Below are positions 1-64,000 of a DNA stretch of 64,000 nt, piece after piece. The notes below the pieces were generated by a model. That model was not told the origin of the DNA. It saw nothing but the letters and a program-made list of their open reading frames with translations, and made no database searches. How positions within the stretch are numbered: the first letter of the stretch is position 1; each line of letters begins with the position of its first letter. A program made the translations under genes and the position numbers. The stretch lies in NCBI GenBank assembly GCA_032622095.1, contig CP136067.1:196068052-196132051 (forward strand), given 5' to 3'. This DNA is from Siphonodentalium dalli (lineage: Eukaryota; Mollusca; Scaphopoda; Gadilida; Siphonodentaliidae).

Positions 1-364
1 GTTAGAGGTCATAACGTTAGATCACGTTAACGCTTAACCGGCCGGTGCATTTAACTTTTTCAGACGTCTTGACGATATCTCGGGCACCGATGGTAATTTA
101 TCTTTACGTTGAAACTTGATAATTAATGAGCGTGTGTATATGAGGCGCGTTTATATACTTGAGTGGAAATCAAATCGGGTTAAACTGGCGGATTTTTACG
201 GACGAAATTTGATGCATAGGGTATCTCGGTATCCGCTGGGCCAATTTCCCTGTATCCGCTGGGCCTATTTCCACCATTTTTGGGGTGTTGGTGTTTGACC
301 CCACCTGACCTTCAAAATGGTCAATTCAAGGTCAAAGCCCGGACGAAGTCGGGTCACCTTCTAG
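1..364 (+). mobile_element. Helitron-like non-autonomous element, 3' part (cut by window edge)
   Basis: The stretch is nearly identical to 46211-46580, where the complete 3' half is present; this copy lacks 6 bp within the repeated TGACCTTGACC motif. It ends with an imperfect hairpin (CCCGGACGAAGTCGGG, about 333-353) followed about 10 bases later by CTAG at 361-364 and then T. A short hairpin upstream of CTRR is the hallmark of Helitron 3' ends. No Rep/helicase coding sequence is present, so it is non-autonomous. The 5' end lies outside the window. Confidence 0.75.
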
Positions 365-497
365 TTATATATATGTAAGTTACACATTGTGTAAAATGTA
401 GACCGGCCATCCACACTCATTGTAAATATTATGTATATATGTTTTGCATTGTTCTACCTTAAATGGTAGCTTACGCAATAAAGCATTCATTCATTCA
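365..497 (+). other. Possible 3' tail of a degraded retroelement
   Basis: An AATAAA signal at 477-482 is followed at once by (ATTC)3 at 484-496. That is the arrangement at the 3' end of many L2/CR1-type LINEs. No coding sequence remains upstream. Weak call. Confidence 0.3.
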
Positions 498-2190
498 CAT
501 TGCTTCAGGAGTTTCCATATCGTCCAGTCAGTAGTGGGGTCTGTGTGGACCAATCGGAAAGTATTAAGAGATGGGTTGCTGTCAACAGATAACGACCAGG
601 CAGTCGAGTAATGATCCGAAACAGCTTTCTTGTAGATACTTTTGCATGCTGCTTCTGATGGAAATTGACCAGTACACACTAAACACACGAGGGTCAATGT
701 TGGAAGGTTGAGAATTCCGGAGGTTCAATTGGTCTCTCACGGGGAACAAATTGCCTATCCTGGGGTGCACACTAAACATTGGGGTTTAAGATTCGAGGGG
801 TAAGTTAATTGGAGACTTGATTCCATAGTTTTGCGTGGCAACGAGGGGTCGTTTTCAATCTCACTGAGACTCATTTGAACTCTCCCGTGAGATATTACTT
901 AATTGGAGGAACGAGATGTGGAAATTGGGGGGTTCCGCAAAAAACGTGCTAATCTCATTGGTGCACGTGATATATTTGGAGATTCGCTTTCAGATTCACA
1001 TTTTATAGATCATGCCGGACGATTTTGTCTCCGGAAAATTGGTTGAATGGGGCCTCTCCGCCCTCTCGGCGGACCTGCAACAACGATTTAGTGGTAAGTA
1101 TTTTTTGTATCCATGTAGGTAACACAGATAACGAAACTTGAACTGTGTTTGCTATTGCATGATGGTCATGCAAATGTTTCAAAAATCAAATTGAGAGCAT
1201 GTGTGTAGTTAACAGTCTAAAAATAGAATGTGTCGATCGAACACATTTGTGATCGAGGTGAGACGACATAAAATAACTCGGAATTAGGAAAATGTTGCAT
1301 TCCACAATGACAATGTCATGTTGCAATATTGCCTTGACACATTTCTGGGACTGCACCATATTCATAATTCATATAAAATTCAAGACAATAAACTATAAAT
1401 TATCTCTGTAGAATCTTCACAATCAAATCGTTTCGTTTTTTCCTCGTTTTGCATCTGTCGCCGTGGAAACGCAATACTTCACTTTTCACCACAACAAAAA
1501 AAACCCGCAAATTTCTACTATATACACGATAAGAAGAAGAATAGACTATATATATATCGATAATGTATTGGAACATGTATCAATAACACTTTATAGCAGG
1601 CAGCTAATTTTGGCTTGACATTTTCTTGTTCAGGTGATTTAGATCTACTGATTATTATTACCACTTTATAGGGCGTTCTCTAGTCTAGGCCATTGATAAT
1701 GTTTTTCGGGGCGTTCCAAATAGCGTATTGTTACCAAAACAGCGGGCCGCGGGCCGATAATGAGAAGCCTAGTTCAATATCGGCCCGCCGCCCGGAAACT
1801 ATAGATCTCGTTTATTATCGTGAGAGTTACGTCCCTTCAACTTCCGATTATTATGGCGTGTTTATTTCAAGAAAATAATGGGAAGATGTATCCGATTTCC
1901 TCGACACAAAAGTGGTTTTATGATTGGAATTCACGCCATACGATTGAATTATTGTATCAAGCGTAAGTATGCATTGATACTTTTAGCTGTCAACCTCTCA
2001 TTGGTTGTTACGCGTCTCCAATGCTGGGTTTTCCCCTGTCCTATTTTCGAGACTTCGTCAGTCCGTGTCAGCTGACAAGTCAAATGATATCAAACTTAAA
2101 TGTTCTTGAAAATATTTCTCTCTTAATCTACTTCATTATTCCACTAAATCCTCAAATGGGTCAAATGTCCAAAACTGTGGTAATAATAGT
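498..2190. other. Non-coding stretch, no gene recognised
   Basis: I see no supported exon, RNA gene or complete element. A GC-rich stem (GCGGGCCGAT at about 1749 pairing with ATCGGCCCGC at about 1779) lies in the middle and resembles the GGGCC-rich foldback at 2191-2367. It may be a degraded relative. Confidence 0.4.
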
Positions 2191-2367
2191 AATAACATGA
2201 TTTCATCGAGCATTATGGTTTATTAACGGCCCTCTGGAATGATTAACAGCCCTCGGGCCTATTATCGTCCCTCGACTTCGTCTCGGGCCGCTAATAGGCC
2301 CTTGGGCTGTTAATCATTCCAGCCGGGCCGTTAATAAACCATAACGCCCTCAAAAATCATGTTATTG
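2191..2367. repeat. Foldback hairpin element (~74-bp arms)
   Basis: Left arm 2191-2264 and right arm 2292-2367 are imperfect inverted copies, pairing AACATGATTT with AAATCATGTT, TTATGGTTTATTAACGGCC with its inverse, and GGCCTATTA with TAATAGGCC. The loop is about 27 bp and GC-rich. This is the structure of a foldback MITE. No coding capacity and no clear target-site duplication. Confidence 0.7.
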
Positions 2368-2529
2368 TAACATTGTTATATTATTTTGTCATGTACACTG
2401 TACAGTACAGGTCGGGCACACATCCAAAACGGTCTAGTACGTAGCTCGTTTTGTCTACTGTCGCCCGATTGAGCTACGTTTTTAATGTGATTTACACACC
2501 TTTTTGCGGATAGTCAGCTCAAGCAGTGA

Positions 2530-5500
2530 ATGGAACTCGCCCCATTAATCTCTTGCTCGAGATGTTCCTCCACCTCACCCCGCCCCACTCACCCTGTCCA
2601 TTACTATGCCCTTGAAATACCCATGCTCCACTTGCGAAAAATCAGTGCGAAATAACCAAGATTCCTTTGCTGTGACCTGTGTAATCAATGGATCCATCTA
2701 AGTTGTTCTAAACTTTCAAAAGCAGACTTCATAAAGCTTGTTGATGATGAAAAAACATGGTTTTGTCACCATTGTATTGCATCTATACTACCATTTAATC
2801 ATATAGAAGAAGAGGCACTGTTTCGGTTGGCTTTATTTGATATGAAACACGATTATGTTCATTCAAATGTCACCTCAAAAGATCCCTTACTAATGAACCC
2901 ATTCACCCTGAATGATGACTTTCGTAAGGAATCCCAACTGGATGACGATGACTATAACATAGACCCAATAAATGCTGAAAACTCCTCCAATTATATTCTT
3001 CTTGAAGAATTCAATGATAAACTGAAACAGTTGAATAAAAATATATCATCTTCAATAATTCATTTCAACATACGCTCTTTAATAAAAAATATAGATAAAT
3101 TATCTACTTTCCTTCATGCTTGTAGACATAGATTTGATATAATAGGCGTTACTGAAACATGGCTGACAGATGAGTCTCCAATTGATCTGACAAAAATGGG
3201 GAGTTACAGTTTATATGAAAACCATAGGAATGACAGAAAGGGGGGTGGGGTTGGAATATATGTTAATGATAACCTTAAAGCTCAAGTTCGAACAGACTTA
3301 TCTATATTCACGGAAAACTTTGAAAGCTTATTTATTGAAATCCCTGATCATAAAAACAAGAACCAACTAGTAGGTTGTATATATCGATGCCCCAATTCTG
3401 ATGTCGACACATTTCTTGAAAAACTTGAAACAGTTCTAACTCAAATACATAAAGAAAAAAAAGAATGCTTCCTGATGGGTGATTTCAACATAAACATAAA
3501 TAATGATAATACCAGTGGAAAGAACTTCTTAAACCTATTGAAGTCATTTATGTTCCTGCCAACAATAACTAAACCCACCAGAATTACAGAATTCAGCGCA
3601 ACCCTCATTGACAACATATTCTCCAACTGTCATCTCTCTTCATCATTTTACGCAGGTATTTTTGTGGAAGACATAACTGATCACTTGCCCATTTACCTTC
3701 TTGTGGATAATGGAGCCAAAAAAGTAACCAACAAAGATATTTTTATTTACCAAAGAGACTATTCAAAGAAAAACATAAAAAATTTCATCAACGATATCTC
3801 AGTGGCTGACTGGAGCACAGTACTTTATAACCAGGACTGCAATGAAGCCTATAACATATTTCATGGTAAAATAATGAGCACTTATAATCTTAACTTCCCA
3901 AAAAAGAGAAAGAAAGTCCAAATATCTAATAATCAAAATCCATGGATAACAACAGGTATACTGAACTCCATCAGAAGAAGGAATAAACTTTATAAAATAT
4001 TCATAAAAGACAGAACAAAATATAATAATGAGCAATACAAGAAGTATAGAAATAAAGTAAACTCAATTATTCGAACTTCTAAGCAGCATTTTTATCATAG
4101 TAAGTTCCAACAGTATGAAAGTAACATTAATGCTACATGGAAACTAATCAAAAACATTCTCAACAAAAAATCGAGTAACAGCACCACAACAGAGTTCTTA
4201 TATTAAAATAAATACATCAATGACAAGAAGGAAATTGCTGCCAAATTTAATGAGTTTTTCACGAATATTGGACCAAACCTTGCTGCCAAGATAACATCTT
4301 GTGAAAATCCTTCAGACTACCTTAATCAGCCCAAGACTTCTTCTTTTTTTACACACCCAACTGATGAATTTGAGATCCTTGATTTATTAAAAAATATCAA
4401 TTCTAAAAAGGCGGCAGGTATTGATGAACTGAAATGTTCTATTCTGAAGACATGTTCCGAATTTATTATTAAACCCATTACACATATCTGTAATCTCTCC
4501 CTATCTAATGGCATATTCCCAGATCTCATGAAGGTAGCTAAAGTTATTCCAATCTACAAATCTAAAGACCCAACAATTCTAAGTAACTACAGGCCAGTAT
4601 CTGTGCTACCCATTTTCTCAAAAATTCTTGAAAAACTGATGTACAACAGAATGGATAAATACCTTACAAAATACAATATTCTATATAGTAGCCAATATGG
4701 CTTCAGAAAAAATCACTCAACTATTCTTGCTTTAACTGATTTATTAGAAAAAATAACTCAAGCTTTAGATAAAAAAGAACACACCATTGGAGTATTTTTA
4801 GATTTATCCAAGGCATTTGACACAATAAACCACAATATAATGATTAATAAACTTGTACACTATGGTTGTCGGGGGGTTGCACTGAACTGGTTCCGCAGCT
4901 ACCTGTCAAATAGAAAGCAATCTGTACTGTACGAAGGCAACTTTTCATGCCAAACAAATATAACCTGTGGCGTGCCACAGTGATCAATACTTGGCCCTCT
5001 TCTCTTTCTTATATACATGAATGATCTTCCAAATGTGTGCAAAAAATTAAAGGTAATACTATTTGCTGATGATACAAATGCATTTTACTCAGATAAAGAC
5101 ATTATTAATGCTTATGATGTTGTTAACAAAGAAATGGAGGCAATGAACAAATGGTTTCTAGCTAACAAATTATCTTTAAATCTTGATAAAACAAACTATA
5201 TGCTTTTCACAAATACAGATCTTTGTAAGTCGTTAAATTTTCTACCGGAACTAAAAATTAATGATAAACTGGTCCAAAGGGTTAAAAACACTAAATTCCT
5301 AGGAATTAATATTGAAGAAACTTTGTCATGGGATTTACAAGTGGATACAATTATCAATAAATTATCTAGAAACCTAGGAGTCATGCGTAAGGTTAGTGAG
5401 TTTGTACCAAAGGATACGATGAAATCACTTTATTCGATACTTATTATCCCATATCTCACCTATTGTAATGCTATATGGAGTGCAACAACAGTGAAAAATC

Positions 5501-6640
5501 TTCAAAAACTTGAAAAAATACAAAACAGAGCAATTGCAACACTGTCATATGGAAATAATAAAAATACCCAGGAAATATGCAGGAAACACAACTTATTACT
5601 GCTTGAAGACATTGGAAATATGCAACTGCTTAAAATTTTACACGATTTCCACCACAAGAAACTCCCTAAATCACTGACTTCCCTATTTACAAGCCTACAT
5701 GATATCCATAATTACAATACACGGTCCAAAGCTAATTCAAATCTATTCTGTGTATTTAAAAGAACGAAAAAAGCAAAAAATGCCATATCAACCAGAGCCA
5801 GGTGCCTGTGGAATGAACTACCAACTGACTGCAAACTCAGAATAGAAATTGATAGCAATTACTCAAAATATCTGAAAGAATATTTCATTAACAAGCAACA
5901 TAAACCAACCTCCCCCACTGAATAGTACTCCTCCCTGGTTACCAACATGTACTCTAATATTAGTACAAAACAGAGTTCTGTCACCACAGGGCTATTCAGA
6001 TTAGGACAAGCTCCTTATTGTTTCATACTCTTAATGTATAATTCCTCCTACTCTGATTAGCCCTACATGATGAGGGAATGAACAGTCTGAATATTTCATC
6101 TGCATGTATTATATATCTAACGTGTCATCCCATACTGAAATCCGTACATTAACCAATGGAAAACTCAGAATGAACCAAATCTAATCTATCGAAACATGTC
6201 TCAACCTCTGCATCTATATATAGTAATTTCATGTATAAGTAAATAAATTCTAATATAATATTTAGATGTCCTGGATCGACTCATGTGGGTTGTGATATGA
6301 TGCATCTACATCAGGTCGCAGCATGAGAAGGAACTTGGTATTTACATGACCAATTATATCATTGCAACATGAAAATATACTGTGAACTGTGACATGCCCA
6401 CACCCCCCCCTGCCCACACCCCTCCCATACCCATCCCCAAAATCTTTATATTTGTCGCACACCATTGCACCACCTGTAAATATACACAGCAACTTTAATA
6501 TCAATATAATATTAATCTCATATATTTGTATAAGGGTCCTGCCCTCATAAGCCCAGCTTTTGTGGGATCCTGTTGTATATAACATGTTATTATTCTATAA
6601 ATATCAAATAAAAACTTATTGAATTGAATTGAATTGAATT
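2530..6640 (+). mobile_element. CR1/L2-like non-LTR retrotransposon (LINE), nearly full length
   Basis: The element carries a single long coding region (2606-5925; see the pseudogene entry), a 3' UTR of about 700 bp and a terminal pentanucleotide tail of TTGAA repeats at 6616-6640, just after AATAAA (about 6607). A short tandem-repeat tail instead of poly(A) is typical of the CR1/L2 branch. The 5' boundary is uncertain; non-homologous sequence is assumed upstream of about 2530. No flanking duplication was identified. Confidence 0.85.
2606..5925 (+). pseudogene. LINE ORF2-like protein: PHD finger, EEP endonuclease, reverse transcriptase (one frameshift, two stops)
   Basis: The ATG at 2606 opens a C4HC3 PHD finger (C-x2-C as CSTC, then CDLC, WIHLSC, WFCHHC), interrupted by a one-base deletion at about 2669 that shifts into the frame used thereafter. 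The endonuclease follows with HFNIRSL, VTETWL, MGDFNI, TLIDNIF and TDHLPI, all catalytic residues visible. An in-frame TAA (4204-4206) and a TGA (4981-4983, inside the motif that normally reads VPQGSILGP) interrupt it. Reverse transcriptase motif A is FLDLSKAFDTINH and motif C is FADD (about 5062). The C-terminal portion runs to TAG at 5923-5925. With three lesions in about 1,106 codons this is a young, recently inactivated copy. The PHD finger ahead of the endonuclease is known in several CR1/L2-group LINEs; the exact clade is inferred. Confidence 0.9.
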
Positions 6641-7327
6641 TTGACCTATTTTAACTCACCAACCAAACAACGTTTTAACAGCAACCTATTGATCATACTT
6701 CCGGGAATAGTTCCATCTTCGGTGATGAATATTGTATTTAATGTACATTTCAAGGTATTCCTCATTGCACAAGATTGTTATTAAAACCATTATGACCAAC
6801 ATCGACCGCTGTAGAAAATTTTCACACAAAATTAGCGTCGCCGTGTCGACAAAAGGCATTGCAGTTGAGAGTGGCAGAGAATATGGTAGCCTATTTTCGA
6901 TGCGCAAATTAGCGATTATAGTTTATATCGAAAAACAGTTGGTTTGAGGGTATAATATATAACTGAATACAGTTTGGTTAGCTGAATTCAGCTATTGTAG
7001 CTGTATTCTCACATTTGCCAGAGTACCTGCTTATTGCTTGTAGAAAATTTAGCAAACAATCTTTACATGTACATATCGAAAGGCCAGACATCTTCGGGTT
7101 TCCGATTCCGAATTTTTTTTGTATTTGTGACTTACTGCATCATTATGCGCATAAAAGGCATTAATTGTCACTTGTTTTTCTTCTTCCATTCCAAAATATG
7201 AAAGACCTGATATTGCACTGTCAATTGAATGTAGCAGAATGTCCATAAAAGCAATATTTGGTATTAAATACAACGTGATTGTTTTGGGCTGACTTTTGTA
7301 GTACATGTCCATCCGCGCGATATAAGC
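6641..7327. other. Non-coding stretch, nothing recognised
   Basis: Between the LINE tail and the hAT-like element I see only short open frames without domain features, and no repeat shared with the rest of the window. Confidence 0.4.
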
Positions 7328-8276
7328 TAGGGCTCTGCGAATATTCGAGATTCGATTCAATGTCGATATCGGGCAACCGAATCGGTCTGCTGATTCGGAT
7401 ATTTTCGAATCGATGTTACTTTGGTGTAGTGTCGTTTTTTTGCATCTAGAAATACATGTTCAGAATACACGTGCATTAACGTGCATTATGCAAATTATGT
7501 GCTTCGGTTGCAACCCGTGACGGTGATCAATCGCCGCATGTATTTGTAATCTGTATCGACACTGTATAAATTGTCTACACAGTGCTTGAGCGCTAGATGC
7601 GGAATTTAACTCAATTGATTTCGGTTGTAATTTATGTGTGCTTTCTAGGACCCCCTCCATGAAGACAAACTATATTGTGAATATGGGATGTTGGTGTGTG
7701 CATCTATTGTGGGTTGAAAAGTTTAACAGATAACCATCATTGCAATTACATGTATATAGCCGAACGGTGTACCCATGTCCAAGTGTGTCAAATGACTCAA
7801 ATCTGTATTATCTTTAATGTAGACAAGTGACTTCCATTTCATGGGGTTTGTGATACGTTTATTGAACTGTCTTTATGTGTCTTACTGTCACTCTTTGACT
7901 TCCATTTCATGGGGTTTGTGATACATTTATTGAACTGTCTTTATGTGTCTTACTGTCACTTTTTGGTGTCACGCTCGCCGGACACAGCTAGATAGAAATT
8001 CAATGCAACATATCCCGTGAGAATGACTTGCCTATGTCATGATTATCCTAAATAAAAAACACAAGATCCCTACTAGTACGGATGTTTATGGAGATTAACA
8101 TTGTTACACAGTATCTACTATCTAGTGACTTTTGCAGTTTTTTTCATGATACAAGAAAATAAACACATAAATAAACAATGTCAATGACTAGATGATTCGA
8201 TTCGATGTCGATATTGGGAAGAAGATTCGATATCGAGATTTGATTCGATGCAAATTCCTCGATTCGCAGATCCCTA
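7328..8276. mobile_element. Non-autonomous hAT-like DNA transposon
   Basis: The left end starts TAGGGCTCTGCGAAT and continues into ATTCGA/ATCGAT-rich sequence. The right end is the inverted equivalent, ATTCGCAGATCCCTA. Terminal repeats of the form TAGGG...CGAATCGAATCG are typical of hAT elements. The flanking 8-mers (ATATAAGC and CCCCAAGC) agree only in their last four bases, so the 8-bp duplication is not clean. No transposase remains in this 0.95-kb copy. A related solitary end is at 49561-49661. Confidence 0.65.
7829..7964. repeat. 68-bp tandem duplication inside the hAT-like element
   Basis: Two adjacent copies (7829-7896 and 7897-7964) start GACTTCCATTTCATGGGG and differ at only a few positions. 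The duplication is recent compared with the element ends. Confidence 0.85.
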
Positions 8277-9688
8277 CCCCAAGCACACCTACCCTTGGTT
8301 TAGCATTTCTTATACGTTTTGCGAAGGTTGTGTTTTTGTGGTGTAAATCTATAGACTTGACCGTTATTTCATAAAAGTAATAATTTACGAAAATAATATT
8401 ATATAACGTACATTACTTTGCTATGATGTAATTAAGCGAGCTGTTAACTAGGTTACGGGTCGGTACTTACTGTGGTGATACCACCATAATACCACTGTTA
8501 TCATCTTGCATCGCAGGTCACCGTGCTATTGGTGCTCGTTACCGCCATACACTGCGTTATTTTTTTCGTGACCACGTTCAATTTACTACAAACTGCCCTC
8601 CACCGTGTAGTGAAAACATGCGTGAAACAAACTACATGTAGGTGGCCTGCAGGAATCCAATTTGTGATCTCGGGAAGTTAAAAAAATACATTATTGTAAC
8701 TACAGAACACAATCCTACTCAAGATATTAAAATTTTCGTATTGCGATAATCGGCAACCGAAAAAGTTATATTGATCTTCTGTGCTAAGTTTTGTCGTGTT
8801 TTTTATTATATTCAGCTGATATACAATTAAATTGTTATCTGGATAAACCTGTCAAGGAGTGTATGCAGTCTGTAAGTTATAACTAGACCAAGGTTTCCTT
8901 AGTTAATTCTCAGTCGAGAGATACAGCGGTACTTAAATTAATTTTTGAGATGGACAGAATTCCCAGCTTGTGACAGCTAGCCTAGCTCATTAATATTCAT
9001 GCCTAATGGAGTTGTTAGTGAGGTAATGACGCTTAAGAGTAATTAGCTATTAAATATGAATTTGGCCTCCCATAGAAAACACTGTCTGATCTACACTCAA
9101 TTGTAAATATTTACATCTCGATTCGGGACGCAACAATCTTCGATAAGCTAATGCAGATGATTTTGCCATTAATATACGCATTGCATTTAATAAATATATA
9201 AGACTGTCGGTGTGTTGTAAATTTGGATTAATATTCATAAAAATAACTAGTTTGAGCAAGATTATTCTCCATTTCTTTTGATCACCCAACAAAATGTTTC
9301 ATATCACTTTAATACTGGCGCCATCAGTTTATTCCAGACAGACATCCCATATAAACTAAACTTTCGGTTAATTACACACATAATATTATAAAAGACTATT
9401 ATGTACTTGTTCGTCGTGTAAAACTAACTTTATAGATCATGCCACAAATCTATACTCTGGCTAACGCCTATAAAATTCATATATTCCATGCACCTGTCCA
9501 TAATCTTGGAACTTTTTGAAGTTTTGACGGGAACCTTAATGTAAAGTCGAAAATATAACTTGAGGAGAAATTGCATAAATTATTGTAAGCAAAGCAAAAT
9601 CGCTCACAAAATCACTTACATCATCAAATTTCGGGTTGGGTCCTTCAGTCAAGTAATAATGAAGAACTATTTTTCCTGTGTTATTTTT
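8277..9688. other. Mostly featureless; solitary end of the CTTAAGCGCAAAT family near 9040-9075
   Basis: At about 9046-9075 the sequence AATATGAATTTGGCCTCCC matches the right terminus of the element nested at 35478-36358. It is preceded by one degraded GCTTAAG word. No matching left end was found nearby. The rest of the stretch has no supported gene. Confidence 0.4.
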
Positions 9689-9722
9689 AGTCGAGTTTTT
9701 GAAGTTTTTCAAAAACTCGACT
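9689..9722. repeat. Perfect 15-bp-arm hairpin
   Basis: AGTCGAGTTTTTGAA (9689-9703) and its exact inverse (9708-9722) are separated by GTTT. It lies just before the 160-bp tandem array and probably marks one end of that repeat element. Confidence 0.8.
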
Positions 9723-9779
9723 TATGGTTTGACGAGGGACGGTTGGCTGGCGGGCGGCGGCAGGCGGACCTAAAGAATG

Positions 9780-10690
9780 CCTTATAACTTTGACATTTGT
9801 GAACGGATTCAAATTTTGTTTGGTATGGCAGTTGCTCCCAATGACTATTTACTGCCTGTAAAAATGGGTCACGTCCGAACTTTTTTACAAGAGTTATCCA
9901 TCTTAGATGGTTTTTAGTTAAGTTTTTCACCGATAGCGCGATAACTCACGCAAATATTAACCGATTTCAACAATATTTGGTATATGAGACTCTTGCAACA
10001 ATATCTCGGACGAGTTCGAAAACCAGGTTTGTCCGAATTATTTTCGCGGAGTTATGGGCCTTAGTTTGTCTATTTTTAGCAATTTTATCACCGATAGCGC
10101 GATAACTCGATGAAATATTAACCGATTTCAACCATATTTGGTATATGAGTCTCCTGCAACAATATCTCGGACGAGTTCGAAAACCAGGTTTGTCCAAATT
10201 TTTATTCGCGGAGTTATGGGTCTTAGTTTGTCTATTTTTAGCAATGTTATCACCATTAGCGCGATAACTCAATGAAATATTAACTGATTTAAACAATATT
10301 TGGTATATGCCGGAGTCTCTTGCAACAATATCTCGGACGAGTTCGAAAACTTGGTTTGTCCGAATTTTTTTCGCGGAGTTATGGGTCTTAGTTTGTCTAT
10401 TTTTAGCAATGTTATCACCGTTAGCGCGATAACTCAATGAAATATTAACCGATTTAAACAATATTTGGTATATGAGTCTCTTGCAACAATATCTCGGACG
10501 AGTTCAAAAACCTGGTTTGTCCGAAAAAAAATTCGTGAGTTATGAGTCTTAGTTTACAAGTCTATTTTAATAACAATTTTATCACTGTTAGTGCGATAAC
10601 TCAATGAAATATTAACAGATTCAATTGATATTTGGTATATAGGTCTATTGCAATAATATACCACCGTCCGACTTTTTTCCCCGAAGTTGT
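9780..10690. repeat. ~160-bp tandem repeat array (about five units)
   Basis: The word GCGCGATAACTC recurs at about 9937, 10097, 10259, 10424 and (as GTGCGATAACTC) 10591, a spacing of 160-167 bp. Each unit also carries ATATTTGGTATATGAG, AACAATATCTCGGACGAG and GAGTTATGGG. Units 2-4 are the most alike. Long minus-strand open frames here arise from the repetition, not from coding constraint. Confidence 0.85.
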
Positions 10691-10772
10691 GCACCTTATT
10701 GGCAGAAGTTTGGTTTGACGGGTGTGACTAATTACCGCCCGGGACCGCCCGGGTGGCCACACAAGCCTGTGG

Positions 10773-12155
10773 ACACAATATCTCGACGTTATAACGTAGC
10801 CACATGCCACCTGGGGGCAACATAGGAAAATTTACTCGCTCGTCTCCGGCCGGTCATATTAACCCCACAAATGCCGACATTGGCTAAAAGAGTGATTACT
10901 GGTGTCTTCGTGTGTTTTCAGACAGATTATTTTGGTGATTCTCGGTAGTGCAATACACATAAGTGTTAATTCCATATATTAACTCGTTGAGGCGTCCACG
11001 GCCGATGTTATTAACCCCTCAAATTCCAGTAAAACTGGTAAAATAGTCTATAAACAAAAAAAACCTTGGGACTGCCCGGGACACTATATCTCGAACAATA
11101 GCGACATACCCCACGAGGTCAACCTAGAAAATGTTACTCGCTCGCTCGACTTCGGCCGGTGTTATTAACCCCTCAAAATCCGATAAAATGGTATATAATC
11201 AAAACGAACATTGGGACCGCCGGGCGGCCCCCTGGGCACGTGGACACTATATCTCGACGTTATAACGTAGCGACATACCCCACAAGGTCAACCTAGAAAA
11301 TGTTACTCGCTCGACTCCGGCCGGTGTTATTAACCCCTCAAAATCCGATAAAATGGTATATAAACAAAATGAACACTGGGACCGCCCGGGCGGCCCCACG
11401 GGCCCGAGGACACTATATCTCGACGTTATAACATAGCGACATACCCCACGAGGTTAACCTAGAAAATGTTACTCGCTCGCTCGACTTCGGACGGTGTTAT
11501 TAACCCCTCAAAATCCTATAAAATGGTATATAAACAAACAAAACATTGGGACCGACCGGTGGGCCCCATGGGCCCGTGGACACTATATCTCGACGTTATA
11601 ACGTAGCGACATACCCCACGTGGTCAACATAGAAAATGGTACTCGCTCGCTCGACTCCGGCCGGTGTTATTAACCCCTCAAAATCCGATAAAATGGTATA
11701 TAATCAAAAAGAACATTGGGACCGCCCGGGTGGCCCCTGGGCCCGTGGACACTATATCTCGACGTTATAACGTAGCGACATACCCCACGTGGTCAACATA
11801 GAAAATGGTACTCGCTCGCTCGACTCCGGCCGGTGTTATTAACCCCTCAAAATCCGATAAAATGGTATATAAACAAAAAGAACATTGGGACCGCCCGGGC
11901 GGCCCCCTGGGCCCGTGGACACTATATCTCGACGTTATAACGTAGCGACATTCTCCACGAGGTCAACCTAGAAAATGTTACTCGCTCACTCGACTCCGGC
12001 CGGTATTATTAACCCCATAAAAATCCGATATTGGCTAAGAGGGCACGGAGAGCTCGGTGTCTTCTTTTGATTTCGGACAGCATATTTTAATGATGCATGG
12101 TAGTGCAATACCACCTGATAGTGACTTCCAGATATTGACTCGCTGACGCGTCAAC
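10773..12155. repeat. Left arm of foldback element: ~166-170-bp unit array
   Basis: The phrase GGACACTATATCTCGACG recurs at 11242, 11408, 11578, 11747 and 11917, with diverged versions at 10773 and 11079. The array is bracketed by two copies of a longer unit (10849-11003 and 11997-12155) that share ATTGGCTAA and TAGTGCAATAC. Units carry CCGGCCGGTGTTATTAACC and ACTCGCTCGCTCGAC. Confidence 0.85.
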
Positions 12156-12839
12156 ACAAAATCCCGCAAAATACCATATCACCATAAATATTCGGCCCTA
12201 CATGATCGTAAATATCGCAATTTTCTTGAATGTTTTCAATAAAAATTAATAACGTTACACCTACATGTATAATTTTTATATTTTGACAGGAGCGGGTGTA
12301 ATTGTGTTGAAATCGACAGCAACTGCTTGTCTGAAGAGAGCCGCGGCAGATGTTTGAATGTGTTGATATCAATTAGCAGTAAAACGGTATCGCAATTGTT
12401 ATAGTGTATACATTAACCCGTTCACAATAATCAGAAGACATATTGGCGGATTTAAAACGAAACTGTGTTTTCATAACACTTGGGGAAGACGAACAGGTAA
12501 TCTCGTGACAACAGTGGAGATTTGCGATGAGGTTTCCGTGTTTTTATTGCAATCGAAAATGGTCGTAATCCCAAAATCTTCTTGGTGCTAGACAATAACG
12601 ATCAATATGACGAAGAGAGTATTTGTGATACTGGAAACCCGTGTACTTAATTTGCTTACCGACCAATCACACGATATTTCGTTATGGGGTAGATTATATA
12701 TAATCGTGTGTGAATTAAAAATAAAATTTAATTCTAAATATCTTAAAATCATGCGACCACGTATTCGGTTCACGCTTCCATCCATGGTGCTGTATCCGTC
12801 TGCTCTACTGAAGCTGAAGACGAGTCAATATATTTCATA

Positions 12840-13582
12840 TGGAAAATACGGCGTCGATATTTCAGACCGCCGGAAATTCCAAGGGATACAAGAGCTACCT
12901 TGGTGGATAAACTGAAATCTGAAAATTTGATGCGATTCTATAATGTAAATCATGCCGAAAAGAAAACGATCAGTGGAAATAAAATACGAACGTATAGATT
13001 ATTCAAGTCAAAGTATGAAATTGAACCATACATTGTCAATGCGCGATCTGCCAAAGCGAGAATTCTATTCACAAGATTGAGAATCAGTAATCATCGACTG
13101 GAAATCGAAAAAGGGAGACACAAACAGCCCCCAAAACCAGTGAGAGAAAGATTGTGTTCTGCGTGTAATTCAAAACAAATTGAGTCAGAATATCATTTCA
13201 TCTTAGAATGTCGGGCCTATGAAAGTATTCGCGAAGCTTATGAAAAGGACATAATTGCAACGTGCCCTCATTTCTTAGAAATGACAAATTATGAGAAGTT
13301 CAGATTTATTATGCAGAATGAACAAATTGCAACCGTTAACGTTATATGCGACATGATCCGGTCTTTCTTCACCATTCGAGACAATATCCATAATGTCTAA
13401 TAAAAGCAAGTATACTAGTACCCTGAGTATACCTGAGATTTTATGACAGTAAATTCACGAGCGTATATGCATATCGTATGTGATTACTCATGTTAAATTA
13501 TTCCATATGTTGATATATGTATTTATTATATGTGCAACTGCCCATTGGGTGTATTTTGCATTAAAATCTTATCTTATCTTAT
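12840..13582 (+). pseudogene. 5'-truncated LINE: C-terminal end of a reverse transcriptase protein
   Basis: The open frame 12900-13400 encodes the zinc-knuckle-like C-terminus seen in many invertebrate LINE proteins: LRISNHRLEIEKGRHK, then ERLCSACN and EYHFILECRAYESIR. The minus-strand LINE at 28615-32379 has the same region (RTSNHRLAIESGRWKK, RLCTLC, EYHLMITC), so the two are related. The copy ends in an (ATCTT)n tail at 13566-13582. The reverse transcriptase core is missing, which is the usual 5' truncation. The 5' edge is approximate. Confidence 0.8.
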
Positions 13583-13775
13583 GGGGGGGGGATGACCATA
13601 TTACATATTATATATTTTCTTTATTAGCTCCACATATGGAGAGTATGATGACCTCCATCACCGGGAATAATGTTTTCAGTCCTTGCCCAAAAGGTCGTGG
13701 GTTGGGTTGCAATATGGGGAGGTACTTTGACCAGGAAAATCCTATTATACATGTCCAGTTGACATCAGAGGTCTT

Positions 13776-14000
13776 AAAAGGGCACTAATTATTAATAAAA
13801 TAAAATCATTAATTATATAACAAAAATTGTTGAAATCTGATCTGAAATTGAAACATGTTGGTGAAATTGGCCCATGGCGTGTCAAGAGAAAAGGGCACTA
13901 AGTATTGGTAAAATAAAATAATTAATTTTATAACCAAAATTGTTGCAATCTGATCGGTGAGAATTGAAACATGTGGGTAAAATTAGCCCACAGCGTGTCA
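13776..14000. repeat. 113-bp tandem duplication in the centre of the foldback element
   Basis: Copies begin AAAAGGGCACTAA at 13776 and 13889, and both continue through ATAACNAAAATTGTTG and CAGCGTGTCA-like ends. Divergence is moderate. No coding function is apparent. Confidence 0.7.
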
Positions 14001-14229
14001 TGAGAGTTATAGATGCTGTTGACTTCAGACGACTTAAATGGGCAAATACGAGCAATTGTTGGTTGATTTTACAATAAACGCTCTTTATTTGTCATAATAT
14101 GATAATATTCCAGGCATGTATAAATTGGTGCGTTAGATTAGACTAGTCGATCCTTAAATAGTGATTTTTCAATTTCTATAAGTGGAGATAGAGCTGTGAA
14201 CAAATATATGTGATGTGATTTGGTTGGGG

Positions 14230-15371
14230 GGGGATAACGTTTCTAGGTTGACCTCGTGGGGTATGGCCTACGTTATTATGTCGAGATACAGTGTCCATGG
14301 GGCCTCCCGGGCGGTCCCAGTGTTCTGTTTGTTTATATACCATTTTATCGGATTTTGAGGGGTTAATGACACCGGCCGGAGTCGAGCGAGCGAGTACCAT
14401 TTTCTAGGTTGACTTCGTGGGGTATGGCGCTACGATATAACGTCGAGATATAGTGTCCACGGGCCCATGGGGCCTCCCGGGCGGTCCCAGTGTTCTTTTT
14501 GTTTATATACCATTTTATCGGATTTTGAGGGGTTAATAACACCGACCGGAGTCGAGCAAGCGAGTAACATTTTCTAGGTTGACCTCGTGGGGTATGTCGC
14601 TATGTTATAACGTCGAGATATAGTGTCCACGGGCCCATGGGGCCACCCGGGCGTTCCCGGGCGGTCCCAGCACCACTTGTCCTTTTTGTTTATATACCAT
14701 TTTATCAGATTTTGAGGGGTTAATAGCACCGGCCGGAGTCGAGCGAGCGAGTACCATTTTCTATGTTGACCTCGTGGGGTATGTCGCTACGTTATAACGT
14801 CGCGATATAGTGTCCACGTGCCCATGGGGCGGTCCCGGTAGGTCTCAGTGTTCTTTTTGTTTATATACCATTTTATCGGATTTTGAGGGGTTAATAACAC
14901 CGGCCGGAGTCGAGCGAGCGAGTAACATTTTCTAGGTTGACCTCGTGGGGTATGTCGCTATGTTGTAACGTCGAGGTATAGAGTCCACGGGCCCATGGGG
15001 CCGCCCGGGCGGTCCCAATGTTCTTTTTGTTTATACACTATTTTACCGGAGATTGAGGGGTTAATAACATCGGTCGTGGACGCGTCAACGAGTCAATATA
15101 TGGAATTAACACTCAGGTGTATTGCACTACCGAGAATCACCAAAATAATCTGTCTGAAAACACACGAAGACATCGGTAATCACACAGGCTCTTTTAGCCA
15201 ATATCGACATTTGTGGGGTTAATATGACCGGCCGGAGACGAGTAAATTTGTCTATGTTGCCCTCAGGTGGCATGTCGCTACGTTATAACGTCGAGATATT
15301 GTGTCCACGGGCACGTGGGGCCACCCGGGCGGTCCCGGGCGGTAATTAGTCACACCGGGTTGGACTGCCAA
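14230..15371. repeat. Right arm of foldback element: inverted ~168-bp unit array
   Basis: Units read GTCGAGATATAGTGTCCACG and GGTTAATAACACCGGCCGG, the inverse of the left-arm units, repeated about six times. The outer terminal unit (about 15060-15371) matches the left terminal unit in inverse orientation. Confidence 0.85.
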
Positions 15372-16392
15372 AAGCATCTTATATACGTACCCCTTGTTTG
15401 GACTTTGTAATGCTCCCTGTCAAAACGATGTGCATTGTCAATTTGGTTTATAAATTTGTAAAAAATAACTACCGGTACTTTGATCAAGATTTTATTCCAT
15501 TTCTATGTGATCACCCCACTGGTGTGTTCTACATAACTTTAATATAATAAACCAGAACTAATTAAATTTTAACGTGTGTCTAGTATTTTATTTAGTCATC
15601 AAAAGTAAACAAAACAACATAAGTATATTTTAACCTAATTCCGAGCATGTTGAATGTAACCTCTCTTTCGACTTTTTATTGGGCCATTAAAATTATCGAT
15701 GGTGAAAAATAATAGATTTCAAAAATCGATATCTGATCACTCTCAGCTTTGATGGGTGGGTTCCTCAACTCAAATCAAATATGTTTTACCCCGAAGCCAA
15801 GGAAATAGTAATATTCAAGCGTTAATTTGGATTATGCTTCTTTAACTTTGTCGCGACAATTTCAATTTGTTCATTTTGTTTCGCAAAAAAAAGAAAGAAA
15901 TATGTTAACATGTAAATGTCGGGTTGTCGTCATCATCACGAACGTTAAATCATGATCATGTTCGCTTTCATTAAGTTAACACGATTAAAATAAGTTTTCA
16001 CATACATGTACGAATGACCATTCATCATTTTTGGGAATCAACGAAACATACCAATATATGGTGTGAAATGACCAAAAACATGGTACGAAACAATTAAATG
16101 TGTCATTCAAATCAAGGGTACCAACTGGCCATAGTAGGAAAAGTCGTTTGAGCCATCCAACAGACCTGGGTGAATCGCCGGGCGATCGGTCTTCCACAGT
16201 AAGGATGCATCTGGGAAGAGGGGAGTCAATCTAATTAACTGTTATCTATAACCAATACTTAAAAACAATAACAATTTATTCTGATTTCTTTTGAAACACA
16301 CAGAATAATTATTTACTGAGAATATTCAATATAAACATGTACAAATTCTCAAACAAAGGGAATTTCAATGTTCAAGAAATTTAGAGTCCCCT
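15372..16392. other. Non-coding; fragments of dispersed repeats
   Basis: The segment 15715-15770 is an inverted match to 35745-35805, sharing ATATCTGATCACNCT and GCTTTGATGGGT. At 16035-16100 the word GGTACGAAAC/GTGTGAAATGACC appears, as in the cluster at 19985-20215. No gene recognised. Confidence 0.45.
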
Positions 16393-16590
16393 CTTACTAT
16401 GGGAGGCCCTTTTCACATTTATTATTTATTTGCGCTCAAGCACAAATATTAAGCGCAAATATTTGCGCTTAAGCATAAATCATTTGGGCTTAAGCGATTA
16501 TCATTTGCGCTTAAGCACAAATATGTGTCTATCAATTTGTTTGCGCTTAAGTGAAAGTGTAATGATTTGTGCTTAAGCGCAAATACCTAA
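16393..16590. repeat. Cluster of CTTAAGCGCAAAT words with a family terminus
   Basis: CTATGGGAGGCC (about 16397) resembles the terminus of the element at 35478-36358. It is followed by at least seven degenerate copies of GCGCTTAAGC or its variants in both orientations. This looks like the subterminal repeat region of a non-autonomous DNA transposon of that family. The partner end is not adjacent. Confidence 0.6.
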
Positions 16591-17548
16591 CATCTGGCAA
16601 ACCACGTCTTTTGTCACAAAGAACCGCGATATATACCTTCATAGAATCAACGTAACGACTCACACTCGACGTGTTCCGGTCCGGGAACAATATATAGGTA
16701 GATAAACATACCAAATGCTTATACATGTGCGATATATTCTCTGAAAAGATTGGCATACCCGTACATTTTATGTATCAGCTGTTTTCAACAATGAACGGCC
16801 AAACAACTTCAGTAAATTACAAGGCCTAATTTGAGACTCTAGAAGATTATATGCAACTCCTTAATGACGTCATGTAGTTTCCTACACTTCGCGATGGCAT
16901 CTCATTCCCTCCAGATTTGCTTTCCTTTAATATGATAACATACAATGAAGAAACCCCATCGATCAGCATAATTAAAATAATACTCAATAAAAACGTGCAC
17001 ATGTTGCTAATGAGCGATAAGTCAATTGGACAAGCATCACTTATACTTCCCTAAAACTGTAAAAAGATTTCAGTTAGCCATATTGATCGAAAATCAAATA
17101 TACATTTACAAGCAGTGACCAGTTGGCGTTTCCAATTAAAAATGCTTGTCTGTAACTTTACTATATTTAATGACGATAACCGGTGATTGTTGGAGAAGGT
17201 TTTGTGTACAACGGACTCGGGATCCTAATCGACCATGAACGATCTCAGTTGCATAATTTTCTTAGCTCTTCCTTGTGTTGTGCATATGGATACTACCCAG
17301 AGTGAACGCACACCGTCATCACAAGCTGTCACCGACTCAGGTATAGTGAGTTCACCTAATACGCACACGTTTGACTACCAAAATATATCTAATCGGGGTT
17401 CACGATTACATGGCTATTGACACATTGGCTCTTTAAAACACTTCTTCAATTATCTCCGTTATTTCGTTAATATTAATTTCCTATTTCTATATTTCGCTGC
17501 ATTTTTATTCTGCTATTTTGCTGTATTTCCTATTTAGCTTTTTCGTTG
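16591..17548. other. Unassigned; one weak first-exon candidate at 17235-17340
   Basis: The ATG at 17235 opens a short frame with a hydrophobic start (LSCIIFLALPCVV) that could be a signal peptide. It reaches a plausible donor CAG/GTATAG after 17340. No downstream exon was found, so this is a candidate only. The rest of the stretch shows nothing recognisable. Confidence 0.2.
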
Positions 17549-17830
17549 TCTGTTATATATTTTTGGAACTTCTGTCTGTATAGCTCTCTGTCTGTATGTA
17601 TGTATGTTATAGACTCGAGAACAGCTAGACCTATCCCACTCAAATTTGGTATGCAGGACTACTTTTATCCCGGGAACAATATGGGCAGGTCCAATCTCAA
17701 GTGCGACCGTGTCCTTGCTCATATACGCTCATATATAGGCATGTTTCTGGACCGACGCTGTATATATATATTCTGGCCAGACGGAGGCGATCGCAAAGAA
17801 ATCCGTGCACCGCGTGTATACTGTTCTCCA
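17549..17830 (+). mobile_element. Helitron-like element, 5' part only
   Basis: The copy starts TCTGTTATATATTTTTGGAA and contains ACTCAAATTTGGTATGCAGG and GGGAACAATATGGGC, matching the heads at 23228 and 25729. It breaks off after ACGGAGGCGATCGC without the CCCGGACGAAG hairpin or CTAG end, so it is 3'-truncated. Confidence 0.6.
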
Positions 17831-18789
17831 AATTCTTGATAGCTGTGGTCCGCTGGAAATTTTATTTATAGATAATGGATCTTTCCGGTTTAAAAGTCGA
17901 GCTGCGCGACCAGGAGGCCGAGTCCGGTAAAAGGTGTAGTTGGGAATTTCAATTTCGTTTATTGTCCTTTTATGGGCGGCCATTCAGTCGGAAATTACAT
18001 GAAATAAATGTTAATGGTGGTTTGTGAAAACAATAGTCTCTATTTCCAAACCAATAGTCGTTCTTGGATTCAATACGAGACAGTTCCGTTTTAATAGATA
18101 TAGATTCATAATCAATGTTGACCGATGCAAAATTAATGTTCTATTTTAATTTTAGTATTCATTGTTCAACTAATATCTAACAACACACAATTAGTAAGAT
18201 TCGCGCATATTCAATAAACGTACATTCCGTTTCAATAGCCATATTTTCTTAATCAATAAAGATATTTCAAACCAATAGACGATTTCCCACGATCAATTAT
18301 TATCGTTATAAAACTAATAGACCTTATTGTCATTCTTATATTTAAAAGATATAAATTATCACCAATGCAATTATTAATAACGTTCGTATTCGAATCAATA
18401 TCTAATAGCGGAATCAATTATTTCCGGTGAAACCAATGACTAAAAATGCAGAATTAATGGACGAGTCTACAGAAGTAATAGCTTCCGTATACAAACCAAT
18501 GAACAATTCTTGAATTACTAGTTAATTCTTAAACCAATGAACGCTAGGGGCTCCACCAATCTTAAATTAACGCTAGGGGCGACACCAATCTTGCTGGAGT
18601 CACCTAACCGCAAAATCCGTGACGTCAACATGGGATATTCCCGCTGCCAAAAACAAAAGCATGTTCTCGAACATTTTCGCGTCAGAAAGTGACCCTGAAC
18701 ATGAAAACTGCGATGATATACGGACTGTGGACTATATCCTGTACCTGTAGCAGATACCGAAGATGCATTTGAGAGCTTGTTTTTAATAA

Positions 18790-19345
18790 TGAGCTATGGT
18801 GAGAACATCACTCGAATATGGAGCAGAAATATGGGACCCCGCCGCAGTAGGAGAAATAGAGAAGTTAGAGAAAGTGCAGAGAAGAGCGGCAAGATTCATC
18901 ACCAACAACTATAGAGACCGGGAAAAAGGCGCAGTAACCAGCATGATAGATGACCTAAGGTTAGACCCACTAGAGATCCGCAGAAAGATGAAGAGAATAG
19001 AACTCTTCGGCAAGGTGGTTGGGGGGATAATCCCAGCCACACACACACATGATTTACTAAAGGATAAGAAAGGAAGGAAAATTCGAGCAAAAAAGTTTCC
19101 AGACCACAAAAGTGATAACATAATTTCGAGCCAAGAGTGTATCAACTCACGATCTTTCGAACCAATAAGAGCCATCACGGAACAATATAAACATTCATTC
19201 TTCGTGAGAACGATCAGGGACTGGAACAGTATAGAAGAATACGCATGCTCGGGGAATACAACAGGAGAAACACCAGAGTAGTAGCAACGACGCGACAACA
19301 GCCGAGAGGCTCCTGCGCCGGAATAATACAGATACAGATAGACCC
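18790..19345 (+). pseudogene. 5'-truncated LINE: reverse transcriptase C-terminal domain
   Basis: The frame 18796-19281 encodes the conserved tail of Jockey/CR1-group proteins: RTSLEYGAEIWDP, LEKVQRRAARFITNNY, LRLDPLEIRRKMKRIELFGK and SFFVRTIRDWNSIEE. It begins abruptly after the polymerase core and ends in ATACAGATACAGATA (about 19324-19340), an ACAGAT-type tail. That tail resembles the 3' end of the SINE at 24047-24532. It is nested inside the 17971-22893 element. Confidence 0.85.
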
Positions 19346-19984
19346 AGAATGCCGACGAAGATCTGAATTAAGCAACCGAATTTGAGGACTGTATGATGTT
19401 GATGTATCACTGTCAGTATCTATAACTCATTCACTGTCAGTATTACTGTGATTATCACTGTTCGCAGTGTTGCAGGGATTGTCTGTCAAAATCCGGTGGA
19501 GAACTTAGGATGTGTGTGACAAGTACTAACAACAGCAGTATGAATATGATCATTTCAACAATAACAACAACAACATCTCTAACACCGTAAGATAATCGTT
19601 CGATCTACTACGTAGTGCGTACTAGCACTGTACATTTCGACGACTTCTTCTGAAAACAACCATTGAGTGGAACCGCTTCGAACAGTCAGGTGTTGATTCA
19701 GGCGATCGGTGATACTGAATGTCTGAAGGATTTATTAAATATGGATTCTATTTTCTAGACGTTGCATACGAGTGTCGTGGAATAGGATTCTGAACATTGC
19801 TTGAGTATTGATCAAGTAAACCTGACAGTGCGAAGAGCACTTCAGAACTCAATCATAAGCCAACTAGAACAGAGGTCATGTCAACTTACAGGTTGCATTA
19901 TACATGCATATATTGTGACCACATAAATGATATATACAACTGCAGTGACTTCTTCATTATTTCAGTATTCGATACCATAACCAT

Positions 19985-20215
19985 GGTCGTTCCATACCAT
20001 AATTTTTGGTTTTACATACCGGTACGGTACCGGATTGTTTGGTTACTTTTTTTTATTTCGTACTTTGTAGAAAATCATTTATTTGTTTCCATATGGTGTG
20101 ACATACATGTAGTAACATGGTACGAAATGACCAATTGATTTCCTACATGGTACGAAACGACCAAACAATAAGGTACGAAACTACCAAAAATATGGTGCGA
20201 AATGACTTAAGACGA
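19985..20215. repeat. Cluster of GGTACGAAAYGACC words in both orientations
   Basis: At least four plus-orientation copies (about 20118, 20149, 20172, 20192) follow inverted forms (GGTCGTTCCATACC at about 19984 and TTTCGTAC at about 20056). The arrangement is palindromic at low resolution. Further copies lie at 16035-16100. No coding sense. Confidence 0.55.
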
Positions 20216-20300
20216 TACAAAACGTCCTGTACCCATTTATATCTCCTCGGCAAAGGGAACAACCAGACAGTGACCCTGTAGACTAGCAGCGCCAACATCG

Positions 20301-20418
20301 TTGGTTTGATATTAGGCCATATATCACCCTGAGGTAACCTCATATCACAACCAGCCTGACGTCGAAGGCTGATATGAGGCTACTGAGGGCTGAAATCAGG
20401 CCTATAATATCAAACCAA
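20301..20418. repeat. Foldback hairpin (~55-bp arms)
   Basis: TTGGTTTGATATTAGGCC at 20301 pairs with GGCCTATAATATCAAACCAA-type sequence ending at 20418, and CTCATATCACAACCAGCCT pairs with AGGCTGATATGAG. The loop is GACGTCGA. Similar in design to 2191-2367. Confidence 0.7.
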
Positions 20419-20984
20419 CCACGTAATACCCTACATGTATCTATTATTTACGGTAGTTTGCCTCTTAGTAACAGTGAAAAATTGACAACTCTTTCTAATG
20501 AGTGACATCACAAAAAATTGGTATCTATGCCTATTCTAACAGTGAAATAGAATTCACCCATGTCAAAGCCATACCGTGTATTACTCAGATCGTGATGTCA
20601 TAAACTCATACATGTATTACTCTTAATTAGTGATGTCGTAAAATGATATTACTCGATTTAGGGCAAATTGAAGTGATATTCACCTAAGTACAAATGGAGT
20701 TTGATAACAAGCCATACCGTGCAAAAATGTCATATCTAATTAATAATTTTCGAACAAATTTTGGACCGATCTACATGTACCCTGTGGCCATCTGTAGGAA
20801 ACTTCCTTCCAAGGGGGTGCTGTCGGAACATACATGTATCAAGGTGGACCCCCTCCCCAATGGGAGAGTCGTATCCATGCCCATTGGAAATAAATTATAA
20901 TGTGCAATGGATGAATAGGTTGCTGGCATTTCATACCATGGAAGTTTGACATAGAGATGTTTCGCACCAGGGTTCTGGACTTGA

Positions 20985-21445
20985 CTTGAGTGCAAGTCTG
21001 CAAATAGCGTGTCTGTCATTTGAACAATGAGGTCCCCAGAGGGTGAATTTAGTGACGCTACACCGTATAGTGGGCTAGCATAACTAAATTTACCCTCTGG
21101 GGACCTCATTCTGCTTAGGGCCCTCAACTGCTATGGCAGTCCTAGGATCAGATTGAAGTTCCCCAGTTGAAGTTGGTGATGTTCACCCATTTGGAGCCTC
21201 GATTATGGATTTTATCTTCTGCAAATTAGGGGATATAGAAACTTCCCAGATGGGAAAACGTAACTAAAAACAATGTTAATTTGATACCATAGTTACTTCC
21301 CAGAAGATGAGACCTAAGCAGAATGAGGTCCCCAGAGGGTGAATTTAGTTATGCTAGCCCGCTATGCAGGGTAGCATCACTAAATTCACCCTCTGTGGAC
21401 CTCATTCTGCAAATGACAGACACGCTATTTGCAGGCTTGCTTGAG
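20985..21445. repeat. Nested palindrome: inverted repeat whose arms are themselves palindromic
   Basis: The outer arms (20985-21122 and 21306-21445) are inverted copies sharing TGCAAATAGCGTGTCTGTCA. Within each arm lies an ~85-bp palindrome bounded by AATGAGGTCCCCAGAGGGTG and its inverse (21026-21110 and 21322-21406). The spacer is about 185 bp. Such a sequence can fold as one large hairpin or as two smaller ones. Confidence 0.8.
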
Positions 21446-21504
21446 TGATGTGTTACGGTAGGCCTATGCCATTTAAAATTAATTCAGGGAGATCAATGCA
21501 TTAA

Positions 21505-21575
21505 TTTCTATTTCCACTTAAGCGCAAATGATTTGTGATTAAACGTAATATATTCTACTTAAGCGCAAACATTCA
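21505..21575. repeat. Fragment of the CTTAAGCGCAAAT family
   Basis: Two clear words (CACTTAAGCGCAAATGATTT at about 21514 and CTACTTAAGCGCAAAC at about 21556) flank a degraded one. It may be the detached partner of the cluster at 16393-16590. Confidence 0.5.
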
Positions 21576-23139
21576 TAAGTAATTGTATGTCATAATTTGT
21601 AAAGTTCTGTCAAATTCTTGTTAAAATATGACTAGATTCATAACGGTGATATCTGGTTAAATTTCATACCGAGTTATGTATAATCGAATTATTGAGAGAT
21701 CGGGAGGGACTTGGATCATACGAATGACATATATTCATTGCTCCAATTATCTCTTAACATGAGCAATACAAAATGAAGCCACATTTCCGTACCAGTTCCA
21801 TACAGCAGAACCTGATCTAGAAGATATTAGCGGAAAAACGTCAAATTCCCTCTTTCAGCTGTCATTTTGACGACCATCTTGGGCGGGGAGTTCCAATTTT
21901 ACCCTAAAAATGTGGCATTATATCTCTCAGAGTCATACGTACTGAATATGCCTAATTTTAAATCGTATATTTCATGGTAAGATTACTTGCGACATTTAGT
22001 AAATTATATAACCACGAAACACTCTTTAAATTTGGAAAACCCCTTAAAAGAGGGGTTAAATTGAAATTCCAGCGTGGCTCCATATCTAATACCAATACGT
22101 ATGTAAATATGTACATATGTCTGCATATGTGCAAAGTTTCATGCTTTAGTCAGACAAATTAATAATTGTCTTGAAATTTGTATTTAATCTACTCCACTGT
22201 GTTATAGTGGACCATAGTGAATATTTATCGTCGTTTTATTTGCACCGAGTGAACTACTGCAAATCGTCACACCGACAGTGACATTGGGGATTCCCATGTT
22301 TATTTATATATTTCTGACGTCACATGAATACAGTTTCTTCAAACATCGCCATCAGAGACCCCTAGCGTTCTTTCACGTTTTAATCATTGATTTCGAATTC
22401 CTAATCATTGGTTTGACCGGAAATAGTGGATTGCGCAATTAGACATTGAATTGAAAGAACGTCATTAATTTTTCATTGGTGATACTTTATATCTTTTAAA
22501 TATAAGAATGACAATAAGGTATATTAGTTTTATAACGATAATCATTGCTTGTGAAAAATCGTCTATTGGTTTGAAATATCTTTATTGATTAAGAAAATAT
22601 GGCTATTGAAACGGAGTGTACGTTTATTGAATATGCGCGAATCTTACTAATTGTGTGTTGTTAGATATTAGTTGAACAATGAATACTATTAAATTAAAAT
22701 AGAACATTAATTTTGCATCGGTCAACATTGATTATGAATCTATATCTATTAAAACGGAACTTTCTCTTATTGAATCCAAGAACGATTATTGGTTTGGAAA
22801 TGGAGTATATTGGTTTGAAAATAGAGACTATTGTTTTCACAAACCACGATTAACTTTTATTTCATGTAATTTCCGACCGAATGGCCGCCCATATCCTTTA
22901 CATTATTATGTCAATAATGTTGATTTTTGGTTTGTGACAAGCTATGTCAATTACCATTACAAGAAATTTAAAAGATAATATGTAAGTCTTATATTTCAAC
23001 TTTTATAGATATTTTTCGTTCTGCAGCCCACTGATGGTTGTGGTCGGAGACGGCCGAGTCGGCCGCCGGTTCGTTAATTTGGTGCTGGTTATTATTTTTA
23101 TTTTAACGGAATTCTGAGTTGGTCATTCGCGAAACCAAT

Positions 23140-23620
23140 ATATTTTATATTCTATAATTACAATCATGGGTATATAATATATGATCTTGAGCGCGTTACC
23201 ATTTCTGACTATGGTTTTCTTGTATGATCTATTATATATTTTGGAACTTCTGTCTGCGTATGTATGTATATGTATGTGTTATAGACTCGAAAACTGCTCG
23301 ACCGATCCGACTCAAATTTGGTATGCAGGCCTACTTTGATCCCGGGAACAATATGGGCGGGTCCAATTTTAACGTGCGACCGCGTCCTTGACCTTGACCT
23401 CGCTCACATATGCATGTTTCTGGACCGATCGAACAATAGTTTTTTTTTCTTTCTCCAGATACTTTTCAACGTTATCACTTTGAATTAGTTCCCCATCAGA
23501 TTCAATTTTGCAACGTCCACAAACAAGTCCAGACACTGTATATTCTGCACAGTCGGAGGCGATCAAATTTGATAGAATTTTCACTTTCACTGTTCGTTTT
23601 TACCACGTAAAGCGACCTTA
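23140..23620 (+). mobile_element. Helitron-like element carrying a possible captured gene fragment; 3' end missing
   Basis: The head at 23228 (TCTATTATATATTTTGGAAC) and the body match the 25729-26285 element. The 90 bp before the head (GCGTTACCATTTCTGACTATG) also match the sequence before 25729, so the two loci share a duplicated flank. Between about 23432 and 23540 this copy has extra sequence. On the minus strand it reads as a cysteine-containing peptide (SGLVCGRCKIESDGELIQS). The copy at 17549 shows its two borders with the middle missing. Origin of the fragment unknown. Confidence 0.55.
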
Positions 23621-24046
23621 GTTGACACGGATATATGACACACTGGCTGAGTCCATGACAAAAATTGTTTATGTAGCATTGCTTCTTTCATTTAATTAAA
23701 GCTCACCTCGTTAAAACGCATGTTAATCGTATTTGTTTACAAATTGCATTTCAGTTTTGACAAACTATTTATTGAGGCAGAAGTGAGTTTGTTTGAAGCG
23801 AATGTTATCTCACTTGACCCCTGAACTGAAAATTTCCGATACCGGTTCGTACAAAGATAATTGATAACGGCAATATTTAATAAATTATTTACCTTGGCCA
23901 ATTACTTATAGTATATTAGCCTGTGAATGAGCAAAAAAAATTGTGCCATAAAAACCAAACAGATATCAGTATAATTATCAATTGCTTTATCGATAAAACC
24001 ACGTGCGTCTTGTTTTTATTCTCGTAGGATGCTTTCATCCAAGGAG
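23621..24046. other. Non-coding stretch, nothing recognised
   Basis: No repeat shared within the window and no supported open frame. Confidence 0.35.
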
Positions 24047-24532
24047 GAGCGGATAGCTCAGTTGGTTTGTGGGCCGACCTCTGAGCTACACCTTCGACAC
24101 GGTCGAGGGTTCAAATCCGACAAAATATCGGTCGGACTTTGTGTCGCCATCTCCATACCCAGTACCACGGGCATCACAAATCAATCATCGATGCCACGAT
24201 CAGTGATCTGAGAAAGATTCCAGAAGCCAAAGAGTCTCAGACAAAATTTGAAAAAAATGCGTACTGGACTAACTTCGTACCTCTGCTCCTCTCGTAATGT
24301 CATGACCAGGGGTGACACTACACTTGGCACACCGTCGGGTCGGGAGCCGACGCTAATGGCTGTCCCGTGTGAAACAATGTGCGCACGTTAAAGATCCCTA
24401 CCGTGGCGAAGAAGTCACGGGTTCGGCAAAAAAACTCCCTGGAAAAATTATTGATCTACTCGATCCCGTCCTGTAAAAGCCAGCCTTGGTCACTAGGACG
24501 TAACAACTACAGATACAGACAGACAGACAGAT
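24047..24532 (+). mobile_element. tRNA-derived SINE
   Basis: The 5' part is tRNA-like: acceptor-like GAGCGGA, then A box TAGCTCAGTTGG (24054) and B box GGGTTCAAATCC (about 24108), the internal RNA polymerase III promoter. The anticodon arm and 3' acceptor are not those of a working tRNA. A ~380-bp body follows with GTGCGCACGTTAAAGATCCC, a conserved-core-type sequence. The 3' end is ACAGATACAGACAGACAGAC. This tail resembles that of the LINE at 18790-19345, its possible mobilising partner. Confidence 0.85.
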
Positions 24533-25228
24533 CATGGTAATAAACATTCTGATTCATTGTAGACGGGAGCTATTTATCTCGCAAGATCGCGCGTTTTGTT
24601 TACATATTGGAGTGAAATAAAAACAGGGTTTGGTTACGGTATATATACAGTTCTGACCGATTTATTCTGAGATTTCTTAATATAAAGCGTTTAGTTGCCA
24701 AGTTATGAAATAATTAATCGCACGAACAACCTGGCATTTAATGGGGTCTGTTTGAAAATTTGGTGACGATGATTTTGTGCGGAATTAGGGTAGTATCAAA
24801 AGTGGCAAATTTAAGGACGGAAACGGCACACGGACCTATTATTATTATTTTTTTGTTTTCTTCTGTTGGTTATATTAGGTCCGAAGAGTCATTCTTCACA
24901 ATTGACTAGGTTAGAGAGTTCCAGCATTCACAAGGAATCGAGCATAGCCCGGACATTAACACTGTCGCCTGTGCCCTGCAATAGTGGAGAATAGTCGGTG
25001 TACTGTCATTAACGCCACCGGTGTATACTGTGCTTGAAAATATAATATCCACTGGTGTTATGCGGGATTAGGTCGATGTAAAAGCTGCGAATGTGTCGCT
25101 TTAAAAGCGGTAGTGTTACCCCGAATGCGGTATCCTCAATAACATAGTCCGACACAGATTAGCACAAGTGCTGATATTGATAATTACCACACACTTTGGA
25201 AAGCATGCGATCGTGTGGTAATCAAAGA
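24533..25228. other. Non-coding stretch, nothing recognised
   Basis: No supported exon, RNA gene or repeat end was found here. Confidence 0.35.
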
Positions 25229-25535
25229 TGGATTTCGACGAAATTTGATACCTAGGAATAGTTTTGTCCGGGGAGTGTTTTGGTCGGGTCAAATCGTGAC
25301 CCCGACCTGACCTTGACCTTCAAAATTGTCAATTCAAGGTCAAATCGGATAAAACGTACGGATTTCGACGAAATTTGATACCTAGGGTTACTTTTCTCCG
25401 GGGAGTGTTTTGGACAGGTCAAATCATGACCCCGACCTGACCTTGACTTTAAAAATAGTCAATTCAAGGTCAAATCGCGCCTTTCGCCGGAAAGCAGATG
25501 GGAACAGCCCGGACGAAGTCGGGCCCACCAGCCAG
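25229..25535 (+). mobile_element. Helitron-like element, 5'-truncated, two ~130-bp internal units
   Basis: Two units begin GGATTTCGACGAAATTTGAT (25230 and 25360) and carry TGACCTTGACCTT and TCAAGGTCA. The copy ends in GCCCGGACGAAGTCGGGC (25507-25524) and CCAG at 25532-25535, a mutated form of the usual CTAG. Confidence 0.7.
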
Positions 25536-25728
25536 TGTAATAAAAAGCGAGACAGCTTAAAGAATGTAATGTAAAACACGAGAAACGGGAAAACGTGGTA
25601 TATGGAAGTATCCAAATTTCCCACATGGAATTTTACAGCTAGTTTATTTTATAATTATATTATAATTTATATTTATGGCTAATAATATGATCTTGGTGGC
25701 GTTACCATTTCTGACTATGGTTTTCTTG

Positions 25729-26285
25729 TCTATTATATGTTTTGGAACTTCTGTCTGTGTGTATGTATTTGTGTTATAGACTCGAAAAACTGCTCGACCG
25801 ATCCGACTCAAATTTGGTGTGTAGGCCTACTTTGATCCGGGGAACAATATGGGCGGGTCCAATTTCACGTGCGACCGTGTCCTTGACCTTGACCTCGCTC
25901 AAATACGCTCATATAGGCATGTTTCTGGACCTCGACCGATCCCACTCAAATTTGGTAGCTGGGCCTACTTTGATCACGGGAACAATATGGGCGGGTCCAA
26001 TTTCACTTGCGACCGCGTCCTGACCTTGACCTCCCTCATATACGCTCATATAGGCATGTTTCTGGACCTCGACCGATCCGATCCAATTTGGTATAATGTA
26101 GACCTACTTTGATCCCGGGAACAATATGGGTGGGTCCAATTTCACGTGCGACCGTGTCCTTGATCTTGACCATATTCGCTCATATAGGCATATTTCCGGG
26201 CCGATCGATCAATAGTTTGTCCAGGCGGAGACGATCACAAATAATTCCCTAAATAGCCCGGACGAAGAGGGGGCACATCGGCTAG
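25729..26285 (+). mobile_element. Complete non-autonomous Helitron-like element with three ~137-bp units
   Basis: The 5' end is TCTATTATATGTTTTGGAAC (25729). The 3' end is GCCCGGACGAAGAGGGGGC followed by CTAG (26282-26285). Three tandem units each start CTCGACCGATCC (about 25792, 25929, 26067). Because the upstream 90 bp are shared with the 23.2-kb copy, the true 5' limit could lie further left. Confidence 0.7.
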
Positions 26286-28399
26286 TGTTGTCTATTTTCG
26301 TAGACGTATTTTACTCAACAAAAGGCCAAAAATAAGACGTTAAAAGTTCGTTGACACCCATACAATGTTCTGATTACGCAGTTTATGAAGTTTATGTCGG
26401 GCATCCGCTTGCTGGATGCTGATTATCTAGGTTAAATTCTAGAATTCTATAATATGCAGCTATTACAGCATATAAAAGCACGATAACCTTTCACTCAATC
26501 ATATTTTAGATGGACTAGGGATCTCTGAGAATTGACTTGAATCCTATTGATTAATTTGTAGGAATTCTTAGCTATTAAGTTCAACAAGCAGTAAAAGATA
26601 AAACAAAGAGAAAAGAATAATGCAGTTACAAATATTATTATATGGATGTTAATCCTTTGGTGACTAAATGTGCTGTAATGAGCAGCGACTTGAATCCTAT
26701 TGATTCATTTGTAAGAATGCTCAGTTATTAAATTCAACATGCAGTAACAGATTGTTTGAATTATTAGCCAAACATTCATACAAATGAATCATTAGAAATC
26801 AGTGTTATGGGTGTCTGAACCTGGCTATTATAAGGCACATTATTATTCCTCGCTGATAACGTGTCAAGTGAGCAGGGACGTGGGCTGGAGGGTCTCCAAT
26901 GTTGGGGCATCCACCTTGGAATTTCCAACCGCACCATCCCTTTGAAACAGACCAAACTCATGCACAAGGCCTGGGCTTTGGTTTTTCCCAACTGCATGAT
27001 ACATTATAGCTCTAGATTGTATGCCATTCTGAAGTGAATTGATAAGTAGCCTTTGATTGGCCACCATGCAAACCGGGGGAGAAACTCAGGATATATGGGC
27101 CCATGCGCAGTGAGAAAATGTGGATATCTGAACCTGAAAATAATCTAGACTGGCGTCAAGATTCCCAAGTGTTGGAAGTTTCCAACCTGGCGCCCCATCC
27201 CCCACAAGATTGGAAATGTTCCCAACAGATGGAGAGAGAGAGAGAGATTATTTATTTTGTAAAAGAGCATACATTATTAATACAAAGCATATTAATTAAA
27301 TGGAATTAGATTCTTTGTCCATTAAAACCAGTTTCTTGCCAATTGGGCGGGGTGGGAGGGGGGGGGGGGGGTAAATGTGATATAGAAAACTAGATCACAC
27401 CTGCTCCCTACTTCCTGTCCACCCATCATGAGTTTTGGATCAACTCTAAAGAAGAGGTGTCCATTTGTATATGTCAAATATGGTTGATTAAATGTTTAAA
27501 GTGTAGGAAAGTATGCAAATGTTGGTATGAAAACGACAAATTCCCCACTATTAAATTGTTGTCAAATCAAACTAAAAGAACAATTTCAACATATTGTTGG
27601 TGTTAAATTTCAAACCAATCTATTGTAAGATAAGAAATTTGTAACTGTTTTACATTTTACATTTACATTTAACATTTCGACCAAAGTTGGGGATAGACAC
27701 CAATTAAGCACCCCTCCCCAAGTCCCCCCACCACCCCAATCACGTCGTAACATATCAATGATTCAGTTGAACGTGATTTCATAAGTTATATTCATGTCTG
27801 GGCGACAAACATGTGTAAATGTCCCTCGGGCGGACTTCAGAGGAGGAACTATGATGGCGCTGGCATTGAAATATTGTCACACCTGGATCTTTCAATAATG
27901 CCCAGATTAAGTAAATGAATATAACATCTCATATTCTCCTGAGAGTAGATTTATATTACCCTTGGTCGTTTATACAGGCGGGCATGATTGTGATACTATA
28001 CTCATCGGGACTGTCAATATTTTATTTCTGCCTATTAATGTCACTTAATCTTCCGTATTAGGTATTTATTGTGTTATTTCTTAATATTCCTGTTCTATTA
28101 TGCAAATTACATAAGCTACAGTCATTATCTGGTTTAAAATATCAGATACACAAGACGATTTTCGGACCAAAGTGCAGAAATCGTTCGAATAAATCTCATG
28201 TACAGAACCGTCACAGCCATGATTCGTTTGAAATAGAACCGCAACACGCACCCGTGTTGATTACGAGATCACAGCTCTCAATTATCAACCCCTATCGGGA
28301 TACTTTCTCACCTATTTTACAAAAGAATAACACGGGTATACTTTATATTATGTATGCTTTATTGCTAGACATGATTTAACATATTACATGCAAAAACAT
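26286..28399. other. Unassigned stretch with small duplications and simple repeats
   Basis: Two direct copies of GACTTGAATCCTATTGATT (26534 and 26687, spacing 153 bp) extend over about 60 bp. A short (GA)n lies at about 27232-27247 and a poly(G) run at about 27357-27371. The plus-strand open frame 28071-28379 (102 codons) has no feature I recognise. Confidence 0.35.
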
Positions 28400-31300
28400 A
28401 TATACATATATACAAATGTGGATTAGGATGCCTACAATGGGAGACAGACACAGGCCATTGGACCGACAACTCTATATGCCACCATGTCCTTTGATGTGAA
28501 CCAAACATGCATTGGTACTATATGGCTATTGTTTTGCATAAAGGGCAACGTGAACAGTGCACACCCACATCGAGGAAGCAGGGGCTAGATAAATGTATCC
28601 CATGTGTGAGACAATTAGGACGTGGTGAAAGTGATGCCCAAATACCCAGTCGCACGCAGATTCATGCTGTATTCTCTCATGGCTAGCTTCAAATATATAG
28701 CCACATTTTTCAATATGGCTATATTCTCAACGAAGAGAAGTTTGTGAAATTTATACACGTTTGGGTATTTCCAGTAATATTCGGGTATATACTGTTGTCT
28801 AATTTCTGAGAAACATATGCAAGTTATCATCAGGTGATATTCGTCCCCTATTCCATTCTTACACAATGTACATAATCTCTCTTCTTTGTTCGTTTTCTTC
28901 CACCGCCCACTCTCAATGGCAAGCCTATGATTCGATGTCCTGATCTTCATAACATATTCAGATAAGTGGCTCGGCAAATCTGTTAGGTATTTTCTCATTT
29001 TGGGGGACGGGGTTATATCTCTATAGAGATGGCCCCTCGATGTGGATGCTACACTTGTGCCCCATTCTTGTATTAACTGATATGTAAAAATTCGTTTAAG
29101 TAATTGTATTTTCGCTCTTGACAACTCTGTTTGTTCTTCCCACATATAATTGAGGCCTGCCCCGTTTATAGTTTTCTGTATGAACACAATCCATCTTAAT
29201 TTTGTATCGAACATTTGGTCGCGCTCGTGGATAACTTTGGTCAGTTTGTATACATTTTTCGTGATTTCGGATCCTTCATTTGAGAGCAATTTTGACCAAT
29301 AGGATATTTCTCTACATTTAACTTCGATCGACAATGGGTGTCGTCCGAGTTCACCATATACCATATAATTTGGTGTACATGATTTCATACCTAGTACCAT
29401 TTTACAAAACTTAAGATGCACACTTTCAATGGATTTTATATCCTCGTGGCACCAAATTTCGCTACCATACAGAAGTATTGGCACAACCATTACATCAAAC
29501 AAATATAACATCACATCGACTGGCAACTCCAGGTTTCTGACTTTGTTAAACAGAGCGTAAATCGCTTTCGTTGCCAAGTTAAAAGTTCTCTTGATCGATC
29601 TACAGAACCTACCATTATAGAAAAATTCTACACCCAGATACACGAATTCTTTAACAATCTTCAATTCGGAATCGTTAATCTTGAATATTGGTAATCTTTT
29701 TGGTTGTTTCTTACAGAAAATTACTACCTTCGTTTTATTAGTGTTTACTTGCAGACCCCATGGGTCAGTATATAGTCCTGAAAAGCCGAAAGTGCCCTAT
29801 GCATGCATGCTTCGTCGTCGGTCATGAGTACAGTGTCATCGGCATAAAGCAAACACAATAGACATATATAGCATTTCAAATTTTCATAGAACAGTTCATC
29901 AATAAATTTGAGATTACCTATGGCGCAGTCATTAAGATAACTCTGTAAGTCATTTACGTAAAGTGAAAATAGGAAAGGTGACATTATCTCCCCCTGGAAA
30001 AGACCTATGTTGCTGCTGAAAAACTCAGATCGATCAACTTCATTCTTCACACAAGTTTTTACTTGGCTATACATGTTTTTAATTACCCTAAAAAGCTTTC
30101 CGTTGATACCGTTTCGCAACAATTTAAGAAATAGAGCTTCCCGCCAAATCGTATCATATGCCTTCCTGAAATCGATGAACGTGCAGTACAGTTTTCTCCC
30201 ACTTGCCAGGTATATATTTATAAGACTAATAAGAACAAATATGTTATCAGATGTCGAATAATTCTTTCGAACCCCGGTCTGGTTGTCATTAATTAGCTTC
30301 ATCTCATCCGAAAATTTTGATAGCCTTACATTTAGTATCGATGTGAAATTTTTTGAGAAACAGCTTAAAAGCATAATTCCCCTGTATGAATCGGGATTAC
30401 TTACATCCCCGCTCTTTTTGTAAATCGGTCTTATGACCCCAGTGGCCCAATATGTGGGATATAATCCCGTATCTAGTATTAAGTTAAACATTTTTACATA
30501 AACATCAATCAATACATCAACAGAAGATTTGAAATATTCATTGCATAGATGATCGAGTCCTGAAGCTTTATTGTTACGCAAATTGTGAATTGCCGTGCGC
30601 ATTTCTTCCTCTGTTATTTTGTTGGTTCATTTCATTCAGATTTAATTCACAAAACAACTCATCTATATGATCTGCCAGATCTGCTTTTTCGTCTGTATCT
30701 TCATTCATTGCTTTAAAATATTCATAAAAATCACCTATATCAACTTTACTACTATTCGGTGCTGATCTATCGCTATTTGTGAGTTTGTCTAATTGTTTCC
30801 AAAAGTCACCACCAGCCTCAGAGCAAAAGCTCCGTAATTCGGCGATGTTTGATTTACGTTCGTTTCTTATTTTATTATCCATCATTTTACGATAATCTAT
30901 ACCGGTTAATCTTAATATATCCTTATTTTTATCATTTCGATCACGTTGATAATCGGATTTTGCTCTATGGAAACAGTCGCGTTGTTTCTTACAATCTTCG
31001 TCAAACCATGATTTGTGTATTTTTCGCTGTCGTGTGGATTTATGGTTACCACATTGAAACGTTCCACACGTCTTGCTTGCGGCTTCTACTAAAACTCCAG
31101 TTATGTCGCTGCAGATTCGGGTTACTAGTTGCGAAACGAGTTTCCCGACAGATTCCTCACTGATTTGTTGCGCAAATACGCCTTTAAATTCCGGTTTCCA
31201 CCGTTTTCGCCTCATCTCTTGTTGATTAACATGGTTATTTGGAAAATCCGGGTTATCTTTTCGGTTCCACATATTAATTTCAATGTGGAATCCATTGTGT

Positions 31301-32900
31301 ATATCAGAGAACAGTGGTGAGTGATCTAGTATACCGAACGTCCTGATGTCTTGGAATAGGTTTCGGCTACATATTGCGTAATCTATAAGACTTCGATCTC
31401 GACATGTCAGTTTACCGATAGCATTATCCTCTCCGCACCTGCCGTTCATAATAAGTATTTTACAATTGATACATAAATCAATCAGCTTATACCCATAGCT
31501 GTTGACATTCCCTACATCTTCACTGCATCTGACAGGAATATCACATACCCTACTGCAATTATCATATGTGGGTCTATCAGAAATATAGTCAATTAATGTT
31601 TGAGGAACATTTGTTGCGTGTTGGATATCACGATGGTCCACAAGGAGAATATCACTCAGTTCTTTAGTTCGGGCATTGAACTCTCCAGTCAATAAGACTT
31701 TATCTGCATTTCCGCGTAATTGAATTAACTCGCGACCAATTTCGGTAGCCCAATCGTTATTTGCATATCGGGTACCAGCGGGCGGAACATAAACAGCTCC
31801 AACAAGCAGAGACTGGCCATGGGAGACTACTCTAAACCAAGCCGTATTTTTCGATTTCGATTTCAATGGTATGATGTCTCTTATTAGCCTTTTCTTGGTG
31901 GCAACGATTATGCCACCACACCGTTTTCCATTTCCCATAGCCTTACCCTTGGTGACTATCACATCAAACCCTGGAATTATTACTGAATCCTCAATGAATG
32001 TTTTTGTTTCTGACAAACATAGGATATCGTATTCGTTTATATGGTCCATAAACTCTTGATATTTCATTCATTTTTCAAGCCCACACACGTTTAGAGATAG
32101 AATTTTCAGTGAATTTTCATCAATTAACCTAGAGTGATTCTCTTCGCTACCAACGTGAGTATCCAAACCCTTAATATCGTGAGCATTATGGTGGTCAGTA
32201 GTGGCCACGTTTTTATTACAAATATAATTTAAATGTTTGTGTGACTTGACTATATCTTCCTGTACGTGTACATGCGACGAACAGGGTCCCTGAAATACAT
32301 GTTTACAAACAACAATACTATTGATTGATTGATTCTGATATGTGGTCAGTTTCCCATTGGGACACACATCAATTGTCAAGTTTGGCGTTTTTTCTCTCTG
32401 GCGTCGGTGACCCAGTGCTGCGATTGCGCTTTTTCGATTCCGCTGCCTGGGAGTCTGAAATAGCTGCTGCTAATTTTGATTTCCCGTCTGGGCTGAGGTG
32501 CAAGCAGGAATAATGATTTGGTAGTAATCATGTTTTTGTTTTTGTTCGATGGGTTGCAGGGAAGTGACTGTTTGGAGAAAGTCATATAAGGACAGTTGCT
32601 TCATGGGGGGTAACTTGTTTGGAATCGATACTTGAGGGGGCAAGTTATGAATTTGGGAAAATAATGGCTTCCATTGTGGCAATTTATGTAATTCAATAGT
32701 TGATTGTAATTGAGTTATTTGTGTCTTGATGGTGATGTTTGATGAGTTCAAAGTTGTGAATGCAATTAATTTGATGCTGGCTGATGTAGCTATGCAACTT
32801 GGTGGTAAACTATCATGGGCTTTGGTTATTATGGGTGGGGTGTACGATGGGTTATGGGTAATTGTGTGACACGTTTGTCGTGTTTTGTATGTCACATGTT
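28400..32900 (-). mobile_element. Second LINE (minus strand), nearly full length, degenerate
   Basis: It contains an endonuclease plus reverse transcriptase coding region (28615-32379, see the pseudogene entry). Remnants of a basic, Ser/Pro/Lys-rich upstream frame (about 32370-32520, reading TGSPTPERKNAKL) may come from ORF1. A tandem repeat at 32869-33190 sits at its 5' side. The 3' limit is uncertain: a minus-strand AATAAA lies near 28350. Confidence 0.75.
28615..32379 (-). pseudogene. LINE endonuclease-reverse transcriptase (one stop, two frameshifts)
   Basis: Reading on the minus strand from 32379: the endonuclease starts at LKILSLNVCGLEK and meets a TGA at 32068-32070 directly followed by ATG, probably a CGA-to-TGA change. 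It continues with LSETKT, VYVPPAGTRY, TGEFNAR (the usual GDFN has become GEFN), RSLIDYAI and LDHSPLF. A frameshift near 30615-30640 leads into the reverse transcriptase: GVIRPIYKK, motif A FIDFRKAYDTIWREA, FQGEIMSP and motif C YADD. A second frameshift near 29750 leads to VNTNKTKVVIF and the C-terminal RLCTLC...EYHLMITC region, ending at 28615. Clade not assigned; related to the fragment at 12840-13582. Confidence 0.88.
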
Positions 32901-33190
32901 AATTTAATTAGGCCTTGATTGGTCGTTAACATGTACATTATATTTGGAGATTTTCTTGTGGAAGGGCGTTCGTGTGTTATGGGAAATGGATGGGGAATAG
33001 TATATGAGGATTTTATGGTAACTGTGTACGCACGTTTGTCGTGTATTATAGGTTACATGTTAAGTTAATTAGGCCTTGATTGGCCGTTTAACATGTACGT
33101 TATATTTGGAGATTTTCTTGTGGAGGGGCGTTCGGGTGTTATGGGAATTGGATTGGGAATTGTATCTCACTAGATATGTGGTGTGTGGGG
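32869..33190. repeat. 161-bp tandem duplication upstream of the minus-strand LINE
   Basis: ACGTTTGTCG recurs at 32871 and 33032, and the copies continue with AATTAGGCCTTGATTGG and TTTGGAGATTTTCTTGTGGA. It lies exactly where the 5' UTR of the minus-strand LINE would be, so it may be a promoter monomer array. Confidence 0.7.
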
Positions 33191-34377
33191 GTGTGGTGGG
33201 CATACTAAACCGTTATGGAAGGTTCACCTATCGGTGTCCTTGTCATAATAATTGGTTTGTGTGGGTCGTTTGAGTTTGACATTATGATATACTTGTGAGG
33301 TCGTAAACCTTGGTGAATTGTTTCATCCAGATAGGGTTATTTGAGTTTTAATGAATAATTATGGGTAATTTTAGTTATGTTGTGAGGCAGATAAATTTGC
33401 TGGATAATGTTGTTTTTGTTTATGTTATTAGTTTATGTTGCAAGATTCCTATTTATTAATTTGAAACCTGGTGTAATCTATTTTTATGGTATTTATTTAT
33501 TTATTTTTTTGTTGTTGAGGGAAGCAAGTTTTTTTTCGCATGCCGCTATCTCTATGCGTGTTATGTTTTAAGAGGTGATCAATCTCTTAATATTGATTAT
33601 AACACCTTCTGGGCTTTATCCGATACGAAATTCCATAAGTACACTTGTGCATAGTGCACACTGGACTTGCTAGCATTGAGTTATAATCTGATTATTAAAT
33701 GATGTTTAGTGTGTTAATTTATAAGTGGACATTATGTGTAGATGGCGCGAAGAGATATTGCTTGAGAGCGTTTGTTCGTTCAAATAAATATGGTTTTAGT
33801 TGTTCGGGAGAATTTAGGGGAACTTATTGAATATGGGAGAGATGTCGGGATTGAGATAATATACGCTTTATAATAAAGAGCGTTATATGTTTGTTTCGGG
33901 GTTTCATGGCTTCAAATAATGCCGGCAAATGTCTGTGAGAAATGAGGTGGGAAATGGAAGAGGTATTGATGATGGTGGAAATGCCGTGTTTTCTGTACCA
34001 ATCGTTCTATAATAAAGAGCGTTATTTGGCGGTTCTTTGTGGTTTATGATCTCAAATAATTTGGACGAATGTCAATACAATGACGTGCACATGGGGATTG
34101 GGGAAGGTGTTATTGAGTCATTACAATGACGTGCACATAGGGAAATGCCGTGGGTTTTATACCAATCACTCTATGATAAAGGGCGTTTTTGGTGGTTTGG
34201 GGGAAGTGATGTTGGCGGAGAAATGCCGTGATTATTGTATCACATACTATATAATAATAGTGTCTTGCGGCGTTGGGGAGTATGTATACGATGTGGCATC
34301 TAGATGTATACGGGACTGTGCTTGATATATATGCGTGTGCTTTGTGGCTGTGCGTGTGCTATGTCGCTGATTATATT
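33191..34377. other. Non-coding; degenerate repeats at 33860-34260
   Basis: The words ATAATAAAGAGCGTT (33870, 34010), TATGATAAAGGGCGTT (about 34170) and GAAATGCCGTG (33980, 34142, 34219) recur in loose tandem order with spacing near 140 bp and less. No coding sequence. The first 650 bp show nothing recognisable. Confidence 0.45.
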
Positions 34378-35477
34378 ATCACAGTGGATCAACGGACACG
34401 AACCAAAACCGGAAGTCGTAGATTTCGAGGTGGAGAAATATCTGTCGACAAATATTTGTTGACATTTTTTGACGGTTTTTTGGGAAAATAAACGCTTGGA
34501 TAGCATATCTGACCAACTGAAGGTGAGTGAATATTTCTTCGCTGATGTTCGGACACCGACGATCAATTTAAGTCAGTTGGCATTGTTCGTTCGCGGAAAA
34601 AATGTCATTTAATCATCGCCGCGAGACGACTTCTTCCCCAAAATATCCCAGAAAATCATACTTTTCACATTCATCGCAGACAGCTGTCGCAACAACCTAT
34701 ATACCGGTCGAAATGCCTGTTTTCCCCCCACAAATGCATATTTTGAGTATTTTCACGGACTGTCTCAAAATTCCAAATTTCATCTTTTGATGCAGGTACC
34801 CACCTCGAAAATACTGTCCGGTTAGTCCTGTACACCCCGGAATCTAGTTGCAATCCACCAGACCCGGCGGACAGTTTTTGTTGTTCAATCAAGAGTCGAA
34901 ATGGATTAGTTGATTGGCTGCCTTTCGTTAACAGTGGCACGTTTTGGGGCAACTGCTTTTCTGTTGCAACCATAGTATACTGATCAAGTTTAGTTACCGA
35001 GTACAGTTTGCAATTTGTTCTCCTATATTCGTTCAGATCGTGTAAGGTCATTAACCAAAGAATCATTTATGGAAATATTGTTGGAACAAGAATATAACAA
35101 TGCCCTCCATGACCAAGGCCGTAGCAACAGGATTGTTTTGATGGTGGTAGGTGTAGATGTATTTTCCAATAGTTTGATATTTCAGCCAGTATATAGCGTG
35201 AAATTTGATACTTAAAAAAACAATTAAAATTCGATTAATTTAAGAAAAAACAAATCGGGACCCATGGCTGTTCTTTTTCATTATGGCCACTTTCGGGACT
35301 CACCACCCGAGTTTTGATTACGATTGTATAAAGTTTTAACTACATTTTTCGGGTATATATACACCCCTTTATTTTTATGTTTTAAACTACAGGCACCCAC
35401 CCATATTTCGGAGAATTTTCGCTAATATTACATATTATAGAATAGCAATCAAATATGCAGATGTTTATTTCCATTTC

Positions 35478-36358
35478 TATGAGAGGCCAAATTCACATTT
35501 CATAATTAATTGCAGTTAAGCAATAGCACTTAAGCATAATTATTTGCGATTAAGCGCAATTCATGGTTATACTGTGTGTAACTATGTACCCCTGGTGAAT
35601 AAATAGGTGAATCTATAACTAAACCTGAACTCATATTGACATATCACCTCCTTGTTTTCATTGCTTTGGATAGTTGTGATTGTGAACTAGCCTAAATTCT
35701 TTATCAAAATGGGTGACTCGCGACAGTATTACCTTCTGTTTTAGTCGAGTCGAGGAACCAACCCATCAAAGCTCAAGTGTGATCAGATATCGATTATTGA
35801 AGTTTGTTATTTCAATTGATTGCTGCCCAGAAACACGCCGTGAAAAGGGTGGTTTCGGTCAAAATTGCGGATGAAGATGGATAACTCTAAAACAAGTGGT
35901 AATACGGTAAAATTTCGTGATACTTTAGTAATTATACGGCCATATTTTGTTGAACAAAATGTTTATAAATCACAGGTTTTTTTTGGAAATTTGATACCAT
36001 AGTTGACAGTGGTCAGCATTATTTTTTGCAGTTAATCGATTCTGATAACTAAAGCCTATTTTGAATAAATATTGTTGTTGTTGTTGTATCTTTATAATAT
36101 GGGTCTTTCTGATCGGATTGAGGACCTTTAGTTTAAATTAGCCAAATGCAGATACACCCGGTCATGCTAATAGTTAGGTTATATGGATAGTTACACTTAC
36201 TCTCAAGCAACTCATAGCGCTTAATCTGAATTAATTGCACTTAAGCGCAATTAATTTCAATTATGCGCAAATGCCATATGTGTGCTTCAGCGCGATGTGT
36301 GGTATACTATATGTGCTTAAGCGCAATTCATTATTAAATGTGAATTTGACCTCCCATA
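35478..36358. mobile_element. Nested non-autonomous element with CTTAAGCGCAAAT subterminal repeats
   Basis: The left end TATGAGAGGCCAAATTCACA and the right end TGTGAATTTGACCTCCCATA are inverted copies. Inside each end lie several CTTAAGCGCAATT/AAT words (left: about 35511-35565; right: about 36237-36335). Subterminal word clusters are typical binding platforms for hAT- and Mutator-type transposases. The interior shares 35965-36140 with 47065-47225 and 35745-35805 with 15715-15770. No clear flanking duplication. Confidence 0.7.
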
Positions 36359-37792
36359 CAGTTAATTTTTTGTCTATATATATGAACGTGTAGGGTCTGT
36401 CTGCATGTCTTCTGTCCGCTTAAATTTGAATATATAAGCGACAATTTGCGTTAAAAACTTCCCAACCAAATTATCCAGTGTGTGAATCAATGTGGAAACA
36501 ATTAATTATGGCGCGATTTGAATACAACAGGACAAAAATCACGTGCCTATATATTTACAAAAGTAACTTGCATCTGGTTCCACATTCAGTTGTACCATCG
36601 ATCTATATTAAATATACAATACAATATACGTCGATGGTTGTACGCTATAGATTGGAATTTTACCCGCTATATACATGTAGGAAACACAACACTTCTACAT
36701 TAATGGACAGCCAAGGTGGGATTAAGAATACAACAACTCGAAAGAATTACACTGGAGTTTTCCTGGTGATGTTTCTATTCTCTATATCAACCGAGAGTAC
36801 CAATATTTCGTATAGTATTGTATAGTATAGTATTGTATAGTATTTTATTATAAATAATTTATATATTTTTTATTTTCAATAATTTTATTTTCAAACATTC
36901 ATTCGGGTGTTGTAAAAATCCCATCGTCGATTGCCTCAGCGAAGCCGCAAGCCTTTGCCGCACAGTGGTTACATATATGAAGGCAGGCATGCGATCCTAT
37001 CGTCAGTAGCACCTGGAATTATAAAATAATATCGCTTAGTGGACTTGAACTTAAGCTAATATTAGTAACAGATATAGCTGTACACCCCTCCGACTGTATG
37101 TTTTAGTCCCCTCCACATTATTGTTTTAACCATTGCTGAATATTGAAAACAATAATTTTCTGAGTCGAAAAATGTCATAACTCCAAACAAAAAGGTCTGA
37201 CATATTTCATAATCATATATGTTCGCATGTTCCCATGGTACTAAATATATATATGCCAAGCCAAAAAAACAAATGACCGCAAAACTTAGCAATAAAAACT
37301 CGGAAAATTGCATCCACGAAAGGACGAACAAGCTGCCTCCTGTATAACCCCACAAGTTGTGGGCCACAACTCGTTGCGAGTGTATCATCAAATATAAAGG
37401 GTAAAAATCGGCACACCGCTGCATTTTTCTGAAAAAAGTTGGATGTAAATCATTTTTTTTTATGTCGGCCTTCCGAGAGTGATGACAAGTCAGAGTTAGC
37501 AATATGACATACATCAAAAGTTATATGTTTACCAAACATGTACTTCGTAGTTGGATTTCAGTTACAGGTTACAGTTCAGTTATATATATAAGTCACCGCC
37601 TGGATGTTGTGTTGTACCAGGAGACATATACAACATTATGAACACCCAGAACCATTGTGGCCACGCAAAAGTCAAATGAAACGCCCATCATCTGCGGCAA
37701 AATTGCTTTTTCGACCAGAAATTGAAGATGGCAGACCTCAGCAAAATCACGACTAAGCGGACAGATTTTTTACAACTAATGATTAAATTTTT
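36359..37792. other. Interior of the 3.9-kb element; no gene assigned
   Basis: A frame from ATG 36703 to 36825 encodes a short peptide with a hydrophobic run (GVFLVMFLFSIS) ending in the microsatellite TATAGTATTG at 36808-36845. It may be a chance frame. The rest has no recognisable coding sequence. Confidence 0.3.
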
Positions 37793-38245
37793 CGGGACTA
37801 ACCGGACAGTATTTTCGAGGTGGGTACCTACATCAAAAGATGAAATTTGGAATTTTGAGACAGTCCGTGAAAATACTCAAAATATGCATTTTTGGGGGGA
37901 AAACAGGCCTTTCGATCGCTGTATAGGTTGTTGCGACAGTTGTCTGCGATGAATGTGAAAAGTATGATTTTCTGGGATATTTTGGGGAAGAAATCGTCTC
38001 GCGGCGATGATTAAATGACATTTTTTCCGCGATCGAACAATGGCAACTGACTTAAATTGATCGTCGGTGTCCGAGCATTAGCGAAGAAATATTTACTCAC
38101 CTTCAGTTGGTCAGATATGGTATCCAAGCGTTTATTTTCCAAAAAAACCGTCAAAAAATGTCAACAAATATTTGTCGACAGATATTTCTCCACCTCGAAA
38201 TCTACGACTTCCGGTTTTGGTTCGTGTCCGTTGATCCACTGTGAT

Positions 38246-39224
38246 TATTGAGTCAAGCATATTAGAAGCAATGAAGACGTAACTGAGTTCCTGATTTCCA
38301 TGATTTTCATCGATATATGTATATATATACTCGAATTGAAAGCATATCGCGAATGCGGATATATAATATTGTAAGTGATAGTAGATAATTCAGAATTCAA
38401 AATTAGTTTCTTCTGAGATATTTATGGGAATCCCATTAGTATTTAGAACGTGAAGGTGGCAGATGCCAAAAGCAGTGATTGACAGAATGGCACGAGCCGT
38501 GCGTAATCGATTGGTCAAAGAAGCTGAGTGTCAGTCGTTATACTAAGGATATATCTTACATGCTAATTGGGTTTAATTGCTTCGAGGCTTGAGTCGATGA
38601 TGACTCAACGTACACCTGTTATCGAGAATTGAATTGTGGGAAGCGAGATAGTACCCTGGTGGATCTGTATGCTATCTGACCATGCACCAGGCATGGTCAA
38701 GATTTTCGCTCTTTTGGCAAGCCCATATTGTGAGATGACAGTGTGTCTCTCTAAATATAAGGGGGTAGGGGGAGGTGTCGTTTTTTTTTTGCCTTTGTAA
38801 ATGAAACATGTTTTATATAATACTAATAATAATCATGTACACTATCTAGCATTAGTGATTGTTAAGTATTGAAGTTACCATATAAGTTATATGTAGATAT
38901 GTGATGCCTCGTATCGCATTCAAGCTGCATGATATGGCTATGTTTCATGCGTGGCTAAATGTTTGCTGAATGTTGTGTTTTGAAGTTAGTTTGCATAATA
39001 ACGCAACTAATTCGTGGTGATAGGGATGATATATGTATATGATGAACGTGTCGTATAATTGTGTTTAATATATTAAAGGATTTAGTCTGTCAAAAAAAAT
39101 AAAATATTCTCTTCATAATACTAATTATATATGTATAAAAGACCCATTTTGCCAGTAAAATTCAAAATCGAGCAGATAATATTTTTAATTATTTGTTATC
39201 AAAAAAATTCCCGAAAGCTTCCGA
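38246..39224. other. Non-coding stretch upstream of the P2X7-ballast-like gene
   Basis: Apart from the flanking TATT, I see no repeat, RNA gene or exon here. Confidence 0.35.
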
Positions 39225-39424
39225 AGTTTATACTTAGGTAAGTCACATGACTGATCACATGACTATCACGTGATCGCATGGCTTTATTTAGTTCGCGCAG
39301 TCACGTGATCGCGCTAAATGCGTACTGATGACGTATGGGAAATCCGATTGCTATCATAACACACCGATCGCCATCTTGCACATAATTTTTTATCGAAGTG
39401 AAAATCAACTTAATTAGTGACAAT
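39225..39424 (+). promoter_or_regulatory. Probable promoter of the P2X7-ballast-like gene
   Basis: Two copies of TCACGTGATCGC (CACGTG E-boxes at 39267 and 39302) are followed by a CRE-like TGACGTA (39329) and a YY1-type CGCCATCTTG (39369), which commonly sits near transcription starts. The start codon is 47 bp after the YY1-type site. Factor binding is inferred from motif identity only. Confidence 0.5.
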
Positions 39425-41109
39425 ATGAATGACAGCAGCACCGAAGATTATACTACAGACGAATCAGAATATGAAGTATTTGAAGGTATCGAGCCATACC
39501 GATTTGAGCCGTTAGAAAGATCAAAAAATGGAACGAAATCGAGCGCGAGTGACATTTCGGAATCGACTGGTGCCGGCGATGATGAAGGTGATACGCAAGT
39601 CAGAAGGACAAACACAAACTGGTATGTTGTTTCCACTCTATTGTTATCAAATAATACTGATACATTGTTTACTTGGTTGTGTTTGTGGTCCGCGCAGGGA
39701 CGTTGCGACTGGGGGTAGGGGGTAAAACTTTAGTAAAAGGTGGGTGTATTCCCCATAAACTTTGATCAAAATGTTCAACTGTTGGAAATTTCATGGCTTT
39801 ACCAGCTGACCTGATACTATAGTGATAGGCTGACACAACAAGTGTTAAATGTTCTGTTCGAAAATTAAATATTGTTTACACTAAATAAGTAGGAATTTTT
39901 AATTTTTGGACCAGTGGCATATTTTTCTACTTTTGGTCAAAGTTTGGTTTGAACCCTCAACAGTTGTCAGTTGAACTTTCCAAAATTTGGTGGGGGGCTT
40001 GGTGAATCACTGGCAGGTTGAATATTTCCAAAAGCTCGAAATACTAGTTGAACCGTATTTTGGGAGACAGGTGGGGGGGGGGGGGGGGCTTGCAAACAAA
40101 ATTATGCGTACCTGAGTTTTTGGTGTGCATGGTTAAAGGGGCCCTTAAGGGGGGGGGGGCGGACAGACAACCCCATCCCCATTCGTGGTGGACGGGGTGG
40201 ATTGTGGACAACTAATTCTAAAGGACTACCTGACATCAAATTAAAATCATGGAATAACAAGAAAATTTTGACAAATTCAGTTCAGAATAGTATGAAATTC
40301 TCAGATTGTCTCAATTGCTCATTCTATTATTGTATTTCAATCTGATTTCTATTGTTTTGGGAAAGCACACGGGTTTACTTATATGCTGTATTTTTCAGGT
40401 GTTCATGTGGTTTATGCGTTCCAATGGAGAAAGAGGAAGACTGTCTCTGCTGCCAGGAAATACAGCCTTGTAAACAAATCCTCGAAGATGACAACCTATG
40501 CTGCGTCACGAGCCATGAGTCATTCATCGTGAATTGTCTGAACCGGCATGTACTTGAGGTCTCGTTCCTAGACTTTCTAGCCAGTGAAGGCCCAATCGAT
40601 GACGGTGACACTAATCCGTAAGTTCATACTTATATAGGTAGTGTTGAATAGTGGTACTCTCATAATAATAGAGATGGGTCAAGATTTAGCCTAAAATTAA
40701 AGTCATGACAATTTCATTTATAGTGCCAAATAATAGTGATCCATTTTATCCAAATTTAATCGTGCTATTATTAGGCAGCTCAGAATATTAGGCCTGAAAA
40801 GAAACTGATGATTCTGGTAACATTTAGAGGACAAAACGTAGGGATGGACAGGCAGCAATTTTTTTCTGGAAACACCCATAAGACCATAATTTTATTATAT
40901 TGAATACATTCTGAAAATATGCCCCTGGCATAAAAAAAATCACAAATAAGACTTTCAGTGATTATAAATACTGCAGGTCGGCGACTGATCACCAATTTAC
41001 TACCGGTATGGAAAGAAAGATTGATATACGTTATTTTGGTTTTCATATTTTGGTTTTCATGTCTTTGTTTTTTTACAGGGTCGATAAATTTATTATGGCA
41101 GAGGTCTGA
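39425..41109 (+). CDS. P2X7 C-terminal (ballast) domain-like protein, three-exon model
   Basis: Exons 39425-39621, 40399-40617 and 41079-41109 join in phase across GTATGT/CAG, GTAAGT/CAG borders. Exon 1 encodes an acidic, Ser-rich start (MNDSSTEDYTTDESEYE). The first junction completes a Trp codon giving NTNWCSCGLCVPM. Exon 2 carries the cysteine pattern CSCGLC, CLCCQEI and CVTSHESFIVNCLNRHVL, which matches the zinc-binding cytoplasmic ballast domain of P2X7 receptors and stand-alone proteins with that domain. Exon 3 adds only VDKFIMAEV and a stop. Family members normally continue with an Arg/Tyr/Trp-rich part ending in a conserved Pro-Cys segment, which is missing. Either this copy is truncated by the repeat at 41142 or exon 3 is cryptic and the real exon lies beyond it. 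No membrane segments, so it is not a channel. Confidence 0.75.
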
Positions 41110-41141
41110 AATATAGGTGTGAGAAGTTTACCCGAATCATA

Positions 41142-43830
41142 ATTATACTTCCATGGTGTAACCAAGGAAGTATATTGTTTTTGTACTGGCGCCGTTTTCC
41201 GTTTATTTGGAAATATTCAGAAAGTAATTGCAGTAGAAACACAAAACCTGTAGCGAATATGTAGGCATCTGAGGTCTACTAAAAATAAAGGTATCCGCAT
41301 GTCGGTCCAATGTTTCTTGACGGAGTTATGGCCCTTTTTCGATTATTTTTCATTATTATTATTATTATACTTGACACTTTTGCAACCCTTATTACTCGAA
41401 AAGTATAAGGAGTAGCACACTAAAACTTGGTACGTATGTTGGGGTCAAAGAGTTGTATGCCCAGGTCGCATAAAGCATAGTGTCCGCATTTTTCCCGAGG
41501 AGTTATCTCCCTTTATCTGAAAACATTTCATTTTATTATCTCGGAAATTATAAGGAGCAGAGCATCGAAAATTGGACCGTATGCACACCTCGATATGCCC
41601 TACTGCCCACGGGCATCAAAACTTATGTCCGCGCTTTTCCTGAGGAGTTACCGCCCATAAATAGGCAAACCTCTATTTCATTTACTATGCTGTAGTGTGT
41701 ACTCTCGTATCATTAGAGATAACTGCATTTGGATTTCATAGTCGTGTTGACCGTTGTCAGTTTAGTCTGAAAAAGAAAATTGAACAGGGTCGGACATATA
41801 TTTTGACGCTGGGGTGGGGGCAAAATTTTAGGAAAAAAAAGGTTTTGATTGACATTCCTCTATTTAAGTATGTTGATTCCCTGAACGAAAACAAACCCAT
41901 ACTGGAAAGGATTTTTGAAATCCGAGAAGAAATGCAAGAGTTACGGGCCCTCAAAGTTTGCAATTTGGGCCCATGTGCTTGTGACCACATCTCCTCCGAA
42001 GATGTCGAAGTTTGGATGTCAACTGATACGCCAACGTGTGCGGACGGAAGAGGGCACGCGGCTGGCCAAATTTTGCCAGTGTCGGTTCATTATTGTGGGT
42101 CTGGGGAGGGGTGGTCCGTGGTACCAAATTTTAATTATTCTCGGAATCAGATGAAACTTGGAATATAACATCTGCAACATCAGCCGATCTAGAAACTGGA
42201 AGAATTTCGAAAATCCATCGAAAACTAAAAGAATCGCGGGCCCTCAAACTTTACCATTTTGGGCCCATGTGCTTGATAACACATCTCCTCCGAAGATATC
42301 GAACATAGGATGTCATCTGATACGAAAATGCGTACGGACTGAAGACGGCACGCGGTGGGCCAAAATTTGCCAGTGTCGGTTCGGTATTGTGTGTCTGGGG
42401 AGGGGTGGTCAGTGGTACCAATTTTTAATTCTTTTCCGAATCAGATGAAACTTAGAATATAACATCTGCAACATCAGCCGATCTCGAAGCTGAAAACAGA
42501 TCGTAAATATGTTGGGAAATGGCGGAGATTTTGGCCGTCCAAGTTTGAATTTGGGCCCATATGCTTTCCAATAATCAAAGTGTTATCCGTCTCCAAATCA
42601 GATGAAATTTTTACTATGCAATCCATGTCAGCCGCAAATCACAAAACTGGAAACAACTTTTAAATCCGATGGAAACTAACGAAGTTACGGGGCCTCAAAC
42701 TTAGCATTTTGTGCCAGGGGTTGATGTTTTCCCAATCCCGTCACCCAATTTCGAGGCAGGGGTGGGGTCACGTCCAAACACTTGAGATCAACCTACACAT
42801 ATTAGGACAACATATAATCACCATACTTCATATTTTCCGTCCATAAACTGCTATTCTTTCCACTCATGATTGATCCTATTATTATACTTCCATGGTGTAA
42901 CCAAGGAAGTATATTGTTTTTCTATTGGGGCCGTTTTCTGTTTAATTGAAAATACTCAGAAACTAATGGGAGGAGGACCGTGAAATCTAGGGAATGTAGG
43001 CATCTAAGGGATACAGAAAATGAAGATATCATGAGTTCGGCCCAACGCTTCGCCACGGAATGAAATTTAAAAAAAAAATATTTTTCACTATTATTATTAT
43101 TATTATTATTATTAAAAATACTGCACACTTTTATAATCACTTTATTTCGGAAAGTATGAGCAGTAGAAAACTAAAAGTTGGTAAGTATGTTGAGGAAAAT
43201 GAGTTGTATGCCTAAGTCGCATAACGAATATTGTCCGCGCTTTCCTCGCAGACTTATCTTCCTTTATCTGAAAAAATGTCATTTTACTATCTCGGAAATT
43301 ATGAGGAGCAGGGCATCCAAATTTGGACCATATGGACACCTCGATATGCACCACTGCCCACGGGCATCAACACTTGTGTCCGCGCTTTCCCTGCGGAGTT
43401 ACCGCCTATATATAGGCAAACCTCTATTTGATTTACTATGCTGTCCTCTCGTATCATTCCAGATAATTGCATTTGGGTATCATAGTCGTGTTGACCGTTG
43501 TCAGTTTTATTGACGCTGGGGTGGGGGCAAAATAAAAATAAATGTTGATTGACATTCATCTATTTAAGTATTTAAGTAGATGGATTCCCTGAACGAAAAG
43601 AACCTACACCAGAAAATATTTTTGAAATCAGAGAAGAAATGCAAAAGTTACGGGCCCTCAAAGTTTGCAAGTTGGGCCCATGTACATCATATCTCCGACG
43701 AAGATTCATATTATGCTACACGCGAAACGGAGATGACTTTTGTGGAATCCAGAGTCCAAAACGGATCCAAATCGATCTGTTCCAGAAAAGTCGTTCAATT
43801 TGTTTTCACTTTTTGAAAAAGGCTCCATTA
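41142..43830 (+). repeat. Two tandem units of the ATTATACTTCC hairpin element family (subfamily A)
   Basis: Units start ATTATACTTCCATGGTGTAA at 41142 and 42891 (spacing 1,749 bp); the second is cut at about 43830. The start forms a hairpin, ATACTTCC-A-TGGT paired with ACCA-A-GGAAGTAT. Bodies share TGTCCGCGCTTTNCC, GAGTTATCTCCCTTTATCTG and ATTATGAGGAGCAGNGCATC with the array at 55849-60695. Open frames inside are short and not conserved in a coding manner. Confidence 0.75.
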
Positions 43831-43849
43831 TTTCAACCTAAACCTTTGG

Positions 43850-44940
43850 ACGCCAGATTCGCGCATGCGCAGACCAGATCTCGGAAACAGGTGGAGCTAT
43901 CGACTTGAAATTTGGTATGTGAATGTATCTTGCCCCTGATACGAATTTTATCGGGTCGCCGAGCCCGTGCGACGCCAGCTTCGCGCATGCGCAGACCAGA
44001 TCTCGGAAACGGGTGGAGCTATCGACTTGAAATTTGCTATGTGAATGTATCTTGCCCCTGATACGAATTGTATCGGGTCGCCGAGCCCGTGCGACGCCAG
44101 CTTCGCGCATGCGTTTTTGACCAGGCGGTCGACCTTGTCGTATTGGCGAGCCCGTGTGGCGCCCGCTTCACGCATGCGCAGACGAGATCTCGGAAAACGG
44201 GTGGAGCTATCGACTTGAAATTTGCTATGTGAATGTATCTTGCCCCGGATACGAATTTTATCGGGTCGCCGAGCCCGTGCGACGCCAGCTTCGCGCATGC
44301 ACAGACCAGATCTCGGAAACGGGTGGAGCTATCGACTTGAAATTTGGTATGTGAATGTATCTTGCCCCGGATACGAATTTTATCGGGTCGCCGAGCCCGT
44401 GTGACGCCAGCTTCGCGCATGCGCAGACCAGATCTCGGAAACGGGTAGAGCTATCGACTTGAAATTTGCTATGTGAATGTATCTTGCCCCGGATACGAAT
44501 TTTATGGGGTCGCCGAGCCCGTGCGACGCCAGCTTCGCGCATGCGTTTTTGACCAGGCGGTCGACCTTGTCGTATTGGCGAGCCCGTGTGGCGCCCGCTT
44601 CACGCATGCGCAGACGAGATCTCGGAAAACGGGTGGAGCTATCGACTTGAAATTTGCTATGTGAATGTATCTTGCCCCGGATACGAATTTTATCGGGTCG
44701 CCGAGCCCGTGCGACGCCAGCTTCGCGCATGCACATACCAGATCTCGGAAACGGGTGGAGCTATCGACTTGAAATTTGCTATGTGAATGTATCTTGCCCC
44801 GGATACGAATTTTATCGGGTCGCCGAGCCCGTGTGACGCCAGCTTCGCGCATGCGCAGACCAGATCTCGGAAACGGGTAGAGCTATCGACTTGAAATTTG
44901 GTTTTTGAATAGCCCGGACAACGTCGGGCTCATCGGCTAG
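43850..44940 (+). mobile_element. Helitron-like 3' end with expanded internal satellite
   Basis: About eight full ~121-bp units (containing GATCTCGGAAACGGGTGGAG, CTATCGACTTGAAATTTG and GAATGTATCTTGCCCC) lead into the 3' hairpin GCCCGGACAACGTCGGGC (44912-44929) and CTAG (44937-44940). The 5' end is not present; the satellite abuts the hairpin-element repeat at about 43840. Several units carry the palindrome GCGCATGCGC. The long minus-strand frames here come from repeat periods divisible by three. Confidence 0.8.
44093..44908 (+). repeat. 432-bp higher-order repeat in the Helitron satellite
   Basis: Landmarks recur exactly 432 bp apart: 44093/44525 (GACGCCAG then GCATGCGTTTTTGACC), 44158/44590 (GGCGCCCGCTTCACGC) and 44281/44713 (GACGCCAG then GCATGCACA). 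One period holds a short ~66-bp unit and three ~121-bp units. The second period is cut at about 44908 by the element's 3' end. Shared private variants show a recent block duplication. Confidence 0.9.
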
Positions 44941-45786
44941 TCTATTATATATTTTGGAAGATCTGTGTGTGTGTGTGTGTGTCTGTCTGTGTGTTCGCGA
45001 TTAGCTCGAAAACGGCCGAGCCGATTTCGATGAAACTTGGCATGTGGGGGTATTTTCGGCCGGGGGGTGGCATGTGCTTATTAATGTGTCCGTGCAACGT
45101 GACCTTGACCTTGAAATCGGGTCATTTCGATTTCGATGAAACTTCGTATGTGGGGGTACTTTCGGCCGGGGACGGGCATGGGCCTATTAATTTGCACGTG
45201 CGACGTGACCTTGACCTTGAAATCGGGTGATTTCGAGGTCAAATGCCCGAATATCACGGGATTTCGATGAAACTTGGTATGTGAGGGTACTTTCGGCCGG
45301 GGAGTGGCATAGGCTATTAATCTGCACGTGCGACTTGACCTTGACCTTGAAATCGGGTCATTTCATTGTCAAACGCCCGAATATCACGGGATTTCGATGA
45401 AACTTAGTGACTATGCATGGATACTTTCGTATGGGGATTCTCATAAGCCTATTCGTTTGCCGTGCGACGTGACCTTGACCTTGGAATCGGGTCAATTCAA
45501 GATCAAATCGCGAATTTTGATGGGATTTCGACGAAATTTGATACGTGGGGTTAATATTGTCCACTGAGTGTTTTGGACGGGTCGAGTCGTGACCCTGAAC
45601 TGACCTCGACCTTCAAAATTATCAATTCGAGGTCAAATCGGGTAAAACCGGATGGATTTCGACGGGCACGTTTGTCGGGTACTTTTGTCCGGGCAGTGTT
45701 TTGGACGGGTCAAATCGTGACCCCACCTGACCTTGACCTTCAAAATGGACAATTCAAGGTCAAAGTCCGGACGAAGTCGGGTCACC
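44941..45786 (+). mobile_element. Helitron-like element 2 of the head-to-tail array
   Basis: It begins TCTATTATATATTTTGGAAG directly after the CTAG of the preceding element. It contains repeated GATTTCGATGAAACTTGGNATGTG units and many TGACCTTGACCTTG motifs. It ends in TCCGGACGAAGTCGGGTCACC at about 45765-45785, without CTAG. The next element starts inside where that end should be. Confidence 0.75.
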
Positions 45787-46580
45787 TTATATATTTTGGA
45801 AGATCTGTTTGTGTGTGTGTTAGGGTGTGTGTGTGTGTGTAATCGATGAACTCGAAAACGGCCGACCCGATTTCGATGAAACTTGGTATGTGGGGGTAAT
45901 TTCGGCCGGGGGGTGACATAGGCCTATTGATTTTCAGATCCGAGGTCACCTTTTCACGTGCCGAGGTCAAATCTGTTTTTACGCTGTGTTACGGGACTTT
46001 CATTTGAGTTCGGTGCTTACAAATCGATTCGAAACAGCGCGAATAATAAAATGCCAGTCATAATAATGACACTGTGAGAATCTTTCGTGTTTCCTCTTTC
46101 CAACGATATATAATGCCTATGTATCCGTTTTAGTTATCTGCCTCAATTATCAAGAAGAAGTGGTACTATCTTCCATCAGGATAAAAACAATGCGTAACTT
46201 CTATGACGTCGTTAGAGGTCATAACGTTAGATCACGTTAACGCTTAACCGGCCGATGCATTTGACTGTTTCAGACGTCTTGGCGATATCTCGGGCACCGA
46301 TGGTAATTTATCTTTACGTTGAAACTTGATAATTAATGAGCGTGTGTATATGAGGCGCGTTTATATACTTGAGTGGAAATCAAATCGGGTTAAACTGGCG
46401 GATTTTTACGGACGAAATTTGATGCATAGGGTATCTCGGTATCCGCTGGGCCGATTTCCTGGTATCCGCTGGGCCGATTTCCACCATTTTTGGGGTGTTG
46501 GTGTTTGACCCCACCTGACCTTGACCTTCAAAATGGTCAATTCAAGGTCAAAGCCCGGACGAAGACGGGTCACCTTCTAG
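45787..46580 (+). mobile_element. Helitron-like element 3 of the head-to-tail array
   Basis: The start is TATATATTTTGGAAGATCTG, lacking the first bases (TCTAT) of the usual head and fused to the previous copy. The 3' half (46211-46580) is nearly identical to 1-364. It ends CCCGGACGAAGACGGG, then CTAG at 46577-46580, followed by T. Confidence 0.8.
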
Positions 46581-46689
46581 TATAATATATATTATCTATT
46601 TATACGCCAAAAAATTGTCTCTCCACCTTCCCCCGGGTTCCCCATCTCCCCGCGGATGGAACCTAGCTCCGTTTCGAACGCAATGCATA

Positions 46690-47000
46690 GATTGCTGTAT
46701 TGGCCAAGCAAACCGCAGAACTACGGTACTGTTCAATTGGGGTAATAAATTAAACTGTGAACCCCAGATGTAAACATGTGGTTAAATTACATATAATTGT
46801 GCTACTTGTGCCAATAATGGTCGTTGATCACCATTTTGCAATGAGTGCATTGACCGTATATGAAATGTTGGACAAATTAATAACACGAAATAATGGCGGA
46901 GGCGACAGAAAACACAACGCGAAACGAGCAAAAATGCTATCAAATAGGATATGACATATTACAGAGCATTTTGGCAGCTACGGACATATGCTACAATAGT
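46690..47000 (+). repeat. Inverted duplicate of the 48185-49412 region, including a copied first exon
   Basis: The blocks ATTGCTGTATTGGCCAAGC (46691), GGTCGTTGATCACCATTTTG (about 46819) and ATGGCGGAGGCGACAGAAAA (46893) reappear inverted at about 48820, 48245 and 49411. The order of the last block is rearranged, so this is not a simple TIR pair. In this copy the splice donor after the exon has been lost. Confidence 0.7.
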
Positions 47001-47064
47001 ATTCAAACACGCAGATCAGATACCTCGTGTGTGTCAAAACGCACACTTGTTTAACGCATTTAAA

Positions 47065-47225
47065 GGTAATTAATCCGATCAAGGGGTCCCCATATCATCA
47101 AGATACAATAATAACAACATTTCTTCAAAATACGCTTTAGTTATCAGAATCGATTAATGGCAACAAAATAATACTAGCCATTGTCAATTATGTTATCAAA
47201 TTTCCCAAAACGTGTAATATATAGA
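47065..47225 (-). repeat. Inverted copy of part of the nested element (35965-36140)
   Basis: The minus strand reads GGAAATTTGATAAC and TTAATCGATTCTGATAACTA, then TTGTATCTT, closely matching 35980-36095. It shows that the interior of the nested element belongs to a dispersed repeat. Confidence 0.65.
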
Positions 47226-48082
47226 ACACAATGGCAGCAGTTCAAATATTTCGCTGCATTGGCACCGATAGGGCGTTATTCTGTCTTGTAATGTCATAAT
47301 TTTTGGACTATGGTCCTATCAATCACACCTCGTCGAAAGGGCATTCCCAAGATAGCTAAAATCATAGGGGCTGCTTTAAAGTTTCCTCGGGCTAATTTGT
47401 GGTCAGATCAGTTTATTCACAATACACTGCATGTATAAGCGTCTACACGTTTCTAAATTTGAGGATTATTTGACATGTGGTGTCGTGGACTTCGTTATTG
47501 AGGTAGGCCTAACTGCCAGCGAGGTAAGTATCATACCTTTCGGGTTTCACTAAATGCATGACACCTACCCCATGCACTATCATAATTATACCTCAACAAA
47601 CCAGTAAACATTTCTCTGATAGATACCTAGTCCGTGTAACAATAATATCTTAATTATTAGCCCGTTTTCAATTTACATCTAAGCTGCATATTCGCATAAT
47701 TAGTGTTTGAGTTACTCTTATTTTCAAATTTTTTGGCAATTTGTCCCCAAGTTAATCCCTTTTATATATAGGAGCTTTTCGTACTGCACCAAGCGCGGAA
47801 CTGTCTACAATTTGGTCGAGGAAGCCATAGATTCAGAAGACGCGGGGTCGGGTAATGATTATTGCAGGATATGACTCCAACAACACGGATTACTTCCTGC
47901 AGATATAGTACCCAGTATATTATTATTCGTGTAAAACAAACTATGATGGTGTGACCAATTAACAAAACAATAAAAAAATGTTACAAGATTCTCTTTTTAT
48001 TAAATATAAAAACAACCAGAAACTTTAAATCCTCTTTCCTGTAGCCACGTGTATGGGCACCGAGGCCTGACTTCGAACCAAA

Positions 48083-49411
48083 CTACTTGCCACAGGTGCT
48101 ACACAACACAACTGACTTGTTCTCGGGCATTTCATCTGAAAAATAAAATCACAAATCCTGCGTAAGAATATTTTGGTGACATTATTTCGTGTTATTTTAT
48201 GGTCAAACATTTATTACGGTCATTACACTCATTACAAAATGGTGATCAACGACCATTACTAGCGCCGAATTGGTCAGTCTCGTCGGTTTTTGTTAGTAAG
48301 TTTTGTAACTTGTCCCCAATCTCTTTTGTATTATTCGATATACAAATAAAATATGATTAAAGTAAAGTATCGGTTTTTGTGATAAAGGTACCCAGGTTCA
48401 TCTGCGTTCGACGGGGCAATTTTGTGTTACACTGCAGGAAAACATATCAAAGGATACATTAGTTGACTAAATTCTTTAGATTTATAGCAGTTCAAACAAT
48501 TTAAAACTGAAAGCGACAGCATAAAATCAAACGAATTTCAAGCAAAGATATTTAAAAATCTCGTTTAATTTGAGATTCGATGAACCTGGGTAGCTTATTA
48601 CGATTTTTCACAGCCTGGGTGCCTTTATCACAATTTTCAGAACCTGGGTACCGTTATCACCAAAAAAAAGGAGAGAGTTACCAGTATATAGCACCAGTAG
48701 CATATATATATAACTTTTTAAACCACATGTTTTACATCTAGGGTACACAATTTAATTTATTACCCCAAATGAACACTACCGTACTTTGGCGGTTTGCCTT
48801 GGCCATACAGCAATATAATTATAATCTTCAAGTCGACTCAGTTTAGAGCGAGATTCCAGTAAATTAGACCTGCACCTTGCCTATATGAACGGTTCAGACC
48901 CAATTTGCTGATCTTCTTTTGTAAATTTCGCTGTAAGCCCTTTGACTCGTTTTGTATCCTCTATTTATTCAATCTATTCTGAACAAGTTCATGGTAACTC
49001 ATCACTGAATTGTGGTGTGTGGACACTCATCACTAATGAAAAAGCTACGATTCACAAGGAAAAATACATTTTTTTTTAAACAGGGTTCAATATATTGACG
49101 ACTAAATGTGCTTTCTTTCAATAAACATAATTTAGTAACAATATTTTTGGTCCAAGCAGATTAAAAGCATGAAAATAGAAAATGTTCGTGGAATACACCA
49201 TTAAACACGTCGTGGAAAATCCTCCGACTGACGACTTTTGGTCAGAATTTTAGAGCAAACACATGTGAATTTGGACACACATGAGGTATGAGCTTGTTTA
49301 AAAAATGGTGTAAAATATGCTCGTAGCTGCCAAAATACTTTGAAATACGTCATATCCTAGTTTATTACCTTTTTCTTCGTTTCTCGATGTGTTTTCTGTC
49401 GCCTCCGCCAT
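48083..49411 (-). pseudogene. Two-exon gene remnant with a broken C2H2 zinc finger
   Basis: On the minus strand ATG 49411 opens MAEATENTSRNEEK, ending at a donor G/GTAATA (exon 49369-49411). An acceptor TTTTATTTTTCAG precedes 48135, and joining in phase gives DEMPENKSVVLCSTCGK, then TAG (48083-48085). Beyond the stop the same frame reads FGSKSGLGAHTRGY. This is the rest of a C2H2 finger whose second His is Tyr. AATAAA follows at 47996-48001. So the unit has start, intron, finger and poly(A) signal but is interrupted in the finger. It may be a degraded gene or part of a mobile element, since its first exon is duplicated at 46893. Confidence 0.5.
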
Positions 49412-49560
49412 GTTAAATGCGTGGTACTCATCAACTCGAAACGACGTGATTCCCCGTGAGATGGTCGCGGAAACACACTCGGGTTAAGTATTAGGGATAT
49501 AATGAACACATTTTTATAGATAATGCAGTCTATATCCGGTGATAAAAGACTTGTATATAA

Positions 49561-49661
49561 CGATTCGAAATATCCTGAATCACCCGACCGCTTTCGAATC
49601 GAATCGAATCGAAACGTAAGATTCGAAATCGAATCGAATCTCGAAGCTTCGTCGGGCCCTA
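49561..49661. mobile_element. Solitary hAT-like terminal fragment
   Basis: GAATCGAATCGAATCGAAAC and TTCGTCGGGCCCTA (ending 49661) are the inverse of the hAT-like left end at 7328 (TAGGGC, then CGAGATTCGATTC). The opposite end is not nearby. Confidence 0.5.
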
Positions 49662-49850
49662 ACGGAAATGGACATTATATCATGAAGTGAATACCCATAT
49701 GCATCCATGGGCGATCGGACAAGTCGCTAGCTGCAGCGGCAGTGAATAAATTATCCCATACGCTGCTGCCGAATTCGCTATGAATGTACGCTAAAACGCC
49801 GAAATTAACACCCGCCGACCGGATGGATCGGTTCACTCGTGACAACGCTA

Positions 49851-50258
49851 TCTACTATATATTTTGGGACTTCTGTCTGTTTGTTTGTTTGTCTGTTAGG
49901 TATGGCCGGGAAAACTGCCGGACGGATTTCGACAAAATTTTATATCAAGGGTTACTTTTGTCCGGGGAGTGTTTTTGACTCCGACCTGGCCATGACTTTA
50001 AAAATGGTAAATTCAATGTCAAATCGTGTAAAATGGATGGATTTCCACGAAATTTGATACCTATGGGTACGTTTGTTTTAAAATGGTCAATTCAAGGTCA
50101 AATCGCGCCTTTCGACGGGATTTTGATGAAATTGATACCAAGGGTAATTTTGTCGTGGGAATGTTTTACACGGGTCAAATTGAGACCCCGACCTGACCTT
50201 GACCTTCAAAATGGTCAATAGCGAAAACAGTCCGGACGAAGTCGGGTCACCCTGCTAG
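49851..50258 (+). mobile_element. Complete 408-bp non-autonomous Helitron-like element
   Basis: It starts TCTACTATATATTTTGGGAC after A and ends TCCGGACGAAGTCGGG...CTAG (50255-50258) before T, i.e. the A/T insertion context expected for Helitrons. The body carries GGATTTCGACAAAATTTTAT-type units and TGACCTTGACCTTC. This is the cleanest boundary pair for the family in the window. Confidence 0.85.
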
Positions 50259-50304
50259 TATAATATAAATATTTATACTTGAGTAGTCTATCACTAACCT
50301 AATT

Positions 50305-50475
50305 TTAGCCCCAAATCCAAACGTGCTAATACTGTATACTGTATACTGTAGGTACGCCTCCAAGATTTTACGGGTTTATCAAGGAGCAAGCTAATGCACG
50401 AGCAGGTACAACGATATACCATAGATACGCCCCCAAAGATTTACTGCTCTACCAAGAAATTAACCTGCCCGAGGG
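50305..50475 (+). repeat. Copy of the 60985-61910 repeat family
   Basis: CCAAATCCAAACGTGCTAAT, AGCTAATGCACGAGCAGGTAC and CGCCCCCAAAGATTTACTGC match the first unit at 60990-61100. Confidence 0.65.
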
Positions 50476-53400
50476 GAGCGCGAAACAATGGAAAATCGCG
50501 AATCTACTCAATCTAGTGTTTTATATTTTGAACAATGCATGTGTTTGGTAGTATATATACGGACACCATTAGTTTTAAAACGGACGGGTAGGCACTCAGA
50601 TGACATTATCGATTGTGATATAGTTATCTCTTGATTACTGTTAACTATATTACAACGACGTTAATGAGTATAGTGTGGCGATGACGCTCTGAATTAATTA
50701 ATAAGCGGTCTTTCCTCTTCCATTAAAACGAACAATTCTGAATCCGAAACTGAAAGTACTATCCACTAAATGCGATATAACGGAGTTATTTTACATTAAT
50801 ATGATTTGCACCCTTTTGATATATATACATGCCTATTACTCTATAATCAGACACACCAAATTTCGTGACCGTTGAACAGGATTTGGGCGTCCAGGGGAGC
50901 GGCTATAATTAGCCATAAAATGTATCCCTACGAATACAAATGAACTGATTGGCTGGGTGAATGGTGACTCAGTTGGTCAGGGCCATGATGCATTAGACAG
51001 TCATTAATCATCATGACATAAACCTTTGGAGTATATTTCTTATTTAGAAATGTCAATGCAAGTCCACCATCGGATCATTAAGCTCCAATATGCATTCGCA
51101 TAAAGAGGAACACACATATACGCATAACACTCACATGGGATTGGATGGGATACCATGGAAGTATATCTGATTCCATGGAATCTGACCTCTAGTTATTGTT
51201 TGTTCTGCTCAATGAGAATTATATTTTTAGGATGAATTTCATTATGTGGTGAATATACATATGCTGTGCATTTTAGTCAGTATAATAATGCAAAAAGTGG
51301 TATCCCAAGAACGTACATGGAGAATAAGACAATGTCCATGTTGTTGAAAATGGTAGTTATATTAGGCAATTGATGGTTTTCAATATTTTTATTCAGTTTA
51401 ATAGCAATAAATAAAACGACATGGTAATATAAAACTTGTTACCGATAAATACAAAACATAAATACAAGCTGAAAATAACAAAACGATTATCCGATAATTA
51501 GAATTCAATCCCATCTAGTCACTTTCAGTGTAGCATTTGACGATTACTTAGGCCAAAACAAAAAACGTCTCGGTTTCCGGTACCCGGCCTGGCTGAGATT
51601 TTCTTGCCGGCCTCAATTTTTTTTTTAATTTTCACGAAGTCCAAAGTAACCTTTCTGTCTGAGTTAATGGCTATGGTTTTCCCAATACCAACAGCAGAAC
51701 TAACCACCAATCGCATACACACCTGACGCATGTTTTACGATGTGTAGGCCATGTGCGCGATCGCGCTTTCTTGATATAAATAAGACAACTATAGGTCGGC
51801 CATGCTACGCAGTGAATACCGTGGCTTAAATCAAACTCTACCCTGACGAGTCACTACGGAAATCCCCCCGTCTTTTGTGGGCTGTGTACACTCTACTACA
51901 CTGCTGTGTATTTTAAAAAGTACAATGTATTAATTATACCGGTAGCTCCCTTAACTTCCTCGCCTAATTGGGGCAAAACTTGCTTGAAAGACCATCTGTT
52001 CCCGACAAAACAGTGAAAAGCATGTGCGTTTTTGGCGGGAAAATGACAGTCCGTATTACGTAATCAGTCCTGAAATTAGCGTCGTCAAAAGCCGAAGTCA
52101 CCATCAACATTGACATGACGAAATCGTCATCAAAGATTAAAATGCATTGGCATCCTTGAATATTCACATAAACCCGATTTTAACCCACTTTAAATAAACA
52201 ACTGTCTGTTATGAATGACACAACAACTGGGTCACTGTGTCACCAACCAAACGCATCAGTGGGTCACGTGAATAAACTCTGTGTAACTATTTACGACAGA
52301 CTCTCTTTGATGTTTTCCGACCAAGTAGCAGATACAATGTACCACTGATAGAAACAACTCGCACTGTATGCAAGTATTAAACACACATTTCTGATCATCT
52401 GATGTGCATACATGTACTGCATGTACGGATTATTTGATAACTTGCTGTTAATTACACTGAAAGTTGGCAGGTAATCAATTCTGCTATTTAAAACTTTCCG
52501 GGATTGAAACAAAATAAGTCGGAAATAGGTGACTTGAAACCACAATACAAGTTAGTGATTTTGGTAATATGGACAAGTTGTCACTGAAAAATAATGATCA
52601 TCTATGAAGAGAAATAAGAGGGGATGAAAATACAATAGGTTTTATTGAAATGGCAAGTATTTATTCCATAAAACGATCTCTGTCAACACCAACACCTGGA
52701 AAATTTCGTCGGCAGTGATGAATAGAATGGCATAAAATGTGTAACCTCAGGCCCAATCTACACCAGAGATATTCAGGGGAAGATTGGAACAAAACATGTT
52801 TATTCCTGCATATCCAAGAACAGTCAGTAACATTGTTCTGGTCACATGTAATTTGTAAATAAAGGTATCAGATGCTACTGTTGCATTGTGGGCTGGTATC
52901 TGCATGGACTACATGTATGTAAGAGGAATAACTCTAAACCCATGGCCATAGTCTAATACATTGAATTTTCACACTGGAGCACATACTAGAGCTAGAAAAT
53001 ATCTTTAACACCTAAATACATGACATAATAGTCCAGCAAGCTGCATAATATATTACCAATTAGCATGTATAAAAGCATGCCAATTTTATAATATATGTTA
53101 AAAGGGTGTACTACACTATTTTATCGCTTTCAAATGGCCGGTTAAAAAAAAAAAAAAAAGTGTAAAAAAAAAAAAAACCCTGCCTGCCTACCTGGAAAAT
53201 TTTCCCCATGTTATCGGAAACAGACATGTTTTTTTTTTTGGCCTTACACACAAAAAACATTACACATGAACAATATTTCCACTATGTTTCATTTAATACA
53301 GAGCTTACAGATATGTGGCTTATCGACGCTTCACACGGTGGATTTGGAAAATGTTGGGAAGACATAACCGAAGGAGACTACCAGCATGTGCTATCACTAA

Positions 53401-53490
53401 GATCAGGAATGAACTTCCTTCGGAAAACTACCGAGGTTACAGAGACTTTGGATATTAATATATTGTGCATGTCGATGATGACTACAAGGT
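50476..53490. other. No gene assigned; 3' part is downstream of the DDE-like gene
   Basis: A minus-strand frame at 51525-51731 (KTIAINSDRKVTLDFVKI) has no family I recognise. Minus-strand AATAAA-type signals occur near 52640-52670 and could serve the gene whose stop is at 53491. Poly(A)/poly(T) runs lie at 53143-53176 and 53230-53240. Confidence 0.35.
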
Positions 53491-56400
53491 TTAGGTGGTC
53501 ACATTAAATCTGGATTTCCGTGTTCTGATGAGTTCTTTCTTGTTGAATTTCTTGTAACCGGCTGTCAACGGATCTGGTTGTTGGTGGTGTTCTGAGAATG
53601 TCGAATTGGCTGCTGCTCCACTTTTGAACTCACTTCGACATTTTACAATTTCTTCAATGATGGAGGTTACATATTCTGGAATAAAAATTTATGTGTTATT
53701 TTAAAATTTGTGATGAACTGTGTATGTGTATATTTACATATGAATTATATTAACCTTGTATGCAATTTAATGATACATGTATATGTGCAAGTTCAGAAGT
53801 AGCTGTCATAATTTCTTTTAATACTCAGTCTGAAGTGTGTGTGTGGGTCATCCATAAAACTAAAAATGAACAGTCTACATGTAACATAAAATAATTCAAG
53901 TCTGAAGTGTGTGTGTGGGCTAATCCATAAAACTAAAAATGAACAACAGTCTACATGTAACATAAAATAAGGCAAAAATCTGGAGGATGTGACCTTATAA
54001 GCTTGAGTTGTAATATTACGTATCGCAAACCACGTCAATTATATGATATCATGTGATTATTTGAAAAAAAACTTACTGAATGTTGGGGCTTCTTTAACTG
54101 GTACAACTACTGCGATCTCTCCTTTTTTGAATTTAGGATATTTGACGTTCCATTGCAGTTCACCATCTTTTGTCTTCTTGTGTGTCTTATTGGAGTTTTC
54201 ATTAAAATGCAGTGCTGCTACCAACAATCTGAAATTAAAATATAAATATCACCTACTTTTATTTGATATTTACATTACGTGCCAAATTATGTACACAATG
54301 TTTGCCTTATGTACAAAATGTGCACCATTTATGGGTTTTATTGTTTTACCTACATAATACAAGAGCTACATGTACTTGAATAGACTGGAATGAAAAAGCA
54401 ACTATCTCGCGATGATGTCTCAACAAACTAGTTGCTGATATACTTGGTGATCACATAATATTTTCATAATCACACATTGAAACAAACTGGTGAAATTATT
54501 ATACATAAATCATCATACCTTGCTTTCATGGTCCAGTAGCCAAAATGTAGACTTTTCGGAGCATATCCGATTACAACTCTGTGAAATACTTCCAGTCCAT
54601 ATGTCTGGTGTACAGGTGATAGCTTTTTGATGTCTGTGATGAGAGCTTTCTGGGTCACGATTTCGCTGATTATTTTGTGCTGTATTGTTCCTGAAATAGA
54701 AAATTAGTAACTCTAAATATAGTACCTGTATATTTACTGTGGTAATTGATAAACTTGCAATCAGCCTTTTTTATTTGTTTCATCGTGTTCACAAGAAATT
54801 TAAAAAAAGTAATTGTAGAAAAAATATTATTAGTATTTGGGTATACCGGGTATATATAAGGAACATTATAAGTTGTATAAGTTACATAACATAGTTACAT
54901 GTATAGTTATACACTCCATAAATCAAATAACCATATGCATCCATATAAGACAAGCATGTATACTGTTACAGATATAGAGAACAATATTTACCTTTCTTGA
55001 TCCATTCACGTGATTCTTTTATTCGGGAATGTGCACATTTCTTGAATAGCTTGCCATGGCCAGTATGTTTGTTGCTGATGTGGTTTAGTAAGGACAGCCA
55101 TTTCGCTTCTTTCATGGCACCGTCATTGCCACTTGAGGCGGCAACCCAGTACAAGTGGTTGGTAATTGACTTGCACCACAAAGCAATTACGCCACAACCT
55201 GCTTTCTTCGCAGCTTTCAGCAGTTTTTTCAGGATACCTGTAATACAAATTATGATCTTTAGTGTACATATACAATATTTTTGGAATTTATCTAAAACAA
55301 AATATGTTTCATACCTAATTGCATACCGGTACCGGTCCAATATCTCAAGGCAGTCAAAATATGATGTTTGTTTTTCAAACAACTGGTTATTATATGTAAT
55401 ATTTTTTAAATGTATGCTCTTCAGAAATAGCCAAGTTATCCATTACAGAATAATAAAGAGCGTTCATAAATGTTTGAACCGAAATGCTAATGCGCACACC
55501 AGTGCATGTTTTTTTTACTGTATACATTTACTTTGGATATATATAAGTGTGGTTGAATAAATGTCAAGAGTGCATACCTTTGGACATATGCCACACATCA
55601 AAATAGTGTTCCACATCTTTCATTTTCTTCAGATAAGCCTTGACTTGAGTGTGGCGATCAGTAACCAGGGTTTTCAATGATATCGAATTTGCTGAAAGGA
55701 ATGCCATACTTCGCTTTAACCCCTCAAGCTCCATGGCATTGCTGTTAGCAACTTCTCCCTTCTGAAAATAAAAGAATGCATTCATAAAATAAAATGAATC
55801 AAGTGAGAGATTTTGTAAGGCAAACACTTATCATGTATTTATATATGATTATTATACTTCCATATTTTAATATGGAAGTATATTGTTATTCAATTTATTA
55901 TTTTTTTCCATTATTATTATTCTTAGCAATTTTGTAACTCTTATATCTCTGGAAGTACAATATATAGAGATCTGGAATTTCGTACGTATATAGACCTATA
56001 ATAATTCTAGGTCAATAGACTATATAGGATATTGTCCGCCCTTGATTTACAGAGTTATCTCCCCTTTTGTGAAAAAATGGGGATGCTGTATCTCGAAAAG
56101 TATGAGCAGCAGAGACTCCAAATTTGGACCATATGTACAACTCAGTATGCCCTATTGGGTGAATGCATTACAATTTATGTCCGCGCTTTCGCCACAGAGT
56201 TGTCGCCCATGGTTCGCAAAACTCGATTTATTTCATATCCTGTTTCTGGCTATGGCATGCAAGGTATCCAGATTTGAGATCTTCTATGCAGTTAATCATT
56301 AGCAACTTGATACGAAAAAAAGTTTTGAACAGGGACGGCCTTATATTTTTGGAGTTTGGGTGGGGGCAAAATTTTCGCAAATATTTTTTGCGATGATTTC

Positions 56401-59400
56401 AACTATTTTTACTGTCGTGTATCTATAAGACGTACTAATGATCCTCCTGAAAGAATTTTGTAAATCGGTTGAGAAATGTCCAAGTTACAGACCATCGAAA
56501 ATTGTATTCATACATCAATTGAGGAAAAAGTGCTTTTGACTCTATCTCCTCCTAGACGACGCACATAAACTGGATTTGGTTTATGTGAGCGTCTTATCCA
56601 TAGAGAGAAGATGAAATGGTGAAATTTTGATCAAGATCCAATAAAATTTGTCCGCACTAGGGAGGGGTCAAAATTTGTCAATTTTTTTTGGTCGCTGATT
56701 TGAACCAAAATTGTTGTAAAGTATCTATAAGATGTACCGAGTGTCATTATGAGTGAATTTTATGAATCGGTTGAGAAATGTAGAAATTGTGGCTCCTTCC
56801 TTTTTTTCAAGTTTACAGAAAATGCACTATGAATTTAAATTCCTTCAACCAATCGTAACGTGTTTGGTGTCATTCGATGGGGAATTTCTAGTACTTATAA
56901 ACGATTACCTACTTGTCGTATTATGTCGATAGAGGCGAGAGATATTCGAAAAGTATGAACAGAACAACATACATATTGGCCTACATTATAAAATATCGGC
57001 ACAATACCTCACCAAAACCCTGGTAAATATTATAGGGGCATTAAATACGAACACAATGACGCAAAAATTAACTAGATATCTCAACAATTGGCCGAGATAT
57101 GGCGACTTTTCTATCCACGTCACCAAATTTCGAGGCATGGGTGGAGGTCACACCAGAACGTTCAAACTGAACACACAAATGTCAATAAACCATACTATCG
57201 ACATACCAATCAATTTCGCGCGATTCCCTTATTATACTTCCATATTTTAATATGGAAGTATATTGTTATTACACTTCCATATTTTAATATGGAAGTATAT
57301 TGTTATTCAATTTTTTATTTTTTTCCAATATTATTTATTATACTAAGCAATTTTTCAACTCTTATATCTCTGGAAGTGCATGATATATGTAGCTGGAATT
57401 TCGTATGTATATAGACCTATAATAATTCTAGGTCAATAGACTATATAGGATATTGTCCGCCCTTGATATACAGAGTTATGCCCCTTTTTGTGAAAACAAT
57501 GGGGATGCTGTATCTCGAAAAGTATGAGCAGCAGAGACTCCAAATTTGGACCATATGTACAACTCAGTATTCCCTATTGGGTGAATGCATTAAAAGTTAT
57601 GTCCGCGCTTTCGGCACAGAGTTGTCGCCCATGGTTCGCAAAACTCGATTTATTTCATATCCTGTGTGTGGCTATGGCATGCAAGGTATCCAGATTGGAG
57701 AGCTTCTATGCAGTTAACCATTAGCAACTTGATACGAAAAAACGTTTTGAACAGGGACGGACTTATATTTTTGGGGTTTGTGTGGGGGCGAAATTTTCGC
57801 AATTTTTTTTTCCGATGATTTCAACTATTTTTACTGTCGTGTATCTATAGGACGTACTAATGATCCTCCTGAAAGAATTTTGTAAATCGGTTCAGAAATG
57901 TCCAAGTTACAGACCATCGAAAATTGTATTCATACATCAATTGAGGAGAAAGTGCTTGTGACTCTATCTTCTCCTAGACGACGCACATAAACTGGATTTG
58001 GTTTATGTGAGCGTGTTATACATAGAGAGAACACGAGTTGGTAAAATTTTGACCAAGATCGAGTGAAATTTGTCCGCACTAGGGATGGGGTCAAAATTGA
58101 TAATTTTTTTGTTGACTCCGATTTGAACCAAAATTGTTGTGAAGTATCTATAATATGTACTGAGGGCCATTATGAGTGAATTTTGTGAATCGGTTGCCAA
58201 ATGTAGAAATTGTGGCCCCTTCCTTTTGTTCAAGTTTACAGAAAATGCACTATGAATTTAAATTTCTTCAACCGATCGTCACGTGTTTGGTGGCATTCGA
58301 TGGGGAATTTCCAGTACTTCAAAACGATTACCTACTTGTGGTATTACGACGATGGAGGCCAGAGATATTCGAAAGTATGTACTGAACAACATACATATTG
58401 GCCTACATAGTAGAATATCACCAAATTAACTTACCAGAACCCTACTAAATATTAAAGGGACATCAAATACGAACACAATGACGCAAAAATTAGCTCGATA
58501 TCGCGAAAATTGGCCGAGATATGGCGAATTTTCTATCCGCGTCACCAAATTTCGAGGCATGGGTAGGGGTTACACCAGAACGCTCCAACTAAACACAGAA
58601 ATGTCAATAAACCATACTATCAACATTCCAATCAATTTTGTGCGATTCCCTTATTATACTTCCATATTTTAATATGGAAGTATATTGTTATTCAATTTTT
58701 TATTTTTTTCCAATATTATTTATTATACTAAGCAATTTTTCAACTCTTATATCTCTGGAAGTACATGATATATGTAGCTGGAATTTCGTATGTATATAGA
58801 CCTATAATAATTCTAGGTCAATAGACTATATAGGATATTGTCCGCCCTTGATATACAGAGTTATGCCCCTTTTTGTGAAAACAATGGGGATGCTGTATCT
58901 CGAAAAGTATGAGCAGCAGAGACTCCAAATTTGGACCATATGTACAACTCAGTATTCCCTATTGGGTGAATGCATTAAAATTTATGTCCGCGCTTTCGGC
59001 ACAGAGTTGTCGCCCATGGTTCGCAAAACTCGATTTATTTCATATCCTGTGTGTGGCTATGGCATGCAAGGTATCCAGATTGGAGAGCTTCTATGCAGTT
59101 AACCATTAGCAACTTGATACGAAAAAACGTTTTGAACAGGGACGGACTTATATTTTTGGGGTTTGTGTGGGGGCGAAATTTTCGCAATTGTTTTTTTCGA
59201 TGATTTCAACTAGTTTTACTGTCGTGTATTTATTGGACGTACTAATGATCCTCCTGAAAGAATTTTGTAAATCGGTTCAGAAATGTCCAAGTTACAGACC
59301 ATCGAAAATTGTATTCATACATCAATTGAGGAGAAAGTGCTTGTGACTCTATCTTCTCCTAGACGACGCACATAAACTGGATTTGGTTTATGTGAGCGTG

Positions 59401-62400
59401 TTATACATAGAGAGAACACGAGTTGGTAAAATTTTGACCAAGATCGAGTGAAATTTGTCCGCACTAGGGATGGGGTCAAAATTGATAATTTTTTTGTTGT
59501 CTCCGATTTGAACCAAAATTGTTGTGAAGTATCTATAATATGTACTGAGGGCCATTATGAGTGAATTTTGTGAATCGGTTGCCAAATGTAGAAATTGTGG
59601 CCCCTTCCTTTTGTTCAAGTTTACAGAAAATGCACTATGAATTTAAATTTCTTCAACCGATCGTCACGTGTTTGGTGGCATTCGATGGGGAATTTCCAGT
59701 ACTTCAAAACGATTACCTACTTGTGGTATTACGACGATGGAGGCCAGAGATATTCGAAAGTATGTACTGAACAACATACATATTGGCCTACATAGTAGAA
59801 TATCACCACATTAACTTACCAGAACCCTACTAAATATTAAAGGGACATCAAATACGAACACAATGACGCAAAAATTAGCTCGATATCGCAAAAATTGGCC
59901 GAGATATGGCGAATTTTCTATCCGCGTCACCAAATTTCGAGGCATGGGTAGGGGTTACACCAGAACGCTCCAACTGAACACAGAAATGTCAATAAACCAT
60001 ACTATCAACATTCCAATCAATTTTGTGCGATTCCCTTATTATACTTCCATATTTTAATATGGAAGTATATTGTTATTCAATTTTTTATTTTTTTCCAATA
60101 TTATTTATTATACTAAGCAATTTTTCAACTCTTATATCTCTGGAAGTACATGATATATGTAGCTGGAATTTCGTATGTATATAGACCTATAATAATTCTA
60201 GGTCAATAGACTATATAGGATATTGTCCGCCCTTGATATACAGAGTTATGCCCCTTTTTGTGAAAACAATGGGGATGCTGTATCTCGAAAAGTATGAGCA
60301 GCAGAGACTCCAAATTTGGACCATATGTACAACTCAGTATTCCCTATTGGGTGAATGCATTAAAATTTATGTCCGCGCTTTCGGCACAGAGTTGTCGCCC
60401 ATGGTTCGCAAAACTCGATTTATTTCATATCCTGTGTGTGGCTATGGCATGCAAGGTATCCAGATTGGAGAGCTTCTATGCAGTTAACCATTAGCAACTT
60501 GATACGAAAAAACGTTTTGAACAGGGACGGACTTATATTTTTGGGGTTTGTGTGGGGGCGAAATTTTCGCAATTTGTTTTTTCGATGATTTCAACTATTT
60601 TTACTGTCGTGTATCTATAGGACGTACTAATGATCCTCCTGAAAGAATTTTGTAAATCGGTTCTGAAAAGTCCAAGTTACAGACCATCGAAAATTAAATA
60701 ATTGAGCTAATGTAGGAGCATTGGAGAGTGTGATACCATACCGGGGAGGCGATGAAAACATGTAGGGTGGTGATACCACGTCGGGATGGTGAGACCAGGC
60801 CGAGGGTGGTGAGACCAGGCTGACCGGTGGCGGATGTAAACGGCAGATTTAGCAACAAAAAACAAAAAACAAGTCCAGCGTTATAATATTTTTGTTGCAT
60901 ATTCCGAATGGGGAGAGTGGTGCGGACCGAATTTTACCGCTGGCAAGTTTTTTGTCCCAATCGTTACCGGTCTACGGCATGTACAAGAAAATTACCTATT
61001 TTTGGCGCCAAATCCAAACGGGCTAATATGTGAGCAAGGTTAATGCAGGAGCAGGTACTGCGGTATCGCGTAGGTAGGCCCCCAAAGTTTGATAGCTCTG
61101 CTATAATAGCAAACTGTCAAACAGCGAGTGATCTTCCGGTCGGTTCAGACTTTTTGCAAATTCCAACGAAAATCAAAGGGGGAAAAATTGTCTAAAAATC
61201 AAACATCGAGACAAAAATATTTTGAATAGTGGATATGATAGATAGTACCCAAACGCAACTTATCGATGTCTGCTTAATTTGCGCTAAGGTACCAGGTTTA
61301 CTAGTGGCGAGGCTTTATAATGTTAACAAGTATATTTAAGTGCTGTATCACTAAGCTATTTTTCTCGCCAAATCCGACCGGGTTAATGACGGAGCAATGT
61401 AATGCAGGAGCCGGTTCGTTGATATATTGTTGGTAACATCCCAAAGTTTGACCGCTCTACTTACAAAGCAAACCGACCAACGGAAAGCTCGTGTTCAGGT
61501 AGGTACATATTGGCAATTTCCAACAAAAATCATAAGTTCAAAAATTCTTGAAAAAAATAAAATATGGAGATAAAATTTTGCTGACGAGTGGATGTGATAG
61601 GGGATATCAACGCCCTACACTGGTGCGATTGCTTAAGTTTCAGAACAAAGGATCCACTCGTGGCGACGATATATGGCGTAGTGCGTAGTACATGCATAGG
61701 AACACAGACTACATCGATATATGGCAAAAGTCGAAATTCAAGCAGGCTAATGAAGGAGTGAGTCAAATGCGTGAGCATGTGCCTCAGTTTACCATATATA
61801 CATCCTGGAAGTTTGACTGTGGTATAAAAGCAATCCGTCTAACGGAGAACGCGCATCGGTTGGTCGAGGCTTTTGGCAACTTCAAGTATATTTTGCAAAG
61901 AAATACATGAAGAAATCGAGATAAAGCAAATTGGATGTGGTCGGTACTATCCACGTGCAAATTCGATGATTTTTTTTACTTTTCAAATGAATGCGCAATT
62001 AGTTAATCAGGATTAAGTGACCGATAGATATTACATGTATTCACTTATCATGCAGAAAAATACTCCCGGATGACTGTATACACATAGGAAAATTAATGTG
62101 AAGGGTTAACAATATGACTCTCTCTTTAAATAACAAGTTTGAAATAGTTTGTGGGTACAAAATAATAAATATGAATTGAAGATCCATGTCCAGTAAGACT
62201 TCTATCAGCTAATGTTTAATTTTTTCGAATATTTTATATTGAAATGAGATGTTTAATTGGGACAAGTTATTGATTTATTTTTAGAACATACCTGGTCACT
62301 GGTAACAGTAACCACTATTGTTCGTTAGCTAAACAACCACACATTATTTGACCAGAAGATATTCGAAATGAAATCAATATTAATCAATAGACTCATTTCC

Positions 62401-64000
62401 GGACAGAATTCTTGACTCATATTTAATATTTTATACCCTGATAACTATATAATACATTAAGTATAGGCTTATAGATATGTGTAGATCAGGGTTAGGCTTA
62501 ATGTTAACGTTATGGTCAGGATATGGTTTATAAATTGGGTTAGAATTGTGGATATTGTTAATGTTAAAATTGTGACGGTGTCAGTTATGCAAAGGATTTG
62601 GTTGTGGGTACGCTTGTATGTATAACTAGGCTCATCGAAAGAGTTTTGGTAATGGTCCAAGGTACGGCTATGAATATGGTTTGCAGGAGGGCAATGTATT
62701 TGGTAAGGATATTTTATTGGGTTAGAGTTAAGTGCTGTGGATAGGGCTGTGGAAATGGTTATGATTATGGATTGGCTGCCAATATTAGGGTTAGGAGTGG
62801 TTTATGTGTAAGGATTGGATAGGGGTCGGTAGATGATTAAATTATGGATGGTGGTCGGGGATGGGGAATTTATATGGAAGTATCAAAATTCTGCAGGCCA
62901 GAATTTTAACCCTCTAGTTATATTTATTATTATTTTTGTAATAGTTTCACAGTTATAATTTAAAATGTCACAGTTAGACTATGTGTATGATAATTATAAT
63001 TGTATGTGTGTAAATAATATTTGTGTTGTTTGTGATAATAAAACAATATTTTATAATTTACTTCTTTCTCTGCCCACACAAAATCCAACGAATTCATGTA
63101 GATTATTTAGATTATAATAACTACAAGTTTTGACTGTACTCTCAGGTGCGTAATAATCGCGATGACATAATAACAGTGAAGGTTTAGGCTGAAATTAAAA
63201 TTAGTGATATCAATTTCACTCTGTCTCACCGCCAAATAAGAGCGGTAGTTTCAGGAATTTTCTCCAAAATTAATAATCGTGCTGACACTATTATCAGGCA
63301 CCTGAGAGTCATTTATGATTTGGGAATGATATAAAGTATATATTAGCCCTACCCCCCCCCATGTACACCCCTCCCCACGGAGACCCCTCTATACCCACAT
63401 CCCTTGGTGCCATTGATATTTCCGTCCACAATAGTTTTGTGTGTATTTACATGTACCATTACAAAAAGACTTAGACCCACAGTTGTGTGATGAAAATTTC
63501 AGTAAATGTTCTAACCTGCACTAGTTGCATGTCTAAAACCTTGTTGTTTACTAGGTCCATAATGGTGTAGGACCCGTACTTCGCCGTATGCCCCGAGGAG
63601 TCGCAACGGGCATCTCCTCCAGCTATCACTGGTGTTCTGATGGCATTCAGGATGACTCGTTGTTCTCTCTCCCACACGCTGATGATGCTAGGGACGACGA
63701 AAGCTCGTTGTGTCTGTTGAAAGGCCGTCCGTTGTAAACAAGGCACTCCCATGTGTCGGAGAAACTGCCGAATCTTTGCGTAACTACTGCCCGAGATGGT
63801 GACGGCAGCAGTCAAAATGAGGTTGCCGGCTGGTGATCGGTTGCAGAACGGTTGCGTAGACCATAACCGGGTAAACCCACAACTGCAGGTAACTTTGAAG
63901 GTCGCCATGGTCCCACGAGTCCTAACCAAGCACACCTGGGCAGTTGATTGACACAGCATACATACGGCGAGGAGCAGACGGAGGCAATCTTCAAATACAA
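53491..64000 (-). CDS. DDE-transposase-like uncharacterised protein, 3' six exons (5' end outside window)
   Basis: Minus-strand exons: 64000-63516, 55761-55578, 55237-54992, 54690-54519, 54228-54077 and 53675-53491. All have GT/AG borders and join in phase, giving about 472 residues without a stop. Exon 1 (partial) has CSCGFTRLWSTQP, SPAGNLILTAAV and GGDARCDSSGHTAKYGSYT. Exon 2 has MELEGLKRSMAFL, LVTDRHTQVKAYL and HYFDVWHMSKG. Exon 3 has NHLYWVAAS, KEAKWLSLLNHI and KHTGHGKLFKKCAH. Exon 4 has KKLSPVHQTYGLEVFHRVV. Exon 5 has AALHFNENSNK and YPKFKKGE. Exon 6 ends KKFNKKELIRTRKSRF. From recall, this order defines a large animal family often labelled uncharacterised or THAP-associated, with an RNase H-like DDE fold. 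The Asp residues of GGD and VTDRH are the likely catalytic ones. Intact splicing suggests a functional gene or a young autonomous element. Confidence 0.85.
55849..60695 (+). repeat. 1.38-kb tandem array (subfamily B of the ATTATACTTCC hairpin elements) in an intron
   Basis: Units start TTATTATACTTCCATATTTT at 55849, 57229, 58651 and 60036; the last stops at about 60695. Spacings are 1,380, 1,422 and 1,385 bp, the extra 37 bp in the second being a duplicated terminal hairpin. Units 2-4 are nearly identical, unit 1 more diverged. The start is a perfect hairpin, ATACTTCCATAT with ATATGGAAGTAT. Related to 41142-43830. It lies in the first in-window intron of the minus-strand gene. Confidence 0.9.
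60985..61910 (+). repeat. Degenerate ~370-bp tandem repeat (three units)
   Basis: The words CCAAATCCAAACGGGCTAAT (60999), CCAAATCCGACCGGGTTAAT (about 61369) and GTCGAAATTCAAGCAGGCTA (about 61731) start units that also share AATGNAGGAGC and CCCAAAGTTTGA. A further copy is at 50305-50475. No coding sense. Confidence 0.65.
61911..63515. other. Intronic, non-coding; telomere-like words at 62480-62800
   Basis: Scattered GGGTTAGG, GGGTTAGAG and TTAGGGTTAGG words occur in an otherwise degraded purine/T-rich stretch. They could be an old interstitial telomeric-type repeat or chance. Nothing else recognised. Confidence 0.3.

Follow-up and report, generated by a model that had tools for sequence, protein, structure and literature searches.

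A putative Kolobok-superfamily DDE transposase gene split by at least five introns in the scaphopod Siphonodentalium dalli

A six-exon open frame at the end of the window

The window analysed here is a stretch of 64,000 bp from the mollusc Siphonodentalium dalli (assembly GCA_032622095.1, contig CP136067.1, positions 196,068,052 to 196,132,051). Its last part carries six exons on the minus strand, from 63516–64000 (truncated by the window edge) through 53491–53675. Once joined, these exons form a single open frame of 473 codons followed by a stop. The five in-window introns all display GT...AG borders with pyrimidine-rich acceptors, and the phases out of exons A to E (0, 1, 1, 2 and 1) represent the three phase classes. 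Thus, the six exons with canonical borders, three phase classes and no stop that had been claimed in an earlier note, made from the letters alone, are all found, on a strand (minus) that this note did not name. The splicing of the six exons is predicted from their borders and frame.

Exon A (63516–64000), the 5' part of which is cut by the window end, is open up to its donor site (CAG/GTTAGA) and encodes a Cys-rich N-terminal region and then GGDARCDSS, which would include the first catalytic Asp according to motif assignment. It is followed by intron 1 (55762–63515), a phase 0 GT...AG intron of 7754 bp with 36.5% GC that contains a tandem array. Exon B (55578–55761) encodes VTDRH, to which the second catalytic Asp is assigned by motif, and FDVWH, which includes a C/DxxH motif. 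Exon C (54992–55237) encodes a zinc-finger pattern, H-x4-H-x9-C-x-H, and exon D (54519–54690) encodes GLEVFH with a candidate third catalytic Glu. Exon D, like exon E (54077–54228), has an open frame and splice sites, and exon F (53491–53675), the last one, ends with a TAA stop at 53491–53493. A candidate polyadenylation signal, ATTAAA, is located at 53292–53297 on the same strand, about 193 nt past the stop; judging from its letters only, this signal, which starts at 53297, is followed in 3' by a GT-rich stretch (TGTTTTTTGTGTGT).

The in-window exons range from 152 to 485 nt and have a GC content of 37.5–52.4%, that of the four short introns being 25.9–29.4%. None of 5000 first-order Markov sequences modelled on the exons was open over the whole fragment, so that chance does not explain the open frame. 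Exons D to F, which lie outside of the Pfam match described below, stay open on their own in 2 of 20,000 such sequences; they are supported by their frame, splice borders and composition.

Motif order, profile match and superfamily

The 473-aa fragment displays, in this order, CMLC and CSC (within the Cys-rich region), GGDARCDSS (GGD at residues 127–129), VTDRH (194–198), DVWH, H-x4-H-x9-C-x-H (275–292, the finger residues being H275, H280, C290 and H292) and GLEVFH (336–341). Among the motifs that the earlier note had listed, GGD and VTDRH are present, whereas its WHVAKG reads WHMSKG here and spans the junction between exons B and C. A DDD/E triad with a C/DxxH motif between the second D and the last E is therefore present (GGD/CDSS, VTDRH, DVWH and GLEVFH), and an H2CH zinc finger with Cys at the third position lies between C/DxxH and the candidate last E. 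The catalytic Asp and Glu residues are putative assignments by motif, and we take the Glu of GLEVFH to be the candidate third catalytic residue. The DxxH motif is weak by itself, as a second D-x-x-H (DVEH, residues 210–213) is found just upstream of DVWH.

The Pfam family PF20700, named 'Mutator-like transposase', is the sole family that exceeds its own cut-off with the spliced protein (33.8 bits vs a cut-off of 26.5). The match covers residues 19–280, encoded by exons A to C, and stops short of the finger Cys and of exon D. When searched alone, exon A scores 24.0 bits over residues 16–99, below the cut-off of 26.5, and exons B, C and D–F, taken separately, match none of the Pfam families (E up to 10). 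Exons A, B and C joined in order reach 35.7 bits; after scrambling of B and C behind A, the score fell to 21.1–23.4 bits in seven of seven controls, with a match to exon A only. Since scrambling lowers the PF20700 score, exons B and C contribute real signal in the predicted order. The profile search against transposase families that had been proposed for the six-exon protein did retrieve such a family, and this match, the shuffle control and the Kolobok motif order support the earlier description of a DDE-transposase-like gene, predicted to be spliced. A match to zf-UBR (E 0.18, under the cut-off) was rejected. A comparison of the protein with NCBIfam retrieved no family at E up to 1, and neither Pfam nor NCBIfam returned any match named Kolobok. 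The solved structures gave four weak matches (best E 0.35), none of them to a transposase, and a search of the window with Rfam found nothing at gathering score.

The succession of D, D, DxxH, H-H-C-H finger and candidate E corresponds to the published layout of the Kolobok superfamily of DNA transposons (Kapitonov and Jurka 2007, as cited in PMC9587614). For this reason, we interpret the gene as a spliced DDE transposase gene of this known superfamily, present here by its 3' part, rather than according to its Pfam label. According to PMC9587614, almost all Kolobok transposases possess a zinc finger located between C/DxxH and E, which MuDR, P and hAT lack; the Kolobok finger is named H2CH in PMC6004289, where THAP and DDE are the other motifs listed. 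The likeness to PF20700 concerns the N-terminal region and the DDE core, and the difference lies in the name of this family and in the end of the match before the finger Cys and exon D. That the protein would be a Mutator-like (MULE) transposase instead, a question separate from whether the gene belongs to a transposon, to the host or to a decaying copy, appears quite unlikely. PF20700 is indeed the only Pfam family above cut-off and bears the name Mutator, but this name is only a label, and the accession was not found in the literature searched. Furthermore, the lack of a zinc finger between the second D and E, a trait of MuDR, is not observed here: an H-H-C-H finger follows DxxH and precedes the candidate last Glu, and a finger of this kind is reported to be absent in MuDR (PMC9587614).

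Within Kolobok, the gene shares its core with KolobokP, KolobokD, KolobokE and Kolobok5, as these are described in PMC9587614, KolobokP being given there as common in bivalves. In contrast with these four groups, it has no second finger (CCHC) downstream of the first Asp, C132 and H137 being the only Cys or His between residues 129 and 196. As a further difference, none of the ten intron-1 or antisense ORFs scanned here matches an accessory nuclease; more generally, no accessory Kolobok protein was found above cut-off among these ten ORFs compared with Pfam, the one sub-threshold match being to DUF6486 (E 0.07). MULE insertions generate target-site duplications of about 8–11 bp, whereas Kolobok elements duplicate TTAA at their target site and have 5'-RR...YY-3' termini. 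In Kolobok of the Xenopus type, the THAP domain is N-terminal.

Element-borne transposase, host gene or silenced copy

Taken as a whole, these features lead us to lean slightly towards the 3' part of an animal Kolobok-superfamily DDE transposase gene with five in-window introns and every in-window exon readable, borne by a mobile element rather than adopted by the host. The activity of such a gene could be viewed as follows: its spliced mRNA would be translated into a transposase with an RNase-H-like domain composed of Asp, Asp and Glu together with DxxH and the inserted zinc finger; after recognition of the terminal inverted repeats of the element that encodes it, this transposase would excise the element at its ends and insert it into TTAA sites. 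The length of the locus is no argument against a mobile element, as the 10.5 kb present in the window falls within the range of the seven full-length Xenopus Kolobok elements reported in PMC6004289 (6.8–13.9 kb). Other observations go against an element-borne Kolobok transposase: the only library family above cut-off carries the name Mutator and not Kolobok; the gene is split by introns, whereas PMC6004289 describes those of Xenopus Kolobok as ORFs without interruption; and the divergence of the array located in intron 1 hints at a long residence.

This tandem array (55849–60695, no strand assigned), delimited by self-alignment and unit comparison, consists of three units of about 1385 bp and a partial unit of about 660 bp. 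Units 1 and 2 are the most different neighbours (118 of 1379 sites, i.e. 8.6%, after exclusion of an additional copy, of 37 bp, of the unit start that lies between them); units 1 and 3 differ at 114 of 1379 sites and units 2 and 3 at only 12 of 1385. Units 2 and 3 are thus 99.1% alike, unit 1 being 91–92% identical to either of them. Each unit opens with a near-perfect palindrome of 30 bp (TATACTTCCATATTTTAATATGGAAGTATA), one base of which differs in the second unit. The shape of the array, (R-I)3-R with an R of about 660 bp, recalls the KolobokP multimers, the (LTDR-INT)n-LTDR structure of which, according to PMC9587614, includes LTDRs of about 450 or 660 bp. The lengths are compatible, unlike the termini: the array starts with TTATTATACTTCC instead of two purines, and neither a terminal inverted repeat nor a target-site duplication was convincing by eye. 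Its identification as a KolobokP multimer was not retained.

Other repeats were noticed in the same intron and elsewhere. Two direct copies about 71% alike (60996–61241 and 61356–61600) represent an old decayed repeat within intron 1. Portions of the ~660 bp with which the array unit begins recur as diverged copies (66–71%) at 41358–41835 and 43228–43444, the rest of the unit having no match there at the threshold used. Upstream of them, stretches located at 41136 and 42878 are 81–84% like the palindromic unit start.

The array bears on the second explanation, that of a domesticated gene: the host would have captured a Kolobok transposase, interrupted by introns and maintained by purifying selection, and would possibly use it for DNA binding and not for cutting. 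We consider this explanation less likely than the first. Frame and splice sites are intact in spite of the divergence between units 1 and 2 of the array (118 of 1379 aligned sites). Assuming that these units diverged within the intron (about 4.3% for each lineage), neutral simulation left intact 32 of 4000 copies with an indel/substitution ratio of 0.034, taken from the array itself, and 2 of 4000 with a ratio of 0.10; copies were counted as intact when every exon of the window was preserved together with the 10 splice dinucleotides (kappa of 2, three quarters of indels frame-shifting). However, the array may have diverged before its arrival, or the whole element may have moved recently together with its array, and in both cases the neutral clock says nothing. 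The array divergence is thus an indirect hint at a long residence with an intact frame. In addition, the only matches of a tblastn search of the window with the protein, beyond the six exons, were three at E 6.7–9.6, so that no second copy was found in the window, as would fit a domesticated gene.

Comparison with Xenopus cuts both ways. Domestication of Kolobok transposases is reported many times in this genus by PMC6004289, and the gene described here resembles these domesticated genes by its intact frame. The catalytic candidates are also intact, which goes against domestication insofar as no more than 24 of 38 and 7 of 24 Xenopus genes have retained DDE (PMC6004289). Nevertheless, no motif, DDE included, has been lost in the domesticated genes of the Xenopus subfamilies D1 and D5, according to the same survey, so that the preservation of these residues settles nothing. 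The more specific proposal of a spliced, non-vertebrate Kolobok transposase turned host gene (at least six exons), which would have kept its catalytic residues and remained intact while the tandem array invaded and enlarged its first intron, is a shade more doubtful than domestication in general.

A third explanation is that of a recently silenced or partial copy, whose in-window exons would be intact through youth alone, the missing 5' part being broken or the promoter lost. In simulation, depending on the indel rate, 1541–2184 of 4000 copies were intact at 0.5% neutral divergence and 613–1226 of 4000 at 1%. The 5' end of the gene is moreover outside of the window. Conversely, the window shows no damage to frame or splice sites, and the array suggests a greater age; a silenced or partial copy is therefore considered unlikely.

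Detection of putative split Kolobok genes and other features of the window

Considered alone, this gene represents an ordinary member of a superfamily already known. The bivalve survey PMC10294476 (ORFs of more than 300 aa) and the Xenopus survey PMC6004289 gather transposases as uninterrupted ORFs, and a transposase split into exons of 152–485 nt would be missed by surveys of this type. If such split genes are common, the number of Kolobok genes, live or domesticated, is underestimated in invertebrates. Should the gene be a spliced domesticated Kolobok transposase of a non-vertebrate, it would belong to a kind invisible to surveys based on long single ORFs. In a search by title and start of abstract, which mostly covered journals without subscription, no spliced or domesticated Kolobok gene was found in a mollusc or another invertebrate. 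The earlier note describes this transposase family as widespread and multi-copy in marine animals, and published statements on Kolobok in animals agree with this. The best matches of the Xenopus transposases reported in PMC6004289 include uncharacterised cnidarian mRNAs, and Kolobok is named in a fungal co-option screen (PMC10799480).

A search for related loci was carried out in viral (IMG/VR) and GTDB genome contigs, where the absence of relatives is expected for an animal gene. In the IMG/VR contigs, two stretches carried the searched pattern, neither of them a relative, and a degenerate DNA pattern for CDS[SP]GxxAKYG retrieved no stretch. The latter pattern was found in three GTDB contigs, whose best tblastn E values (0.29, 0.73 and 1.1) were read as chance. 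The FDVWHxxK pattern occurred in 13 viral contigs, and a comparison of the protein with 16 loci gave no match (E up to 1).

The gene had been described in the earlier note as standing amid decayed repeats, which is true in part; the window also holds a LINE-like frame (2656–5925) that matches endonuclease, reverse transcriptase and, under cut-off, PHD. This run is interrupted by two stops only and is perhaps, for this reason, a young copy. On the minus strand, long open frames at 28615–32067 look by eye like a LINE polyprotein; the two ORFs scanned in this run (28615–29796 and 30574–32067) have no Pfam match at E 0.01. Two arrays of a 170-bp unit (11099–12030 and 14240–15073), which by eye resemble the reverse complements of one another, flank about 2.2 kb in which lies an ORF of 217 aa (12747–13400) devoid of Pfam match at E 0.01. 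Finally, a higher-order tandem array with periods of 122, 188, 310 and 432 bp occupies 43849–44900, and the 2-kb bin 44001–46000 has a GC content of 51%, as against 33–44% in all other bins.
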